DNA of 64,000 nt from Panacagrimonas perspica. Lineage in GTDB: Bacteria; Pseudomonadota; Gammaproteobacteria; Nevskiales; Nevskiaceae. The stretch lies in the NCBI RefSeq assembly GCF_004364935.1, contig NZ_SOBT01000009.1, positions 395,994-459,993 of the forward strand, written 5' to 3'. Of this stretch, positions 1 to 64,000 are shown piece after piece (the stretch's first letter is position 1; every line of letters starts with the position of its first letter). The notes beneath the pieces were generated by a model. That model searched no databases and was not told the origin of the DNA. It saw only the letters and a list, made by a program, of their open reading frames with translations. A program made the position numbers and the translations under genes.

Positions 1-873
1 GTTCCAGCTCAGCGGCAGTCCGGATTGCGTCTGGAATTCGCGAACGATCCAGCCCACGTCGCGGGCGTCTTCGGCGAATGGACCGAAGTTCCAGGCCTGG
101 GCTTTCGACGGGCCGTGCTCCCAGAGCGCCTTGGCCAGCGTCAGGTAGCCGCAGACCGGTTCGAGCACGTGCTGCCAGGGTCGCGTTGCCCGGGGGTTGC
201 GCAGAGAAAGCGTGACACCGCGATCCACGGCCCGCAGCGCGTCCGGGATGAGCCGGTCATCCGCCCAGTCACCACCACCGATCACGTTGCCGGCGCGAGC
301 AGTGGCGAGCCCCACGCCATGTTCCGCGTGGCGCGAAACCGGAAAGTACGAATCCCGAAACGACTGCGCCACGAGTTCCGCGCAGGCCTTGCTGCTGCTG
401 TAGGGGTCGTGCCCGCCCAGCCGATCGTCCTCGCGAAAGGCCTGCGGGCGATCGTTGTTCTCGTAGCACTTGTCGGTGGTGACCACGACGATCGCGCGCA
501 ATCCCGGCGCGGCGCGCAAGGCATCCAGCACCTGGACCGTGCCCAGCACGTTGGTCGAGTAGGTCTCCACCGGCTCGGCGTAGGAACGACGGACCAGCGG
601 CTGCGCCGCGAGATGGAACACGATCTCGGGCCGGGCCTGCGCGACAGCGTCGCGGAGCGCGGCAGCGTCCCGGATGTCGCCGGGTATCGAGTGCATCGAG
701 GCGCCCACGTTCGCCACCGTGAACAGGTTGGGTTCCGTCGGCGGTGCGGGCAGCGAAAAACCCGTCACCCGGCTTCCCAGCTCCTGCAGCCAGAGGCTCA
801 GCCAGCCGCCCTTGAATCCCGTGTGACCGGTGACGAGGACGCGCTTGCCGCTCCAGAACGGATCCTCGCTCAC
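1..873 (-). CDS. rfbG: CDP-glucose 4,6-dehydratase (partial, C-terminus off window)
   Basis: Converts CDP-D-glucose to CDP-4-keto-6-deoxyglucose, the entry point to CDP-linked deoxysugars of O-antigen. The frame begins with GTG at 873 (VSEDPFWSGKRV), six bases after the rfbF stop, and stays open for 291 codons to the window edge. Seen directly: a Rossmann motif VTGHTGFKGGW near residues 14-24, the family signature LAAQPLVRRSY, and the SDR catalytic segment DPYSSSKACAE (YxxxK). It is the third gene of a minus-strand arm and is probably translationally coupled to rfbF. The C-terminal part and any later gene, such as a sugar epimerase, lie beyond base 1. Family identification is firm; only the length is unknown. 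Confidence 0.93.
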   Translation of the reverse strand, partial: MSEDPFWSGKRVLVTGHTGFKGGWLSLWLQELGSRVTGFSLPAPPTEPNLFTVANVGASMHSIPGDIRDAAALRDAVAQARPEIVFHLAAQPLVRRSYAEPVETYSTNVLGTVQVLDALRAAPGLRAIVVVTTDKCYENNDRPQAFREDDRLGGHDPYSSSKACAELVAQSFRDSYFPVSRHAEHGVGLATARAGNVIGGGDWADDRLIPDALRAVDRGVTLSLRNPRATRPWQHVLEPVCGYLTLAKALWEHGPSKAQAWNFGPFAEDARDVGWIVREFQTQSGLPLSWN

Positions 874-879
874 GTCGCG

Positions 880-1650
880 TCAGGTCCAGATCTGCCAGGG
901 CGCCTTGCCGGTGGCCCACAGCGCTTCGAGCTGGTTCTTGTCGCGCAGCGTGTCCATCGGCTGCCAGAAGCCGGCGTGCAGGAAGGCCGAAAGCTGATTC
1001 TCGTGGGCGAGCTGTTCCATCGGCTCCTTCTCCCACAGCACGTCGTCGGCCGCAATGTAGTCGAGCACCTTCGGCGAGAGAACGAAGAAACCGCCGTTGA
1101 TCCAGGCATTGTCGCCCTGCGGCTTTTCCTGGAACGACGACACGCTGCCGTCCTCGATGCGCAGCGCGCCGAATCGTCCGGGCGGCTGCGTGGCGGTGAG
1201 CGTGGCCAGCTTTCCGCGCTCGCGATGGAAGCGCAGCAGGGCCGTGATGTCGACGTCTCCGACGCCGTCACCGTAGGTCATGCAGAAGTCCTCATCGCCG
1301 AGGAAGCGGCGCACGCGCCGCATGCGGCCGCCGGTCTGCGTTTCCTCCCCCGTATCGACCAGCGTCACCCGCCACGGCTCGGCGTTGCGCTGGTGCACTT
1401 CCATGCGGTTCTGCGCCAGGTCGAAAGTGACGTCCGAGGTATGCAGGAAGTAGTTGGAGAAGTACTCCTTGATCATGTAGCCCTTGTAGCCCAGGCACAC
1501 CACGAAGTCGTGAAGGCCGTGCTGCGAGTAGAGCTTCATGATGTGCCACAGGATCGGCTTGCCGCCGATCTCGATCATCGGCTTGGGACGGGCGACCGAC
1601 TCCTCCGAGATACGAGAGCCTTTGCCCCCGGCCAGGATCACCACTTTCAT
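880..1650 (-). CDS. rfbF: glucose-1-phosphate cytidylyltransferase
   Basis: Makes CDP-D-glucose from glucose-1-phosphate and CTP, supplying the substrate of the adjacent rfbG product. The protein is 256 residues, the usual size for RfbF. The N-terminus carries the nucleotidyltransferase signature [17 protein letters not shown] followed by [12 protein letters not shown], and later GDGVGDVD with the metal-binding aspartate. I chose the ATG at 1650 over an upstream in-frame codon because homology starts at MKVVILAGG. This ATG also overlaps the stop of the upstream membrane-protein gene (ATGA, 1647-1650), which implies translational coupling. Confidence 0.95.
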
Positions 1651-3941
1651 GCCGTCTTCTCCTCGGCGGAATTCGCGCGCGGACCTGCGAACTTCAGAAG
1701 CCCCTTCCACAGCCGCAGCGAAATCATCGCAAACAGCAGCCAGAAGGTCGCCTGCGAAAGAACCGAAAAGAAGTGGCCCAACGCAGGCCGTTTCCAGTCG
1801 TAGGGTCTGCGCGCCAGGAAGCGTTCGGCCTGCGCTTTCTGCTGGATATCCTGCATGCGAAATCCGTCACCGGGAACGCAGGCGTTTTCCTGCGGATGGA
1901 CCAGGCAGGCCGGGTTGAACAACAGGCTCTGCCCCGACGCATCCGTCGAGAGGGCTTCGCCGTCCCGGATGCGTTCGATTTGAGGAAACGCCTCCAGGCG
2001 ATAGCCGTAGAGGGGGTTGTAGCAGAGGCCCTGGGAGATACCCAACATCATCGTGTCGTTCCGGGACCCGTAGCCCAACGCCCGCCGATCGCCGCCGACG
2101 TGGGTGATGGCAATCGGCGGTTGGCCTTCCAGCGTGGCCGCATAGGCCTCCATCACCGGACGCGGGTCATAGGTCTGCAAGGCGGGGTCGAAGTAGTACT
2201 GCAACGGCTCCTTGGCGGGTCCGAACCAGATCAGGACGAACGCCGCTGCGGCAATGAGATTCGCCTGCGCGGGTCGCTGCAGGATCAGCGCCTGCAAGGG
2301 TGAAGCCAGAAGCCATTGCACCAGCGGCAGATACAAGATGATCCAGCGCATCGGCCAGGTTGCGCTGTTGAGGATGGGGATTTCCTTGATCAGTCCTCGA
2401 ACCGGTCCGCTGTCCCAAAGAAGCAGGACCGGCAGCGCGAGAAGAAGCACCAGCCCCAACATTGAGAGGAGCCGCGCCAGGTCCATCGGCGCCGAAGGGC
2501 TCCCCTTTTTTTCGGCAGGCACCGTGCGATTACGCAGGAGCCAGATCCAGACACCCGCGACGACGCCGACGAACAGGGCCCCCAGGCCGAAGCCCAGGGC
2601 CCACTCGTGAGGGAGCGCCGTATAGCGCACTCCGGTCAGGGCCTTGGCAGAGAACCGATAGACCCATTCCGACGGGGCAAACAGGGACAAGGCGATGCTG
2701 GTCAACACGTCCCGCAGCGATGCGAAGCCCGGCAGTTCGTAGAAGTCGCGAGGGAACTGACGCATCAGGCTCAGCGACTCGTAAATCTTCGAGCTGTTGA
2801 GGACCAGCGCCGCCACACCTCCCGACACGAGGCGACCGGCAATCGTCCAGAAATGGGCGCGGGCCCGGAGAACCAGCACGCAACACAGCAGCAACGCAGC
2901 CAGGACGCCCGGAACCAGCATGCCGCCGAAGCCGAATTGCAGCCAGGCCGTCAGGAACACGGTGACGCCGATCGCAGGCCATACCTGGGCGCTCAGCTTG
3001 CGGGACGCGGGCCAGCAAAGCGCCAGCACGAGCCACGGCCACAGCGGCCACGGCTGATAGCCCGCCTCTCCCACTGCCGATCTCAGGGGCAGGAAGTTGT
3101 TGACGATTCCGATCACCGCGAAAAGAGCGGCTCCCAGAATCGTCCACCCGAAGACTCGACGCGCCAGCACGTAGCTGCCGACGAATCCGACGCCTGCGAT
3201 GAGCAGCGCATCCAGGTGAGTCGCCAGAAACGGATTCACCCCGTAGGTGAGCCACTGGAGCGGAGAATAGAAGGCGGCTTGCGGATCGGCGTAGAGAGCC
3301 GAGCCTGCGCACCAGGCTGGCGTGAACCATGGCGGATTGAAGAGGCCCCCGATCACGCCGTTGCTCATGAGCCAGTACTTGCCTTCGAGCAGGCCGATAC
3401 CGGTCAGCGAGAAGTCATGCCCGATGGAGGTGGAGCCGGAGTAGAAGCGTCCCCAGATCAGCTCGAACAGAACGAGCGATAGCCCCAGAGTGATAAGCAG
3501 CACCTTGAGCCCGGGCGCCGAGCGACGCAGGGAAGTCTCGGCAACAACCGGGACTGCTCCCGCCGAGAAGACCGTCGCGGGCTTGTGCAGCACAACCTCA
3601 CAAAGAGCGACGAGTCCTACCGCCAAGGCCTGGGCCCATCGCAAATCCATTCCCTGCGCGCTGAGCGCGTTGACCATCAGCGCAGCGACGCCGAGCGGAA
3701 TCAGGCGATCCAGCTGGAACTTCGCGAATTGGCGAAGACCTGAATCAGGCGCTGTCTGCCGGCAGAAGCGACGCTGAACGACGAAGGCCAGCGTCGTGGC
3801 CAAGAGATAGGAAAGTGCGCAGAGCGCCCAGAGGTTGACGCTCGGCGGCAGGATCTGGAGCAAGCCCGTGAAGGCCAGCCACGCGGTCAGCGCAATCGAC
3901 GCGGTCCATACGATGAAACGCGGCTTTTCGTCGTCAAGCAT
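1647..3941 (-). CDS. polytopic membrane protein, putative GT-C-type glycosyltransferase
   Basis: A 764-residue protein with many hydrophobic helices and a soluble C-terminal segment of roughly 120 residues before a last helix. I cannot name it. Residues about 30-130 look like part of a GtrA-type four-helix domain (conserved-looking QRRF.., [12 protein letters not shown]). The following part has features of GT-C or YfhO-like enzymes: an extracytoplasmic acidic patch GHDFSL after a helix, then [19 protein letters not shown], typical of loops that hold lipid-linked sugar donors. It lies between rfbF (4-base overlap) and the C-methyltransferase gene (19 bases upstream). That position suggests sugar transfer on the periplasmic side. 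Function is inference. Confidence 0.6.
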
Positions 3942-3960
3942 TCAAGCACTCAGTGTTGAT

Positions 3961-5184
3961 TCAGACCGCGGGATAAGTCAGCACCGGATGCGGGTAGGAC
4001 AGCTGATCGCGAATGTGCCGGGCGATGTCCGCCTGGTGACCGATGCTGGAAACCAGGATGCTTTCCGAACGCCCGGAAACCTCCTCTGGGGCAAGGATGC
4101 GAATCCCGTTGATGGTCTTTCCCCAGTAGCGGGAGTTTCCGTCGACGAACGCCGCGATGGGCACGCGGCCCAGTTCGCTGGTGGCTAGCAGGCGCAGCGT
4201 GAGCGTGCCGCAACCCCAGACGATCAGCGGTTCGGCACGTCGCGCGAGTTCGGCAACGAAGTCGCGGATTGCGCGTTCGCGTCGGTGCGAGGTCTCGATG
4301 TACGCAGTGATCGTCGCCGCGGTTGCGTGTTCGGGAACGATCGGTTCGACCTTCTCAGACGCCTTCAGGACGCTCGCCGCAACGGGCGCCGTGACTTCAT
4401 CGTTGTGCGCGCGATCGCGTTCCAGCAGATCGACGACTTCGAAGCCGTTGCAGCGCGCCAGCGCGGCCAGGGAATTCGCCGACAGGTAATTGATGTGCTC
4501 GACGCTGAACTCCTGGAACGGCGCGTCGACGTTTCGTACCCAGCCTCCCGCGTTCGGTATCTCGATATAGAGGAGGCCGCCGGGCGACAAAGCGGCGCGG
4601 AGCGTGCGCAAGACCGCTGCGATATCCCGAACGTGCTCCAGCACGGCGATCAGGATGATCATGTCGTAGCCCGTTTCCCCGTCCGGAATCAGCCGGGCAT
4701 CGGACAAGTCACCAACGCGAACCTTGACGCGGTAATTCTCCCAGGCCGCAGCAGCACACCCCGGGCTCGGATCCAGGCCGACGACATTGGAATAGCCGCG
4801 GTCTCTCAACATGCCGAGCATCGCGCCCGTGGCGCAGCCGACCTCGAGGACGCGGAGCGATCGCGTAGGCAGATAGCGCTCGATATCCGACACTTCCTGT
4901 TCGAAGCGTCTCAGCGTGGCGCGCGGTAATTCCGCGCTTTTGCCGGTCCCCTCGTATTTCGAGCCATCGCGATAGTAACGATCAAAATCTGCCTGCTCGG
5001 GGATCTTGTCTGCGAAACAAACGCCGCAGACGCCACAGGTCACGACGTCATAGCCGTCCATGATGCTGACGCCTTCGATGCGGGCAAAGTGCTGCTCAAA
5101 CAAGCGGTGCCCACGTGGCCCGCCGCAGCCCGGGCACGCGCGCACGAACATACGAATGCCGCCGAACTCGTCAATCTTGCTCAT
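3961..5184 (-). CDS. sugar C-methyltransferase, SAM-dependent
   Basis: A 407-residue three-part enzyme of the TylC3/NovU type, which C-methylates nucleotide-linked 4-keto-6-deoxysugars. Residues 17-53 hold a zinc-ribbon pattern (CPGC at 17-20, CGVC at 50-53). The class I methyltransferase core has motif I VLEVGCATG at 112-120. From about residue 305 a Rossmann-like C-terminal domain (IVWGCGTLTLRLL, then AFVDGNSRYWG, ILAPEEV) resembles PF08484. I chose ATG 5184 because AGGAG lies seven bases upstream; the longer reading frame lacks this. With rfbF and rfbG next door, the likely substrate is CDP-4-keto-6-deoxyglucose or a derivative. The substrate assignment is inference. Confidence 0.85.
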   Translation of the reverse strand: MSKIDEFGGIRMFVRACPGCGGPRGHRLFEQHFARIEGVSIMDGYDVVTCGVCGVCFADKIPEQADFDRYYRDGSKYEGTGKSAELPRATLRRFEQEVSDIERYLPTRSLRVLEVGCATGAMLGMLRDRGYSNVVGLDPSPGCAAAAWENYRVKVRVGDLSDARLIPDGETGYDMIILIAVLEHVRDIAAVLRTLRAALSPGGLLYIEIPNAGGWVRNVDAPFQEFSVEHINYLSANSLAALARCNGFEVVDLLERDRAHNDEVTAPVAASVLKASEKVEPIVPEHATAATITAYIETSHRRERAIRDFVAELARRAEPLIVWGCGTLTLRLLATSELGRVPIAAFVDGNSRYWGKTINGIRILAPEEVSGRSESILVSSIGHQADIARHIRDQLSYPHPVLTYPAV

Positions 5185-5287
5185 CGCTCTCCTGCGCGAA
5201 ACTGCCTGCGGCAGTCGGACCACAGCGTGATGACCACAACAAAGAATTCCTGCAAAGCAAGTCGGTCAAGAGTTGTCTTGTCGCTGC

Positions 5288-6310
5288 TCATGGGCCGTCC
5301 GCAAGCGCGTCTGGTCCTTTGGTCAAGGCGCTCGGCGTACGTAACGGTCCGATCGCCGGATCCGCGCTCGCCTGCTCGGGGAAATTGACGCGGTACAACT
5401 CGACCACGTGGGGATGGTCCTGCGCCCTCTGATGCAGGGATGCCACGTACTCCCCGATCAGTCCGGCGATGAGGATCTGCACCGAGCCGAACAGGAAGAT
5501 ACCAATCAGGAGCGGCGCCTGGCCCAGCGGGAAAGAACTCCAGAACGCAAGTTTTGCCAACAGATAGATACCGGCAACCATGAAACCGAAGACCGACATG
5601 GCGGCGCCCAGGAGTGTCGCGAATCGGATCGGCGCGCGCGAGGAACTGATCAGGCCGAGTAGCGCGACCTCGAAAAGCGACAGGACCGTGTGCTTGGAGA
5701 ATCCAAAACGGCGTCGCTCCTTCTGAAACGAGACGCGGGCCATCGGTAGCCCAATTTCCGACACCAATCCGCGCACATAGGGATAGGGTCCCCCGACGCG
5801 GCGCATCAGTTCAATCACGCGACGGTCATACAAGCCAAATCCCGTAAACCCCGGTACCGCACCTGACTCCGACACCATCTCCAGGATGAGGTAATAGAGC
5901 TGGCGGCACCGCCGCATGAGCCATCCGTCGGGCGCCCGATCGTAGACCGCGGCCACTACCGCACTCCCCTTTTCCCACTCGCGCAGCAGTTGCGGGATCA
6001 GCTCCGGAGGATCCTCGAGGTCACTGGCGAGGCAGATGGCAGCATCGCCGCGGGCCTGCATCAGCGCGTGGTAGGGCGACCGGACCGGGCCGAAGTTGCG
6101 CGCGTTCACGATCAGCTTCACTCGCGGATCTCGGGCGCACAGCACCATGATCTTTGCAGCGGTGCTGTCAGTAGAACCGTTGTCGATCAGGATCAGCTCG
6201 AAGTCGTACCCAGCTTCGCTAGCCATGACCGCGCCCACTCGCTCGTAGAGCAGTTCGACGTTTTGTTCTTCGTTGAAGCAGCCGGAGACGATACTGACCA
6301 GTCGCGTCAT
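5288..6310 (-). CDS. GT2 glycosyltransferase, GtrB/DPM-like polyprenyl-phosphate type
   Basis: 340 residues. The N-terminal GT-A domain begins SIVSGCFNEEQNVELL and includes ILIDNGSTDSTA and DLEDPPELIP (DXD-like metal site). Two C-terminal membrane helices (about 230-290) end in IAGLIGEYVASLHQRAQ. This is the architecture of enzymes such as GtrB and ArnC, which load a sugar on undecaprenyl phosphate at the cytoplasmic face. ATG 6310 begins the homology; a GTG nine bases upstream (6319) is also possible and has a more distant GGAG. A GtrA-type protein encoded at the end of the opposite operon could flip the product. Confidence 0.85.
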   Translation of the reverse strand: MTRLVSIVSGCFNEEQNVELLYERVGAVMASEAGYDFELILIDNGSTDSTAAKIMVLCARDPRVKLIVNARNFGPVRSPYHALMQARGDAAICLASDLEDPPELIPQLLREWEKGSAVVAAVYDRAPDGWLMRRCRQLYYLILEMVSESGAVPGFTGFGLYDRRVIELMRRVGGPYPYVRGLVSEIGLPMARVSFQKERRRFGFSKHTVLSLFEVALLGLISSSRAPIRFATLLGAAMSVFGFMVAGIYLLAKLAFWSSFPLGQAPLLIGIFLFGSVQILIAGLIGEYVASLHQRAQDHPHVVELYRVNFPEQASADPAIGPLRTPSALTKGPDALADGP

Positions 6311-6536
6311 TGGCTCCACCCGGCTTCGATTCTCCCGGAGCGGGGGGGAGGCTTACCGCAGGTGGATTTTTGGATGGGTCGCATTCGGCGAGGTTCACGC
6401 GGGTTCTGGCAGTTCGGGCGCGACCAACCCGAATGGTCCATCGCCGAGGCCATGATACGGTCAAGACGCGCAGCGGCTATACCGCTACGCTCGTCACCGC
6501 GGCAGGTATTCCCGGACCCAACTTGGCGAGCATTTC

Positions 6537-7727
6537 TTGAAAACCGACGACTGCGGACTTCGACTCGAACGCCTCCTGTCGGAGAGCATGGACGCCGTTC
6601 TGGAACGCGAACGGGACAGCCTGGAGCGTGAAATCGGAGGTCTCGACAGGCCCTTCGTCCTGTTCGGCGCCGGAAATCTGGGGCGCAAGGTACTGAAGAC
6701 GCTGCGCCGCATTGGGAAAGAGCCGGCGGCTTTTATGGACAACAATCCGGCTCTGTGGGGTACAGAACTGCTCGGCGTTCCGATCCTCCAACCTTCAGAG
6801 GCGGCGAAGAGATTCGATCCGTCCCAGGTGGGTGTGATCACGACGATCTGGTGCGGTGAGGCCACCGACAAGATGTCCGACCGGATCGGGCCACTGCGCA
6901 CCCTCGGCTTTTCCCACATCGCGTTGTTCGGGCACCTGGCTTGGAAATTCCCGGAAGCATTCCTGCCTCATTACAGTCTGGACCGCCCCTCAAAAGTCAT
7001 CCTGGACGCGCCCCAGATTCGCGCGGCGTTCGCCTGCCTAGACGACGACGAGTCACGGCGATTGTTCGTGGATCACGTCGAGTGGCGCCTGTTCCTGGAC
7101 TACGACCTTCTGCCGCGACCGTCGAAGGAGGAAATCTATTTCGGCCCGAAATTCTTCGGCCTGTCGGAATCCGAGGTGCTTTACGACATAGGCGCCTATA
7201 CCGGTGACTCGGTGGAGTGCTTCCTTCGCAGCGCCCGTGGAGAGCGTTTCTCGCAAGTCCATTCTTTCGAACCTTCTCCAGACAATTTTCGACGGCTGGA
7301 GCAGTACGTGGCCTCGCTAGGCGATCGGGAACAACGGATCCAGACGCACCAGCTTGCCCTCGGTGACGGAATCGGCGAGATCCAGGTCGAGACACAGAGC
7401 GGCCCTGCGTCGAGAGTCGGCAGCGGTACGGAAACCGTCGCGATGACGACTATCGACGCCTTCGCGCAGACCGCCGCCCCACCGACGCTGATCAAGATCG
7501 ACATCGAAGGGTTCGAGCCGCAGTGCCTGGCAGGCGCTCACGAGACCATCTCTCGCACGCAGCCGGTCGTCGCAGTCTGCGTCTATCACCTGCAAGCGCA
7601 TCTTTGGGAAATCTTGCTGCAGCTGCACTCGTACTATCCGCAGTATCGCTACCGATTTTGCCCGCACCTGGCCGATGGTTGGGATCTGGTGCTCTATGCC
7701 GTACCCCCTAACCGCCTGCCCGCCTGA
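6537..7727 (+). CDS. FkbM-family methyltransferase with N-terminal Rossmann module
   Basis: 396 residues, first gene of the plus-strand operon. The C-terminal half is a FkbM-type O-methyltransferase: VLYDIGAYTGDSVECF near 212 and KIDIEGFEPQ near 322. The N-terminal third has a nucleotide-binding fold, FGAGNLGRKVLKTL at 43-56, then AFMDNNPALWG and ILQPSEA. It closely resembles the C-terminal module of the C-methyltransferase at 3961-5184. The start is a TTG at 6537; the next ATG (6588) would still keep the Rossmann motif, so the first 17 residues are uncertain. It probably methylates a hydroxyl of the glycan. The target is unknown. Confidence 0.8.
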   Translation: MKTDDCGLRLERLLSESMDAVLERERDSLEREIGGLDRPFVLFGAGNLGRKVLKTLRRIGKEPAAFMDNNPALWGTELLGVPILQPSEAAKRFDPSQVGVITTIWCGEATDKMSDRIGPLRTLGFSHIALFGHLAWKFPEAFLPHYSLDRPSKVILDAPQIRAAFACLDDDESRRLFVDHVEWRLFLDYDLLPRPSKEEIYFGPKFFGLSESEVLYDIGAYTGDSVECFLRSARGERFSQVHSFEPSPDNFRRLEQYVASLGDREQRIQTHQLALGDGIGEIQVETQSGPASRVGSGTETVAMTTIDAFAQTAAPPTLIKIDIEGFEPQCLAGAHETISRTQPVVAVCVYHLQAHLWEILLQLHSYYPQYRYRFCPHLADGWDLVLYAVPPNRLPA

Positions 7728-7749
7728 CCTTCTCTCACCTCGAATCGCC

Positions 7750-9546
7750 ATGCGCGTCGCCGACTACGTATTCGCATTCATCGCCCGCCAAGAGATCGGG
7801 CATGTGTTCTTCCTGCCTGGAGGAGGAGCCATGCATTTGAACAATGGACTGCTCCGGCAGCAGTCTCTCACCGCCGTCAGCATGCTCCATGAGCAAGGTG
7901 CAGCGATCGCGGCGGAAGGTTACGCCCGCACGTCCGGAAAGTTCGGCGTGTGTCTTGTCACTTCGGGCCCCGGCGCGACGAACGCGATGACGGGACTCGC
8001 GGGCGCCTGGTTCGAGTCCACACCGGTCGTGATCATCTCCGGGCAGGTCAAACGCGCAGACCTCAAGCGGGACAGTGGCCTTCGGCAGCTAGGAACCCAG
8101 GAACTCGACATCGTCACGGTGGTGAGATCGTTGACGAAGTACGCCGTCTGCCTCACCGAACCTGCGCGTGTCCGCTACGAACTGGAAAAAGCGTTCCACC
8201 TGATGCGGGAGGGGCGACGCGGGCCGGTGTGGATCGACATCCCGCTCGATGTGCAGGCAACGACGATCGATCCGGAGGCACTGGTCGGCTTCGATCCCGC
8301 GGAGACGCAGACGCCGAAAGCGCAGGAGCCGGCAGCTTTCGTGGCAGAGCTGGCGCAATGGATCCGGCAGGCCCGGCGGCCAGTATTGTTGGCGGGCAAC
8401 GGCGTGCATTGCGCCGGCGCCGAGGCCGACCTGCGCGATCTGATCCAGCGTCTTCAGATCCCGACATTGACCACCTGGATCGCTGCGGACCTGTTGGAGT
8501 ATTCGCACCCGCTGTTCTTCGGGCGGCCCGGTACCGTTGCCTCGCGTGGCGCCAACTTCACGGTCCAGAACTCGGATCTGGTGCTGGCCATCGGTAGCCG
8601 CATGGATTTCTCGATCACGGGCTTCGATCGGACCCAGTTCGCCCGCGACGCCCGGATCGTCGTGGTCGACATCGACGCTGCCGAGATCCAGAAGCTGGGC
8701 GACTTGCCCGACCTCGCGTTCGTGTCGGACGCAAAGCGGTTCATCCAGGATCTGTTGGCGGAGTTGGGAACAGAGCCGCAGCCGTCCCGTACCGACTGGA
8801 TCGAGAGATGCAGCGGCTGGAAAGAAAAATACCCGGTCGTACTGCAGGAATATCGCGACCAAACCGACTTCGTGAACACCTACGTGTTCACGGAAACGCT
8901 ATGCGAGGAACTGGCCGAAAACGATCAGATCATTCCTGGTAGCTCCGGTGCCGCCCTCGACACGTTCTGGCTGTCGGTCAAACTCAAGAAAGGCCAGCGG
9001 GCGGTCGCGACCGGCGGCTTGGGGTCCATGGGCTACGGGCTGCCCGCATCGATCGGGGGTTGCCTGGGTAGCGGGCGGCAACGAACCATTTCCGTCGACG
9101 GTGACGGCGGATTCGTCATGAACATCCAGGAACTGGAAGTCGTTCGTCGACTGCAGCTACCCATCAAGTATTTCGTGCTGAACAATAACGGCTATGCCTC
9201 GATTCGGGCATCGCAGGGTGGCTACTTCAAGGAAACAATCGGCTGCGATCCAAGCTCGGGACTGACGCTCCCTGACATCGGCAAGCTCGCTGCAGCGTTT
9301 CAGATTCCTTTTGCTCGTGTCCAGGACCCGTCCGCGCTACGGAGCTCAATTTGCGAGGTGCTTGCCATTGACGGACCCGCGATCTGCGAGGTGATCGTCC
9401 AACCGGAACAGAACATCGGCCCGCGCGTCACCTCCAGAATCAGGAGTGACGGCAGCATGGTGTCGAGTCCGCTGGAAGATCTCTTCCCCTTTCTCGATCG
9501 CGAGGAATTGCGGGCCAACATGCTCATTCCCTTGCTCGAACCATGA
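7750..9546 (+). CDS. thiamine-pyrophosphate enzyme, acetolactate-synthase-like
   Basis: 598 residues with the three-domain layout of acetohydroxyacid synthase. The N-terminal PYR domain has the catalytic glutamate (MLHEQGAAIAAEGYAR, E48) and TSGPGATNAM. The C-terminal PP domain has the TPP/magnesium motif from GDGGF (D452) to LNNNGYASIRASQ. ATG 7750 begins the homology; no clear ribosome site precedes it and it sits 22 bases after the FkbM stop. Such enzymes in O-antigen clusters include YerE, which adds a two-carbon branch to a CDP-sugar. The flanking isomerase and Gfo/Idh genes also recall the inositol trio IolD-IolE-IolG. Amino-acid synthesis is unlikely here because no small regulatory subunit is present. 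The reaction is unknown. Confidence 0.85.
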   Translation: MRVADYVFAFIARQEIGHVFFLPGGGAMHLNNGLLRQQSLTAVSMLHEQGAAIAAEGYARTSGKFGVCLVTSGPGATNAMTGLAGAWFESTPVVIISGQVKRADLKRDSGLRQLGTQELDIVTVVRSLTKYAVCLTEPARVRYELEKAFHLMREGRRGPVWIDIPLDVQATTIDPEALVGFDPAETQTPKAQEPAAFVAELAQWIRQARRPVLLAGNGVHCAGAEADLRDLIQRLQIPTLTTWIAADLLEYSHPLFFGRPGTVASRGANFTVQNSDLVLAIGSRMDFSITGFDRTQFARDARIVVVDIDAAEIQKLGDLPDLAFVSDAKRFIQDLLAELGTEPQPSRTDWIERCSGWKEKYPVVLQEYRDQTDFVNTYVFTETLCEELAENDQIIPGSSGAALDTFWLSVKLKKGQRAVATGGLGSMGYGLPASIGGCLGSGRQRTISVDGDGGFVMNIQELEVVRRLQLPIKYFVLNNNGYASIRASQGGYFKETIGCDPSSGLTLPDIGKLAAAFQIPFARVQDPSALRSSICEVLAIDGPAICEVIVQPEQNIGPRVTSRIRSDGSMVSSPLEDLFPFLDREELRANMLIPLLEP

Positions 9547-10418
9547 CGGCGGACGCATTTCTGAAAGCCTACGCGGACGCAGGCCTGTACACGATGCAGG
9601 GTCGATTGTCGGCACCCGAAAATGGACGCTTCCAGTCTTTCCCGCGCAATCATTGGCGAACCGAGATCGAGCGCGCTCCGCAAGTTCCGTTGAGAGGGAT
9701 CGAGTGGATCTACGACCTGTACGGGAGTGGCGCCAATCCTCTTGAAACGGCAGAGGGCCGCGCTGACCTTCGCCAGCAGCTAACGGCGTCGGGCGTGAGT
9801 GTGGTGTCGATCTGCGCCGACTACTTCATGGATCGTCCCTTCGTGCGCGTCAGCCGCGAGGAATGCTTGCAACGACGGGAGAACCTCGCGTGGCTCATTT
9901 CCATCTGCCCCGAGATGGGAATCGGGCGGATCGTCCTGCCGTTCGTCGATGCATCGAGGATCGCGGACGCGGCCGATGCCTCCGTCGTGCTGGAGTGCCT
10001 GCGTGGCGCACTGCCGCAGGCCGAAGCTGCCGGCGTGGAGTTGCACCTCGAGACTGATCTGGACCCACTCCGTTTCCGCGCGCTCCTGGACAACGTTCCG
10101 CACCCGCTGGTGAAAGTGAATTACGACTCGGGCAACAGCGGGTCGCTCGGATATCGGCCGCAGGACGAGTTCGCTGCCTACGGGTCCCGGATAGGCAGCT
10201 TCCATATCAAGGACCGGGCGCTCGGTGGTGGGACCGTCCCACTCGGCTCCGGCAATGTGAATTTCACGGAGCTGCGGCAATGTCTGCTCGACGTCGACTA
10301 TCGCGGTGACTTCGTGATGCAGGTGGCGCGCGGGGCGTCCGGAAACGAGGTCGACTGGCTGCGTGAGGCCTCCGCCACCGCCTGCGGTTGGCTACGCGGC
10401 GACGCAACCCTTAAGTAA
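9543..10418 (+). CDS. sugar phosphate isomerase/epimerase, TIM barrel
   Basis: 291 residues of the xylose-isomerase-like TIM-barrel fold (AP endonuclease 2 family; UlaE, IolE and IolI relatives). Metal-binding segments seen in order are ELHLETD, VKVNYDSGNSG, GSFHIKDRALGGG and the closing FVMQVARG with a glutamate nearby. Its ATG overlaps the TPP-enzyme stop (ATGA, 9543-9546), so the two are probably made in fixed ratio. The role is isomerisation or epimerisation of the ketose that the TPP enzyme makes or uses. That pairing is inference from gene order. Confidence 0.8.
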   Translation: MTADAFLKAYADAGLYTMQGRLSAPENGRFQSFPRNHWRTEIERAPQVPLRGIEWIYDLYGSGANPLETAEGRADLRQQLTASGVSVVSICADYFMDRPFVRVSREECLQRRENLAWLISICPEMGIGRIVLPFVDASRIADAADASVVLECLRGALPQAEAAGVELHLETDLDPLRFRALLDNVPHPLVKVNYDSGNSGSLGYRPQDEFAAYGSRIGSFHIKDRALGGGTVPLGSGNVNFTELRQCLLDVDYRGDFVMQVARGASGNEVDWLREASATACGWLRGDATLK

Positions 10419-10432
10419 GGCCTGGAGAATTA

Positions 10433-11482
10433 ATGCGCGTTCTATTCTGTGGGCTGGGTGGCATCGGCCAGCGGCATCTCCGCAATCTGCGCACGCTGAT
10501 GGGCGATGACTTGGAAGTACATGCCTACCGCGTACGTGGGCTTCGGCAAAAGCTGCGGGACAACCTGAGCATCGAGGAAAACGCCGACCTCGAGGCGGAC
10601 TACGGACTGATCGTTCATACGGATCTCCAGGCTGCGTTGTCGACGCAACCGCAGGTCGTGTTCGTCTGCAACCCCAGCAGCCTGCACACGCCCATTGCGC
10701 TCGCCGCCGCTCGCGCTGGGGCGCATGTTTTCCTCGAGAAGCCGGTTTCCCATTCGCTCGATGGCCTCGACGAGCTTCAGGCGGTCGTCGAGTCGACCGG
10801 GCGGGTCTGCTACGTCGGGTACAACCTGCGTTTCCACCCGGGGTTCGAGCGCCTGAAGACACTGCTGGATGACGGCTTCTTCGGCAATATTTTCAGCGTC
10901 CAGGCGGAGGTGGGCGAATACCTTCCGGGTTGGCACCGATATGAAGACTATCGGCAGATGTACGCGTCGCGCCAAGACCAGGGCGGTGGCGTGATCCTCT
11001 CGCAGATCCACGAGATGGATCTGATCTATTGGTATTTCGGGATGCCCGAGTCGATCGTTTGCCGCGGCGGCAAGCTGAGCAATCTGGAAATCGACGTCGA
11101 AGACACCGCGACCTCCCTGATGCAGTACCGCGGCCCCCTTGGTCGCTTTCCGATTTCCTTGCACCAGGACTTCGTCCAGCGTCCGCCGGCAAGAACATTC
11201 AAGATCGCAGGCGACCGGGGCGTAGCGATCATGAACCTCATTGCCAACCACCTTCAGGTCTACAGTTCCGAGGGTCAGCTGATCGAGCAATCAGAATTCG
11301 TTGGCTTCCAGCGCAACGACATGTTCCTCGCGCAAATGCGCCACTTCCTGGCTTGCGTGCAGCAAGGTGAGGTCCCACGGGTAGGCCTGCACACCGGCGT
11401 CCAGAGCTTGCGCATGGCGCTTGCGGCGAAGGCATCGCTCTCGCAGGGGACGGAGGTAAGGCTGTCCGGAGACGCGTTGTGA
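10433..11482 (+). CDS. Gfo/Idh/MocA-family NAD(P)-dependent dehydrogenase
   Basis: 349 residues. The N-terminal Rossmann fold opens MRVLFCGLGGIGQRHL (GxGxxG at 7-12). The family signature EKPVSHSLDGL and the following YVGYNLRFHPGF lead into the C-terminal alpha/beta substrate domain. GGGVILSQIHEMDLIYWYFG holds the usual active-site histidine segment. Members oxidise or reduce a hydroxyl of sugars or cyclitols, often of nucleotide-sugars in LPS loci. It starts 14 bases after the isomerase gene and its stop overlaps the GTG of the next gene. Confidence 0.85.
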   Translation: MRVLFCGLGGIGQRHLRNLRTLMGDDLEVHAYRVRGLRQKLRDNLSIEENADLEADYGLIVHTDLQAALSTQPQVVFVCNPSSLHTPIALAAARAGAHVFLEKPVSHSLDGLDELQAVVESTGRVCYVGYNLRFHPGFERLKTLLDDGFFGNIFSVQAEVGEYLPGWHRYEDYRQMYASRQDQGGGVILSQIHEMDLIYWYFGMPESIVCRGGKLSNLEIDVEDTATSLMQYRGPLGRFPISLHQDFVQRPPARTFKIAGDRGVAIMNLIANHLQVYSSEGQLIEQSEFVGFQRNDMFLAQMRHFLACVQQGEVPRVGLHTGVQSLRMALAAKASLSQGTEVRLSGDAL

Positions 11483-12321
11483 CCCGCTCTTCAAATGGGC
11501 GAGATCTGTTCTCGCTCGACGGCCGCGTCGTCATCATCACCGGCGGCGGCGGCATGCTCGGCTATCAGCACGCTGCGACGGTGGCGAGTCTCGGCGGAAA
11601 GCCGGTGCTTCTCGATATCAGCGAAGAAGCATTGGACAGGAACCGTTCCCGCCTGATCGCCGAGTTCGGCACCCCGGTACTGACGCGACCCGTGGACATC
11701 ACGGACCCTGTCGCCGTGGAGGACGCGAAGGCCGCGGTGCTGCAGCATCACGGCCAGGTCGACGTGCTGATCAACAACGCCGCGCGTAATCCAAAAGTGG
11801 AGGACGCCTCCGATCGCAACTTCTCGCGTCTCGAGAATTTTCCGATCGAGCAATGGCGGCAGGACCTGGACGTGGGCCTGGGCGGCGCGTTCCTGTGCGC
11901 CCAGGTGTTCGGGACCCAGATGGCGCTGGCGGGACGCGGCGGCGTGATCATCAATATCGCGTCCGATCTTGGCGTCATTGCACCGGACCAGCGGCTTTAC
12001 CGCGTCGAGGGGCTTGCGGAGCATCTGCAACCGGTCAAGCCCGTCACCTACTCGGTGGTGAAGCACGGCCTGCTGGGCTTGACCAAATACCTGGCCACTT
12101 ACTGGTGCGAACAGGGCGTCCGTTGCAACGCACTCTCACCGGGCGGCGTCTACGCGGGACAGAACGACGTCTTCGTGAGCAAGCTCGCCAAGCTGATTCC
12201 GATGGGGAGGATGGCCGAGCCCGACGAATATCGTGGCGCCATCGCATTCCTCTGTTCCGATGCCTCGGCTTACTTGAACGGGGCGAATCTGGTGATGGAC
12301 GGAGGTCGCAGCGTCTGGTGA
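11479..12321 (+). CDS. short-chain dehydrogenase/reductase
   Basis: 280 residues, classical SDR. The cofactor motif is TGGGGMLGYQHA (TGxxxGxG variant, about 15-24), then NNAARNPK for the NNAG motif, a serine in INIASDLG and the catalytic YSVVKHG (YxxxK). It ends LNGANLVMDGGRSVW, the normal SDR C-terminus. The GTG start overlaps the preceding stop (GTGA). It likely reduces or oxidises a sugar intermediate of the operon. The insertion EDASDRNFSRLENFPIE after the NNAG region resembles SDRs of LPS clusters. Confidence 0.82.
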   Translation: MTRSSNGRDLFSLDGRVVIITGGGGMLGYQHAATVASLGGKPVLLDISEEALDRNRSRLIAEFGTPVLTRPVDITDPVAVEDAKAAVLQHHGQVDVLINNAARNPKVEDASDRNFSRLENFPIEQWRQDLDVGLGGAFLCAQVFGTQMALAGRGGVIINIASDLGVIAPDQRLYRVEGLAEHLQPVKPVTYSVVKHGLLGLTKYLATYWCEQGVRCNALSPGGVYAGQNDVFVSKLAKLIPMGRMAEPDEYRGAIAFLCSDASAYLNGANLVMDGGRSVW

Positions 12322-12383
12322 TTGTGGTCGAATGCGCCTTCGGTGCTCGACCCTGAATTGATCCTTGAGTGCCTGGAGCGCGT

Positions 12384-13427
12384 TTGAACGAGATGGCCGA
12401 TTTCTTCACCGCTCCGCTGGAAACGGCGATCGCCGGCTGCTCCCCCGAACTGCTGCGTCCGCTGGTTGGCGCGAAGGTTCTGGTGACGGGTGCCAGCGGT
12501 TTCTTCGGTGAATGGGTCATTCGCGCGATCCGCCACCTCAACCGGCGATCCTTCTCCATCCGCGCGTTCTGCGTCAGCCGTGATCCAGCGGCGATGACGT
12601 CGCGCCTTCCGGATCTTCGCGGGCTCTCCGACATCGTCTGGCAGGTAGGCGACGCCGCCACTTTTCACCAGCTCCAGATCGAAGCGGACCTCACGCACAT
12701 CCTGCACATGGCGGCCAGTTCCCACGCCAAGGACCGGCCCATCACCGCGGAAGAAACGGTGCGGACCATCCTGTCCGGAACCGAGGGATGCATCGAGCTC
12801 GCCAAGCGCACGGGGGCTCATCTGCACTTCGTCAGTTCCGGCGCGGTGTATGGAAGCCGCCGGCGTTCGGACGGCCCCGCACGGGAAGACCAGATCGGAC
12901 GCTTCGCACCCGATCCTGCCGATCCCGCGCAGGCGTACGGAAACGCGAAGCGCATGGCCGAAGCGATGCTGGCCTGTTCGCTGGACAACTACTCGGTGTC
13001 GCGGCCTTTCGCTTTTTTGGGACCCCTGCTCCCTCTGGACAAGCACTTCGCCGCCGGCAATTTCATGCGCGATGCCGCCATGTCCCGGCCGATCCTGATC
13101 CAGGGCGACGGCTCTCCGTTGCGGTCGTATCTGCATCCGGCCGATCTCGCGATCTGGCTTCTGGCGCTGCTCGCGCAGGCGCCCCGGCGAGCCGTGATGA
13201 ACGTGGGTTCGGATGAGCCGCTGTCCATTGGCGAACTCGCCACCCGGGTGAGTCGAATCGCGGGGTCGCCCGGCCCGTTGATCGCGGGTGCAAACACCCC
13301 GAACCCCGATCCGGCTGCCTACTGGCCGGACGTGTCGCGCGCCCGCTCCCTGGGCCTTTCCAACTCGCTCGGCCTGGACCGCGCCATCCAGGACGGTTTG
13401 ACGTGGGCGCGGGGAACGCTGACGTAG
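12384..13427 (+). CDS. NAD-dependent epimerase/dehydratase (extended SDR)
   Basis: 347 residues. The Rossmann motif VLVTGASGFFGEW is followed by LHMAASSHAKD, an SSGAVYGSRR segment with the catalytic serine, and the active-site tyrosine/lysine YGNAKRMAE. It belongs to the RmlB/GalE-like group acting on nucleotide-sugars. GGAG at 12375-12378 sits five bases before TTG 12384, which I take as the start. GTG 12369 and ATG 12393 are alternatives. The 62-base gap before it is the largest in the operon. Confidence 0.78.
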   Translation: MNEMADFFTAPLETAIAGCSPELLRPLVGAKVLVTGASGFFGEWVIRAIRHLNRRSFSIRAFCVSRDPAAMTSRLPDLRGLSDIVWQVGDAATFHQLQIEADLTHILHMAASSHAKDRPITAEETVRTILSGTEGCIELAKRTGAHLHFVSSGAVYGSRRRSDGPAREDQIGRFAPDPADPAQAYGNAKRMAEAMLACSLDNYSVSRPFAFLGPLLPLDKHFAAGNFMRDAAMSRPILIQGDGSPLRSYLHPADLAIWLLALLAQAPRRAVMNVGSDEPLSIGELATRVSRIAGSPGPLIAGANTPNPDPAAYWPDVSRARSLGLSNSLGLDRAIQDGLTWARGTLT

Positions 13428-13455
13428 AATTCATCGCATTACAGGGAGAAACAGA

Positions 13456-14334
13456 ATGACGAATCAATCGACGGTACGGATCGGCAACGCGAACGTCGGC
13501 GACGGGCAGCCGAGTTACGTGATCGCCGAGATCGGGATCAACCACAACGGCGACCTGGGGGTCGCAAAGAAGCTGATCAGCCTGGCGGTCGCATCGGGCT
13601 GCGACGCCGTGAAATTCCAGAAGCGGACCGTGGACGTGGTCTACACGGCCGAAGAGTTGGCCAAGCCGCGCGAGAACCCGTTCGGACCTACCAACGGCGA
13701 CCTCAAGCGGGGCCTCGAATTCGGACCCGATCAGTACCGCGAGATCGACAACTACTGCCGCCAGGTCGGCATCCCCTGGTTCGCGTCCTGCTGGGACGAG
13801 CAGTCGGTCGATGTGATCGATGCGTTCAATCCGCCCTGCTACAAGATCGCATCGGCCAGCCTGACGGACGACAACCTGCTGCGACATACGCGGGCCAAGG
13901 GGCGCCCCATCATCATGTCGACAGGGATGAGCACGCAGGAGCAGGTGGATCACGCGGTCGAGGTCCTGGGAACCAAGGACCTCGTCCTGATGCACACCTG
14001 CAGCACCTACCCCTCTCAGTACGGCGAACTCAACCTGCGGGTGATTCCGGCGATGAGGCAGCGCTACGGAATTCCCGTGGGCTATTCGGGTCACGAGACC
14101 GGCCTGGCATCGACGGTCGCCGCCTTGACGCTGGGGGCATGCGCCATCGAACGGCACATCACGCTGGATCGCGCCATGTGGGGTTCCGACCAGGCGGCGT
14201 CGGTTGGACCCAGCGGCCTGACCCGGCTGGTGCGCGATATCCGCATCGCGGAGGAATCCCTTGGCGACGGCATCAAGCGCATGGTTCCGAGTGAAGTACC
14301 CGTGATGAAGAAGCTGCGTCGAGTGGGTGCATGA
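13456..14334 (+). CDS. NeuB/SpsE-type PEP-condensing sugar acid synthase lacking SAF domain
   Basis: 292 residues. The family condenses phosphoenolpyruvate with an aldose aldehyde to give a 2-keto-3-deoxy sugar acid. Seen: IAEIGINHNGDLGVAKKL, CDAVKFQKR with the PEP-site lysine, ASCWDEQSVD, HTCSTYPS, VGYSGHETG and the metal-site ERHITLDR. The chain stops at KKLRRVGA, so the C-terminal SAF (antifreeze-like) domain of about 60 residues found in sialic and legionaminic acid synthases is absent. The usual GPDH motif reads GSDQ. AGGGAGAAACAG gives a good ribosome site. Its stop overlaps the KdsC-like gene, which suggests a phosphorylated product. Confidence 0.85.
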   Translation: MTNQSTVRIGNANVGDGQPSYVIAEIGINHNGDLGVAKKLISLAVASGCDAVKFQKRTVDVVYTAEELAKPRENPFGPTNGDLKRGLEFGPDQYREIDNYCRQVGIPWFASCWDEQSVDVIDAFNPPCYKIASASLTDDNLLRHTRAKGRPIIMSTGMSTQEQVDHAVEVLGTKDLVLMHTCSTYPSQYGELNLRVIPAMRQRYGIPVGYSGHETGLASTVAALTLGACAIERHITLDRAMWGSDQAASVGPSGLTRLVRDIRIAEESLGDGIKRMVPSEVPVMKKLRRVGA

Positions 14335-14813
14335 GCGAGCCGATCCGCGCCGTCGCGCTCGACGTCGACGGCGTGCTGACCGACAACACGTTCACGTGGG
14401 GAGCGAACGGCGAGGAGTTCAAGCGCTTCTCGTTCGCCGACGTGATGGGTATCTCCCGGACGCGTCGATTGGATATCGCCTTTGCCCTCATCTCGGGAGA
14501 GGACAGTCCCCTCGTGACGCGCTTCGCGGCCAAGGTCGGCATCGAGAACGTCTACCTGGGATGCAAGGACAAGGCGGCCGCGCTGAAGCAGTTCGCCGAC
14601 AGCGTCGGCGCGCCGCTGGCGGCCGTCGCCTTCATGGGCAACGACATCAACGATGTCGACGCCATGCGCATCTCGGGGCTCGCGGCGGCTCCCGCGGACG
14701 CGCATCCGTCGGCTATTCGCGTGGCACAGGTCGTCACCGTCAGGAAAGGCGGTGAAGGCGCGGTGCGGGAATTTCTGGACGCCCTGTTTCTGGATCCGGC
14801 TGGCCAGGCCTAG
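14331..14813 (+). CDS. HAD phosphatase, KdsC-like
   Basis: 160 residues, the size of KDO-8-phosphate phosphatase. The HAD nucleophile motif is ALDVDGVLTDN, motif II threonine/serine lies in FALISGEDS, the lysine in CKDKAAAL and the acidic motif III in FMGNDINDVDAM. It overlaps the NeuB-like gene by four bases (ATGA). It is therefore likely to dephosphorylate the sugar-acid phosphate made by that synthase. A true housekeeping KdsC is usually found with kdsD or lpt genes, which are not here, so I infer a pathway-specific role. Confidence 0.85.
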   Translation: MSEPIRAVALDVDGVLTDNTFTWGANGEEFKRFSFADVMGISRTRRLDIAFALISGEDSPLVTRFAAKVGIENVYLGCKDKAAALKQFADSVGAPLAAVAFMGNDINDVDAMRISGLAAAPADAHPSAIRVAQVVTVRKGGEGAVREFLDALFLDPAGQA

Positions 14814-14822
14814 CATCGCGTG

Positions 14823-15287
14823 ATGTCCGGCTGGATCAAGACGCTCGATGCAAGGCTCATCGCGGTGAGCCGGCGATTTGCGCCTGAATGGATTGCCTCG
14901 AGGATCGAGAAGGAGAACGTTCGCCGCTTCCTGCTTTTTCTCGTCGTCGGCGGAATCAACACGCTCTTCGGCTACGCCGTTTTTTGCGCGCTGCTGTACG
15001 CCGGCCAGCACTACGCCATCGCGGGGCTGGTGTCGACGATTCTTGGAGTGGCCTTCAATTTCGTCACCACGGGTGGGATCGTCTTCGAGAACCGGGATCC
15101 CCGGCTCCTGTTTCGATTCTCTTCCGGCTACGTTTTGCTGTATGGGATCGGCGTAGGCGAGATGCGAATCGCAGAGCTGCTTGGATTCAATCTTTACGTG
15201 GCTTCGGCTGCGCTCCTGCTTCCGAACGCCATATTTTCGTATCTGTTCAACAGGCGATATGTTTTCCCGGAGCCACGGCGCGGGTGA
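14823..15287 (+). CDS. GtrA-family membrane protein
   Basis: 154 residues with four hydrophobic helices, the normal GtrA (PF04138) size. The conserved start FLLFLVVGGINTLFGY and the C-terminal NAIFSYLFNRRYVF are diagnostic. GtrA proteins are thought to flip polyprenyl-linked glucose or similar sugars to the periplasm. It ends the plus-strand operon. A GtrB-like transferase (5288-6310) and a GT-C-like protein (1647-3941) in the same locus could complete a Gtr-type system. A GTG one codon earlier (14820) is an alternative start. Confidence 0.85.
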   Translation: MSGWIKTLDARLIAVSRRFAPEWIASRIEKENVRRFLLFLVVGGINTLFGYAVFCALLYAGQHYAIAGLVSTILGVAFNFVTTGGIVFENRDPRLLFRFSSGYVLLYGIGVGEMRIAELLGFNLYVASAALLLPNAIFSYLFNRRYVFPEPRRG

Positions 15288-15352
15288 AGGATCCCTTTCC
15301 GATAGTCGTTCGCCCTCGCTCCCTCTCGCCGAAGATGATTCTCCTGAAAAAT

Positions 15353-15565
15353 TTAGCGCGTCTGGAGCTTTGACTCGAGTACCGGAATGAGCATCAGTAT
15401 TCCGATGAGATAACCGATGCTCTCTTCGTTACCGCCCAAAGTATCCAGGAGTGGCCTCCAGCCCGTGTCGCTCGTCTCGTTGACTTTCTTCAGCTCGCTC
15501 ATCCAGAAGAGGGAACGAAATAAATCCTGTGCTCGAGACAGACTGTCGCTGTCCACGTCTTTCAT
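15353..15565 (-). CDS. possible small membrane protein, unrecognised
   Basis: A 70-codon frame starting MKDVDSDSLSRAQDL and ending in a hydrophobic stretch SIGYLIGILMLIPVLES near the C-terminus. It follows the GT-C/TPR gene on the same strand with 27 bases between. The only ribosome-site-like sequence is a weak GGTGG directly before the ATG. The 300-base stretch 15288-15592 otherwise holds nothing I recognise. It could be a real small gene, a remnant, or chance. Confidence 0.3.
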   Translation of the reverse strand: MKDVDSDSLSRAQDLFRSLFWMSELKKVNETSDTGWRPLLDTLGGNEESIGYLIGILMLIPVLESKLQTR

Positions 15566-15592
15566 CGCCACCACATCGAATCGGTCTACGTT

Positions 15593-17467
15593 TCAATGAG
15601 GTATCGGCGGCGGTGGCTCGTAGCCCTCGCAGATCACTTTTCGTGGCTCATTGTGTTGCGTGCAAAGGCGAGCCAGAAAACGGATCCGCGAATTAGCGAC
15701 CACCAGACGTTGCTCAGGCATCAACTGGCTCATTGACTGTGTGTAAAGAGCTTCACCAGCCTCTACCTGATTGGTCGCCAGCAACATCAGCGCTTTTGCA
15801 GCACCAAAGACCGGCACGCCCGGCTTGTAGTTGAGTGCAATATCGATATCCCGCAACGCCTCCTCGAAATCACCACGCGAATTGTGGATTTGGGAAAGCG
15901 CCTGGTACGCGTGCGCCAGGATCGGCCTGTCGCCGTCACGGGGGCTTACATGGTGGGGATCGCGGCGATTACCGTCCGCATCGACCGCGTACGCCCTCAG
16001 CGCTCCACGAAGGTAGTTCTCAGCCTCGTCAAGTTGCCCGGCAGACGCCAGGTACGCCCCGTACTGGATCTGCACGAACGAATGCAGGGGCCCCTTGGCG
16101 CGCAGGCGTTCGAATACGACAGCTGCCTCGTCAAGACGCTTGGCATTGGAAAGAGCGTGCAAGTAGGCGCTCTGAGCGAACTGCAGATCTGGAAATTTCT
16201 GGTAGCTCCACGCCCAAAGGGACAGGTCGCTGCGCCATAGAGGCACCGTCACCGTGATGGTTGCGGCCGACAGGAAAATCCAGGCGCCCAGCAGCAGGCC
16301 TGTTCCCAGCTTCTGTACCCGCAGGCTCACCTGTTGTGTCAGCGGGAATGGCATGGCAGCCAGGCTCAATGCGATGAAGACCAGCGGCAAGGTCAGGAAC
16401 CGGTCGCTCCCGATACTGCGGGCGGTGGAACTCAGCGGCACGATCTGCAGCACAGGCAGTAATGCCAACAAAACGCAGGCAATCAGAAAGCCGACGGGCG
16501 AGCGTTTCCAAAGTAACCAGGCCAATCCGGCCAATGCCAATAACGCGCCAGACGCGCGCAGCACGCCTGGGCCGCTGGCAAGGTCTTCCACGATGAACGG
16601 GTGGAGCGGACCTAGCGTGGTGAAGGGAACGACGATCTCGGCGAGATAGAACTGGAGTGCGTTGAGGACCAGCAAGGGGTGAAGGTACAGCGCGGCGCCG
16701 GAGGGCTGACCCACGAACGGCGACGCCGAATGGACGACAGCGCCAAACGCGCTCAGTCGCAGCATCACCCACAGCGCAAACACCAAGCCCAAGGCCAGCA
16801 CCGTAGGGAAATCGCGTTGCGCGATTCGCAGCACGGCACGCCACAACGGCAGCTCGGGTGCGGGCTCGCGGACCAGGCGCAGGCACAGCAACAACGGCGG
16901 CAGCATGACCGCTACTTCTTTCGATCCCAAAGCCAGCGCAAAGGAGAATGCGATGCCCGCCGCGCGGCTCCAGCGACCGGCGATGACGCCATCCGCAATC
17001 AAGGCCAGGAGCATGAACGTCGTGGCCATGAGATCGAAGCGACCGGAAATCCAAGCCGTCGCTTCCAGCAGGCAGGGGTGCAGTCCGTAGATCAGTGCCG
17101 CCAATCCCGCACGCCATACCGGAGAGGGGCATGCCAACGGGCGCAGCAGCATCAGGGCCAGAACGTAGACCAGGGCAACGTTCAACAGATGCAGAGCCAG
17201 GTTCACTGCGTGGGCGGCCGTCGCATTGACGCCCCACAGCCGGAATTCGGCTGCCCAACTCGCCAGCACCAACGGGCGCAGATACGTGGTGCCATCCATC
17301 ACGGGCTGCGACAACACCGCCCAGTCAATGACTCCGCTACGCAGCGAGGCATTGTCGACGAACAGGATGCTGTCATCCCACACAAAGCCGTTGGACAGCG
17401 TGCCGTGATACAGAAGGCCTGTTAGCAACAGGACCGCCGGCAGCAGCCACAACCTCACTGACCTCAT
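15593..17467 (-). CDS. GT-C membrane glycosyltransferase with TPR tail (TMTC-like), putative pilin glycosylation
   Basis: 624 residues: about ten hydrophobic helices (residues 1-420), then TPR-like helical repeats (about 430-590). The first periplasmic loop has the acidic pair D31-D32 in NGFVWDDSILFVDN, matching the DD motif of TMTC/PMT-type O-mannosyltransferases, and helices, loop and TPR order match that family. It lies directly downstream of the pilin gene behind a terminator. I chose ATG 17467 because GGGGGAAG precedes it; the ATG at 17479 abuts the terminator T-tract. Transfer of a lipid-linked sugar to pilin is inference from family and position. Confidence 0.7.
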   Translation of the reverse strand: MRSVRLWLLPAVLLLTGLLYHGTLSNGFVWDDSILFVDNASLRSGVIDWAVLSQPVMDGTTYLRPLVLASWAAEFRLWGVNATAAHAVNLALHLLNVALVYVLALMLLRPLACPSPVWRAGLAALIYGLHPCLLEATAWISGRFDLMATTFMLLALIADGVIAGRWSRAAGIAFSFALALGSKEVAVMLPPLLLCLRLVREPAPELPLWRAVLRIAQRDFPTVLALGLVFALWVMLRLSAFGAVVHSASPFVGQPSGAALYLHPLLVLNALQFYLAEIVVPFTTLGPLHPFIVEDLASGPGVLRASGALLALAGLAWLLWKRSPVGFLIACVLLALLPVLQIVPLSSTARSIGSDRFLTLPLVFIALSLAAMPFPLTQQVSLRVQKLGTGLLLGAWIFLSAATITVTVPLWRSDLSLWAWSYQKFPDLQFAQSAYLHALSNAKRLDEAAVVFERLRAKGPLHSFVQIQYGAYLASAGQLDEAENYLRGALRAYAVDADGNRRDPHHVSPRDGDRPILAHAYQALSQIHNSRGDFEEALRDIDIALNYKPGVPVFGAAKALMLLATNQVEAGEALYTQSMSQLMPEQRLVVANSRIRFLARLCTQHNEPRKVICEGYEPPPPIPH

Positions 17468-17479
17468 GTCTTCCCCCAT

Positions 17480-17510
17480 AAAAAAACGCCGCCCGAGGGC
17501 GGCGTTTTTT
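17480..17510 (-). terminator. Rho-independent terminator after pilin gene
   Basis: A perfect eight-base GC stem (CGCCGCCC/GGGCGGCG type) with a three-base loop lies between an A6 run and a T6 run, so it can act on both strands. It sits 14 bases after the pilin stop. It also lies immediately before the ribosome site of the GT-C/TPR gene, so that gene is probably expressed by read-through. Confidence 0.9.
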
Positions 17511-17524
17511 CCAGCTCTGTTCGC

Positions 17525-17944
17525 TTAGCGGCAGTTGGCCGGCACGTACTTCGACGCAATGGTCGTTGTGCAGCCCCAGTCCAGCTGACCCGTGGACGAG
17601 CCGATCGGGGTCGGAGTGAGCACGATGTTTCCGCTCGCATTCGGCACAGACGACACCGCGGTGATGATGCCGCTGCCGGCGGTGATGCCGATGCTCGACA
17701 CGAACTTCGTCGCGCCCGGGAACTCGTAGCCATTGTTCGTGGCGGTGACCGAAGCCAGCGAGCCCAGCGACGACGCCGTCTCGGCGACCGCAACCTTGGC
17801 CGGGTTCGTCATGGTCAGAACTTCCGTGACCTTCGAGCGGGTGATGTAGTCCTGATACGCCGGGATGGCGATGGCGGCCAGGATGCCGATGATCGCGACC
17901 ACGATCATCAATTCAATCAGCGTGAAGCCTTTCTGCATCTTCAT
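17525..17944 (-). CDS. pilA: type IV pilin major subunit
   Basis: 139 residues. A six-residue leader MKMQKG precedes the prepilin peptidase site, then [20 protein letters not shown] with phenylalanine at +1 and glutamate at +5. The C-terminal region holds two cysteines (DWGCTTT and PANCR) that can form the usual disulfide loop. I chose ATG 17944 because AAGGAG lies eight bases upstream; the open frame further upstream is in the leader region. The structural subunit is assembled into pili for twitching, adhesion or uptake. No other pil genes are nearby. Many Ser/Thr residues near the C-terminus are possible glycosylation sites. Confidence 0.95.
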
Positions 17945-18278
17945 AAGTGCAACTCCTTGAGTACTTGATGTCGGGTTACGCGATGTAGCGCAGAGGAATC
18001 GGAGCACTCCGTATGCCACGAGGCCGGATTTGGAGCCGTCTCAGCACTTTCAATTGCTTGCATATTCTTACGTCAGGCTTTGGCTGAATGAAGCCTGCCG
18101 TTTACGTCACTTCCTGACACATCTCGTCGACCGAACCTGACATTGCGTTTCGCAGGGTCGATTTTTTGAGGGGTCGCGGTCGGATGGCCGGCTTGGGTGG
18201 ATCGGGTGCCGTTGGTCGCTGACGAGCGGGCTTCGAATGCTTGTTCGCGATCGCAGACGCCCCCCGGTTTCACCCGGG
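17945..18278. other. pilA upstream intergenic region
   Basis: 334 bases without a gene. It holds the putative sigma-54 site (18003-18018), a seven-base inverted repeat with ten-base loop (CAGGCTT at 18074-18080, AAGCCTG at 18091-18097) that could be an activator site, and at about 18267-18285 a decayed half of a GTAGCCCGGG-type repeat. Nothing else is recognised. Confidence 0.5.
18003..18018 (-). promoter_or_regulatory. candidate sigma-54 promoter of pilA
   Basis: Minus strand reads TGGCAT-ACGGA-GTGCT, giving the GG-N10-GC arrangement of a -24/-12 promoter. Transcription would start near 17992 and leave a leader of about 50 bases before pilA. pilA genes of related bacteria are RpoN/PilR dependent. 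An imperfect consensus at -24 (CAT for CAC) keeps confidence moderate. Confidence 0.55.
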
Positions 18279-19064
18279 TTACAGGGGGTTCACCAGGTGC
18301 CCGCCGTCCACGACGATCTCGGTGCCAGTCATGTGGGCGCCGGCCTTCGACGCGAGCAGCAGCAGCGGGCCTTCCAGGTTTTCGTATTCGCCGAACCGTC
18401 GCGTCGGAATGCGCAGGCGCAGCTTCTCGCCTTGTTCGCCCTTGAGTTCGTCCTCGTTGATCTCGGTGATGAAGTAGCCGGGCGCCAGACTGTTGACCCG
18501 GATGTCGTAGCGGGCGAATTCCAGTGCCAGGGCCTGGGTCAGGTTCTTGAGTCCGGCCTTGGCGGCGATGTACGGGGTCAGCAGGTGGGTGACGCGGCTG
18601 CCCAGGATGGAGGTGATATTGATGAGGTTGCCCGGCCGCTTGGCGGCGACCATCCGGCGCGCGGTTTCCTGGGCGACGACCCAGGCGCCCTTGAGGTTGG
18701 TGCCCACCACCCAGTCCCACTCGGCGTCGTCGTAGTCCAGCGGACGCTGGGTGCCGGAGACGCCGGCGTTGTTGACCAGGATGTCGATGGGGCCCAGGCG
18801 CGAGGCGGCCTCGTCCAGGGCGGCGTTGACGCTGGCACGGTCGAGCACGTCCATCGAGACCGCCACGGCCTTGCCGCCCAGGGCTTCGATCTCCTTGACG
18901 GCGTCGGCGAGCTTGTCGGCACGGCGCGCCGCGAGGGCGACCTGGGCCCCGGCGCGGGCCAGCGTGAGGGCGAAATGACGTCCCAGGCCGGAGGAGGCGC
19001 CGGTGACCAGCGCGGTCTTGCCGGTGAGGTCGAACAGGGAGCGGAGGTAGTTGGGGTCCGTCAT
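18279..19064 (-). CDS. short-chain dehydrogenase/reductase
   Basis: 261 residues, classical SDR: TGASSGLGRHFAL cofactor motif near 21-29, NNAGVSG, ITSILG with the catalytic serine, PYIAAKAGL (YxxxK) and VDGGHLVNPL at the end. The cluster holds crotonase and acyl-CoA dehydrogenase genes, so a 3-hydroxyacyl-CoA or hydroxy-substituted ring intermediate is a plausible substrate. The specific one cannot be told. It is followed after 110 bases by a crotonase gene on the same strand. Confidence 0.85.
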   Translation of the reverse strand: MTDPNYLRSLFDLTGKTALVTGASSGLGRHFALTLARAGAQVALAARRADKLADAVKEIEALGGKAVAVSMDVLDRASVNAALDEAASRLGPIDILVNNAGVSGTQRPLDYDDAEWDWVVGTNLKGAWVVAQETARRMVAAKRPGNLINITSILGSRVTHLLTPYIAAKAGLKNLTQALALEFARYDIRVNSLAPGYFITEINEDELKGEQGEKLRLRIPTRRFGEYENLEGPLLLLASKAGAHMTGTEIVVDGGHLVNPL

Positions 19065-19174
19065 GGCGGGGCTCGGAAGAGGAAGTGGGCCGGGAAGCTT
19101 GGGCGAACGAAGGGGCCGGGACTTGTGTCGAGTGGAGGGGCTTCGCCCGGGCTACGGCGGCGGGGCCCCCCGGG

Positions 19175-19996
19175 CTAGCGGCCGGTGAAATTCGGCGCGC
19201 GCTTTTCGAGAAACGCGTCCACGGCCTCGGCGTGGTCTTCGGTCTCGTGGACGATGGCCTGGAACGCGGCGGACAGTTCCAGCACATCGGAGAGCCGCTG
19301 CTGCTGGCCTTCACGCAGCAGGCGCTTGGCCAGTCGCAAACCCTTCGCGGGATTGGCGACGACGCGCGCAGCCAGCGCCTTGGCGGTTGCCATCAACTGG
19401 TCGGCCGGCACGACCTGCGAGACCAGGCCCATGCGCTGCGCGGCGGCAGCGTCCATCGTGTCGCCGGTGAGAATCAGCTCGGCCGCATTCGCGAGTCCGA
19501 CGGTGCGCGGCAGCACCCAGGCCCCTCCGTCGCCGGGGATGATCCCCATCTTGATGAAGCTGGATGCAAACTTGGCGCTGTCGGCGGCCACGCGCATGTC
19601 GCACAGGCAGGCCAGGTCCAGCCCGAGGCCGATGGCGTGTCCGTTGATGGCCGCGATCATCGGGAGCTCGCAGTCCCACAAGCGGCGGATCACCGCCTGC
19701 ACGCCGCGTCGGTAGTTGTTGCGCGTCGCGATGGGCGTATCCAGCCGGCCGATGCCCTTGCGGTCCTTCATGCCCTTGAGATTGCCGCCGGCGGAGAAGG
19801 CGCTGCCTTCGCCGGTGAGCACGATGCAGCTGATGTGCTCGTCGCTCTCGGCGCGTGCGAGCGCAGCCATGATGTCCTCGCAGTCCTGCGCGCTGCCGAT
19901 GGCGTTGCGCGTGGTGGGGCTGTTGAGCGTCAGGGTGACGACGCGGCCGTCCTGCTCGTAGCGGACGAAGGATTCGCGGGTGGTGGGATCACTCAT
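19175..19996 (-). CDS. enoyl-CoA hydratase/isomerase (crotonase family)
   Basis: 273 residues. The crotonase oxyanion-hole segment GSAFSAGGNLKGMKD and the second conserved block LGLDLACLCDMRVAADSAKFASSFIKMGIIPGDGGAWVLPR are clear. The usual catalytic glutamate of hydratases is replaced near IIPGDGG by aspartate/glycine, so isomerase, hydrolase or C-C lyase activity is possible. ATG 19996 begins the homology; the longer frame upstream (to 20077) is proline/arginine rich. It is divergent from the acyl-CoA dehydrogenase pair across a REP-type repeat pair. Confidence 0.82.
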   Translation of the reverse strand: MSDPTTRESFVRYEQDGRVVTLTLNSPTTRNAIGSAQDCEDIMAALARAESDEHISCIVLTGEGSAFSAGGNLKGMKDRKGIGRLDTPIATRNNYRRGVQAVIRRLWDCELPMIAAINGHAIGLGLDLACLCDMRVAADSAKFASSFIKMGIIPGDGGAWVLPRTVGLANAAELILTGDTMDAAAAQRMGLVSQVVPADQLMATAKALAARVVANPAKGLRLAKRLLREGQQQRLSDVLELSAAFQAIVHETEDHAEAVDAFLEKRAPNFTGR

Positions 19997-20091
19997 GGGG
20001 TTCGGACGTGTCGGATGGAGGGCGCGAGGCGGATCCGCATTTTGCTCCGATGCGGGAGGCATTCCGAGTCGGGACATTGCGCAGGTCTCCT

Positions 20092-20170
20092 GTAGCCCGG
20101 GTGAAACCCGGGGCTTCTGCTTCGATATCGGCCCGGGGAAAAGCGCCCCCGGGTTTCACCCGGGCCACGG
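20092..20170. repeat. REP-type inverted pair, TGAAAC arm
   Basis: Starts GTAGCCCGGGTGAAACCCGG and ends with its inverse (…TTTCACCCGGGCCAC), with about 35 bases between. Each arm folds by itself (CCCGGGT, GAA loop, ACCCGGG). It lies between a crotonase gene and the acyl-CoA dehydrogenase gene. Confidence 0.85.
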
Positions 20171-20259
20171 CGGTGTTGGTGTCGGCACCCGGTTGCCCGG
20201 TCACCACCCCGCGGCGATCATCGATCCAAGTCCCGCAACCGATCCGCGACGCCGCATCC

Positions 20260-21417
20260 GTGCAGACCTTCCACTTCGATCCCGTCGACCTGCCGCCCGG
20301 CATCCCGGCGTTCCGTGCCGAGATCCGCGCGTTCCTCGCGCGCGAGATGCCGCGTGACTATCCCGCCGAGCAGAAAGCGAACTGCTGGACCGTCTACGAC
20401 GCAGACTTCTCGCGGCGTCTCGGCGAGCGCGGCTGGATCGGCATGCACTGGTCCAAGACTTACGGCGGCCACGAACGCAGCGCGCTCGAGCGCTACGTGC
20501 TGATGGAAGAACTGCTCGCCGCCGGCGCGCCGGTGGGCGCGCACTGGATCGGCGATCGCCAGACCGCGCCGGCGATCCTGCGTTACGGCAGCGAATCGCA
20601 GAAGCAGCGCCACGTGCCGCGCATCGCGCGCGGCGAAGCCTTCTGCTGCATCGGCATGTCGGAACCCAACGCCGGCTCGGACCTCGCCAGCGTGCGCACG
20701 CGCGCGGAGCGTCTCCCCGACGGCCGCTGGAAGATCAACGGCCAGAAGATCTGGACGACGCTGGCGCATCGCAGCCACCTGATCATCGTGCTCGCGCGCA
20801 CGTCGCCGGCCGACGAGAAGAATCGCCACGCCGGGCTGTCGCAGTTCCTGCTCGAGTTCGACACGCCGGGCCTGCGCGTGCAGCCGATCGTCGATCTCGT
20901 GGGTGCCAAGCACTTCAACGAGATCTTCTTCGAGGACTGCATCGTCGATGCCGAATGCCTGCTCGGCACCGAGGGCCAGGGCTGGAAGCAGGTCACCGCG
21001 GAGCTCTCGCTCGAACGCAGCGGGCCGGAGCGCTACCTGTCCAGCATCGCGTTGTTCTTCGAGCTGCTGCGCGTCGTCGGGCCGTCGCCGTCGGAGTCGG
21101 TGCGCCAGGCGATCGGCCGCGTGACGGCGGAAATCTGGACCTTGCGGCAGATGTCGCTGTCGGTCGCCGGACAGCTCGCGCGCGGCGAGGATCCTTACGT
21201 GGAAGCCGCCATCGTCAAGGACCTGGGCAACGTCTTCGAACAGGCACTGCCGCCGCTGGTGCAGGCACTGGCCGACGACGGCATCCACCTGGAGCAGGAC
21301 AGCGATTTCGTGCGGACCCTGGCGCTGCTGCTGCAGACCTCGCCGTCGTTCTCGCTGCGCGGCGGCACGCGGGAAATCCTGCGCGGGATCATTGCGCGCG
21401 GGTTGGGGTTGCGATGA
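20260..21417 (+). CDS. acyl-CoA dehydrogenase (first of a tandem pair)
   Basis: 385 residues, flavoprotein that introduces a 2,3 double bond into an acyl-CoA. Seen: GMHWSKTYGGHERS, the FAD/substrate block GMSEPNAGSDLASVRTRA, INGQKIWTT and the C-terminal GGTREILRGIIARGLG. The YEG catalytic motif of short-chain enzymes reads RGG here, as in the FadE/ChsE-type subfamily whose base is elsewhere. GTG 20260 (VQTFHFDPVDLP) is chosen because upstream codons come from repeat sequence. The next gene encodes a divergent ACAD, so a mixed alpha/beta oligomer is likely. Confidence 0.85.
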   Translation: MQTFHFDPVDLPPGIPAFRAEIRAFLAREMPRDYPAEQKANCWTVYDADFSRRLGERGWIGMHWSKTYGGHERSALERYVLMEELLAAGAPVGAHWIGDRQTAPAILRYGSESQKQRHVPRIARGEAFCCIGMSEPNAGSDLASVRTRAERLPDGRWKINGQKIWTTLAHRSHLIIVLARTSPADEKNRHAGLSQFLLEFDTPGLRVQPIVDLVGAKHFNEIFFEDCIVDAECLLGTEGQGWKQVTAELSLERSGPERYLSSIALFFELLRVVGPSPSESVRQAIGRVTAEIWTLRQMSLSVAGQLARGEDPYVEAAIVKDLGNVFEQALPPLVQALADDGIHLEQDSDFVRTLALLLQTSPSFSLRGGTREILRGIIARGLGLR

Positions 21418-21446
21418 GCACGAGCGCGCAGGTCATGGCATCACGC

Positions 21447-21515
21447 GTAGCCCGGACGCAGTCCGGGGCTTTTCCGTTGTCAGCAGCAAGAGCCCCGGAC
21501 TGCGTCCGGGCTACG
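21447..21515. repeat. REP-type inverted pair, ACGCAGT arm
   Basis: GTAGCCCGGACGCAGTCCGG and its inverse ending GGGCTAC, 29 bases apart. The loop is GCA rather than GAA. It fills most of the gap between the two acyl-CoA dehydrogenase genes. Confidence 0.85.
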
Positions 21516-21541
21516 CGGTTCGCAGTCCCTGGGGCGCAGCG

Positions 21542-22567
21542 ATGAGCGAACAACGCCAGATACTGGCCGACACGGCCGACCGCCTGTTTGCGGATGCGGT
21601 GACCTCGCGGCGCATTGAAGGCTTCGACGCGAAACTTTGGCAGCAGACCATCGAGATGGGCCTGCCGCTGCTATTGGCGCCGGAAGCCGACGGCGGCGCG
21701 GGCGGCGACTGGGACGATGCGGGCGCCGTGCTGCACGCGCTGGGTCATCACGGCGTTCCGATTCCGTTGGCTGAAAACATGATCGCGGCGCAGCTCGCCG
21801 CCGACGCAGGGCTCGAACTTCCGTCAGGACCCGTGAGCCTGGCCACTCGCGTCGAGGGTGCGCTCCAGCAAGCCGGCACGCGTTTCGATGGCAAGCTGCT
21901 CGGCGTTCCATGGGGACGCCACGCCGATGCCATCCTCGCCGTCGTGCCGGGACATACCGTCTTGCTGCGCCGCACCGACGCCACGTCGCTGCGCCACGCG
22001 CACAACCTCGCCGACGAGCCGCGCGACGATCTGATTTTCGATAACGCACCCGCTGTCTGCGGACCGGCGAGTGACGGCACGCAGGCATCACACTTGCTCG
22101 CACTCGCCCGCTGCGCACAGATCTCCGGCGCGCTCGAAGCGGCGCTGCACAAATCCGTCGAGTACGCGCAGACGCGCAAGCAGTTCGGCCGCGCCATCGG
22201 GCAGTTCCAGGCGGTGCAGCAGCAGCTCGCTCAGTTCGGCGCCGAAGTGGCGGCCGCGATGTGCGCCACGCGCGCCGCCTGCCGCGCCGCGACGCGTGGC
22301 GATGCGTCGTTCCAGATCGCGGCGGCCAAGCTGCGCTGCAATCTCGCGATCGGCTTCGCCACGTCGACGGCCCACCAGGTGCACGCCGCGATCGGATTCA
22401 CGCGCGAGTTCGACCTGCGCCAGTCGACGCAGCGCCTGTGGTCGTGGCGCACCGAGGGCGGCAACGACCGCGCCTGGGCCGACGTGCTGGGCGCCCGGGT
22501 CTGCGCCCGCGGCGATCAGTTCTGGGCGGATCTCACCGCCCGAGACGATGCGGTGAGCCTGACGTGA
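21542..22567 (+). CDS. acyl-CoA dehydrogenase-like (second of pair, divergent subunit)
   Basis: 341 residues, shorter than a typical ACAD (about 380). N-terminal helical domain with GLPLLLAPEADGGAGGDWDD; the middle beta domain is reduced; the C-terminal helical part has QTRKQFGRAIGQFQAVQQQLAQ and HQVHAAIGFTREFDL. The C-terminal active-site motif is absent. Such partners form heterotetramers with a catalytic ACAD in steroid side-chain degradation. ATG 21542 follows directly after a repeat; its stop overlaps the next GTG (GTGA). Confidence 0.82.
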   Translation: MSEQRQILADTADRLFADAVTSRRIEGFDAKLWQQTIEMGLPLLLAPEADGGAGGDWDDAGAVLHALGHHGVPIPLAENMIAAQLAADAGLELPSGPVSLATRVEGALQQAGTRFDGKLLGVPWGRHADAILAVVPGHTVLLRRTDATSLRHAHNLADEPRDDLIFDNAPAVCGPASDGTQASHLLALARCAQISGALEAALHKSVEYAQTRKQFGRAIGQFQAVQQQLAQFGAEVAAAMCATRAACRAATRGDASFQIAAAKLRCNLAIGFATSTAHQVHAAIGFTREFDLRQSTQRLWSWRTEGGNDRAWADVLGARVCARGDQFWADLTARDDAVSLT

Positions 22568-23268
22568 ACACACCTGCGACCAGCAGAAGGACCGTCGTCA
22601 TCACCGGCGCCGCCGGCGTGCTCGGCCGCGCCGTCGCGCAGGCATTCAAGGACGATGATCTCGTGCTGGTCGATCTCGAACGCGCGGCGCTCGAGAAAGC
22701 GCATGGACCCGATGGCGCGCGGCGCCAGCTCGTCGCACTGGATCTGCTCGATGCCGCTGCCACCGCCGTCGCGCTGTCGTCTCGCGTTGCCGGCGCGTCG
22801 CGGCTGGTGCTGTGCAATGTCGCCGGCGGATTCACGATGGGCACACCGGTGCACGAGACCGCCGACGAGATCTGGACGCGCATGCTCGATCTGAACGTCA
22901 ACACGCTGGTGCACGCGAGCCGCGCCGTCGTGCCGCGCATGCTGGAGACCGGCTTCGGCAAGATCGTCAACGTCGCCGCCGCGTCGGCCGTGAGCGGCAA
23001 GGCGCAGATGGGCGCGTATGTGGCGGCCAAGAGCGGCGTTGCGCGGATCACCGAGACGCTGTCGCAGGAGTTGCGCGGCAAGGGCATCAACGTGAACGCT
23101 GTTGCGCCCAGCATCATCGACACACCGGCGAACCGTGCGGCGATGCCGGATGCGGACCCCACGCAGTGGGTGTCAGCGCAGGATCTCGCGAACGTGATCC
23201 GGTTTCTGGCTTCGGACGAGGCGGGGGCGGTGCACGGCGTCGTGATGCCGGTCGTGGGGTTGAGCTAG
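22564..23268 (+). CDS. short-chain dehydrogenase/reductase
   Basis: 234 residues. TGAAGVLGRAVAQ cofactor motif, CNVAGG for NNAG, VNVAAASAVSGK with catalytic serine and GAYVAAKSGV with YxxxK; the end is GVVMPVVGLS. GTG 22564 overlaps the stop of the ACAD-like gene, so the two are coupled. It probably oxidises a hydroxyacyl-CoA made from the dehydrogenase product. The acidic residue after the second strand (LVDLERA) favours NAD over NADP. Confidence 0.82.
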   Translation: MNTPATSRRTVVITGAAGVLGRAVAQAFKDDDLVLVDLERAALEKAHGPDGARRQLVALDLLDAAATAVALSSRVAGASRLVLCNVAGGFTMGTPVHETADEIWTRMLDLNVNTLVHASRAVVPRMLETGFGKIVNVAAASAVSGKAQMGAYVAAKSGVARITETLSQELRGKGINVNAVAPSIIDTPANRAAMPDADPTQWVSAQDLANVIRFLASDEAGAVHGVVMPVVGLS

Positions 23269-23315
23269 CGCCACCCGCCCCGGATTGCGCGCGATCTCTG
23301 GAGAAGCGCGCCGCC

Positions 23316-23383
23316 GTAGCCCGGGTGAAACCCGGGGCCCCGCCCCGATCCGGGCAGCAACCCCGGGTTGCACCCGGGCTACG
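23316..23383. repeat. REP-type inverted pair, TGAAAC/TTGCAC arms
   Basis: First arm GTAGCCCGGGTGAAACCCGG, second arm the inverse of a GCA-loop version (CCCGGGTTGCACCCGGGCTAC). The two arms differ in loop only. It lies 3' of the SDR gene. Confidence 0.85.
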
Positions 23384-23431
23384 CGCACCCCCTGGCTTCG
23401 GACCGTCTCTCAAATCTCGAAAAGCTCATGC

Positions 23432-23501
23432 GTAGCCCGGACGAAGTCCGGGATTCCCGCTCATTGATCGAACGTGGATCCCGGACTTCGTCCGGGCTAC
23501 G
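23432..23501. repeat. REP-type inverted pair, ACGAAGT arm
   Basis: GTAGCCCGGACGAAGTCCGG and inverse ending CCGGGCTAC. Second pair of the convergent SDR/FadB-like intergenic region; between 23269 and 23505 there is little besides these two pairs. Confidence 0.85.
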
Positions 23502-23505
23502 GGTG

Positions 23506-25599
23506 CTAACCCGTCCAGCCCTTGCCCGCCGCAGCCCGCTCCACCAGCAGCGGTGCCGGAGTCCACAACACGCCCTGCTCGGCGTGATAGCGCTGCACCG
23601 TCTCCAGCACCTTCGCCAAGCCCTGCTCCTCGGCCCAGAACATCGGGCCGCCCTGGTGACGCGGGAAGCCGTAGCCGTAGAGATAGGTCACGTCGATGTC
23701 CGACGCACGGATCGCGATGCCCTCGGCGAGAATCTTCGCGCCTTCATTGGCCATCGCGCTGAGCACGCGCGTGACGATCTGCTCGTCCGTCACGGCGCGG
23801 CGCGGAACGCCCAGCTCCACCGACACCGACTCGATCAGCTTCTCGATCTCCGGATCCGGCGTCGCATTGCGGCCTTCGTACTTGTAATAGCCCGCGCCGG
23901 TCTTCTGCCCGAAGCGGCCCATCTCGCAGATGCGATCTGCCACCGGCGAGTAACGCAGCGACTTGTCGCGCGTGGCCTCACGACCCTTGCGCACGCTCCA
24001 GCCCACATCGAGCCCGGCGAGATCGCGCATCAGGTACACGCCCATCGGAAATCCGAAGGCCTGCAGCGCGCGATCCACCTGCCACGGCGTGGCGCCTTCC
24101 TCGAGCATGAAATCGCACTCACGCCCGTACACGTACAGGATGCGATTGCCGATGAAGCCGTGGCAGTTGCCCGCGAGCACCGGCACCTTGCCCAGCGTCT
24201 TGGCCAGCGCCATCACGCTGGCGATGGTCTGCGCGCTGGACTTGGCGCCGCGCACGTTCTCCTGCAGCTTCATCACGTTTGCGGGCGAGAAGAAGTGCGT
24301 GCCGATCACGTCCTCGGGACGCTTCGTCGACGAGGCGATGCCGTCGATGTCCAGGGTCGAGGTGTTGGTGGCGAGAATCGCACCAGGCTTCATCACGCGA
24401 TCGAGCGCGCCGAAGACGTCGTGCTTGACCTTCATGTCCTCGAACACCGCCTCGACGACGATGTCGGCCTGCGCGATGTCCTCGTAGCGCGTCGTCGTGG
24501 AGATCAGTCCCAGCGCCTTGTCGGCCCTGTCCTGCGGCGTCGAGCCGCGTGCCACCGACGTGGCGTAGTTGCCGCGCACGCGCGCGATGCCGGCGTCGAT
24601 CGCGGCCTGCGAGGCGTCGAGCATCTGCACGGCGACGCCGGCGTTGGCGAAGCACATGGCGATGCCGCCGCCCATCGTGCCCGCGCCGATGACGGCAGCG
24701 GACTTGATCTCGCGCGGCTTCACGTCGTCTGGCAGGCCGGGAATCTTGGCGGCCTCACGCTCGGCGAAGAACGCGTAGCGCAGCGCCTTCGACTGCGCAC
24801 TGGCACGCAGGATCACGAAGTTGTCGCGCTCCACCGCGGAGCCCTCGTCGAACGTCTTCTTCTCGACGGCGGCCTGCACGCATTCCACGATCTTGAACTC
24901 GGCTAGGCGCCCGGCCCACTTCTTCGCGTTCTTCGCACGCACCTCGTCGAACAGCGCCGGATCGGTGCCCTGGATCTTGTCGACGCGATCGCGCGCGCGC
25001 GGATGCGGACCGGCAACGGCTGCGCGTTCACGCGCGAATGCGATGGCGCCTGCTTCGAGTTCGGGCTGCGTCTTGCCAGCCACGATCTGCTCGATCAGGC
25101 CCAGCTTCAACGCCTCGTCCGCACCGATCGGCTTGCCGCCGAGAATCATGTCCAGCGCCTTCGCGGCGCCGACGATGCGCGGCAGGCGCTGCGTACCGCC
25201 GGCGCCCGGCAGCAGGCCCAGATTCACCTCGGGCAGGCCGACCTTTGCGGACGCGATCGCCACGCGGTAATGACAGGACAGCGCGAACTCGAAGCCGCCG
25301 CCGAGCGCGGTCCCGTGCAGCGCGGCCACGACCGGCTTGGTCGAAGCTTCGAGCGCGTCGATGACGTCGGGGAAATGCGGCGGCTGGAGCTGCTGGCCGA
25401 ACTCGCGGATATCGGCGCCGGCGATGAACGTGCGTCCACCGCCGATCAGCACGATGGCCTTCACCGAGGCGTCGGCACCGGCCTGCTTGATACCGTCGAC
25501 GATGCCGACACGCACGGCGCGCGACGCGGCGTTGACCGGAGGATTGTCGATCGTCAGGACGGCCACGCCGTTCTCGACGCGGTAGGGGACTGCGCTCAT
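23506..25599 (-). CDS. multifunctional enoyl-CoA hydratase/3-hydroxyacyl-CoA dehydrogenase
   Basis: 697 residues, FadB/FadJ-like. Residues 1-190 form the crotonase domain (GRTFIAGADIREFG; LHGTALGGGFEFAL; LPEVNLGLLPGAGGTQRLPR with both catalytic glutamates). From about 295 the NAD domain follows (SAAVIGAGTMGGGIAM), then NTSTLDI, GTHFFSPANVMKLQE and the C-terminal domains with GFIGNRI. It catalyses two consecutive beta-oxidation steps. GGAG lies about ten bases before ATG 25599. No thiolase partner gene (fadA) is adjacent, unlike canonical fadBA operons. Confidence 0.92.
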   Translation of the reverse strand: MSAVPYRVENGVAVLTIDNPPVNAASRAVRVGIVDGIKQAGADASVKAIVLIGGGRTFIAGADIREFGQQLQPPHFPDVIDALEASTKPVVAALHGTALGGGFEFALSCHYRVAIASAKVGLPEVNLGLLPGAGGTQRLPRIVGAAKALDMILGGKPIGADEALKLGLIEQIVAGKTQPELEAGAIAFARERAAVAGPHPRARDRVDKIQGTDPALFDEVRAKNAKKWAGRLAEFKIVECVQAAVEKKTFDEGSAVERDNFVILRASAQSKALRYAFFAEREAAKIPGLPDDVKPREIKSAAVIGAGTMGGGIAMCFANAGVAVQMLDASQAAIDAGIARVRGNYATSVARGSTPQDRADKALGLISTTTRYEDIAQADIVVEAVFEDMKVKHDVFGALDRVMKPGAILATNTSTLDIDGIASSTKRPEDVIGTHFFSPANVMKLQENVRGAKSSAQTIASVMALAKTLGKVPVLAGNCHGFIGNRILYVYGRECDFMLEEGATPWQVDRALQAFGFPMGVYLMRDLAGLDVGWSVRKGREATRDKSLRYSPVADRICEMGRFGQKTGAGYYKYEGRNATPDPEIEKLIESVSVELGVPRRAVTDEQIVTRVLSAMANEGAKILAEGIAIRASDIDVTYLYGYGFPRHQGGPMFWAEEQGLAKVLETVQRYHAEQGVLWTPAPLLVERAAAGKGWTG

Positions 25600-25651
25600 C
25601 TCACTTCTCCAGTTTCATGACGATTCAGACGCTGCTTCACCATCGGCCCCC

Positions 25652-25755
25652 GTAGCCCGGGTGAAACCCGGGGTGGCCTTCCCGTAGCCCGGACGCAGTC
25701 CGGGGCTTTTTTTCTCACCGTCGAACAGGCCTTCCCGGACTTCGTCCGGGCTACG
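25652..25755. repeat. REP-type cluster: one TGAAAC arm plus one inverted pair
   Basis: A solo arm GTAGCCCGGGTGAAACCCGG (25652) is followed by GTAGCCCGGACGCAGTCCGG (25684) and an inverse ACGAAGT arm ending CTAC at 25754. Three arms of three sequence variants lie side by side. Confidence 0.85.
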
Positions 25756-25780
25756 TTCAGGATGGCACCGACGGGGATGC

Positions 25781-26386
25781 TCAGCCTCGCGCCCTGAGCA
25801 AGGCCTCGCGCACCAGGTGCAGACGGTCGTTGCCGAAATACATGTCGGTGCCGTTGACGAACATCGTCGGCGAGCCGAAGCCGCCGCGCTCGATCAACTC
25901 GTCGGTGTTTCGTCGCAGCTGGTCCTTGACGGCCGATTCACCGATGCCGGCGATCACGGCACCGGCATCGACGCCGACGCTGCGGCAGATCGCCGCCAGC
26001 ACGTCGTCGCTGGCGATGTCTTCGTCGCGCGCCCAGTAGGCCTCGAACGCGGCACGCGCGAACTCCGGCAGCTTGCCTTGCTTGTCCAGCAGGATGCAGG
26101 CGCGCATCGCCTTGACGCTGTTGATCGGGAAGATCGTCGGCGGGAAGCGGATCGCAAGGCCCGTGTGGCGCGCCCAGTCGGCGAGATCCTTCTCGTGGTA
26201 GCGCTGCTTGCTCGGCGCGCCGTGCTTGCGGAACTCGTAGACGCCCGGATTCACGCTGTTGAAGATGCCGCCGACCAGGATCGGCTTCCACGCGATGCGC
26301 ACGTCCAGTTCGCGCGCGATGGGCTGCACGTTGTGGAAGGCCAGATAGGTCCAGGGGCTGGAGATGTCGAAGTAGAACTCGATCAT
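25781..26386 (-). CDS. DsbA-fold protein, 2-hydroxychromene-2-carboxylate isomerase-like
   Basis: 201 residues starting MIEFYFDISSPWTYLA, the family signature (serine in place of the CXXC thiol). Later GGIFNSVNPG, the long helical insert, then GSPTMFVNGTDMYFGNDRLHLV. Characterised members are glutathione-dependent isomerases in naphthalene and related aromatic degradation. ATG 26386 marks the start of homology. It lies in the catabolic block divergent from the acyl-CoA ligase, which fits a role on a ring or unsaturated intermediate. The substrate is unknown. Confidence 0.85.
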   Translation of the reverse strand: MIEFYFDISSPWTYLAFHNVQPIARELDVRIAWKPILVGGIFNSVNPGVYEFRKHGAPSKQRYHEKDLADWARHTGLAIRFPPTIFPINSVKAMRACILLDKQGKLPEFARAAFEAYWARDEDIASDDVLAAICRSVGVDAGAVIAGIGESAVKDQLRRNTDELIERGGFGSPTMFVNGTDMYFGNDRLHLVREALLRARG

Positions 26387-26432
26387 GGAAGCGGGGTCGA
26401 TCGGGAGCGGGTCCCCATTGTGCCCCGCCCCC

Positions 26433-26502
26433 ATAGCCCGGACGAAGTCCGGGATGAGCTCTCGAACACGGAGCGCAACCCCGGACTTCGTCCGGGCTAC
26501 GC
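26433..26502. repeat. REP-type inverted pair, ACGAAGT arm
   Basis: Left arm has ATAG in place of GTAG, then CCCGGACGAAGTCCGG; right arm ends CCGGGCTAC. It lies between divergent genes, so not only at 3' ends. Confidence 0.8.
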
Positions 26503-26584
26503 CTCGCGCACGTCCCGCGGTTTGTCGCGAGCCCTGCCGGCCCCCAGAATCCGGCGACAAAGAGTGCAACCTGGAAGAGACCCC

Positions 26585-28234
26585 ATGCATCGCGATCCCA
26601 TCGTGCAGACGCCGTCGGCGTATTCGTATCCACTGCTGATCAAGCAACTGCTGACCACTGCGCGTGCGCGCCTTCCGCGGACCGAGATCGTGTACCGCGA
26701 CCGTCACCGCTTCACGTACGCGCAGTTCACGGGCCGCGTGGCGAAACTCGCCAACGTGCTGGCGGATTGCGGCGCCAAGCCCGGCCAGACCATTGCCGTC
26801 ATGGACTGGGACAGCCATCGCTACCTGGAGTCCTACTTCGCGATTCCCTCGCTCGGCTGCGTGATCCAGACGGTCAACATCCGGCTGTCGCCCGAGCAGA
26901 TCCTGTACACGCTCAACCACGCGCAGGCACGCATCGTGATCGTGCACGCCGACATGCTGGAGATGATCGAGGCGGTGGCCGACAAGCTAGAGACCGCCAA
27001 GACCTTCATCCTGATCGACGAGCACGGCGCGCAGCCCAAGAGCCGCTTCTCGTTCGTCGGCGAGTACGAGGCGCTGATGGACAAGGCGTCGGACCAATAC
27101 GAGTTCCCGGAATTCGACGAGAACGCGCAGGCCACGACGTTCTACACCACCGGCACCACTGGCCTGCCGAAGGGCGTGTACTACAGCCACCGACAGATCG
27201 TGCTGCACGCGATGGGCCTGCTCGCGACGTTCGGCACCGCGCCCGCGCAGGGGCGCGTGACCGAGGCCGACGTCTACATGCCGATCACGCCGATGTTCCA
27301 TGCGCACGCCTGGGGCTGGCCGTACGCCGCAACGCTGCTGGGCATGAAGCAGGTCTACCCGGGTCGTTACACGCCCACGGAAGTGATGCGCTGGATCGAA
27401 ACCGAGGGCGTCACGTTCTCGCACTGCGTGCCGACCTTGCTGCACATGATCCTGGCGGACCCGGACAGCGCGAAGATCGACTTCACCGGCCGCAAATTCC
27501 TGATCGGTGGCGGTGCGCTGCCCGGTGGCCTGGCCAAGGCCGCGCTCGAACGCGGCATCGACATCTTCACAGGCTACGGCATGTCGGAGACCGGTCCCAT
27601 CGCCACGGTGAATCACCTGACGGCGGAGGAACTGAAGCTGCCGATCGACGAACAGATTCCGCTGCGGCAGCGCGCGGGCCGCCCGGCGCTGATGTGCGAC
27701 GTGCGCACCGTGGACGCGAGCATGAACACGCTGCCGCAGGACGGCGAAGCCCTGGGCGAGGTCGTGTTCCGTTCACCGTGGCTGACTCAGGGTTATCACG
27801 GACGCGAGGAAGCGTCGGTCGAGCTCTGGGACGGCGGCTGGCTGCACTCGAACGATCTGGGCAAGTTCATGCCCGACGCCACGCTGCGCATCTGCGACCG
27901 CGTCAAGGACGTGATCAAGACCGGCGGCGAATGGGTGTCGTCACTGGACCTCGAAAGCCTGGTCTCGCGTCACCCGGCGGTCAGCGAGGTCGCGGCCATC
28001 GCGCTCAAGGATGACAAGTGGGGCGAGCGGCCGATGATCCTGGCCGTGCTCAAGCCCGGCTTCGAGGGCAAGGTTTCGGACCAGGACATCCGCGCGCACC
28101 TGATGGCGTTCGTCGAGCAGAAACAGATCTCGAAGTACGCCGTGCCCGATCGCGTGGTGTTCGTCGATGCGATCGAGAAGACCAGCGTGGGGAAGCTGGA
28201 CAAGAAGTTGTTGAGGCAGAAGTACGATGCGTAA
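26585..28234 (+). CDS. fatty acid/acid-CoA ligase (AMP-forming)
   Basis: 549 residues, ANL superfamily. P-loop-like motif TTFYTTGTTGLPKGVYYSH, substrate region MFHAHAWGWPY, YGMSETGP, the ATP aspartate HSNDLGKF, RVKDVIKTGGEW and the C-terminal lysine in KTSVGKLDKK. It activates a carboxylic acid as acyl-CoA, the entry step for the neighbouring beta-oxidation enzymes. GGAAGAG precedes ATG 26585. The sequence resembles medium/long-chain ligases; exact chain or ring specificity cannot be told. Confidence 0.9.
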   Translation: MHRDPIVQTPSAYSYPLLIKQLLTTARARLPRTEIVYRDRHRFTYAQFTGRVAKLANVLADCGAKPGQTIAVMDWDSHRYLESYFAIPSLGCVIQTVNIRLSPEQILYTLNHAQARIVIVHADMLEMIEAVADKLETAKTFILIDEHGAQPKSRFSFVGEYEALMDKASDQYEFPEFDENAQATTFYTTGTTGLPKGVYYSHRQIVLHAMGLLATFGTAPAQGRVTEADVYMPITPMFHAHAWGWPYAATLLGMKQVYPGRYTPTEVMRWIETEGVTFSHCVPTLLHMILADPDSAKIDFTGRKFLIGGGALPGGLAKAALERGIDIFTGYGMSETGPIATVNHLTAEELKLPIDEQIPLRQRAGRPALMCDVRTVDASMNTLPQDGEALGEVVFRSPWLTQGYHGREEASVELWDGGWLHSNDLGKFMPDATLRICDRVKDVIKTGGEWVSSLDLESLVSRHPAVSEVAAIALKDDKWGERPMILAVLKPGFEGKVSDQDIRAHLMAFVEQKQISKYAVPDRVVFVDAIEKTSVGKLDKKLLRQKYDA

Positions 28235-28237
28235 GCC

Positions 28238-28306
28238 GTAGCCCGGGTGAAACCCGGGGTTCCCCTCGCATATCGAGCGCAACCCCGGGTTTCACCCGGG
28301 CTACGG
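28238..28306. repeat. REP-type inverted pair, TGAAAC arm
   Basis: GTAGCCCGGGTGAAACCCGG and inverse, beginning four bases after the ligase stop and ending six bases before the stop of the convergent SDR. It could serve as a bidirectional terminator-like element. Confidence 0.85.
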
Positions 28307-28312
28307 TTGGCG

Positions 28313-29062
28313 CTACGCGCTGTACCCGCCGTCGATGCCGATGATCTGCCCGCTGATGTAGCCGGCGCCCGGCGACACCAGGAAGTCCACCAGCGCCGCG
28401 ATCTCCTCGGGCTTGCCCATGCGGCCCATCGGCGTCTTGTTCATGCAGTCGGTGATCACGCCCTTGGCCACGGGGTTGGCCTCGAACGACGAATGCACGA
28501 TGCCGGCGTCGATGACACCCGGCGCCACGCCGTTGCAGCGCACGTTGCGCGGACCCATCTCGCGCGCGGTCTGGCGGATCAGACCGGCCACCGCGGTCTT
28601 CGGTCCGCCGGACATGCCGTCGTTCTCGAGCGTGCGCAGCACCGCCGTCGTGACGAACAGCACCATCGCGCCGCCGCCGGTCGCCGCGAGCGTCGCCGCG
28701 CCGTGCTTGAGCACCTGGAAGGAGCCGAACACGTCGGTGTCGTAGATGCGCTTGAAGTCCTCGTCGGTGACGTCGGCCAGCGAGCACAGCGGGATCGCCG
28801 GGCCGGTGGCGGACACGATCGAGTCCAGGCCGCCCCACTGCGACGCCGCCTTGTCGAGGAAGGACTTCACCGAGGCGCCGTCCCGCATGTCGACGCGCAC
28901 GGCCTTGGCCTTGCCGCCCGCCGCGGCGACCTGCTCGACGAGCCGGGCCGCCTTCTCTTCGTTGTTCGCGTAACCGATGGTCAGCGGCGCGCGCTGGGCC
29001 AGGGTCCGCACGATCACTTCACCCAGTCCGCCGCTGCCGCCGAGGATCGCGATGCCTTTCAT
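28313..29062 (-). CDS. SDR-family protein with atypical active site
   Basis: 249 residues. Cofactor motif LGGSGGLGEVIV, VDMRDGASV, the helix that holds NNAG reads SATGPA, and the C-terminus is the normal YISGQIIGIDGGYSA. The YxxxK position reads SGGPK (serine for tyrosine), and the catalytic-serine region is VTTAVLRT. Activity as a classical dehydrogenase is therefore doubtful; it might use another base or be a binding subunit. It converges on the ligase gene across a REP pair. Confidence 0.75.
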   Translation of the reverse strand: MKGIAILGGSGGLGEVIVRTLAQRAPLTIGYANNEEKAARLVEQVAAAGGKAKAVRVDMRDGASVKSFLDKAASQWGGLDSIVSATGPAIPLCSLADVTDEDFKRIYDTDVFGSFQVLKHGAATLAATGGGAMVLFVTTAVLRTLENDGMSGGPKTAVAGLIRQTAREMGPRNVRCNGVAPGVIDAGIVHSSFEANPVAKGVITDCMNKTPMGRMGKPEEIAALVDFLVSPGAGYISGQIIGIDGGYSA

Positions 29063-29149
29063 TCTTTATCTCCGGGTCTCGCCCTGCGAGCCAGGGACGG
29101 TGTCGACGATACGCCCGCCATACAGCCTCGAACCATCTAGGGCACGCAC

Positions 29150-29217
29150 GTAACCCGGACGAAGTCCGGGGTTCCCCTCGCGCACGGAGCGCAACCCCGG
29201 ACTTCGTCCGGGCTACG
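29150..29217. repeat. REP-type inverted pair, ACGAAGT arm
   Basis: Left arm GTAACCCGGACGAAGTCCGG, right arm ends CCGGGCTAC. The CTA at 29213-29215 is the reverse complement of the flavin-reductase stop codon TAG, so the arm ends that gene. Confidence 0.85.
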
Positions 29218-29707
29218 GGTTCGCCAGATCGTCGAACGCGCCGTAGCGGCCGCGGAAGAACAGCAGCGGCGAGCGATCCACCGAGAAGACATCGAGTTCG
29301 AGCACGCGCCCGATCACCAGCGTGTGATCGCCGGCGTCGTGCTCCGCCTCGAGCTGGCAGTCGACGAAACCGAGCGCGCCTTCGAGCACGGGCGTCCCCT
29401 GGGCGCTCGTGGCCCAGCCGAATTCCGCGAACTTGTCGCCACCCGACTTTGCGAACGCCATGCACAGCGGATGCTGGTCGGCGCCCAGGATGTTGATGCC
29501 GAAGCTGCCCGCCGCGCGCAGCAGCGGCCAGCTCGTGCTGGTCTTCGCGGGGCAGATCGACACCAGCGGCGGCGCCAGCGACACCGAGACGAAGGACTGC
29601 GCGGCAAAGCCGACGGGCCTGCCCTCGCTGATACCGGTCACGATGACCACGCCTGTACAGAATTGGCTCATCGCGCTGCGGAAATCGCGGTCGTTGAACG
29701 TGGCCAT
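29213..29707 (-). CDS. flavin reductase (HpaC/NADH:FMN oxidoreductase-like)
   Basis: 164 residues. Starts MATFNDRDFRSAMSQFCTGVVIVTG, followed by GFAAQSFVSVSLAPPLVSICPAKTS (flavin-binding block), FGINILGADQ, and HDAGDHTLVIGRVLELD near the end. Such proteins supply reduced flavin to two-component monooxygenases. No partner oxygenase is adjacent. The stop codon TAG is supplied by the neighbouring repeat arm. ATG 29707 begins the homology. Confidence 0.85.
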   Translation of the reverse strand: MATFNDRDFRSAMSQFCTGVVIVTGISEGRPVGFAAQSFVSVSLAPPLVSICPAKTSTSWPLLRAAGSFGINILGADQHPLCMAFAKSGGDKFAEFGWATSAQGTPVLEGALGFVDCQLEAEHDAGDHTLVIGRVLELDVFSVDRSPLLFFRGRYGAFDDLANP

Positions 29708-30009
29708 GCGGAGGATTCGGCTTGCGGGTCGGAGTTGTCCGATCTTCTCACGCGCGCCGCGGGATGCCGATAGACCGAGGGCGTGCCCCGACGGCGCAGC
29801 GACTCGATGCAAGGAAGGGCCGCGGAAATCTGCGATGACGTTCCATCGATAGGCAGCGCCGATGGCTCGATACGCTGTGTGCCGTCGCAGGCCGCGACTC
29901 GTCACCGCGTCAGGCCCGCAGGGTGTGCAGAGCGCGAAGCGCGTGCGCACCGTCACGGCGCCGTCGCGACCCGATGCCGCCACGGTGCGCACGCTTCGCT
30001 TTGCACACC
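29708..30009. other. intergenic region 5' of flavin reductase
   Basis: About 300 bases. The right half (29920 on) is taken by a GTAGGG-type repeat; the left half shows no gene or clear promoter. Confidence 0.4.
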
Positions 30010-30014
30010 CTACG
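29920..30014. repeat. GTAGGG-type inverted repeat (second family)
   Basis: Arms AGGGTGTGCAGAGCGCGAAG and its near-inverse ending CTTTGCACACCCTACGG face each other, with GTGCGCACCGT/ACGGTGCGCAC inner stems. A related element lies at 42650-42716. The CTA at 30010-30012 is the reverse complement of the HxlR stop codon TAG. Confidence 0.8.
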
Positions 30015-30555
30015 GCGCTATTTTTCCGGCGCCCGCAGGCTTGCGCCGCACGCGGACGCCCGCCGAAGGCCGCGTCCCGCGCTCGGCCAGTCGCCGCCGC
30101 TCCGAAGTAGCCGCACGCGAAAGCGCGACCGCGACGCCACGCGGATCGACGGTCTCGCCGCAGCTCGCGCACTCATGGCGCACGCGCGTCGTGCCACCGC
30201 ATTGCCTGTGCGTGATCTTCGCCGGGGCCACGCCCTTGACGCCGTTCCAGCGGTCGCCCCATTCCCGCATCGCGGTGATCACCGGCCACAGCGCGATGCC
30301 TTTCTCGGTGAGGTGGTACTCGTAGCGAAGCGGCTTCTGCTGGTAGGCGCGACGTTCGACGATCTGCGTTTCCACCAGGCCGCGCAGCCTGACGCTGAGC
30401 AGGTGCGGAGACGCACCCGTGTAGACCTGGAACTCGTCGAAACGGCGGCTGCCCAGGAACAGCTCGCGCAGCACCATCAGCGTCCACGGGTCGCCGATCA
30501 GGCCGACGGTGCGCGCCACGGAACAGGTCTGCTTGCCGATGCCGGAGACGGGCAT
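30010..30555 (-). CDS. HxlR-family transcriptional regulator
   Basis: 181 residues. The winged helix is typical of HxlR: CSVARTVGLIGDPWTLMVLRELFLGSRRFDEF with a conserved N-terminal cysteine (C11), then LSVRLRGLVETQIVERR and YEYHLTEKGIALWPV. The C-terminal 75 residues after GVKGVAP include a CX2C pair (ECASCG) and then an arginine-rich tail that runs into a repeat, which also supplies its stop. It is divergent from the SDR gene at 30637 and probably controls it and itself through the palindrome at 30565-30581. Confidence 0.85.
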   Translation of the reverse strand: MPVSGIGKQTCSVARTVGLIGDPWTLMVLRELFLGSRRFDEFQVYTGASPHLLSVRLRGLVETQIVERRAYQQKPLRYEYHLTEKGIALWPVITAMREWGDRWNGVKGVAPAKITHRQCGGTTRVRHECASCGETVDPRGVAVALSRAATSERRRLAERGTRPSAGVRVRRKPAGAGKIAP

Positions 30556-30564
30556 GTTGGTGTC

Positions 30565-30581
30565 ACTTCAGAATTTGAAGT
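30565..30581. promoter_or_regulatory. palindromic operator candidate for HxlR regulator
   Basis: ACTTCA-GAATT-TGAAGT, perfect six-base arms with a five-base centre, ten bases before the regulator ATG and 55 before the divergent SDR gene. Size and position fit a winged-helix dimer site. Confidence 0.6.
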
Positions 30582-30636
30582 AAGTTACCCCATCGCGTCC
30601 GCGCTGTCGCGGGCCACGTGAAGGAGGAAGGAAAAA

Positions 30637-31377
30637 ATGGGCAAGCCAACAGCCATCGTCTTCGGCGTCGGATCGGAGCGCGGCATCGGCGGTGCGGTGT
30701 GCAAGCGCTTCGCGCGCGAGGGTTACCACGTGATCGTCGCGGGACGCACCGCGGCCAAGATTCAGGAAGTGGCCAAGGCCATCGCCTCGGCCGGCGGCAG
30801 TGCCGAGGCCCTGCCCACGGACGTCACCGACGAGGCCCAGGTGATCGCGGCGTTCGATCGCGCGATGAATCCCGGTGAGGGGCGCGATCCGGCCGACGTC
30901 GTGATCTCCAACGCCGGCAACAACGCGATCATCGATTTCACCAAGCTCACCGCCGCGCAGTTCGAGGATTTCTGGCGCGTGGGCTGCTACTCGGGCTTCC
31001 TGATCGGCCGCGAAGCCGCGCGCCGGCTGGTGCCGCTGGGCCGCGGCACGGTGATCTTCACCGGCGCCTCCGGCAGCATGCGCGGCAAGCCGGGCTTCGC
31101 GCATTTCGCCGCCGCCAAGGCCGGCCTGCGCATGATCTCGCAGAGCATGGCGCGCGAGTACGGACCCAAGGGCATCCACGTGGCGCACGTCGTCGTCGAC
31201 GGCGGCATCGACGGTGACCGCCTGCGCGGCGCGATTCCCGCGATGGTCGAGCGACTGGGCGAAGAAGGGCTGCTGAGCGTCGACGGGATCGTCGAGAACT
31301 ACTGGACCTTGCACAAGCAGCATCGCTCGGCGTGGACGCAGGAACTCGACCTGCGGCCGTACAAGGAAAACTGGTAG
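30637..31377 (+). CDS. SDR-family oxidoreductase (FxxxK subfamily)
   Basis: 246 residues. FGVGSERGIGGAVCK cofactor motif, SNAGNN, FTGASGSMRGKPG, then AHFAAAKAGL where the catalytic tyrosine is phenylalanine. The C-terminus WTQELDLRPYKENW lacks the usual DGG ending. These features recur in a known SDR subfamily, so the change is not an accident here. AAGGAGGAAGG gives a very strong ribosome site. Divergent from the HxlR gene, which probably regulates it. Confidence 0.8.
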   Translation: MGKPTAIVFGVGSERGIGGAVCKRFAREGYHVIVAGRTAAKIQEVAKAIASAGGSAEALPTDVTDEAQVIAAFDRAMNPGEGRDPADVVISNAGNNAIIDFTKLTAAQFEDFWRVGCYSGFLIGREAARRLVPLGRGTVIFTGASGSMRGKPGFAHFAAAKAGLRMISQSMAREYGPKGIHVAHVVVDGGIDGDRLRGAIPAMVERLGEEGLLSVDGIVENYWTLHKQHRSAWTQELDLRPYKENW

Positions 31378-31412
31378 TCGGCGTAACCCGGGCTACGGTC
31401 AAGGTCCGTCAC

Positions 31413-31481
31413 GTAGCCCGGACGAAGTCCGGGATTGCGCTTTCCCGTCGAGAAAAGCCCCGGACTTCGTCCGGGCTACGG
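31413..31481. repeat. REP-type inverted pair, ACGAAGT arm
   Basis: GTAGCCCGGACGAAGTCCGG and inverse ending CCGGGCTAC. A decayed half-arm GTAACCCGGGCTACGG lies just upstream at 31383-31398. Confidence 0.85.
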
Positions 31482-31509
31482 GGGCGCCAAGAGCACGAGG
31501 TCCCAACGC

Positions 31510-31881
31510 ATGCACGTCAACGGCAACATCCAATTCAGCATCATCGAACAGTCCGCCGACAAGGTCGTTGGCGAGATGCCGGTGCAGGCCGGCATCCTGA
31601 ATCCCTTCGGCACGGCGCACGCCGGCGCCACGCTGTGGTTCGCCGATGTCTGCGCGACCGTGCTCGCCTTCGGCGGCGCGAAGATGGAGCCGGGTGTCGC
31701 GGGCTTTCCGCTCGCCATCAGCCTCGACGCCAAGCTGCTCGGCAACCAGAAGGACGGCGTGTTTCGCGCAACCTCGGTGTACGTGAAGAAGGGCAAGCGC
31801 CTGAGCGTCGTGCGCACGACGGTCACCGGCAACGACGGCCGCCTGATCGCCGACGTGACCACGAGCCACGTCCCCGCTTGA
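31510..31881 (+). CDS. PaaI-like hotdog-fold thioesterase
   Basis: 123 residues. The hotdog signature is NPFGTAHAGATLWFADVCATVLAF with the family aspartate, then GFPLAISLDAKLLGNQKDGVFRATS and VVRTTVTGNDGRLIADVTTSHV. It hydrolyses acyl- or aryl-CoA thioesters, likely as a CoA-release valve for the catabolic block. ATG 31510 begins the homology; upstream codons are repeat-derived. Confidence 0.85.
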   Translation: MHVNGNIQFSIIEQSADKVVGEMPVQAGILNPFGTAHAGATLWFADVCATVLAFGGAKMEPGVAGFPLAISLDAKLLGNQKDGVFRATSVYVKKGKRLSVVRTTVTGNDGRLIADVTTSHVPA

Positions 31882-31999
31882 GCACTTAAGCCCGACGAAA
31901 GTCCGGCCGCAGGCGCCGTCCACCGGCGCCGTTGTGGCAAGCGGAGCGAGGAAGCCCGACACTACGCGCGTTCCCAATCCCCGTGCCCAACGCCGTCGC

Positions 32000-32647
32000 A
32001 TGCTGGAAGTGATCCTCAAGGCAGTCCTCGCCTACCTGTTGGGCAATGTCATGGGGGGTCATCTGGTCGGCAAGTTGCGCGGCGTCGACCTGGGTCGCGT
32101 CGGCAGCGGCAACATCGGCGCGACCAACGCGCTGCGCACGCAGGGCACGCGCTTCGCGCTGCTGGTGCTCGCCATCGACGTCGGCAAGGGCCTGCTCGGT
32201 GCACTCGCCATCCCGTCGCTGCCGATCTCCTTCGGCCCTCCGGTGCTGGATCGCGAACAACTCGGCTACGTCTGCGGCGCGGCCGTGACGCTCGGACATT
32301 GCTACCCCGCGTTGTGGGGGTTCAAAGGCGGCAAGGGCGTGGCGACACTGGCCGGCGTGTTCGGCGCGCTGCTGCCCCTGGCGCTTCCGTGGATCCTGCT
32401 CGCGTTCGTGCTCGTCGTGATGATCAGCGGTTACGTCAGCCTGGCCACGCTCGCGGCGGCCGCGGCTGCCGGCCTGTACGTCGCCTGCTTCGACGCCCGT
32501 GGCGCATGGTCCGCGGCCGGTGGGTTCACCGCATTCATGGCGGCGTTGGTGGTGTTCAAGCATCGTGAGAACATCGGACGCCTGTTCAGCGGCACCGAGA
32601 ACCGATTCGAAAAACTGCGAGTGATCGGCCGATGGCTCGACCGCTAG
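32000..32647 (+). CDS. plsY: glycerol-3-phosphate acyltransferase PlsY
   Basis: Transfers the acyl group of acyl-phosphate to glycerol-3-phosphate, the first step of phospholipid synthesis, in the inner membrane. 215 residues, five to seven helices, with the family motifs VGSGNIGATNALRT, GFKGGKGVAT and a late conserved HRENIGRL. ATG 32000 starts the first helix. Its last 16 bases overlap birA. Confidence 0.93.
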   Translation: MLEVILKAVLAYLLGNVMGGHLVGKLRGVDLGRVGSGNIGATNALRTQGTRFALLVLAIDVGKGLLGALAIPSLPISFGPPVLDREQLGYVCGAAVTLGHCYPALWGFKGGKGVATLAGVFGALLPLALPWILLAFVLVVMISGYVSLATLAAAAAAGLYVACFDARGAWSAAGGFTAFMAALVVFKHRENIGRLFSGTENRFEKLRVIGRWLDR

Positions 32648-33612
32648 TCGAAGAAGACCTGCTGCGTCTGGTGGACGCCCTCGCCCCCGGCGAGTGGCAG
32701 TCCGGCGAGGCGCTGGCCCTGGCTTCTGGACTGACTCGCGCGGGCCTGGCCAAGCGCGTGACCCACCTGCGCGACTGGGGCCTGCACATCGAGTCCAAGT
32801 TCGGCCAGGGTTACCGGCTGGCGCGGCCGCTGGAACGGCTCGATGCGGACCGCATCCGCGCCGGCGTGACGCCGGACCTGCGCATCGACGTGCTGCCGAT
32901 CGCCGACTCGACCAATCGGGTGCTGATGGACGCCGATCCGGCGGCAGACCCGCAGGCCGTGATCGCGGAATACCAGTCCGCCGGTCGCGGGCGTCGCGGG
33001 CGCGACTGGCGCTCGCCGTTTGGCGCCAACCTCTATCTCTCGACGGCCTGGACCTATCCGCTGTGGCCGCACCAGCTGCCGGCGCTGTCGCTGGCCGTCG
33101 GCGTGATCTGCGCGCGCGCGCTGCACGCGGCCGGCGTCGACGGCGTGCGCCTCAAGTGGCCGAACGATCTGCTGGTGCAGCAGCGCAAGCTGGGCGGAAT
33201 CCTGATCGAGCAGCGTGGCGAATCCAGCGGCCTGTGCCGCGTGATCGTCGGCGTGGGCATCAACGTGTCGATGCACAAGTCGCAGGCCGCGGGCATCGAT
33301 CAGCCGTGGATCACCGTGGACGAGGCGATGGAGCTGGCCGGCCGGCCGCCGGTGTCGCGCAACCTGCTCGCCGCCGAACTGCTGCACGGGCTGCACGAGT
33401 GCCTGGCGCGCTACACGGTCAAGGGTTTCGAGCCCTATCGCGAGGAATGGCTCGCGCTGGATGCGCTGCGCGGCCGCGAAGTCCACGTGCCGGGCGACGA
33501 CAAGCTGCGCGGCATCGGGCAGGGCATCGACGCCAGCGGCGCCTTCCTGATCGAGACCAAGGCCGGATTGCGGCCCGTTCACGCAGGCGACGTCTCGCTC
33601 AGGGCCGTGTGA
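32632..33612 (+). CDS. birA: biotin--[acetyl-CoA-carboxylase] ligase / biotin operon repressor
   Basis: 326 residues. N-terminal winged helix (LASGLTRAGLAKRVTHLRDWGLHIES), so a regulatory BirA. Catalytic domain with biotinoyl-AMP motif SAGRGRRGRDWRSPFGANLY, LKWPNDLLV and KLGGILIEQRG, then a C-terminal SH3-like domain. It adds biotin to carrier lysines, here probably the pyc product encoded 1.1 kb downstream. Overlaps both plsY and coaX (TGATG). Confidence 0.95.
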   Translation: MARPLVEEDLLRLVDALAPGEWQSGEALALASGLTRAGLAKRVTHLRDWGLHIESKFGQGYRLARPLERLDADRIRAGVTPDLRIDVLPIADSTNRVLMDADPAADPQAVIAEYQSAGRGRRGRDWRSPFGANLYLSTAWTYPLWPHQLPALSLAVGVICARALHAAGVDGVRLKWPNDLLVQQRKLGGILIEQRGESSGLCRVIVGVGINVSMHKSQAAGIDQPWITVDEAMELAGRPPVSRNLLAAELLHGLHECLARYTVKGFEPYREEWLALDALRGREVHVPGDDKLRGIGQGIDASGAFLIETKAGLRPVHAGDVSLRAV

Positions 33613-34328
33613 TGTTGCTGCTCGACGTCGGCAACACGCGCATCAAGTGGGCCGAGACAACGCAGGGCGTGATCTTCAACACCGGTGCCGCCACGCACGC
33701 TGGCAAGCCGGCGGACGCGCTGTCGATACTCGGCGTCGACGAGCCCGAGCAGATCTGGATTTCCAGCGTCGCCGGGCCGGCGCACGACCTGGCGCTGACC
33801 AAGGTCTGCGTCGCCCGCTGGCAGATCTCCCCGAATTTCGCGCGCACCAAGCCCGAACAGCTCGGCCTGCGCAACGGCTACGCCGAACCCCTGCGCCTGG
33901 GCGCCGACCGCTGGCTCGCGATGATCGCGGCCTGGGCCGACACGCCTGCGGACTGCATCGTGGTGGACGCCGGCACGGCGCTCACCGTCGATGCGATCGG
34001 GGCCGACGGCCAGCATCGCGGCGGCATCATCGCCGCCGGGCTGCAGACCTCCGAGAAGGCCGTGCTCGGCGCAACCCGCTTCCCTACCCGCCAGACGCCG
34101 CTGACGGTCCACGCCGGGCTGGGCCTGGACACCGAGGCCTGCGTTCGCCAGGGCGCCATGCTCTCCGCCCTCGGCGCGATCGATCGCGCCAGCGCCCAGC
34201 TTCCGGGCGCCCGGCGCGTGATCACCGGCGGTGATGCGCAGGTGCTGCACCCTCACCTTGGCGGTGACTGGCAACTACGGCCCTGCCTGGTCCTCGAAGG
34301 CCTGCTCCTCGTCGCACAGGCCGCGTAG
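33612..34328 (+). CDS. coaX: type III pantothenate kinase
   Basis: 238 residues. Phosphorylates pantothenate in CoA synthesis. Starts MLLLDVGNTRIKW (phosphate loop), then GADRWLAM, IVVDAGTALTVDAI and GGIIAAGL; ends LVLEGLLLVAQAA. The birA-coaX order is common in gamma- and betaproteobacteria. The stop TAG (34326-34328) is part of a GTAGCCCGGG repeat arm that begins at 34325. Confidence 0.94.
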   Translation: MLLLDVGNTRIKWAETTQGVIFNTGAATHAGKPADALSILGVDEPEQIWISSVAGPAHDLALTKVCVARWQISPNFARTKPEQLGLRNGYAEPLRLGADRWLAMIAAWADTPADCIVVDAGTALTVDAIGADGQHRGGIIAAGLQTSEKAVLGATRFPTRQTPLTVHAGLGLDTEACVRQGAMLSALGAIDRASAQLPGARRVITGGDAQVLHPHLGGDWQLRPCLVLEGLLLVAQAA

Positions 34329-34527
34329 CCCGGGTGAAACCCGGGAGCTTCTCCCGTTCTCCGGCAAACGGCTGGAATCAAGAAAGGCCAGCGCAAAGGA
34401 CGCGGAGAACAGCCAAGAAAGGCGCAAAGGATCGTTGGGAAAATCCTTTGCGCCTTTCTGTTTCCTTTGCGCCCTTTGCGTTAGCCGTTGATTCGGACCG
34501 GGCATCCCGGGTTTCACCCGGGCTACG
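34325..34527. repeat. composite repeat: REP arms flanking a GCAAAGG-type palindrome
   Basis: Outer arms GTAGCCCGGGTGAAACCCGG (34325) and its inverse (to 34526) are 160 bases apart instead of the usual 20-35. The interior has a different palindrome and repeated GCAAAGG/CCTTTGC units, as if one element had inserted in another. It takes up most of the 360-base coaX-pyc gap. Confidence 0.8.
34416..34459. repeat. 17-bp perfect hairpin, AGAAAGGCGCAAAGGAT type
   Basis: AGAAAGGCGCAAAGGAT (34416-34432) and its exact inverse (34443-34459) with a ten-base loop. It may act as a coaX terminator, although no T-run follows directly. Confidence 0.8.
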
Positions 34528-34688
34528 GTTGCGAACGGGCTCCGGGAACGCCTCGCACCCCGCTCCTTCTCACCCTTTTGCATAGTCGGCAGCAGGGGTC
34601 CGATCGCATACGATGCCCCTCCCACCGGCATGGAGCGTGCAGGGAAGCTCTGGCCAACAGAATCGAAGAACCGGGAGACCGCGGGACG

Positions 34689-37600
34689 ATGCGCATCCAG
34701 AAGCTGCTCGTGGCCAATCGTGGCGAGATTTCCATTCGTGTCATGCGCGCGGCCGCGGAGATGGGCATCCGCACCGTGGCGATCTACGCCTACGAAGACC
34801 GCTTCGCGCTGCACCGCTTCAAGGCGGACGAAAGCTACCTCGTCGGCAAGGGCCAGAAGCCGATCGCGGCCTACCTGGACATCGCGGACATCATCCGGAT
34901 CGCCACCGAAGCGGGTGTGGACGCGATCCACCCGGGCTACGGCTTCCTGTCGGAAAACCCCCATTTCGCCGAGGCTTGCCTCGCCGCCGGCATCGAGTTC
35001 ATCGGCCCGCGGCCGACGGTGCTGCGCACGCTGGGCGACAAGGTGGCCGCCCGTGCGGCGGCCATGGCGGCGCAGGTCCCCATCCTGCCGGCCAGCGGCA
35101 CGCTGCCGCGCGACGTCGAGGAAGTGAAGAAGATCGCCGCGCAGATCGGCTACCCGGTGATGCTCAAGGCGAGCTGGGGCGGCGGTGGCCGCGGCATGCG
35201 CGCCATCGAGTCGGAAGCCGACCTGCCGGTGGCGCTGGATTCCGCCCGCCGCGAGGCGCTCGCCGCCTTCGGCAACGACGAGGGCTATCTCGAAAAGCTG
35301 GTGCGCCGCGCGCGCCACGTCGAGGTGCAGATCCTGGGCGACGCCCACGGCAACGTGATGCACCTGTTCGAACGCGACTGCTCGGTGCAGCGGCGCAACC
35401 AGAAGGTCGTCGAGCGCGCACCCGCGCCCTATCTCACGCAGGAGCAGCGCGAGGAGCTGTGCGGCGCCGCCGTGCGGCTGTGCCAGAGCGTGAACTACAC
35501 GCACGCCGGCACCGTCGAGTTCCTGATGGATGCCGACACCGGCAAGTTCTATTTCATCGAGGTCAATCCGCGCATCCAGGTGGAGCACACGGTGACGGAG
35601 GAAGTCACCGGCGTGGACATCGTGAAGTCGCAGATCCGCGTCAGCGAAGGCGGCCGCATCGGCGATCCCGAATCCAAGCTGCCGTCGCAGGACACCGTGC
35701 GGCTGGACGGCCACGCGCTGCAGTGCCGCGTGACCACCGAGGACCCCGAGAACGGCTTCACGCCGGATTACGGACGACTGATCGCCTACCGCAGCCCGGC
35801 CGGCTTCGGTATCCGCCTGGACGGCGGCACCTCGTACTCGGGCGCGGTCATCACGCCGTACTACGACTCGCTGCTGGTCAAGGTCACGGCCTGGGCGCAG
35901 ACCTCGGACGAGGCGATCGCACGCATGCATCGCGCGCTGACCGAATTTCGCATCCGCGGCCTGGCGACGAACCTGATGTTCGTCGACAACGTGATCCGCC
36001 ATCCGCTGTTCCGCAGCGGCGAGTGCACGACGCGCTTCATCGACACCACGCCCGAGCTGTTCCAATTCTCGCCGCGCAAGGATCGCGCGACCAAGCTGCT
36101 GCGCTTCATCGGCGAGGTCATCGTCAACGGCAATCCCGAGATGAAGGGACGCAAGGCGCCGGACGGCGTGCTGGCGCCTGCGCCGCTGCCGGCGGTGTCG
36201 CTGAAGACGCCGGTACCTGCGGGCACGCGCGACATCCTCAAGAAGCTCGGCCCCAAGGGCTTCGCGGACTGGATGAAGAACGAGCCACGCGTGCTGCTGA
36301 CCGACACGACGATGCGCGACGCGCACCAGTCGCTGTTCGCCACGCGCATGCGCAGCAAGGACATGCTCAGCATCGCGCCGTACTACGCGCGCATGGCGCC
36401 CAACCTGTTCTCGATGGAATGCTGGGGCGGCGCCACGTTCGACGTGGCGCTGCGCTTCCTCAAGGAGGATTCGTTCGAACGTCTCGCGGCGCTGCGCGAT
36501 CACGTCCCCAACATCCCGTTCCAGATGCTGCTGCGTTCGGCCAACGCGGTGGGCTACACCAACTACGCCGACAACGTCGTCAAGTATTTCGTGAAGCAGG
36601 CGGCCGACGCGGGCGTCGACATCTTCCGCGTGTTCGACTCGCTGAACTGGGTCGAAAACATGCGCGTGGCGATGGACGCCGTGATCGAGGCCGGCGGCGT
36701 CTGCGAAGGCACGATCTGCTACACCGGCGATCTGTTCGACACCAGCCGCCCGAAGTACAACCTCAAGTACTACGTGGACATGGCCAAGCAGCTCGAAAAG
36801 GCCGGTGCCCACGTGCTCGGCATCAAGGACATGTCCGGCGTGTGCCGTCCGCGCGCCGCGCGTGAACTGGTCAAGGCGCTCAAGAGCGAGATCGGCATTC
36901 CGCTGCATTTCCACACGCACGACACCAGCGGCATCGCGGCGGCCTCGGTGCTGGCAGCGGTGGAAGCCGGTTGCGATGCGGTGGACGGCGCTCTCGATGC
37001 GATGTCGGGCCTCACCTCGCAGCCCAACCTCGGATCGATCGCCGCGGCGCTGGCCGGCTCGGAGCGCGATCCCGGCCTGGACCTGGGCGCGCTGCGGCAA
37101 CTGTCGGACTACTGGGAAGGCGTGCGCCGCTTCTACTCGCCGTTCGAGGCCGACATCCGTTCCGGCACCGGCGACGTCTACAACCACGAGATGCCCGGCG
37201 GCCAGTACACGAACCTGCGCGAGCAGGCGCGCTCGCTGGGTCTCGAATCGCGCTGGGCCGACGTCTCCAAGGCCTATGCCGACGTCAACAAGCTGTTCGG
37301 CGACATCGTCAAGGTCACGCCTTCGTCGAAGGTCGTCGGCGACATGGCGCTGTTCATGGTCGGCCAGGGACTGACGCCGGCCGACGTGGCGGACCCGGAG
37401 AAGCAGATCGACTTTCCCGAATCCGTCGTGCAGCTGTTCCGCGGCGAGCTCGGCTATCCGGCTGACGGCTGGCCGGCTGCGCTGCAGGCCAAGGTGCTCA
37501 AGGGCAAGCCGGCCGTGGTCGGCCGCATCGGCGATCACCTGCCGCCGGTGGATCTCGAGGCGGCGCGTGCCGAGGGCGAGAAGACCGTCGGCTACAAGCT

Positions 37601-38132
37601 CGACGACCGCGATCTCGCCTCGTACCTGATGTACCCGAAGGTGTTCAAGGATTTTGCCGAGAGCCGCAAGCTCTATGGCGATCTCACCGAGCTGCCGACG
37701 CCGACGTTCTTCTACGGCCTGCGCGAGAACGAGGAGATCAGTGTCGACATCGATCAGGGCAAGACGCTGGTGATCCGCCTGCAGGGCCGCACCGAGATGG
37801 AGGACGAGGGCGTCGTGAAGCTGTTCTTCGAACTCAACGGCCAGGGTCGCCAGATCCGCGTGCCGATCGCCGGCAGCAAGGCCGCGCAGATCGCGCGGCC
37901 CAAGGCGGACGAGAACAATCCGAATCACATCGGCGCGCCGATGCCGGGCATGGTCGTGCGCGTCGCCGTCGCGCAGGGTGCGAGCGTCGCCAAGGGCGAG
38001 CCGCTGGCCGTGCTCGAAGCGATGAAGATGGAAACCGTCATCGCCGCGCCGCGCGATGCGCGCATCGTCAAGGTCCACGTGAAGTCCGGCACGCCGGTCA
38101 ACACGAAGGACCTGATGATCGAGCTCGAGTGA
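34689..38132 (+). CDS. pyc: pyruvate carboxylase
   Basis: 1147 residues, single-chain enzyme: biotin carboxylase (1-450; KLLVANRGEISIRV, GYPVMLKASWGGGGRGMR, FIEVNPRIQVEHTVTEE), carboxyltransferase (about 535-850; LLTDTTMRDAHQS, metal-site HFHTHDTSGI) and biotinyl domain at the C-terminus with VLEAMKMETVIA. It makes oxaloacetate from pyruvate and bicarbonate, replenishing the citric acid cycle. That fits well with propionate use, where 2-methylcitrate synthase consumes oxaloacetate. ATG 34689 begins the homology. Confidence 0.96.
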   Translation: MRIQKLLVANRGEISIRVMRAAAEMGIRTVAIYAYEDRFALHRFKADESYLVGKGQKPIAAYLDIADIIRIATEAGVDAIHPGYGFLSENPHFAEACLAAGIEFIGPRPTVLRTLGDKVAARAAAMAAQVPILPASGTLPRDVEEVKKIAAQIGYPVMLKASWGGGGRGMRAIESEADLPVALDSARREALAAFGNDEGYLEKLVRRARHVEVQILGDAHGNVMHLFERDCSVQRRNQKVVERAPAPYLTQEQREELCGAAVRLCQSVNYTHAGTVEFLMDADTGKFYFIEVNPRIQVEHTVTEEVTGVDIVKSQIRVSEGGRIGDPESKLPSQDTVRLDGHALQCRVTTEDPENGFTPDYGRLIAYRSPAGFGIRLDGGTSYSGAVITPYYDSLLVKVTAWAQTSDEAIARMHRALTEFRIRGLATNLMFVDNVIRHPLFRSGECTTRFIDTTPELFQFSPRKDRATKLLRFIGEVIVNGNPEMKGRKAPDGVLAPAPLPAVSLKTPVPAGTRDILKKLGPKGFADWMKNEPRVLLTDTTMRDAHQSLFATRMRSKDMLSIAPYYARMAPNLFSMECWGGATFDVALRFLKEDSFERLAALRDHVPNIPFQMLLRSANAVGYTNYADNVVKYFVKQAADAGVDIFRVFDSLNWVENMRVAMDAVIEAGGVCEGTICYTGDLFDTSRPKYNLKYYVDMAKQLEKAGAHVLGIKDMSGVCRPRAARELVKALKSEIGIPLHFHTHDTSGIAAASVLAAVEAGCDAVDGALDAMSGLTSQPNLGSIAAALAGSERDPGLDLGALRQLSDYWEGVRRFYSPFEADIRSGTGDVYNHEMPGGQYTNLREQARSLGLESRWADVSKAYADVNKLFGDIVKVTPSSKVVGDMALFMVGQGLTPADVADPEKQIDFPESVVQLFRGELGYPADGWPAALQAKVLKGKPAVVGRIGDHLPPVDLEAARAEGEKTVGYKLDDRDLASYLMYPKVFKDFAESRKLYGDLTELPTPTFFYGLRENEEISVDIDQGKTLVIRLQGRTEMEDEGVVKLFFELNGQGRQIRVPIAGSKAAQIARPKADENNPNHIGAPMPGMVVRVAVAQGASVAKGEPLAVLEAMKMETVIAAPRDARIVKVHVKSGTPVNTKDLMIELE

Positions 38133-38157
38133 CGTCGATGCGGCCCGGCTCCGCCGC

Positions 38158-38655
38158 TTGATCCCCGATCTCTACTGGATCCGGGACGCGGCGGCGCCGC
38201 CAGGGCTCGCGATCATGCCGCGTCCGCGCGCCGGCGAATGGCTGCAGGACGAGATGCGCGGATTGGCGCAGGCCGGGCTCGACACCGTGGTGTCGCTGCT
38301 GACGGCGCCCGAGATCCGCGAACTGGATCTCGTACGCGAGGCGGAGCACTGCGAGGCGGCGGGCCTGCAGTTCCTGTCGTTTCCGATTCCCGATCGCGGC
38401 GTGCCGGCATCCGCGGCCGATCTGCGTGCGTTCGTGCGCAGCCTGGCGGATCAGGTTCGCGCGGGCCGCAAGCTGGGCATCCATTGCCGCGCCGGCATCG
38501 GACGCTCGGGCCTGGTCGCTGCCTGTGTGCTGAGTGATCTCGGCGTCGCCACCGATGCGCTGTTCCCGATGCTCGGCAAGGCGCGCCGCATCGCCGTGCC
38601 GGATACGCCCGAGCAGGAAGCCTGGGTCCGATCGTTCATCGCGGGGAAGGCGTGA
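38158..38655 (+). CDS. dual-specificity/tyrosine-type phosphatase
   Basis: 165 residues. Signature loop HCRAGIGRSGLV (HCX5R) near 110, with upstream general-acid aspartate in FPIPDRGVPAS. TTG 38158 is the only start that does not overlap pyc and keeps MIPDLYWI; 25 bases after pyc. The substrate may be a phosphoprotein or phosphosugar. The next gene overlaps by four bases. Confidence 0.8.
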   Translation: MIPDLYWIRDAAAPPGLAIMPRPRAGEWLQDEMRGLAQAGLDTVVSLLTAPEIRELDLVREAEHCEAAGLQFLSFPIPDRGVPASAADLRAFVRSLADQVRAGRKLGIHCRAGIGRSGLVAACVLSDLGVATDALFPMLGKARRIAVPDTPEQEAWVRSFIAGKA

Positions 38656-38984
38656 GCCCCGCGGCCGGCGGCGGTCCTGCGACGCCGACGGGCAGCAAGA
38701 CCACGCTGTGGGCGCTGCGCCTCCTGCTCGGCCTTCCGGTGATCGCAACGCCGCTGCTGCTGTTCGGCGGCCTGTTCGCGCTGCTGGCACACGGCATCAC
38801 GCCGTTGCAGCAGCTCCACGTCCTGGCCGTGGTCGGATATCCGGTGGCCTACGTCGTCGGCTTCGTGAACTCGCGCCGTTATTCGCGCGACGGCGATTTC
38901 AAATCCGCGACCGGCGTGATGATGAAGGTGCTGCTCTACCTGGTCGCCGTGATCGTGCTGTGGCCGGTGATCGGGTTTCGATAG
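38652..38984 (+). CDS. small membrane protein, unrecognised
   Basis: 110 residues, GTG start overlapping the phosphatase stop (GTGA). Three hydrophobic helices (LLLGLPVIATPLLLFGGLF, LHVLAVVGYPVAYVVGFV, VLLYLVAVIVLWPVIGF). A charged loop NSRRYSRDGDFKSATG lies between the second and third. No family recognised. Coupled with the phosphatase. Confidence 0.65.
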   Translation: MSPAAGGGPATPTGSKTTLWALRLLLGLPVIATPLLLFGGLFALLAHGITPLQQLHVLAVVGYPVAYVVGFVNSRRYSRDGDFKSATGVMMKVLLYLVAVIVLWPVIGFR

Positions 38985-38989
38985 CACCC

Positions 38990-39058
38990 GTAGCCCGGAC
39001 GAAGTCCGGGGTTCTCCCTCGTATATGGAGCGCAACCCCGGACTTCGTCCGGGCTACG
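38990..39058. repeat. REP-type inverted pair, ACGAAGT arm
   Basis: GTAGCCCGGACGAAGTCCGG and inverse ending GGGCTAC, four bases from the stop of the convergent cyclase gene. Confidence 0.85.
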
Positions 39059-39061
39059 GTC

Positions 39062-40000
39062 TCAGCGCCGCAGCGAGGCTTCGAAGAACACGACGAAGCT
39101 GCCGCCCGGGTCTTCCGAGAACGAACGCCCGAGGCAGATCGACCCGCGCGCCGGCAGGCGTGCCTTGGCGCCCGGCAGCAGCGGGAATTCCTCGCCGGTG
39201 CGTTCGTCGCGCACCCAGCAGCCGTTGCGGCTGACGTCGTGCGCCATCCACAGCCCGCTCTCGAGCTGGATCGTCACGTGCCTGGACGAGATGCGCGGTT
39301 CGGGATCCATGACCTGCAGCGAACAATCGACGGAACGGCCGATCACGAACGCGCCGTCCGCCGGATCCAGGTCGATGCGCACCCCGCGATGCCACAGCGC
39401 CAGCATCGCGGCCCGCGATCCCGACAGACCGGCGGCCATGTTCTTCGGCGGAACGAAGGTGACCGTCGCGGAGTGGTCGCGCCAGGCCAGCGTCCAGACC
39501 TCCATCGGTCCGTAGCCCTTGATCTTGCGGGCCCCGTAGGCGGAAGCCTCGTGCTGCAGGTGCGGCGGCAGCATGCGAACGAGTTCGGCCGGCAGGAAGA
39601 TGCGGCCCGGGGCGTCCTCGGTGAGCTTGTGCAGGCGCGCGGCGAGGTTCATCGCCTGCCCGTAGACATCCGGCCGGCCGAGAGTCTCGATGAACTCCAC
39701 CGGCCCGGCGCACATCCCGGCATAGAGCTGCAGATGAGCCTGTTCGGCGCAGCGCTGCGCGGCGATGGCGGATGCCGCGGCGGACGCAGCGCCGGAATCG
39801 GAGCCTTCGAACGTGGCGACGATGTCGTCGCCGTAGGATTTGAGGAACGTCGCGCCGTTGCCGCGCGCAACGGTGGCGATCCGCTGCAGCAGTTCGCGAA
39901 TGCGCCGGTTGGCTTCGACTTCGCCGATTTCCACACGCAATGCCACCGATCCTGCGATGTCAGCAATCAGGACGGTGCAATTGCGGATACTCGACGACAC
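39062..40000 (-). CDS. class III adenylate cyclase with C-terminal FHA domain
   Basis: 312 residues. Cyclase domain 1-175: first metal aspartate in LIADIAGSV, purine lysine and second metal aspartate in FLKSYGDDIVATF, then the purine-site aspartate and transition-state residues in DVYGQAMNLAARL. All needed residues are present, so cAMP formation is expected. FHA domain about 210-300: FVIGRSVDCSL, ISSRHVTI and DVSRNGCWV, which binds phosphothreonine. No helix or signal peptide, so cytoplasmic. The FHA domain probably links cAMP to a Ser/Thr kinase. No kinase gene is in the window. Confidence 0.85.
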   Translation of the reverse strand: MSSSIRNCTVLIADIAGSVALRVEIGEVEANRRIRELLQRIATVARGNGATFLKSYGDDIVATFEGSDSGAASAAASAIAAQRCAEQAHLQLYAGMCAGPVEFIETLGRPDVYGQAMNLAARLHKLTEDAPGRIFLPAELVRMLPPHLQHEASAYGARKIKGYGPMEVWTLAWRDHSATVTFVPPKNMAAGLSGSRAAMLALWHRGVRIDLDPADGAFVIGRSVDCSLQVMDPEPRISSRHVTIQLESGLWMAHDVSRNGCWVRDERTGEEFPLLPGAKARLPARGSICLGRSFSEDPGGSFVVFFEASLRR

Positions 40001-40137
40001 GGCTCTCTCATGGCGCAGCTGAGCCGGGATCGTGGCACAGGCGTGTTCGGCGGGCCACGGTCGCGGGCCGGCCTACACGAACGCACTCCCTCTTGCCGTG
40101 CGATGAGGCCGCACGGGGAGAGGGAGAACCGCGTGTC

Positions 40138-40596
40138 TCACAACACCTCGAAAATGTCGTAGATCACCGACCCGCCGCCAAAACTCCGCATCTTGCCGAC
40201 CGCCAGGATGTCGTTGAGCCAGCCGTACTTCGCGGACGAGGTCTCGAAGTACGGCGCGCTGCGGAAATACATGTCCGAGCCCGGAATCACTTCGCCCGAC
40301 GCCAGCCGCGCACCGAGCTGCTCGTTCATCCGGAACACGCCGTTGTAGTGGATGTACAGCGGCGCGCCGTCGTCGGTCTCCATCAGCAGGCGCACGTCGA
40401 GCTTCCAGTTGCCGTTGGGCTGGATGCGGATCCAGTCGCCGCTCGGCTTCAGGATCTTCGCCTTGACGCGCGGGCTCTCGATGCTCGCGTCGTCGACGTT
40501 GAACACCATCAGCGTCGGCGACACGACGGCCGGCTGGGGAATGCTGCCGCGCAGGCTCATCAGCCAGCGCGTCTCGAGGGTCGGTTGTTCGCTCAT
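40138..40596 (-). CDS. DUF3237 family protein
   Basis: 152 residues: MSEQPTLETRWLMSLRGSI, then GDWIRIQPNGNWKLDVRLLMETDDGAPLY and GSDMYFRSAPYFETSSAKYGWLNDILAVG, matching DUF3237/UPF0311 beta-barrel proteins of unknown function. AGGAGAAGACGGCAG gives a clear ribosome site at ATG 40596. Only 41 bases separate it from the P450 gene upstream, so they are cotranscribed and it may act on the P450 product. Confidence 0.8.
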   Translation of the reverse strand: MSEQPTLETRWLMSLRGSIPQPAVVSPTLMVFNVDDASIESPRVKAKILKPSGDWIRIQPNGNWKLDVRLLMETDDGAPLYIHYNGVFRMNEQLGARLASGEVIPGSDMYFRSAPYFETSSAKYGWLNDILAVGKMRSFGGGSVIYDIFEVL

Positions 40597-40637
40597 CTGC
40601 CGTCTTCTCCTTTTTTCGTTGTTTTTTGTCGCGTGCG

Positions 40638-41864
40638 TCAGTGAAACGTGATCGGCAACGAGGCCATCACGCGGAAGAACGAATGCGACCATTCGAGCTT
40701 GCCCTGCTCGATCCGCAAGCCCTTCGTACGCTGCGCGAATTCGTTGATCGCGTGGCGTGCTTCCATGCGCGCCAGCGCATTGCCGATGCAGAAGTGGATG
40801 CCGCCGCCGAAGGCCTGGTGCGCCACGTCCTTGCGCCGGATGTCGAACTTGTCGGGGTCCGGGAAGCGCGCGGGATCGCGGTTGGCCGAACCGAGCATCT
40901 GCCAGATCACCGCATCGGTGGGCAGCAGCTTGCCGCCGACTTCGAAGGGCTCCGCGAGCACGCGCCAGTTGAACAGGATCGGCGTGTCGTAGCGCAGGCA
41001 TTCCTCGCAGGCGTTGACGATCAGTTCCGGATCCTTGCGCAGGATCTCGAGCTGGTCCGGATGATCGAGGAACGCGCGCAGACCGTTGCCGATCATGCCG
41101 ATCGTGGTCTCGTAGCCGGCGATGATGATGCCGATGGCCTGCACCACCAGCTCGCCGTCGCGCAGCTTGTCGCCTTCATCCTCGGCACGGATCAGCGCGC
41201 TGACCATGTCGTCGCCCAGCGCCTTGCGCCGCACGCGGACGAGGTCCTCGAAGTAGTCGGCCATCGCGCAGCCCGCGTCGCGCGTGCGCTTCTGCACATC
41301 CGGCGGCAGGAAGCGCGCGAAGAAGGCATTGGTGCGCGCAGCCGTCCATTCGTTGAAGAGCTGCCGGTCCTTCTCCGGCACGCCCATGATCTGGCACATC
41401 ATCCGCGACGGTACGTAGTGCGCCATGTCCGCGATGATCTCCATGCCGCCCTGCTTCAACGCCGTGTCCATCGCGTTGCGCACCGAACTCTTGACCTCGT
41501 CCTCCATCAGGCGAACGGTCTTGCCGCTCAGCGACTGCGCGGCCAGGCGGCGCAGTCGCTTGTGCTCGGGGTCGTCCTTGTTGAGCATGAATTCGAGAAA
41601 GCTGCCGCGCTGATCGAGCGGATCGAAGTTCGGCGCCGTGCCGTCGGTGGCCGTCTGGCTGGTCTTGGCCACCTTGAAGATGGCGGCGACGTCGTCGTAG
41701 CGGCTGATGCGCCAGGTGTTCACCGGCGTCAGGTTCACCGGGTCCTGCTCGCGCAGGCGATGCAGCGCGGGATACGGATCGTCGCGGAAATCCGGTGCAA
41801 ACGGATCGGCTCCACACCAGTCGCCCACGGGGGCCGCGGCAGGATTCTCGGCACTTGTCGACAT
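40638..41864 (-). CDS. cytochrome P450
   Basis: 408 residues, soluble bacterial P450. I-helix oxygen motif AGYETT, ExxR in EECLRY, and the heme loop FGGGIHFCIGNALARMEAR with the cysteine ligand. It hydroxylates an unknown substrate using separate redox partners, not found in this window. I chose ATG 41864 because GGAG sits six bases upstream; the ATG at 41870 would have GGAG adjoining it. The sequence looks like the proteobacterial terpene/steroid/fatty-acid P450 groups, but I cannot place it. Confidence 0.92.
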   Translation of the reverse strand: MSTSAENPAAAPVGDWCGADPFAPDFRDDPYPALHRLREQDPVNLTPVNTWRISRYDDVAAIFKVAKTSQTATDGTAPNFDPLDQRGSFLEFMLNKDDPEHKRLRRLAAQSLSGKTVRLMEDEVKSSVRNAMDTALKQGGMEIIADMAHYVPSRMMCQIMGVPEKDRQLFNEWTAARTNAFFARFLPPDVQKRTRDAGCAMADYFEDLVRVRRKALGDDMVSALIRAEDEGDKLRDGELVVQAIGIIIAGYETTIGMIGNGLRAFLDHPDQLEILRKDPELIVNACEECLRYDTPILFNWRVLAEPFEVGGKLLPTDAVIWQMLGSANRDPARFPDPDKFDIRRKDVAHQAFGGGIHFCIGNALARMEARHAINEFAQRTKGLRIEQGKLEWSHSFFRVMASLPITFH

Positions 41865-41944
41865 GCTCATCTCCGGTTGCGCAGGGTCGTCCCGAAGCGG
41901 ACCCGGCCTGCCCGGCAGCCCGTTCCTCGAGTGCGTTTCCCTAT

Positions 41945-41960
41945 TAGAGTTTCTCCTCTA
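41945..41960. promoter_or_regulatory. inverted repeat upstream of P450 gene
   Basis: TAGAG-TTTCTC-CTCTA, about 80 bases before the P450 start, in a 231-base intergenic region that is otherwise featureless. Short arms; an operator is only possible. Confidence 0.3.
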
Positions 41961-42095
41961 TTTGCGGGAACGTGTCAACGGGCCGCTCGCAAGCCGATGC
42001 AGGCACCCGATTCCATGCGGCGCCGCCCGCCTTGTGCGAAGCCGGTCCGGGTTCGACCATGTCTGGCCTTCCGCCGCTTGCAGCCTTTCGATCCC

Positions 42096-42587
42096 ATGCG
42101 CGACAACGACAAGCCCGCCGTGCTGTTCGTCTGCCTCGGGAACATCTGTCGCTCCCCGCTGGCCGAGGCCGCGTTCCGGCAGGCGCTCGCGCGCGCCGGT
42201 CTGGACATCGAGGTGGATTCCGCCGGCACCGGCGACTGGCATGCCGGACACGCGCCGGATCCTCGCGCCCAGGCCGTCGCCAAGCGCAACGGGGTGGACA
42301 TCAGCCGCTATCGCGCACGCCAGGTGCGCGCCTCCGATTTCTCGCACTACAGCCACATGGTGGCGATGGACGACAAGAACCTCGCGGAGCTGACGGCGCT
42401 GCGCCCGGCCACCGCGCGCGCCGCGCTGAGCCTGTTGCTGGATCACGTGGACGGACGCGCCGGCGCAGCCGTGGCGGATCCCTATTACGGCGACGCGGCG
42501 GGCTTCGACATCACCTGGACGGACGTGAGCCTGGGCGCCGCCGCGCTGGTGCAGGAGCTTTTGCGCGAGGCGGCCGGACGCTCGTAG
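42096..42587 (+). CDS. low-molecular-weight protein tyrosine phosphatase
   Basis: 163 residues. P-loop VCLGNICRSPLAEA (CX5R) near 12-24 and the general-acid DPYYGD near 130. The family acts on bacterial tyrosine kinases or on arginine phosphate. The frame also has DSAGTGDWHAGHAPDPRA, a conserved block. ATG 42096 begins the homology. The TAG stop (42585-42587) is the TAG of a GTAGCCCGGG repeat. Confidence 0.92.
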   Translation: MRDNDKPAVLFVCLGNICRSPLAEAAFRQALARAGLDIEVDSAGTGDWHAGHAPDPRAQAVAKRNGVDISRYRARQVRASDFSHYSHMVAMDDKNLAELTALRPATARAALSLLLDHVDGRAGAAVADPYYGDAAGFDITWTDVSLGAAALVQELLREAAGRS

Positions 42588-42603
42588 CCCGGGCGAAGCC
42601 CGG
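42584..42603. repeat. single REP arm, GCGAAGC variant
   Basis: GTAGCCCGGGCGAAGCCCGG, a third stem version with GAA loop (stem GGGC/GCCC). It overlaps the phosphatase stop codon. No inverse partner follows. Confidence 0.8.
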
Positions 42604-42649
42604 CGATGCTGGATTTCGGATGACAGGTAGGTGATTCGTGCCGCAGCCG

Positions 42650-42716
42650 GTAGGGTGCGCTGTGCGCACGCGGACGTTGTGTGCTGGCCCGCTGCGTGCG
42701 CGCGGCGCACCCTACG
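42650..42716. repeat. GTAGGG-type inverted repeat (second family)
   Basis: GTAGGGTGCGCTGTGCGCACG faces CGCGGCGCACCCTAC with about 30 bases between. Same head sequence as the element at 29920-30014. Located in the 282-base gap before yghU. Confidence 0.8.
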
Positions 42717-42869
42717 GCGCCGCCGTCAGCAGGATGATTCGGCAAGGAAACGACGTCGACCGCGTCCGGGCACTCGAGGGCGATCCCGCGGTCTTTGAAG
42801 TCTGTCCGCGGCCGGGTTACAACGCCCGCCTCCTCTTTTTCCTCCATCCATCAGACCGGAGTTCCGACG

Positions 42870-43748
42870 ATGACCGATTCGAATACCTACGTGCCCCCGA
42901 AGGTCTGGACCTGGGACAAGGCCAGCGGCGGCCAGTTCGCCAACATCAACCGTCCCATCTCCGGCCCGACGCACGACAAGGAACTGCCCGTCGGCAAGCA
43001 TCCGCTGCAGCTCTATTCGCTGGCCACGCCCAACGGCGTGAAGGTCACGATGATGCTCGAGGAGCTGCTCGCGCTCGGACACAAGGGCGCCGAGTACGAC
43101 GCCTGGCTGATCAAGATCCAGGAAGGCGATCAGTTCTCCAGCGGCTACGTGAAGATCAACCCGAACTCGAAGATCCCGGTGATGGTGGATCACTCCACCA
43201 AGCCCTCTCCGACGCGCGTCTTCGAATCCGCGTCGATCCTGCTGTATCTCTCGGAGAAATTCGGCGGCGCCTTCGTGCCCAAGGATCACACCGGCCGCAC
43301 CGAGGCGCTGAACTGGCTGTTCTGGCAGATGGGCAGCGCGCCCTATCTCGGCGGCGGCTTCGGCCACTTCTACGCGTACGCGCCGACCAAGATGGAGTAC
43401 CCGATCAATCGTTTCGCGATGGAGGCCAAGCGCCAGCTCGACGTGCTCGACAAGCATCTCGCCGAGCACCAGTACCTGGCCGGCAAGGAGTACTCGATCG
43501 CCGACATGGCCGTCTGGCCGTGGTACGGCGTGCTCGCGTTCGGAAAGATCTACGACGCCGCGGAATTCCTCTCGGTGCACGAATACAAGAACGTACTGCG
43601 CTGGGCCCACGAGATCGAAGCCCGCCCCGGGACGAAGCGCGGAAAGATGGTCAACCGGAGCTGGGGCGAGCCGTCCGAGCAGCTGCACGAGCGCCACGAT
43701 GCGAGCGACTTCGAGTTGCGCACGCAGGACAAGCTCGCGAAGTCCTAG
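42870..43748 (+). CDS. yghU: glutathione S-transferase-like, disulfide-bond oxidoreductase YghU
   Basis: 292 residues with the long N-terminal extension (YVPPKVWTWDKASGGQFANINRPISGPTHDKELPVG) unique to YghU/Ure2p-like transferases. The GST N-domain has LYSLATPNGVKVTMMLEEL and KINPNSKIPVMVD, and the helical C-domain has YSIADMAVWPW. The E. coli enzyme binds two glutathiones and reduces disulfides or hydroperoxides. ATG 42870 begins the homology. Confidence 0.92.
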   Translation: MTDSNTYVPPKVWTWDKASGGQFANINRPISGPTHDKELPVGKHPLQLYSLATPNGVKVTMMLEELLALGHKGAEYDAWLIKIQEGDQFSSGYVKINPNSKIPVMVDHSTKPSPTRVFESASILLYLSEKFGGAFVPKDHTGRTEALNWLFWQMGSAPYLGGGFGHFYAYAPTKMEYPINRFAMEAKRQLDVLDKHLAEHQYLAGKEYSIADMAVWPWYGVLAFGKIYDAAEFLSVHEYKNVLRWAHEIEARPGTKRGKMVNRSWGEPSEQLHERHDASDFELRTQDKLAKS

Positions 43749-43757
43749 CGCATTACC

Positions 43758-43823
43758 GTAGCCCGGACGCAGTCCGGGGCTACTGCTCGAACAAGAGAAA
43801 CCCCGGACTTCGTCCGGGCAACG
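43758..43823. repeat. REP-type inverted pair, ACGCAGT/ACGAAGT arms
   Basis: Left arm GTAGCCCGGACGCAGTCCGG, right arm ends CCGGGCAAC (CTAC changed). It lies between convergent yghU and the EamA gene. Confidence 0.82.
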
Positions 43824-43827
43824 TCAG

Positions 43828-44772
43828 CTAGGAACCCCGCGGCTCCGGCGTTCGCGCCATCGCCCCCATCAGCGCACCGATCGACGTGAGCGCCACGCCG
43901 ATCGCCGCAGCGGCGCTCAGGCTCTCTCCGAGGATGGGGATCGCCATCAGCGTCGCGGTGGCGGGGACCAGCGACGTCAGCACCGCGAGCTTCGAAGGCC
44001 CGATGAGTTCGGCGGCTTTCGCATAGGTCCACATCGCGACGCAGACGACGATCACACCCTGGAACACCGCCTGCAGCACGACCTGCTCCATCGGCGTCTG
44101 CAGCAGGTTCTTCGGCAACGCGAGCGCGTAGATCGGCAGGTAGAACATCGCGCTGAAGGCGACGACGCCCAAGGTGACGGTGAACGCGCGCACCTTCCAG
44201 AACTTGAGCAGGGTGCCGAACAGCGACCACAGCGCGCTCGCACAGACGAACATCAGATCACCGAACAGGACCGAACCGCTGCTCGCAGCCGATGCGGCAC
44301 CGGTGAAGTTGGCGGCAAACATCGCAGCGACGCCTGCCGCGATCAGCGACAGGCCGAGCAGGCGCACACGCGCAGCCCGTTCGCCGAGCAGCACGAACGC
44401 GAAGATCGTCGTGAAGAACGGCATCGTCCCCGAGATCAGCACGGCGCCGTGGCTGGCCGGCGCGTGTACGAATCCTTCGTAGCAGACCAGGGGATACGCA
44501 ACGCCCGCGAGCGCGGCGAACAGCGCGGACTGATACCAGCGCAGCTGGCGCAGCGCCGGATTCAGCAGGCGCGGCACCCACCACGGCGAGAGCACCAGCG
44601 CAGCCGTGCCGATGCGCAGCGCCGCCACGTCGAACGGCGTCAGCGTGCTCTTGCCGGCAATACGCGACACGACGACGAAGCCGGCCCAGATCAGGATCGT
44701 CACCGCGGCCAGCAGGTACCCGGTCTCGAGGCCCTTGCCGGACGCAGACGCCGAAGCCGGTTGCGGGCTCAC
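43828..44772 (-). CDS. EamA-family (DMT) transporter
   Basis: 314 residues with ten hydrophobic helices in two EamA repeats. GLETGYLLAAVTILIWAGFVVVSRIAG opens the first, LMFVCASALWSLFGTLLKFW the second. Members export amino acids, nucleotide derivatives or other metabolites. The substrate is not evident. It lies 29 bases downstream of prpF on the same strand, so it may be cotranscribed. Confidence 0.85.
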   Translation of the reverse strand: MSPQPASASASGKGLETGYLLAAVTILIWAGFVVVSRIAGKSTLTPFDVAALRIGTAALVLSPWWVPRLLNPALRQLRWYQSALFAALAGVAYPLVCYEGFVHAPASHGAVLISGTMPFFTTIFAFVLLGERAARVRLLGLSLIAAGVAAMFAANFTGAASAASSGSVLFGDLMFVCASALWSLFGTLLKFWKVRAFTVTLGVVAFSAMFYLPIYALALPKNLLQTPMEQVVLQAVFQGVIVVCVAMWTYAKAAELIGPSKLAVLTSLVPATATLMAIPILGESLSAAAAIGVALTSIGALMGAMARTPEPRGS

Positions 44773-44800
44773 GCGCAGCCCGCGGTGTGGCAGCCCGTCT

Positions 44801-45994
44801 TCAGAACGCGTCGCCCGGCACGCGAACGAAGCCTTCCATCAGCACGCGCGCGGAGCGCGACATGATGGCCTTCTTCACTTTCCACTCGCCGTTGACCTGC
44901 TCGGCCGCCGCGCCGACGCGCAGCGTGCCGGAGGGATGACCGAAGCGGACCGCTTCGCGCGCGCCGCCACCGGCAGCCAGATTCACCAAGGTGCCCGGGA
45001 TCGCCGCCGCCGTGCCGATGGCGACCGCAGCCGTGCCCATCATCGCGTGGTGCAGCTTGCCCATCGACAGCGCGCGCACGTTGAGATCGACATCGCCGGC
45101 CTTGACCTGCTTGCCGCTCGACGACACGTAGTCCGTCGGCGGCGCGACGAACGCGACCTTCGGCGTGTGCTGGCGCTTGGCCGCCTCGGAGACATCCTTG
45201 ATCAGGCCCATGCGCAGCGCGCCGTAGGCCCGGATCGTCTCGAACTTCGCCAGCGCCTCGGGCTTGGTGTTGATGGCTTCGCGCAGCTCGGTGCCGGTGT
45301 AGCCGATCTCGGCGGCGTTGATGAACACGGTGGGGATGCCGGCGTTGATCATCGTCGCCTTCAACGTGCCGATGCCCGGCACTTCGAGATCGTCGACGAG
45401 GTTGCCGGTGGGGAACATCGAACCGCCACCGTCGCCATCGCCCTCGTCCGCTGGATCGAGGAATTCGATCTGCACTTCGGCCGCGGGGAAGGTGACGCCG
45501 TCGAGTTCGAAGTCGCCGGTCTCCTGCACCTGTCCGTTGGTGATCGGCACGTGCGCGATGATCGTCTTGGCGATCTGCACCTGCCAGATGCGCACGACGC
45601 AGAAGCCGTTCTGCGGAACGCGCGCCGGATCGACGAGACCGTTGCTGATCGCGAACGAGCCCACCGCCGCCGTCAGGTTTCCGCAGTTGCCCGACCAGTC
45701 CACGAAGGCCTTGTCGATCGACACCTGGCCGAACATGTAGTCCACGTCGTGATCCGGCTTCGTGCTCTTGGCCAGGATCACGGTCTTGGACGTGGAAGAT
45801 GTCGCGCCGCCCATGCCGTCGATCTGCGCGCCATACGGATCCGGGCTGCCGATCACGCGCAGCAGCAACTTGTCGCGCGCCTCGCCCGCCTTCTGGCAGC
45901 GCTCGGGCAGATCGCCGAGCTTGAAGAACACACCCTTGCTGGTGCCGCCGCGGATGTAGGTGGCGGGAATCTTGACTTGAGGAACGTGGGGCAT
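44801..45994 (-). CDS. prpF: 2-methylaconitate cis-trans isomerase PrpF
   Basis: 397 residues, usual length. Diaminopimelate-epimerase fold: IRGGTSKGVFF near the start, GGATSSTSKTVIL, WSGNCGNLTAAVGSFAI with the active-site region, GHPSGTLRVGA and KKAIMSRSARVLMEG at the end. It converts the trans-2-methylaconitate isomer released by AcnD to the cis form used by aconitase B. It belongs with acnD but lies 3.6 kb downstream of it. ATG 45994 begins the homology. Confidence 0.93.
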   Translation of the reverse strand: MPHVPQVKIPATYIRGGTSKGVFFKLGDLPERCQKAGEARDKLLLRVIGSPDPYGAQIDGMGGATSSTSKTVILAKSTKPDHDVDYMFGQVSIDKAFVDWSGNCGNLTAAVGSFAISNGLVDPARVPQNGFCVVRIWQVQIAKTIIAHVPITNGQVQETGDFELDGVTFPAAEVQIEFLDPADEGDGDGGGSMFPTGNLVDDLEVPGIGTLKATMINAGIPTVFINAAEIGYTGTELREAINTKPEALAKFETIRAYGALRMGLIKDVSEAAKRQHTPKVAFVAPPTDYVSSSGKQVKAGDVDLNVRALSMGKLHHAMMGTAAVAIGTAAAIPGTLVNLAAGGGAREAVRFGHPSGTLRVGAAAEQVNGEWKVKKAIMSRSARVLMEGFVRVPGDAF

Positions 45995-46079
45995 GGGAGT
46001 CTCGGGAATCGGAAAATGTGCGGCGTGCGTCATTGTAATTGGGGATGCGGCGGCCAACCCCAAGCCGTGATGACGAGGT

Positions 46080-46670
46080 CTACGGCGAGTACGTCGATGG
46101 GAACGGGGCGTTCGGAAGCGGCCCCTCCGTGTCGGGCAGCAATGCGACGTTCGCCACTTCGAGCCGCACGATGCGGCGCTGGTGCGCCTCGCCGGCCACG
46201 TCTTCGACATAGGCGATGCGCATCAGCAACCCGTCCTGGATCTGCAGCGGCGGCGTCTGCGCGTTGGTGAACGCCGCTTCGTGCGCGCCGGGTGTCCAGA
46301 TGAAGCTGACGCCGCCGACTTCCACGCGCTCCCAGTGGTTGAATCGGCGCAGCGTCTCGCCAGGCCCCCTCGACACTTCATCGCGCCACACCGCGTGCCC
46401 CGTCACCAGGCCCTGCGCCTGCAGCACGGAGCCTTCGGCGAGGTGCTTCGCCAGCCGCCAGCGATCCCAGGTGCCGACGCCGTAGGCGAACACCAGGACC
46501 ACGCAGGTGAACACGGCCATCGCGATCGCGACGACCGAGCGCTCCTTTCGCTTGCGTGCCCGCAGGTAGAAGACCAGGCCCACCGCTGCCAGCGCAGCCG
46601 CGATGAAAAGATCGCCGCGCAGATCGAGCAGGCCGGGGCGCGAGACTTCGAAGATCGTCTGCCAGTTCAT
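46080..46670 (-). CDS. membrane protein, DUF3592-like, unrecognised
   Basis: 196 residues. Two N-terminal helices (LFIAAALAAVGLVFYL; VVAIAMAVFTCVVLVFAYGVG) and a C-terminal beta-rich domain (LAEGSVLQAQGLVTGHAVWRDEVSRG; HERVEVGGVSFIW). It starts three bases after the gene at 46674-47564 ends. Last gene of a three-gene unit of unknown function. Confidence 0.6.
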   Translation of the reverse strand: MNWQTIFEVSRPGLLDLRGDLFIAAALAAVGLVFYLRARKRKERSVVAIAMAVFTCVVLVFAYGVGTWDRWRLAKHLAEGSVLQAQGLVTGHAVWRDEVSRGPGETLRRFNHWERVEVGGVSFIWTPGAHEAAFTNAQTPPLQIQDGLLMRIAYVEDVAGEAHQRRIVRLEVANVALLPDTEGPLPNAPFPSTYSP

Positions 46671-46673
46671 GCG

Positions 46674-47564
46674 CTACTCGGGCCCCAGCGCCGCGATGAA
46701 GGCGTCGCGTTCGGCCGACAGCGCCGTGCCCTCGCCTCCGCTGGTCGCCGACGCGGCGTAGAAGCCGGCCCAGTTCACCGCGCGGCGATGCGCCTCGCGA
46801 GCGCCTGCCGCGTCGCCGGCTTCGCGCAGCCGCAGCATGCGCAGGCGATACAGCTCCGCGATCTGGATCAGTCCACCAAGATGAGGAACCGCCGCGCGAA
46901 TGGCGAGTTCCGCCTCTTCCAGATGGCCTGCCGCCTCGAGCGCCTGGGCCGCGCGCCACCAGGCGGGACTCTCGTCGCGAGCCTCGGGAGCCTGCTCGGT
47001 GTTGGCTTCCGGCTCCACGTACTCGTTGTACTGCACGACCGCCGAATCGCCCGCTTCCACGACCGGCCAGACCCGCACCGTCGGACCTTTCGGCGCTGCC
47101 AGCGCGAAGCTCGCCAGCGTCGCGCGCCAGACGGGTTCGATCGCGGAGGCCAGCGATGCCGGCGCACTGAGCGTGACGTTGATCAGGCGGCCGCCGTCCT
47201 CGGCAAAGACGTAGCGCACCGTCATCGGGCCGAAATCGCTCGGCTGCTCGGCTTCGCCGACGATGGCGGGCAAGGCGCCGAGCCAGGCCTCGCCGAAGCT
47301 GCGCGGGCTCAGACCGTGCTGCTCGAGCAGGTAGCGCGCCCAATCGCTGAGCGTGCCCTCTTCGTATCCGGGTCGCGCGGCCGCGGTCCAGATCAGCATG
47401 GCATGCGGCGCGACCACCACCGCGAGCGGCACCAGGAAGGCGGGGTTGTCGAAATTCAGATCCTCTTCCGGCAGCGCGTGCCAGATCCAGTCCGACGGCA
47501 AGGGCACCGTGAACCCGATATCCGCGATACGCGGGGGCACCACCCTGTCCTGAAGATCGAACAT
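46674..47564 (-). CDS. unrecognised cytoplasmic protein
   Basis: 296 residues starting MFDLQDRVVPPRIADIGFTVPLPSDW. The first 190 residues look like a PsbP/DcrB-type lipid-binding fold (MTVRYVFAEDGGRLINVTLSAP), the rest is helical with TPR-like pattern (AWWRAAQALEAAGHLEEAELAIRAA). No signal peptide. Second gene of the ankyrin unit, 13 bases after it. I cannot assign a function. Confidence 0.6.
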   Translation of the reverse strand: MFDLQDRVVPPRIADIGFTVPLPSDWIWHALPEEDLNFDNPAFLVPLAVVVAPHAMLIWTAAARPGYEEGTLSDWARYLLEQHGLSPRSFGEAWLGALPAIVGEAEQPSDFGPMTVRYVFAEDGGRLINVTLSAPASLASAIEPVWRATLASFALAAPKGPTVRVWPVVEAGDSAVVQYNEYVEPEANTEQAPEARDESPAWWRAAQALEAAGHLEEAELAIRAAVPHLGGLIQIAELYRLRMLRLREAGDAAGAREAHRRAVNWAGFYAASATSGGEGTALSAERDAFIAALGPE

Positions 47565-47577
47565 GTCCCTCACCGGT

Positions 47578-48420
47578 TCATCGACTGAAGAAGCTGCGGC
47601 GCGGCGTGACCTTGTCGAGCCGTTCGAACGTGCTGCGATAGCGACCGCTCGACCAGCGCGTCTGCTCATGCCGGAAGCGGGCGAGGTCGAAAGGTCTCTG
47701 GCCGGCCGGGAACTCGAGCAGGTCCGCGTCGAAGGCCGCGACGTCGATCAGGTGCCGATTGGTGAATGCAGCGGTGCTTTGCAGCGCCGGATCCGCGCCG
47801 CTGGCGAGCAGCCAGTCGATGCGCTCGTCGGTGCCCTGCAGCGCCGCGTAGTGCAGCGGCGTGAAGCCGAAGCGATCGGTCACGTTGACGCCCAGGACCC
47901 GCAAGCGCGCATCCGTCAGCGACGAGGTGTGCAGCACGGTGCGCCCGTCGTCGTCGCGCACTTTCAGATCAGCGCCCGCCGCCAGCAGCAGCGGCAACGC
48001 GGTGGCGCTGCTGAAATGCAGCGGCGTCTTTCCTCCGATCCTGCGCGTCCCGACGTTGGCGCCTGCCGCGATCAGGGCCTTCACGCAGTCCGTGCAGTCG
48101 GTCGTCGCCGCGAAGTGCAGCGGCGTGAATCCGCGATCGTTGGCGGCGTTCGGATCGGCGCCCGCTGCGAGCACCGCTGCGACCGCGCCCGCACGATTCC
48201 TCCAGGCGAGCGGCGAACACGCAAGGTGCAGAACGGTGTTTCCTTCGGCATCGCGCGGCGTCTGTCGTCCATCGGCTCGCAGCAGCGCGACCAGTTCCGC
48301 AGGGTCGTCTTTCGCTATCGCCTGCTTGTAGTCCTCGATGTCCGCTGCGTTCGACTCAGGCATCGGCCACCCCACGCAAAATCCTATGACGATCAGCCCG
48401 ATCCGGGCCGCCCCCTGCAT
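47578..48420 (-). CDS. exported ankyrin-repeat protein
   Basis: 280 residues. N-terminal signal peptide (MQGAARIGLIVIGFCVGW…ESNAA, cleavage near 26). Four or more ankyrin repeats follow: GNTVLHLACSP, GFTPLHFAATTDCTDCVKALIAAGANVG, GKTPLHFSSATALPLLLAAGADL, GRTVLHTSS and GFTPLHYAAL. AAGGAAGAGG precedes ATG 48420. Protein-protein binding in the periplasm is expected. Periplasmic ankyrin proteins act as immunity or stress proteins in some systems. Which applies is unknown. Confidence 0.8.
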   Translation of the reverse strand: MQGAARIGLIVIGFCVGWPMPESNAADIEDYKQAIAKDDPAELVALLRADGRQTPRDAEGNTVLHLACSPLAWRNRAGAVAAVLAAGADPNAANDRGFTPLHFAATTDCTDCVKALIAAGANVGTRRIGGKTPLHFSSATALPLLLAAGADLKVRDDDGRTVLHTSSLTDARLRVLGVNVTDRFGFTPLHYAALQGTDERIDWLLASGADPALQSTAAFTNRHLIDVAAFDADLLEFPAGQRPFDLARFRHEQTRWSSGRYRSTFERLDKVTPRRSFFSR

Positions 48421-48540
48421 TGCGCCTCTTCCTTGCCGCCACGATCGCCGCCGGATCACATTTTCCGCAACGTCCGGAAGTGCGATGGCCGCCAAGGCAG
48501 GCGCTCAGTTCGTCGACTGTGCAGGAGGGTTGGGCATGGC

Positions 48541-48990
48541 TCAGCCCTCGTCCGGGAGGTTCGGCTCGACCACGTTGGCGAGCAGTGACAGCGACTCCTG
48601 CCAGCCCAGGTAACAGAACTCGGTCGGGATCACGTCGGGAATGCCGTCCTGCACGATGTTCAGCTCGGTGCCGCAGAGAACGGCCTTCAGCTCGATGGTG
48701 ACTTCCATCGTGCCGGGCAGGTTCTGGTCGTCGAAGCGATCGTTGTAGCGGATGCGCTCGCCCGGCTTCAGTTCCAGGTAGGTACCGCCGAAGCTGTGGC
48801 TCTTGCCGCTGCCGAAATTGGTGAACGACATCCGGTGGACGCCGCCGACGCGCACGTCGTTCTCGTGAACCGTCCCTGTGAAGCCGTGCGGCGGCAGCCA
48901 TTTGCATCGTGCCGCCGAGTCGAGAAACGCTCGATAGACGCGCTCGGGCGGCGCTTTCAAAACGCGATGGAAACGAACAGTGCCGGGCAT
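48541..48990 (-). CDS. SRPBCC/AHSA1-like protein
   Basis: 149 residues, START-like fold: FHRVLKAPPERVYRAFLDSAARCKWLPPHGF, GGVHRMSFTNFGSG, GGTYLELKPGERIRYNDRF and LGWQESLSLLANVVEPNL. These proteins bind small hydrophobic ligands or act as Hsp90 co-chaperone-like domains. GGAG lies nine bases before ATG 48990. It lies next to the rhodanese gene, 19 bases away. Confidence 0.82.
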   Translation of the reverse strand: MPGTVRFHRVLKAPPERVYRAFLDSAARCKWLPPHGFTGTVHENDVRVGGVHRMSFTNFGSGKSHSFGGTYLELKPGERIRYNDRFDDQNLPGTMEVTIELKAVLCGTELNIVQDGIPDVIPTEFCYLGWQESLSLLANVVEPNLPDEG

Positions 48991-49009
48991 GAGGCTCTCC
49001 AGTTCCGGA

Positions 49010-49417
49010 TCAGGTCTTGTGCTTGGGTTGATACGGGACGATGTCGCCGCCGCCCTGCTTCCAGGCGCCGTAACCGCCGGCGACATGGCAGACCTTGGGC
49101 AGCCCCATGTCCTGCAAGGTGGCCGTCGACAGCGCGGACCGCAGACCGCCGGCGCAATACAGCACGAAGGTCTTGTCCTCGCCGAAGATCGGCTTGTAGT
49201 AGGGGCTCTCCGGATCCACCCAGAACTCGAGCATGCCGCGCGGCGCGTGGAAGGCGCCGGGGATCATGCCGTCGCGTTCGAGTTCACGCGGATCGCGGAT
49301 GTCCACGAAGACCACGTCGGGCTGGCCGAGCTGGGCTTTGGCCTCGTCGAGGCTAAGCGTCCGGATCCGCTCGTTGGCGGCGGCGACGAGTTGCTTGATG
49401 CCGATTTTCAGGGCCAT
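49010..49417 (-). CDS. single-domain rhodanese sulfurtransferase
   Basis: 135 residues. Rhodanese fold with VVFVDIRDPRELERDGMIPGAFHAPRG, active loop YCAGGLRSA (cysteine, arginine) and HVAGGYGAWKQGGGD. Transfers sulfane sulfur to cyanide or another acceptor. ATG 49417 begins the homology. Between acnD and prpF, with no evident link to propionate metabolism. Confidence 0.87.
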   Translation of the reverse strand: MALKIGIKQLVAAANERIRTLSLDEAKAQLGQPDVVFVDIRDPRELERDGMIPGAFHAPRGMLEFWVDPESPYYKPIFGEDKTFVLYCAGGLRSALSTATLQDMGLPKVCHVAGGYGAWKQGGGDIVPYQPKHKT

Positions 49418-49486
49418 GCTGCAAGTCCTCGCAACCGCTTCGCAGGTGTCAGAACGCGGGCTCGACACCCGCGGTGACACGCCACC

Positions 49487-49553
49487 GTAACCCGGACGAA
49501 GTCCGGGGTTTTTCCGAGCAACTCCTACCGCCCCGGACTTCGTCCGGGCTACG
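49487..49553. repeat. REP-type inverted pair, ACGAAGT arm
   Basis: GTAACCCGGACGAAGTCCGG and inverse ending CCGGGCTAC, between acnD and the rhodanese gene. This is the last repeat of the family; none is seen to its right. Confidence 0.85.
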
Positions 49554-49591
49554 CGCTTCGGCTTCGATGCTCGCCGTCAACAACCGCGACC

Positions 49592-52189
49592 TCAGGCCGC
49601 CTTCGTCGAAGCCAGGAAATCCATCGCGAAGCGCTGCAGCACGCCGCCCGCCTGGTAGACCAACACTTCCTCGTCCGAATCCAGACGGCAGGTCATCGGC
49701 ACTTCGAGCTTCTCGCCGTTGCGGCGCGTGACCACCAGCGTCAGCGTCGTGCGCGGCGCGAGCTTGCCGGTAACGTCGTAGGTCTCGGTGCCGTCGATGC
49801 CCAACGTCAGGCGCGTCGTGCCCGGCTTGAACTCCAGCGGCAGCACGCCCATGCCGATCAGGTTCGTGCGGTGGATGCGCTCGAAGCCTTCGGCCGCGAT
49901 GACTTCCACGCCGGCCAGGCGCACGCCCTTGGCGGCCCAGTCACGCGACGAGCCCTGACCGTAGTCGGCGCCCGCCACGATGATCAGCGGCTGCTTGCGC
50001 TCCATGTAGGTTTCGATGGCTTCCCACATGCGCACGACCTTGCCTTCCGGCTCGATGCGCGCGAGCGATCCCTTCTTCACCTTGCCGTCGACCACCGCCA
50101 TCTCGTTGACGAGCTGCGGATTGGCGAACGTGGCGCGCTGCGCCGTCAGGTGATCGCCGCGGTGCGTAGCGTAGGAATTGAAGTCCTCTTCCGGCACGCC
50201 CATCTTGTGCAGGTACTCGCCGGCCGCGCTGTCCATCATGATCGCGTTGGACGGCGACAGATGATCGGTCGTGATGTTGTCCGGCAGCACCGCGAGCGGA
50301 CGCAGGCCCTTCAACGTGCGCTCGCCGGCCAGCGCGCCTTCCCAGTACGGCGGGCGGCGGATGTAGGTGCTCATCTTGCGCCAGTCATACAGCGGGCTGA
50401 TCTTCAGGCCGTCGTCCGCTTCCTTGCGGAACATCGGCTCGTACACGGCGCGGAACTGCGTGGGGTTGACGCTCTTGGCGACCACCGCGTCGATCTCGGC
50501 GTCCGTCGGCCAGATGTCCTTCAACGTGACGGGCTTGCCGTCCTTGTCCGTGCCCAGCACGTCCTTCTCGATGTCGAAACGCACCGTGCCGGCAATGGCG
50601 TAAGCCACGACCAGCGGCGGCGAGGCGAGGAAGGCCTGCTTCGCGTACGGATGGATACGGCCATCGAAATTGCGATTGCCGGAGAGCACCGCCGTGGCAT
50701 ACAGATCGCGGTCGATGATTTCCTTCTGGATCACCGGATCGAGCGCGCCACTCATGCCGTTGCACGTGGTGCACGCGAACGCGACGATGCCGAAGCCGAG
50801 CTGCTCGAGTTCGGTCAGCAGCTTGGCTTCATTCAGATAGCTTTCGACCACTTTCGAGCCCGGCGCGAGCGAGGACTTCACCCAGGGCTTGCGCGTCAGG
50901 CCGCGCGCATTCGCGTTGCGTGCGAGCAGGCCGGCGGCGATGACGTTGCGCGGGTTGCTGGTGTTCGTGCAGCTCGTGATGGCCGCGATGATCACCGCGC
51001 CGTCCGGCATCTTGCCGTCGGCCGGCTGTTCCCACGCGGCGGCGATGCCGCGCTCGGCCAGCGCCGACGTCGGCAGGCGCTTGTGCGGGTTCGAAGGGCC
51101 GGCCATGTTGCGCACGACCGTCGACAGATCGAACGTCAGCGTGCGCTCGTACTCGGCGGTCTTGAGTGCATCGGCCCACAGTCCGGCTTCCTTCGCGTAG
51201 GTCTCGACGAGCTTGACCTGCTCGTCGTCGCGACCGGTGAGCTTCAGATACTCGATGGTGTTCTTGTCGATGAAGAACATCGCCGCCGTGGCGCCGTACT
51301 CCGGCGCCATGTTGGAGATCGTCGCGCGATCGCCCAGCGTCAGCGCCGCTGCACCTTCGCCACGGAATTCCAGGTAGTGACCGACGACCTTCTCCTTGCG
51401 CAGGAATTCGGTCAGTGCGAGCACGACGTCGGTCGCCGTGATGCCTTCCTTCGGCTTGCCGCTGAGTTCCACGCCGGTGATGTCGGGCAGGCGCATCCAC
51501 GACGCGCGACCGAGCATGACGTTCTCGGCTTCGAGGCCACCGACACCGATGGCGATGACGCCGAGCGCGTCGACGTGCGGCGTGTGGCTGTCCGTTCCGA
51601 CGCAGGTATCGGGGAACGCGACGCCGTCCTGCTTGTAGATCACCGGGCTCATTCGCTCCAGGTTGATCTGATGCATGATCCCGTTGCCCGGCGGGATGAC
51701 CTCCATGTTCTTGAAGGCCTTCTTGGTCCAGTCGATGAAGTGGAAGCGGTCGTCGTTGCGACGATCTTCCACCGCGCGGTTCTTGGCGAACGCGTCCTTC
51801 TCGAAACCGCCGTACTCCACCGCGAGCGAGTGATCGACGATCAGCTGAACCGGCACCACCGGATTCACCTTGGCCGGATCGCCGCCCATGTCGGCGATGG
51901 CGTCACGCAATCCCGCGAGGTCGACCAGCGCGGTCTGCCCGAGGATGTCGTGGCACACCACGCGCACCGGGAACCACGGGAAATCGAGGTCGCGCTTGCG
52001 CTCGATGAGCTGGCCCAGATAGGCGTTGACCTTCTCGGGTTCGCCCTTGCGCACGAGATTCTCGGCGTGAACGCGGGCGGTGTACGACAGCTTCGCCCAG
52101 GCGCCGGGCTTGATCGCCTCGACGGCTTCGCGCGCGTCGAAGTAGTCGAGTTTCGTGCCGGGAAGATTCTTGCGATGTGCGGTGTTCAT
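49592..52189 (-). CDS. acnD: Fe/S-dependent 2-methylisocitrate dehydratase AcnD
   Basis: 865 residues, aconitase fold. Fe-S ligands in AAITSCTNTSNP and FACTTCNGMSG; substrate motifs TVCVGTDSHTPH-like (CVGTDSHTPHVDALG); C-terminal swivel domain with GADYGQGSSRDWAAKGVRLAGV. It dehydrates 2-methylcitrate; the product is isomerised by PrpF. ATG 52189 gives the normal N-terminus MNTAHRKNLPGTKLDYFD; ribosome site not obvious. It follows prpC by 95 bases. Confidence 0.95.
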   Translation of the reverse strand: MNTAHRKNLPGTKLDYFDAREAVEAIKPGAWAKLSYTARVHAENLVRKGEPEKVNAYLGQLIERKRDLDFPWFPVRVVCHDILGQTALVDLAGLRDAIADMGGDPAKVNPVVPVQLIVDHSLAVEYGGFEKDAFAKNRAVEDRRNDDRFHFIDWTKKAFKNMEVIPPGNGIMHQINLERMSPVIYKQDGVAFPDTCVGTDSHTPHVDALGVIAIGVGGLEAENVMLGRASWMRLPDITGVELSGKPKEGITATDVVLALTEFLRKEKVVGHYLEFRGEGAAALTLGDRATISNMAPEYGATAAMFFIDKNTIEYLKLTGRDDEQVKLVETYAKEAGLWADALKTAEYERTLTFDLSTVVRNMAGPSNPHKRLPTSALAERGIAAAWEQPADGKMPDGAVIIAAITSCTNTSNPRNVIAAGLLARNANARGLTRKPWVKSSLAPGSKVVESYLNEAKLLTELEQLGFGIVAFACTTCNGMSGALDPVIQKEIIDRDLYATAVLSGNRNFDGRIHPYAKQAFLASPPLVVAYAIAGTVRFDIEKDVLGTDKDGKPVTLKDIWPTDAEIDAVVAKSVNPTQFRAVYEPMFRKEADDGLKISPLYDWRKMSTYIRRPPYWEGALAGERTLKGLRPLAVLPDNITTDHLSPSNAIMMDSAAGEYLHKMGVPEEDFNSYATHRGDHLTAQRATFANPQLVNEMAVVDGKVKKGSLARIEPEGKVVRMWEAIETYMERKQPLIIVAGADYGQGSSRDWAAKGVRLAGVEVIAAEGFERIHRTNLIGMGVLPLEFKPGTTRLTLGIDGTETYDVTGKLAPRTTLTLVVTRRNGEKLEVPMTCRLDSDEEVLVYQAGGVLQRFAMDFLASTKAA

Positions 52190-52284
52190 GGAAGGAACTC
52201 TGAGACTCAGGCTGGCGGTTCGAGCTTGCTCTGATGCGTGACGCCGGGGTCGCCGCTGACGCGACGACCCCGTGACGCTCCTGC

Positions 52285-53442
52285 TTACTTGCGGTCCTTG
52301 ATCGGGACGAACTTCTGGTCCTCGGGGCCGACGTAGTTCGCGCTCGGGCGAATGATCTTGCCGTCGATGCGCTGCTCGATGATGTGCGCACTCCAGCCCG
52401 ACGTACGCGCGATGACGAACAGCGGCGTGAACATGTCGGTGGGCACGCCCATCATGTGGTAGCTCACCGCGCTGAACCAGTCGAGGTTCGGGAACATCTT
52501 CTTGATATCCCACATCACCGTCTCGAGACGCTCGGCGATGTCGTACATCTTCATGTTCTTCTCTTCGGCCGACAGGTCCTTGGCGACCTGCTTGATCACC
52601 TTGTTGCGCGGATCGCTGACCGTGTAGACCGGGTGGCCGAAGCCGATGACGACTTCCTTCTTCTCGACGCGGGCCTTGATGTCGGCTTCGGCTTCGTCCG
52701 GATTGTCGTAGCGCTTCTGGATCTCGAAGGCGACTTCGTTGGCGCCGCCGTGCTTGGGTCCGCGCAGCGCACCGATGCCGCCGCAGATCGCCGAGTACAT
52801 GTCGGAGCCGGTGCCGGCGACGACGCGCGACGTGAACGTCGAGGCGTTGAACTCGTGCTCCGCATACAGCACCAGCGAGGTGTGCATCGCCTTGACCCAG
52901 GACTCGCGCGGCTTCTCCTGGTGCAGCAGGTGCAGGAAGTGGCCGCCGATCGAATCGTCGTCGGTCTCGACGTCGATGATGTTGCCGTTGTAGGCGAAGT
53001 GGTACCAGTACAGCAGCATCGAACCCAGGCAGGCCATCAGCTTGTCGGCGATGTCACGCGCGCCCGGATGGTTGTGGTCGTCCTTCTCCGGCTTGACGCA
53101 ACCCAGCACCGAGACGCCGGTGCGCATCACGTCCATCGGATGCGCCGACGGCGGAAGCTGTTCGAGCGCCGTCTTCACGGCGGCGGGCAGGCCGCGCAGC
53201 GCCTTGAGCTTGGCCTTGTAGGCGGACAGCTCGGCGGTGGTCGGCAGCTTGCCGTGCACCAGCAGATGCGCGATCTCCTCGAACTCGCAGGTGGTGGCGA
53301 CGTCGAGGATGTCGTAGCCGCGGTAGTGCAGGTCGTTGCCGCTGCGGCCGACGGTGCACAGCGCGGTGTTGCCGGCGGCGGTGCCGGACAGTGCGACGGA
53401 CTTCTTCGGCTTGAAGCCGGGGGCGGGCGTTGCTTCGCTCAT
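52285..53442 (-). CDS. prpC: 2-methylcitrate synthase
   Basis: 385 residues, citrate synthase fold. Condenses propionyl-CoA with oxaloacetate. Seen: [25 protein letters not shown], catalytic histidine segments [16 protein letters not shown] and [15 protein letters not shown], and late arginine/aspartate block [20 protein letters not shown]. The last block favours methylcitrate synthase over citrate synthase. AGGAGAGAAC precedes ATG 53442. Between prpB and acnD. Confidence 0.95.
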
Positions 53443-53518
53443 GTTCTCTCCTGGTCCTGGAATCGTCTTGGGGTCAGTCGGTCGTAAGGGGGACTTACGG
53501 CGTGTTGGGAAGCGGTGA

Positions 53519-54403
53519 TTACTTCTTCTTCGCGGCGAAGAGCGCGTCGAGCTTGCCCTCGAACGCGTGGTAACCGATGCGGTCGTACAGCTCCACGCGC
53601 GTCTGCATCAGATCGATCACGTCCTTCTGATGACCCTTCGTGCGGATGGAAGTGTAGACGGCCTCCGCGGCCTTGTTGGCGGCGCGGAACGCGCTCAGCG
53701 GATAGAGCTGGATGGCCACACCCACGGAAGCCAGCTCGTCGCGCGTGAACAGCGGCGTCGCACCGAACTCGGTGATGTTGGCGAGCACCGGCACCTTCAC
53801 CGAATCGACGAAGCGCTTGTACGTCGGCAGGTCGTAGGCGGCCTCCGCGAAGATGGCGTCGGCGCCGGCTTCCACGCAGGCGATCGAGCGTTCGATGGCG
53901 GCGTCCACGCCCTCGGCCTGGATGGCGTCGGTGCGCGCGATCAGGAAGAACTTCTCGTCGGTGCGCGCATCGGCGGCCGCTTTCACGCGATCCACCATCT
54001 CGTCCTTGCCGACGATCTCCTTGCCCGGACGATGACCGCAGCGCTTGGCGCCGACCTGGTCCTCGATGTGGCAGGCAGCGGCGCCGGCCTTGATCAGCGA
54101 CTTGATCGTGCGCTCGATGTTGAACGCGCTCGGACCGAAGCCGGTGTCGATGTCGACCAGCAGCGGCAGGTCGCAGACATCCGAGATGCGGCGCGTGTCC
54201 GTGAGCACGTCGTCCATCGTGTTGATGCCCAGGTCCGGCAGGCCCAGCGAGCCGGCGGCGACGCCGCCGCCCGACAGGTAGATCGCGCGAAAGCCCGCCC
54301 GCTTGGCGAGCAGGGCATGGTTGGCGTTGATCGCCCCGATGACCTGCAGCGGCTTTTCCTCGGCGAGGGCGGTGCGGAAACGCGCGCCAGCGGATGCGCT
54401 CAT
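53519..54403 (-). CDS. prpB: 2-methylisocitrate lyase
   Basis: 294 residues. Cleaves 2-methylisocitrate to pyruvate and succinate. Seen: [29 protein letters not shown], the lyase signature [12 protein letters not shown], and [15 protein letters not shown] is nine bases before ATG 54403. First gene of the operon, divergent from prpR. Confidence 0.95.
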
Positions 54404-54467
54404 CTGGATTCTCCTGTGTGGGGCCGACAGGCCCGCGAGTGAAAAAATGAAACTGTCGCGGCCTATT

Positions 54468-54484
54468 GCTCAAGCAACGTGCCA
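54468..54484 (-). promoter_or_regulatory. candidate sigma-54 promoter of prpBC-acnD
   Basis: Minus strand TGGCACG-TTGC-TTGAGC matches TGGCACG-N4-TTGC except that the -12 GC reads GA. Start would be near 54457, leaving a leader of about 54 bases before prpB. PrpR is a sigma-54 activator, which supports the call. Confidence 0.6.
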
Positions 54485-54651
54485 AGGGCGGGGATCATAA
54501 CCGCCGGTCCTTCGCGCGGAACTTGGGGCACCTCCGCTACGCCGCTGTTACGGCGGCGTTTGCGGACCCATTCCTGGCTACGACGGGCGGACGTCGGCAC
54601 CGGATCGCGAGAGCAACGGCGTTTCTCTATGTTCCATAGTGTCCCGCTCAT

Positions 54652-54666
54652 GTTTCATAATGGTTC

Positions 54667-54673
<7 letters not shown>
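54652..54673. promoter_or_regulatory. inverted repeat at prpR start, candidate PrpR site
   Basis: GTTTCAT (54652-54658) and its exact inverse ATGAAAC (54667-54673) with eight bases between; the right arm covers the prpR ATG. Related half-sites GTTCCAT (54631-54637) and GTTCAT (54663-54668) lie alongside, the first 21 bases (two helical turns) from GTTTCAT. Autoregulation and activation of prpB from here are inference. Confidence 0.5.
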
Positions 54674-56313
<1,640 letters not shown>

Positions 56314-56328
56314 TGGGCGTCGGACACC

Positions 56329-59280
56329 TCACTCTGCGCGGCGTTCGACGAATGCACACACCGCCGTGAAAGCGTGGCGAACTTCATCCGCGGCGGCGGC
56401 GGCACCGCCGGCCTGGTCCTGCTCCGCCATGCGTTCGACCCGCGATGCCGCGGAGGCCAGCGCCGTCGCTGCCACCGTCCGCGACGATCCGACCAGACGG
56501 TGAGCCAGGGCCCGTACCGCGACCGGATCCCATTTGCCGGCGAGCTGTTCCTCTAGCAGCGCCACGATGGGAACGTTGATGCGCACAAATTCGCGCATCA
56601 GATGCTCGCCGAATTGGAGGTCACCACCGACGAGGTCCATCAGCATCTCGAGGTCGATTGGATCCGTCGTTGCTGTGCTGTTGGCGGTGCCCTCGATGCT
56701 CTCCGCCGTGGGCTCGGCCGCGCCACGGGTCGGCGCGAAACGCTCGAGCGCCTCGCGCAACTGCTGCAGGCCGGACGGCTTGATGAGAAATCCGTCCATG
56801 CCTGCCTGGAAACAGCGTTCTCGTTCGCCCGAGAGAGCGGCAGCCGTCAGCGCGACGATCGGCAACCGGCGACGATGCTCATCGCCGGCTTCGGACTGAC
56901 GTATTGAGAGGGTCAGTTGCATGCCGTCCATCTGCGGCATGTGCAGATCAGCGAGCAACGCGGCGAACGGACGCTCCCCGATGCGCGTGAGCGCCTCGGC
57001 GCCATTGCCGGTAATAACCGAACGGTAACCGAGCTGGGCGAGCTGCCTCTGGATCACCTGCTGATTCACCGGGTGATCTTCGGCGACCAGGATCCAGGGA
57101 CCCGCGGCCGCCATCACCGGCGAACCCGCACTCCGACTCTGGGCGGGTGTATCGAGTCCCGCGGCTACGCGCAGACGCCGTACAAGGTCCCGTTGACGCA
57201 AGGGCCGCGTAAGGCTGTCGAGCAGACGATCATCGCGCCGGATCTCGATCCTCGCGTGTGCCTCGGCACGCTCGCGCGTCTCGGCCAGCACCAGCTCATT
57301 GTCCGAAGGGCCGAGACTGGCGCCGGAGTCGACCAGACAGCTCGCCAGCTCGCCGGCTTCGGTAGCGTCGGGAAGTTTGAGCGTGACATGCACCCCAGAC
57401 AGGGCCATCGCGTCGAATGCCGACGTGTTGGTGGTGGGCGCGGCTGGCAGTTCGATTTCGAACCAGAAGTCGCTTCCCACTCCAAGCGCACTGGCGAAAT
57501 CGATCATGCCTCCCATCCGCGTGAGCAGCCCGCGCACGATCGACAGGCCCAGTCCGCTTCCACCGAAGTGCCGAGTCGTGGCCGAATCAGCCTGGGTGAA
57601 GGGCCTGAACAGCTGCTGGCGCGCCCCCGGTGCCATGCCGATGCCCGTGTCGACGACGTGGAAGAGGACGCGCTCTGCATCCATTGAAGCGCTGGGTGCG
57701 CGCTTGACGCGGATCCGCACCCATCCCGTCTGGGTAAACTTGATTGCATTGCTGCACAGGTTGAAAAGGATCTGCCTCAAGCGCAACGGATCCCCGAAAA
57801 CCTGCTGCGGCAACCCGGGTTCGACGAAGACGGTCAGCCGCAGCCCCTTGGATCGCGCCGACGGCGCCAGCGTCTCCACGGCGTCCTCGACTGCTTCGCG
57901 CAAGGCGAAAGGAATCCGCTCGATGGGAATCTTGCCCGCTTCGATACGCGAGAAATCGAGGATGTCGTCGATCACCCGCAGCAGGGTTCTGCCCGAATCG
58001 CGCGCAATCCTCACCGTATCGCGCTGGCTCGCGTCCAGGTCATCGCACTCGAGAAGTTCGAGCAGTCCGAGAATGCCATTCATCGGTGTTCGGATCTCGT
58101 GACTCATCGTGGCGAGAAAGCGCGATTTCTCCTCGCTTGCAGCCTCGGCTTCATCCAGGGCCTCCAGCCGGTGCGACAGGGCGAGCGTCGCATTTCTCAG
58201 CACGCCGATCTCGTCCAGGCGGCGCGTCTCGCGATGGCGCCCCAGCTGCGCCCGCGAAGCCTCGAATCTGCGTTCCGCCAGCATCGGCAGGGCCCGCGTC
58301 ACATCACCGAGACGGCGCAGCGCTGGCGTCAACAGCAGGTACACGGCGCCAGCGGAGATGAGCAGCGTGAAAGCGTTGAGCTCCAGGTTTCGGAACGTCT
58401 GGTTTCGAATCGCCCGGAGATCTGCGGTCTCGTCGACGATGAACAGCAGTTGCGCGGAAGGATCGGAAGCCCTCGGCAGCGGCGCGAGCGCCAGTTGCAA
58501 ATGGCGGCTGCCGACGGTTGCAGCGAAAAGCACACCGGATCGCGGTGGCAACGGTCCGTCCAACGCCTTGACCAGCGGCATGAGCGTTGGCGCGCTGGTC
58601 ACCGCAAGCAGCTTGTTCCCCCACAGTCGGGACTTCGCTTGCCCGGCAGCTTCACGGCGTAGAACCGCTACATCGGCGCCATCCAGCCGTTGGAACGCGA
58701 GCAGGGTTTCGGCCAGCGGCTGGCCCAGTGCGACCACTTGCTTGTGGCCTCCCGCGTCGAGAACAGGAACAAAGGCGTAGAACGCACATTCGTCCAGGCA
58801 GGTCACCAGATCAGCGGGGCGGTTCTCTGCCAAAACGCGACGCACTGCTGCCTGGTAGGCCGGAATATTGTGCGGACGCGGCGATCCGGGCGTATCCCAC
58901 GCGATGACGCTGACGCCCCGGCTGTCGAAAAATTCGAGCGCCACGAAGCTACCGAAATTTTCAGTTGCCGCCAGGAATTCCTGGCGATCCGCTTCATCGG
59001 TGCGTGCGAGGACGTCAGCCAGTTGAAGGGCGATCTGCCCAAGGCCGTCGCCAGCGTGTCCCAGCAGCGCGTCGAACTCGCGCGGCCGGGTCGCCATCTT
59101 TTCGCTCAATCTCGCTTCGTGCTGCAAGGTGAGCTGGTGGTTGTTCCACAGCGCCAGGACGAGGTGGGCGATACCCAGCACGGCCACCATCACGAGGATG
59201 GCCCGCCACTGAAGACCAAGCCTCGCGCGTACGGTGCCCCCCGGCCAGTCCTGGGTACTGCGACGGCTGGTCGCGGTCAG
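56329..59280 (-). CDS. hybrid sensor histidine kinase with receiver and Hpt domains
   Basis: About 983 residues. Order: membrane helix (ILVMVAVLGIAHLVLAL), periplasmic sensor of roughly 260 residues, second helix (LLISAGAVYLLLTP), HisKA with SHEIRTPMNG, ATPase domain (LFNLCSNAIKFT, DTGIGMAPG, GGSGLGLSI), a degenerate receiver-like segment, receiver (ILVAEDHPVNQQ; phospho-aspartate in LLADLHMPQMDG; LIKPSG) and Hpt (RALAHRLVGSSRTV). The start is uncertain: a CTG at 59280 overlaps the porin stop, a TTG at 59421 lies inside the porin gene, and GTG 59193 would cut the first helix. Cotranscribed with porin and binding protein; probable partners are the divergent REC-EAL proteins. Confidence 0.85.
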   Translation of the reverse strand: MTATSRRSTQDWPGGTVRARLGLQWRAILVMVAVLGIAHLVLALWNNHQLTLQHEARLSEKMATRPREFDALLGHAGDGLGQIALQLADVLARTDEADRQEFLAATENFGSFVALEFFDSRGVSVIAWDTPGSPRPHNIPAYQAAVRRVLAENRPADLVTCLDECAFYAFVPVLDAGGHKQVVALGQPLAETLLAFQRLDGADVAVLRREAAGQAKSRLWGNKLLAVTSAPTLMPLVKALDGPLPPRSGVLFAATVGSRHLQLALAPLPRASDPSAQLLFIVDETADLRAIRNQTFRNLELNAFTLLISAGAVYLLLTPALRRLGDVTRALPMLAERRFEASRAQLGRHRETRRLDEIGVLRNATLALSHRLEALDEAEAASEEKSRFLATMSHEIRTPMNGILGLLELLECDDLDASQRDTVRIARDSGRTLLRVIDDILDFSRIEAGKIPIERIPFALREAVEDAVETLAPSARSKGLRLTVFVEPGLPQQVFGDPLRLRQILFNLCSNAIKFTQTGWVRIRVKRAPSASMDAERVLFHVVDTGIGMAPGARQQLFRPFTQADSATTRHFGGSGLGLSIVRGLLTRMGGMIDFASALGVGSDFWFEIELPAAPTTNTSAFDAMALSGVHVTLKLPDATEAGELASCLVDSGASLGPSDNELVLAETRERAEAHARIEIRRDDRLLDSLTRPLRQRDLVRRLRVAAGLDTPAQSRSAGSPVMAAAGPWILVAEDHPVNQQVIQRQLAQLGYRSVITGNGAEALTRIGERPFAALLADLHMPQMDGMQLTLSIRQSEAGDEHRRRLPIVALTAAALSGERERCFQAGMDGFLIKPSGLQQLREALERFAPTRGAAEPTAESIEGTANSTATTDPIDLEMLMDLVGGDLQFGEHLMREFVRINVPIVALLEEQLAGKWDPVAVRALAHRLVGSSRTVAATALASAASRVERMAEQDQAGGAAAAADEVRHAFTAVCAFVERRAE

Positions 59281-60446
59281 AACCGGTACCCCGCCATGAC
59301 GGTGAACAGGAACCAGTGTGGGTCGTCGGCCCCGTCCGGGTTGTCGAGCGCCGGGGCGGTGGACGTACCGTAGATGCTGTGCAGCTCGCCCCAGACGCCC
59401 CAATGCGAGTCGGGATGCCAACCGACTCCCAGCGTGAGATCCCGGGCGAATCGGCTGTAGCGATCCACGCCCAGCTCGGCAGCAGCGCGGTTTCCGTTGC
59501 GGTCGTCTGCATCGACGAAGTTCACGTCATACCGCGCGAACATCGACCAATGCTCGGCGGGTCGGTAATCGAACTGGATGTAGCCTCCGTCGGAAGCGCT
59601 TGCGCTGGGAACCGTGTCCAAATGCGTCCGCGAACGCGTATAGATGTATTCGCCGGTAAGGCTGTAGCGTTCGGCGTTGTAGCGTGCGGAGGCCACATAG
59701 ACGTTGACGTTCACCTCCGCATCGATCGGGAAGGTGGGGCTCGGGTCGACCGTGACTTTCGCGTGTGCGTGGCTGAGACTCAGGCGCACGCGGTCTCCGT
59801 TCCAGGAGTCTGTCAGCTGCGAGAACACCAGCCCCTCGAGGCGGATCTCTTCCGGACCCGCACCGTCCCCCAAAAGAAGTTCTCGCTCATTGCGGGTGAA
59901 GTCGCGGTCGAGCGCCGTGCTCAAGGTCATGGACCAGTCGTGCAGGCCGAATGCGCGACCGGCATACAGTTGGGCTCCGTCGGACGAGAAGAAGATCCCG
60001 CGCAACCCGGCCCCATCGAAATAGATCGACTGTGGCAGGAGGATGGACGGGCGCGCGAAGATCACGTCGCGCGTGTCGTTGAAGAGTCCAAGCGGGTTCT
60101 TCACGCGGCCCAACCGGACCCCTGCAGTGCTTTCCGCCCGCTGGATGACGTTCCAGTCCAGAAGGGCGTAGTCGAGTCGAGGTTTTCCGGAGTCGGTTCT
60201 ACCCGCATCGCGGATCAGACCCTGTGCCGACGCGAGCAGCCCATGCCCGAGGTTGATGCTCCCGTTGATCGCAGCCTCGTAGTAGTCGTGGCTGCCGTTG
60301 GTGCTGTCGCCGAAGAAATTGTTTCCTTCACTCAGCAAATAGCCCTGTGCCGCAAAGCCGTGCACCTGATAATCGAGAGCGAATGCTGGGCCTGCCACGA
60401 CCAGCCCCAGTGCGGCGATCAGCCGAAAGCGGCGGAACGCGATCAT
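59277..60446 (-). CDS. outer-membrane beta-barrel porin-like protein
   Basis: 389 residues. Signal peptide MIAFRRFRLIAALGLVVAGPAFA, then alternating beta-strand pattern (LDYQVHGFAAQGYLLSEGNNFFGDS; GVRLGRVKNPLGLFNDTRDVI; YNAERYSLTGEYIYTRSRTHL) and terminal phenylalanine in MAGYRF, as in outer-membrane barrels. Start overlaps the binding-protein stop (ATGA), its own stop overlaps the kinase frame. It may admit the ligand sensed by the kinase. Confidence 0.8.
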   Translation of the reverse strand: MIAFRRFRLIAALGLVVAGPAFALDYQVHGFAAQGYLLSEGNNFFGDSTNGSHDYYEAAINGSINLGHGLLASAQGLIRDAGRTDSGKPRLDYALLDWNVIQRAESTAGVRLGRVKNPLGLFNDTRDVIFARPSILLPQSIYFDGAGLRGIFFSSDGAQLYAGRAFGLHDWSMTLSTALDRDFTRNERELLLGDGAGPEEIRLEGLVFSQLTDSWNGDRVRLSLSHAHAKVTVDPSPTFPIDAEVNVNVYVASARYNAERYSLTGEYIYTRSRTHLDTVPSASASDGGYIQFDYRPAEHWSMFARYDVNFVDADDRNGNRAAAELGVDRYSRFARDLTLGVGWHPDSHWGVWGELHSIYGTSTAPALDNPDGADDPHWFLFTVMAGYRF

Positions 60447-60910
60447 CGTGCTTCTCCAGAAACAGGGGGGTTTTGCACCACTGCGGGTTGGACTACGCCG
60501 GGAATCGACGCAGTCGAGACATATCCGATAGCGCCGCGAGTGGCCGCAAGCCGGACGCGCATTTCGCGCTCGTTGGACACGACTTCTGGCGCCAGCCCCG
60601 TACCGGTGTAGACCAATCGGTCCCAGGCCGCGCGCAACACGTAAGGAAACGTGCCGAGTTGCTCGCGGCAGAACTGCGCGTGCACCGGCTCACTGTCCGG
60701 GAGGACGAAAACGCGGATCGGAGATCCATCTGGCCACTGACGGAGCCGCGCACTGAAGATCGCACGGATCGAAGTGCGGTCAAGCGCAACATCGGCATGC
60801 TCCGGGCTGGTGACGATGTCCACCGAACCCCCTGCGGCAACCACGTTCGCGAACGCCACGATCGTGAAAGCGAGCCCGATCCTGCGCGGTAGCGTGAATC
60901 GTCTCGACAT
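60443..60910 (-). CDS. short PstS-like periplasmic binding protein
   Basis: 155 residues. Signal peptide to about residue 26 (FTIVAFANVVAAG), then IVTSPEHADVALDRTSIRAIFSARLRQWPDGSPIRVFVLPDSEPVHAQFCREQLGTFP, resembling one lobe of PstS-type phosphate-binding proteins, and RGAIGYVS at the end. Half the size of PstS, so probably one lobe only. No ABC transporter genes follow; the operon goes on with porin and kinase, suggesting a sensing role. Confidence 0.75.
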   Translation of the reverse strand: MSRRFTLPRRIGLAFTIVAFANVVAAGGSVDIVTSPEHADVALDRTSIRAIFSARLRQWPDGSPIRVFVLPDSEPVHAQFCREQLGTFPYVLRAAWDRLVYTGTGLAPEVVSNEREMRVRLAATRGAIGYVSTASIPGVVQPAVVQNPPVSGEAR

Positions 60911-61225
60911 CGATCAGCCCCGAACGGCGGAAAGCCGCCGGACACGACGCCCTTTGCAAGTCCCTTCCATCTTTCTGCAGCGCGACAGCACGATGTTTTG
61001 CTCGGGTAAATCTTGGCGGAGGCCAGCGGACGAATCGTCCGAGCAAGTTCGATACCGCTCGCGGCAATTTCGGTCTTTTGCCCGTTCCGCGATTGATCTG
61101 GATCAATCCCGCTACCGGTCGTCGTCTCCGGGACGACCGTTCAGGTCCCTCGTCGTCAAGCTCCGGCGGTCGATGCCGATGCCGGGTCGGCGCGACGTCA
61201 TTTCCGCGCTCCACGGAGGTCGAGC
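60911..61225. other. divergent regulatory region of the signalling island
   Basis: 315 bases between the binding-protein/porin/kinase operon and the REC-EAL genes. Contains the FNR/Anr box at 61093-61106. No gene seen. Confidence 0.6.
61093..61106. promoter_or_regulatory. FNR/Anr/Dnr-type box
   Basis: TTGAT-CTGG-ATCAA, a perfect match to the TTGAT-N4-ATCAA consensus of CRP/FNR-family oxygen or NO regulators. It lies 120 bases before the first REC-EAL gene and 183 bases before the binding-protein gene. The first is nearer, but either could be regulated. Confidence 0.75.
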
Positions 61226-62491
61226 ATGCCTGCCCGTCGTGTCCTGCTGATCGAAGACGATGAAGTCGTCCGTCAACAACTTGTCAAACATCTGCACGGA
61301 CTCGACCGGCGGCTCGTCGACGAAGCGGCCGATGTGGGCACTGCGCGACGGGCCCTGGAAGGGCCTGTGCGCTACGACCTGATCGTTGCGGATCTGATGC
61401 TTCCGGGCGGAGACACCGCGGAACTCCTGCGCACTGCGGCCTCGCACCAAGCCTGCGCCGGATTGATCCTCGTGAGCGGTCTTGGCGAAGGCCTGCTGCG
61501 ATCGGTGGCCGTGCTGTGCCGCGAGCGCGGACAGCATGTGCTCGGTGCGTTGATCAAGCCGGTCCGTCCGGATGTACTCCGCCAACTGGTCGGCGAATCA
61601 TCCAGATCGACGCGCATCCCTCCCAAATTCAGCCGGGGCGCCACAATCGCAGATGTCGAACGCGCGTTGCAGGCACGCGGTATCGACGTGCTGGTTCAGC
61701 CGAAAATCTCAGCCGCAGACCGAAAACTTCAAGGTGTCGAAGTCCTGGCGGACTGGAATGACCCGTCGCTGGGCCCGGTCGCGGCTCCCCGGCTCGCGGC
61801 GGTCGCCGCGGATGGCGGGATCGCCGGGGCACTGACGCAGTACATCATCGGCCTAGCGCTTCGAACATGCGCCGACTGGCGAGCGCAAGGCCGTGAAATT
61901 CCAGTATCGGTGAACATCGGCAACGGCGTTCTGGAGGACCGGAAATTTCCCGATTTCGTCGAGCGCACGCTGCGGTCCCTGCTGGTGCCGGCCGAAATGC
62001 TCACTCTGGAGATCGGAGAGCACCCGCATTTGGATGACACCGACACGCTCGAAGTGCTGACGCGTCTGCGCATGCGCGGCGTTGGGATCGCCTTGGACAA
62101 TTTCGGCAGGGGACAGACCTCTGCACTGCGGGTGCAGCGCCTCCCGGTGAGCGAACTCAAGATCGACCGCGCCATCGTCCGCGGGCTTCCTCATGGGGCG
62201 ATCGGATATGCCGTGGTCGAGTACGCGGTGAGGCTGGCGCGCGAACTCGGCATGACCACCACGGCGGTCGGTGTAGAAAACGAAGAGCAGGCAACAGTCC
62301 TGACTTCTGCCGGTTGCACCGACCTCCAGGGACATTGGGTCGGAACGCCGATGCGACCCGAACAGCTGCTCGCCTGGACGAAGGCTCGGCCGCCTCTCGG
62401 CGAACCGGCATCGACCCATGACGCAGGTCAATGCCAATTGCCTGCCGCGGCACCAGACTCATGCCCCCGTCAGGAAACCGCACTCGCTTGA
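61226..62491 (+). CDS. REC-EAL response regulator with degenerate EAL domain
   Basis: 421 residues. Receiver domain 1-125: LLIEDDEVVRQ, phospho-aspartate in VADLMLPGGD, lysine in ALIKPVRP. EAL-type domain 140-395: GVEVLADWND (EVL), SVNIGNG, LEIGEHPHLDD, then LDNFGRGQTS where active enzymes have DDFGTGYS, KIDRAIV, and AVGVEN where active enzymes have AEGVE. Loss of the second aspartate and the metal glutamate predicts no c-di-GMP hydrolysis, only binding or protein contact. Divergent from the kinase operon and tandem with an intact paralogue. Confidence 0.85.
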   Translation: MPARRVLLIEDDEVVRQQLVKHLHGLDRRLVDEAADVGTARRALEGPVRYDLIVADLMLPGGDTAELLRTAASHQACAGLILVSGLGEGLLRSVAVLCRERGQHVLGALIKPVRPDVLRQLVGESSRSTRIPPKFSRGATIADVERALQARGIDVLVQPKISAADRKLQGVEVLADWNDPSLGPVAAPRLAAVAADGGIAGALTQYIIGLALRTCADWRAQGREIPVSVNIGNGVLEDRKFPDFVERTLRSLLVPAEMLTLEIGEHPHLDDTDTLEVLTRLRMRGVGIALDNFGRGQTSALRVQRLPVSELKIDRAIVRGLPHGAIGYAVVEYAVRLARELGMTTTAVGVENEEQATVLTSAGCTDLQGHWVGTPMRPEQLLAWTKARPPLGEPASTHDAGQCQLPAAAPDSCPRQETALA

Positions 62492-62531
62492 TGATCGCAA
62501 ATCATCGGAGATCTGGAGCAGGAGCTATGGG

Positions 62532-63722
62532 ATGAGCATTTCCGCGATGGTGGTCGACGACGATGAATTCGTGCGGGGTACGCTCTCGAGGCAGATGAGC
62601 GGGCTCGGAGTGACACGGATCGCCGCCGCCGGCGACGGTGACGAAGCCTCCAGGATCCTGCACGACCAGGGGCCGTTCGACGTCATCCTCCTCGACCTGA
62701 TGATGCCCGGCACGGACGGGATCGAGTTCCTGCGTCGCTTGGCGAAATCTCACGACAGGGCCGACCTGATCCTGACGAGCAGTCTTGATCGCAAGGTACT
62801 GGAAACCGCGGAATCGCTCGCTCGCGCGCATTCGCTGCACGTGCTCGGCGCGCTGTCCAAGCCCATCCGGAGCAGCGCGCTGGGAGAGTTGCTGGCAAAG
62901 CGCAGCGGGCGCCTCGGCAATCGGCACGCGGCGCTGCCGATTACGGTCGAGCGCCTCAAGGCCGCGCTAAAGGCCGGGCACGTCGTGCCTTACTTCCAAC
63001 CCAAGGTTTGCTCCCGGACAGGCGCCGTGCGTTCGGTCGAAGCATTGGCCCGCTGGGAAGATCCGGTCGAAGGCCTGATCTCGCCGGCACGCTTCCTGCC
63101 CCTTGCGGATCGCCACGGACTGATCGATGAGCTCACTGTGCAAATCAGCACGCAAGCCTTCGAGACGGTTGGCGCTTGGCGCGAACAAGGCCTGCAGACG
63201 GACCTGGAAATCAACCTGTCGGCGCTGTCGCTGGAAGGCGTGGAATTGCCCGACCGCATGATTGCACTGGCCGGTCGTCATGGCGTGGATCCGGATCGGG
63301 TGATTTTCGAGATCACCGAATCCGCACTGATCGGCAATCTCAGCCAGTCGTTGGACACCCTCACGCGACTGCGCCTCAAGGGCTTTCATCTGGCGGTCGA
63401 CGATTTCGGCACCGGCTATTCCACGCTGACCCAGCTCAAGATGCTGCCCTTGTCGGAACTCAAGATCGATCAGAGCTTCGTATCGCACGCTGCGGGCGAT
63501 TCGGAGGTGCGGGCCATCGTCGAATCCTGCATCGCCTTGGCCGGACAGTTCGGCCTCATCACCGTCGCAGAAGGCGTCGAGGACGATGCCACTGCCGGCC
63601 TGATGAAAGAGCTCGGTGCGACTTTGTTGCAAGGCTTTCGATTCACTTGTGCGTTGCCGGCCACGCTGTTGCAGAACTGGTGGAAGGAGCGGCTCGTCGG
63701 CAGCAGGAGAACACCCGCCTGA
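62532..63722 (+). CDS. REC-EAL response regulator, probable c-di-GMP phosphodiesterase
   Basis: 396 residues. Receiver with MVVDDDEFVRG, phospho-aspartate in LLDLMMPGTDG and ALSKPIRS. EAL domain complete: SVEALARWED, EINLSALS, FEITESALIG, VDDFGTGYSTLTQL, KIDQSFV, VAEGVEDD and LQGFRFTCALP. AGGAG eight bases before ATG 62532. Likely lowers c-di-GMP upon phosphorylation by the hybrid kinase. Confidence 0.9.
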   Translation: MSISAMVVDDDEFVRGTLSRQMSGLGVTRIAAAGDGDEASRILHDQGPFDVILLDLMMPGTDGIEFLRRLAKSHDRADLILTSSLDRKVLETAESLARAHSLHVLGALSKPIRSSALGELLAKRSGRLGNRHAALPITVERLKAALKAGHVVPYFQPKVCSRTGAVRSVEALARWEDPVEGLISPARFLPLADRHGLIDELTVQISTQAFETVGAWREQGLQTDLEINLSALSLEGVELPDRMIALAGRHGVDPDRVIFEITESALIGNLSQSLDTLTRLRLKGFHLAVDDFGTGYSTLTQLKMLPLSELKIDQSFVSHAAGDSEVRAIVESCIALAGQFGLITVAEGVEDDATAGLMKELGATLLQGFRFTCALPATLLQNWWKERLVGSRRTPA

Positions 63723-64000
63723 GTGCCGGGGCGCGTGCAGCCAGCTCTCTTTTCATCCTGTCATCTGAATCCAGGCCCCTTGGGTCCGTCGCCCCGTTCA
63801 TTCTGGCGCTCATTAACGCCTCGCCATCGGCTTCGCCGCCGGCGGATGAGGGGCCCCTGGTCCCTGTCGTAGTGGCTCGATGCGCCGTCTGCTTCAGCCC
63901 AGGCGCTTGCCGTGAGCAAAGGCGCCCTTCCGGGCGGACGTTCTCCAAAAGCTCGGCCATCGATTCTGGCCTTCCGCAATCTTCTCCCGCATCCCGCCTT
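63723..64000. other. no gene recognised
   Basis: 278 bases to the window edge. Contains a GC-rich imperfect palindrome around 63848-63869 (GGGGCCCCTGGTCCC). Open frames here have no family features. Confidence 0.4.

Follow-up and report, generated by a model that had tools for sequence, protein, structure and literature searches.

An operon of Panacagrimonas perspica predicted to graft a NeuB-made acid onto a CDP-keto sugar

What is made by an operon that places a TPP (ThDP) enzyme together with a NeuB-family synthase and a KdsC-type phosphatase? The question arises from a 64,000-nucleotide stretch of the Panacagrimonas perspica genome (contig NZ_SOBT01000009.1, positions 395,994 to 459,993 of the forward strand), hereafter the window. 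A first-pass annotation, made from the letters alone, described seven genes here, and profile matches in Pfam and NCBIfam bore out their coordinates, plus-strand orientation and names; all are spaced by -4 to +47 bases. Among 54 loci from other genomes, 12 keep an FkbM-TPP-TIM-Gfo-SDR block in the same order, with identities of 52-76%. Because this order is kept, the grouping is not due to chance and, as had been supposed, the genes form a functional set rather than a random cluster. Overlooked, however, were the FkbM methyltransferase gene at the head of the operon (6537-7727), the adjoining rfbF, rfbG and rfbH, and the YerE-like nature of the TPP enzyme. The locus comprises the following genes:

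C2:394456-395754, just outside the window: rfbH (739 bits)
1..873, minus strand: rfbG, CDP-glucose 4,6-dehydratase, truncated at the window start and continuing to C2:395778 of the genome
880..1650, minus strand: rfbF, glucose-1-phosphate cytidylyltransferase (69% identity to a Pseudomonas RfbF over 254 aa)
1647..3941, minus strand: membrane protein of 764 aa with ~10 hydrophobic segments, without Pfam match
3961..5223, minus strand: SAM methyltransferase belonging to the same glycan locus (Methyltransf_23, 98.8 bits)
5288..6319, minus strand: family 2 glycosyltransferase (Glycos_transf_2, 80 bits)
6537..7727, plus strand: FkbM-type methyltransferase heading the operon (Methyltransf_21, 62 bits)
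7750..9546, plus strand: YerE-like ThDP enzyme, proposed decarboxylating carboligase (three TPP domains)
9543..10418, plus strand: xylose-isomerase-type TIM barrel (AP_endonuc_2, 80 bits)
10433..11482, plus strand: Gfo/Idh/MocA sugar oxidoreductase (Pfam match)
11479..12321, plus strand: SDR oxidoreductase of the NeuB module (Pfam and NCBIfam matches)
12369..13427, plus strand: extended SDR, candidate ketoreductase acting on the new branch (Epimerase, 84.8 bits)
13456..14334, plus strand: NeuB-family synthase (NeuB PF03102, 254 bits; SAF domain not found)
14331..14813, plus strand: KdsC-type phosphatase (TIGR01670, 119.6 bits against a cut-off of 106.95)
14820..15287, plus strand: GtrA-type membrane protein, final gene of the run (GtrA_DPMS_TM, 50.7 bits)

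We propose that the operon and the divergent rfbFGH genes probably direct the synthesis of a CDP-linked, 4-C-branched higher sugar, with the NeuB-made acid being consumed by the TPP enzyme. The TIM barrel, putatively an isomerase or epimerase that forms the substrate of NeuB, and the oxidoreductases would provide an aldose phosphate. Judging by family membership, NeuB would join this to PEP and the KdsC-type phosphatase would release the resulting 2-keto-3-deoxy acid from its phosphate, a product already anticipated in the first-pass annotation, while RfbF, RfbG and RfbH would yield CDP-4-keto-3,6-dideoxyglucose. The gene neighbourhood suggests that the TPP enzyme would then take the NeuB-made acid as its donor, split off CO2 and attach the acyl chain at C4 of the CDP-keto sugar; the new ketone may be reduced by the extended SDR and the product decorated by the methyltransferases. 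The acid would be an intermediate rather than a surface sugar, so that a CMP-transferase would be unnecessary, and the product would be a neutral branched higher sugar for the surface glycan. Besides, the GtrA-type protein likely serves glycan export or transfer, and the 764-aa membrane protein is a possible glycosyltransferase or polymerase.

Among solved structures, the TPP enzyme is closest to JanthE of Janthinobacterium (8RPH; 441 bits, 4.5e-131), the best acetolactate synthase scoring 275 bits. Among the best 25 of its 54 NCBIfam matches, the acetolactate equivalog models were all below cut-off and the IolD model was absent. We class the enzyme as YerE-like by way of its similarity to JanthE. 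A ThDP motif, GDG...NN, is present, reading CDG in JanthE. A plasmid search returned 1668 records, all below 60% identity, with the 20 listed at 32-34%. In the accessible part of PMC12188165, JanthE accepts 4-hydroxy-2-oxovalerate as donor and benzaldehyde as acceptor, its physiological substrates not having been identified there. As far as the available text of PMC12247030 goes, ErwE has 4-hydroxy-2-oxo acids as preferred donors and CDP-4-keto-3,6-dideoxyglucose as the assigned acceptor, the in vitro proof having used an analogue. The genes for this very acceptor are linked to the TPP operon, which is the linkage by which YerE-like lyases are recognised: RfbG (C2:395805-396851) reaches 477 bits with TIGR02622 against a cut-off of 278 and is 60% identical to a Pseudomonas RfbG over 275 aa, and the Pseudomonas RfbF used as comparison for RfbF scores 473 bits with TIGR02623. 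RfbH has an aminotransferase fold, yet scores as RfbH.

On the acid-making side, the window NeuB aligns with solved NeuB, PseI and SpsE through conserved motifs that presumably contain the catalytic residues. The phosphatase passes the subfamily cut-off of TIGR01670, yet scores 109.8 against 208 with the KdsC equivalog and 116 bits, under the cut-off of 180, with the KDN-9-phosphatase model. The resemblance to IolD/E/G noted earlier holds at the superfamily level and goes no further, the IolG equivalog scoring 109.8 against a cut-off of 355 and the three NCBIfam families matched by the TIM gene including no IolE model; inositol catabolism was rejected on these profile scores. A PDB search with the TIM barrel gave no match.

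How general is the pairing of a TPP enzyme with an acid-making enzyme? In 57 loci of this TPP family the partner was NeuB in 23, a 4-hydroxy-2-oxovalerate-aldolase-like HMGL protein in 23, an HpcH aldolase in one and none of these in 10; two partners never occurred together at the 60-bit threshold (0 of 57), L066 and L131 having a weak HMGL match (<60 bits) besides HpcH. The three partner types are mutually unrelated, and all are of a kind that produces 2-keto-3-deoxy (4-hydroxy-2-oxo) acids. Partner type tracks the TPP tree, with 6 changes versus 24.2 in shuffled data (tree without L050, L075 and L076, which are truncated, a fragment and broken in frame). The Fisher p values of 5e-8 and 3e-6 overstate the strength of the group counts, since loci within groups are related and their counts are not independent. 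Besides, rfbG or rfbH was found in 33 of the 39 TPP loci that have ample flanking sequence. The aldolase-type partner lies at most 41 bases from TPP in 22 of 23 loci, whereas the NeuB-TPP spacing is looser: in 12 Pseudomonas-type loci the FkbM gene (~1.2 kb, 52-59% identity) intervenes 5' of TPP, in L063 NeuB lies 3' of TPP, and four genes separate the two in the window. A protein bearing a HAD phosphatase motif sits between NeuB and TPP in five of six NeuB+cupin loci, and one of these proteins was predicted to adopt a HAD fold. The Gfo/Idh/MocA gene has counterparts of 64-67% identity in the 12 Pseudomonas-type loci, relatives of the extended SDR (28-39%) are present in 15 of 15 Pseudomonas-type TPP loci, and several loci, such as L037 (58%), have a relative of the SAM methyltransferase close to TPP.

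Chance pairing was checked from two starting genes other than TPP, namely the TIM barrel and RfbH. Among 38 RfbH-selected loci, all searched alike (BLAST, E 1e-6), an acid-making enzyme was present in 6 of 18 with TPP versus 1 of 20 without; Pfam was applied to 10 chosen proteins from TPP-bearing loci. The same search found no such enzyme in 12 of the 18 TPP loci, some of which may use pyruvate, and several of their TPP genes, at 31-36% identity, may fall outside the YerE-like class. L134 carries an aldolase-like gene on a contig without TPP. The NeuA counts in this set are based on a single query, and weak 'NeuA' matches in L143, L146, L148 and L163 were rejected, as they cover query residues 243-336, outside the cytidylyltransferase domain (11-140); that in L163 falls on an Epimerase-family protein.

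Starting from the TIM barrel, 21 loci (L101, a 6 kb contig, left out; L112 without NeuB in the stretch fetched) carried NeuA only in 11 cases, TPP only in 10 and both in none. The TIM gene accompanies NeuB in operons of either type, and on the NeuB tree the partner switched between NeuA and TPP at least twice. Because the TPP enzyme is YerE-like, lies beside rfbFGH and replaces NeuA in sister operons, it most likely acts downstream of NeuB and consumes the acid, as judged from sequence comparisons. On the same grounds, two earlier claims are probably wrong: that the TPP enzyme rearranges sugar carbons into an aldose (phosphate) for condensation with PEP by NeuB, and that the novel acid itself ends up in the surface glycan. 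That order agrees with the genes forming a single operon-like run. We nevertheless consider it very improbable, as the nearest characterised relative of the TPP enzyme is a ketone-accepting carboligase, its neighbours provide a CDP-keto sugar, 34 of the 57 loci with this TPP family are without NeuB, and sister operons in which NeuB is joined by the same TIM and SDR genes do without TPP, which NeuB thus does not generally require. Hardly credible is a classical nonulosonic-acid or KDO-type pathway (sialic, legionaminic or pseudaminic acid, KDN) with accessory genes. Though NeuB and KdsC domains are present, NeuB stays far below the equivalog cut-offs of the NeuB and PseI models (235.8 against 399.65 and 203.4 against 340.25), a SAF domain was not found, and neither Pfam nor NCBIfam marked any operon gene as an aminotransferase, acetyltransferase or CMP-transferase. 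A plain pathway of this kind was rejected for these reasons, in keeping with the earlier remark that the gene combination is that of neither inositol catabolism nor any known route to a nonulosonic acid.

An unlikely, though more serious, alternative is that the locus makes two sugars, the TPP enzyme converting pyruvate and the RfbFGH product into a yersiniose-type sugar and the NeuB/KdsC acid being CMP-activated by an enzyme encoded elsewhere (NeuA at C2:1073621 or KdsB). Many RfbH+TPP loci are indeed without an acid-making enzyme, and NeuBs of the window's subfamily adjoin NeuA in seven loci, with NeuB-TIM in three more. The first-pass annotation had stated correctly that the operon holds no CMP-transferase (Pfam; PF02348 search of the contig). 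It also suggested looking for an orphan enzyme; the nearest PF02348 match on the same contig is ~660 kb away and accompanied by its own, second NeuB and a KdsC relative, and this enzyme could act in trans. Against two sugars speaks the mutual exclusion of NeuA and TPP in the 21 TIM-selected loci. Besides, whole-genome searches found no NeuA candidate in 9 of 12 Pseudomonas-type genomes, where a single CTP_transf_3 match above 30 bits (~215 bits) appears to be KdsB, nor in the Microcystis genome, which like the Altiarchaeota MAG had no match above 30 bits; a second CTP_transf_3 gene occurs in the other 3 of 12. Consumption of the acid by the TPP enzyme has its own difficulty in that the reported donors of YerE-like enzymes span C2 to C8, which the acids made by NeuB may exceed in both length and polarity.

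In genome annotation, NeuB-family genes are taken to indicate sialic-acid-like sugars. If our proposal is true, a neuB adjoining a YerE-like gene would signal the opposite, an acid spent on a neutral branched sugar, which would account for loci that have NeuB but no NeuA, point to natural donors of JanthE-type enzymes, make the branch length of 4-C-branched sugars predictable from genomes and offer further enzymes for tertiary alcohol synthesis. With somewhat less than even confidence, we suggest that this might be a second widespread job of the NeuB family: long 2-keto-3-deoxy acids would be decarboxylated by YerE-like enzymes and grafted onto CDP-keto sugars, with a plug-in donor enzyme (NeuB, 4-hydroxy-2-oxovalerate aldolase or HpcH aldolase) determining how long the branch is. 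The resulting sugars, with ~13 to 14 carbons, would exceed caryophyllose in size and would occur in bacteria and at least one archaeon, on flagella, pili or O-antigen. No paper among the matches listed (titles and abstract starts) tied a YerE-like enzyme to any synthase of ulosonic acids, nor was there a literature match for YerE together with NeuB; most subscription journals lie outside this coverage, and an earlier report may exist in print.

Several known systems resemble the one proposed here. The operons L105-L115 of other Pseudomonadota, with the order NeuB-NeuA-SDR-TIM-SDR, share the TIM barrel with the window (31-43%). Seven of them contain a NeuB of its subfamily (47-54%), and 10 of the 11 have the SDR at 52-58%, which reaches 71-76% in 15 TPP-type Pseudomonas loci; the L105-L115 operons differ in having a CMP-transferase and, in the stretches fetched, no TPP enzyme. 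The YerE and ErwE systems (yersiniose, erwiniose) likewise place rfbFGH beside a YerE-like ThDP enzyme and are of the same expected product kind, a CDP-linked 4-C-branched 3,6-dideoxy sugar. Their donor, however, is pyruvate or an aldolase product (the aldolase being inferred for erwiniose), whereas in the window a longer acid would come from a NeuB-family PEP synthase and a phosphatase. For caryophyllose of Mycobacterium marinum (MMAR_2332, YerE-like), the accessible portion of PMC5706390 gave no link to NeuB and no source of the donor acid. It does describe a long hydroxylated chain, 1,3,4,5-tetrahydroxyhexyl, on C4 of a 3,6-dideoxyhexose, with a deoxy carbon beside the joining carbon. By deduction, this branch would match the remnant of a decarboxylated and reduced 2-keto-3-deoxy acid.

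The seven genes that the first-pass annotation had read as one tightly spaced unit running in one direction are borne out by the gene coordinates, and its domain assignments hold against Pfam and NCBIfam profile matches. The start of the TPP gene at 7750 agrees with relatives, which begin at the same residue. The operon and its neighbours are arranged as follows:

C2:394456-395754 (genome coordinates), just outside the window: rfbH, 739 bits against a cut-off of 423
1-873, minus strand: rfbG, cut by the window start
880-1650, minus strand: rfbF, beyond the membrane protein gene
between rfbF and the FkbM gene, minus strand: genes for a GT2 glycosyltransferase, a methyltransferase and a membrane protein of ~10 segments
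6537-7727, plus strand: FkbM methyltransferase gene, preceding the seven genes
7750-14813, plus strand: TPP enzyme, TIM barrel, Gfo/Idh/MocA, SDR, extended SDR, NeuB, KdsC-type phosphatase
14820-15287, plus strand: GtrA gene, after the seven genes

Directly downstream, on the other strand (15593-18019), lie a type IV pilin gene (17525-18019) and the gene of a membrane protein of 628 aa whose TPR matches are weak, an adjacency suggesting that the glycan could serve the pilin. Besides, the FkbM methyltransferase (6648-6839, plus strand) and the divergent methyltransferase (4042-4230, minus strand) have in common a ~64-residue stretch (36% identity). A LicD protein from the Pseudomonas islands matches this stretch too, and in the FkbM protein the stretch accounts for a weak match to the NeuD family (31 bits).

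Among solved structures, the best match of the TPP enzyme is JanthE (8RPH; 441 bits over 591 residues), with acetolactate synthases far below (275 bits). According to two reports, YerE-like enzymes transfer the acyl group of an alpha-keto acid to a ketone; YerE uses pyruvate as donor and CDP-3,6-dideoxy-4-keto-glucose as acceptor, and JanthE accepts 4-hydroxy-2-oxovalerate as donor with benzaldehyde (PMC12188165, PMC12247030). We consider it probable that the operon is of the YerE/ErwE kind with a new feature, namely a NeuB-family enzyme as the proposed maker of the donor. As to substrates and order of steps, NeuB and the phosphatase would make a 2-keto-3-deoxy acid, which the TPP enzyme would decarboxylate to add the chain to CDP-4-keto-3,6-dideoxyglucose; the extended SDR may be the reductase. 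A C4 to C6 aldose as NeuB substrate would yield a branch of 6 to 8 carbons, hence a sugar of 12 to 14, conceivably destined for pilin, flagellin or an O-glycan.

That no CMP-transferase belongs to the operon, as annotated from the start, is confirmed by the absence of NeuA from the locus, and searches with the TIM gene, covering 398 genomes from the phylum and 298 from the genus to which L023 belongs, gave this absence a counterpart. They returned two kinds of operon. Eleven stretches of 6 to 20 kb (L105-L115) carry NeuA and lack TPP. In seven of these, NeuB shares 47-54% identity with that of the window; L108-L110 have a NeuB-TIM sharing 50-53% identity with the Pseudomonas one, and in the L112 stretch no NeuB was found. 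The window-type SDR occurs in ten of the 11 (52-58%). Complete rfbFGH at the identities of TPP loci was found in none of these stretches, L108 having only distant RfbF-, RfbG- and RfbH-like genes (25-28%). The other kind (L125-L127) runs rfbH, HddC, CBS-HddA, NeuB-TIM, TPP, then SDR-TIM-SDR-SDR, with a TPP enzyme 48-49% identical to the window's; rfbF and rfbG are also present in L126 and L127, and the L125 stretch starts inside rfbH. L108-L110 run CBS-HddA, NeuB-TIM, NeuA, SDR, TIM, SDR, SDR, so that NeuA occupies the interval held by TPP in L125-L127, where TPP follows NeuB-TIM directly (L126) or after ~1 kb more (L125, L127). Overall, 11 of the 21 TIM-selected loci have NeuA only (L107 and L115 counted by weaker matches), ten have TPP only (the window, six Pseudomonas-type loci and L125-L127) and none has both. 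This swap, like the families, gene order and linkage, is read directly from the sequence. On the NeuB tree, seven NeuA-type NeuBs form a group with that of the window (99), and three others join the Pseudomonas NeuB-TIM (85); the partner of NeuB has accordingly changed at least twice, whichever the direction.

Whole genomes were likewise searched for CMP-transferases. Of 20 genomes holding both NeuB and TPP, 18 have a CTP_transf_3 match; the two without are that of Microcystis and the Altiarchaeota MAG, which may be incomplete. All 12 Pseudomonas-type genomes show a single strong match (212-220 bits), by size and score presumably KdsB. An additional match of 99-133 bits occurs in three of them (G062, G066, G070), and in the other nine no further match exceeds 30 bits genome-wide. 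Relatives of the own-genome NeuA or KdsB were not found within the 54 TPP loci. The own genome's second NeuB, a NeuB+cupin protein 45% identical to that of TPP locus L035, adjoins a KdsC relative and NeuA (L091 3518-6653 = C2:1071517-1074652), a candidate for an ordinary CMP-activated acid pathway; the NeuB+cupin subtype thus too occurs with either partner.

The 54 loci came from a TPP-family scan of the genome collection. The annotation had suggested looking for all seven families in the same order; what is kept, in 12 of the 54, is the five-gene block FkbM-TPP-TIM-Gfo-SDR, with NeuB upstream as a fusion. By title, the 12 are nine Pseudomonas, one Stutzerimonas, one Halopseudomonas and one gammaproteobacterial MAG. 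Upstream of the block lie rfbF-rfbG-rfbH, an HddC-like nucleotidyltransferase, a CBS+HddA-like kinase and a NeuB+SAF+TIM fusion, downstream a long glycosyltransferase. FlgL is matched upstream in five of the 12, and we infer that this layout is a flagellin glycosylation island. Because the TPP matches listed from other genomes stay at or below 36% identity (61 genomes searched, own plus 60 relatives) and, among 369 sampled genomes of the class, the TIM gene at 1e-40 is confined to the own genome, the operon is, judged by these searches, foreign to near relatives of Panacagrimonas perspica. The phylum sample holds one further TIM carrier of the class (G299, L106), of NeuA type.

In most loci not of the Pseudomonas type, the gene directly before TPP encodes an HMGL-type protein, an HpcH/HpaI aldolase or a NeuB+cupin fusion, the last with or without a small protein in between. 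Across 57 TPP loci (L125-L127 added to the 54; threshold 60 bits), the partner is NeuB in 23, HMGL in 23, HpcH in one and none in ten, two of these lying on very short contigs; no locus has two together (Fisher 5e-8, inflated by kinship of the loci). Below the 60-bit line, the HpcH locus L066 has a weak HMGL match. On a quick TPP tree with long branches flagged, the partner labels require 6 changes (minimum 3) versus a shuffled mean of 24.2. Four of the 23 HMGL proteins were scanned, and in each the top-scoring models were those of 4-hydroxy-2-oxovalerate aldolase (TIGR03217 69-81 bits, cut-off 286); when one HMGL protein was searched against solved structures, a putative aldolase came first, followed by 4-hydroxy-2-oxovalerate aldolases. 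The L066 HpcH protein best matches 2-keto-3-deoxy acid aldolases, under equivalog cut-offs. All three partner families, NeuB, HMGL and HpcH, produce or act on 4-hydroxy-2-oxo (2-keto-3-deoxy) acids, and ErwE takes its donors from this class. Among L039 (8361-9974) and its relatives, the L039 aldolase-like protein carries ~240 C-terminal residues past its aldolase part, with no Pfam match.

The six NeuB+cupin loci span Pseudomonadota, Melainabacteria, Cyanobacteria, Nitrospirota, Bacteroidota and an Altiarchaeota MAG; those of Microcystis wesenbergii and the MAG (L033, L041) pair NeuB+cupin with TPP in the genomes without CTP_transf_3 match. Five (L033, L035, L037, L043, L069) encode a protein of ~190-212 aa with a DxDxV motif between NeuB and TPP. 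The predicted fold of the L037 protein (pLDDT 83.5, four sequences) matches 5'-nucleotidase and phosphoglucomutase-type HAD enzymes, a predicted phosphatase in the place of KdsC.

As a control, 398 genomes were searched for RfbH, which 38 of them contain, the own included; 38 RfbH places outside the window were fetched (up to ~9 kb each side, less at contig ends). A TPP-superfamily gene, not in every case demonstrably YerE-like, occurs in 18 of these places; several of the genes are 31-36% identical to the window's. At 80 bits, an acid-making enzyme accompanies RfbH in 4/18 loci with TPP versus 0/20 without (p 0.04); at E 1e-6, in 6/18 versus 1/20 (p 0.03). The two TPP loci thereby added, L128 and L165, encode true 4-hydroxy-2-oxovalerate aldolases that exceed the cut-off of TIGR03217; in the one locus without TPP, L134, the contig ends within 4 kb of the enzyme. 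The other 12 loci with TPP may use pyruvate. In L128 (7077-9019), L165 (3164-5051) and L134 (10387-12266; aldolase-like), the aldolase has a neighbour of ~290-304 aa, in L134 a putative acetaldehyde dehydrogenase by its first residues; the pair is likely an erwiniose-type donor supply. In L146 (1852-3498) and L148 (13624-15249), a TPP gene sharing 45% identity with that of the window is followed immediately by the gene of a 541-548 aa protein without Pfam match, possibly a fourth partner type.

Two known systems bear comparison. In the two reports, ErwE does not use pyruvate and prefers longer donors such as 4-hydroxy-2-oxopentanoate, and erwiniose is its product on the sugar acceptor of YerE, as demonstrated in vitro with an analogue (PMC12188165, PMC12247030). 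Caryophyllose is 3,6-dideoxy-4-C-(D-altro-1,3,4,5-tetrahydroxyhexyl)-D-xylo-hexopyranose (PMC5706390), with a branch that is hydroxylated at C1', has CH2 at C2' and bears further hydroxyls beyond. Going by this name, a 2-keto-3-deoxy acid that lost CO2 and was reduced would leave such a branch. The products of NeuB enzymes belong to the same class of 2-keto-3-deoxy acids.
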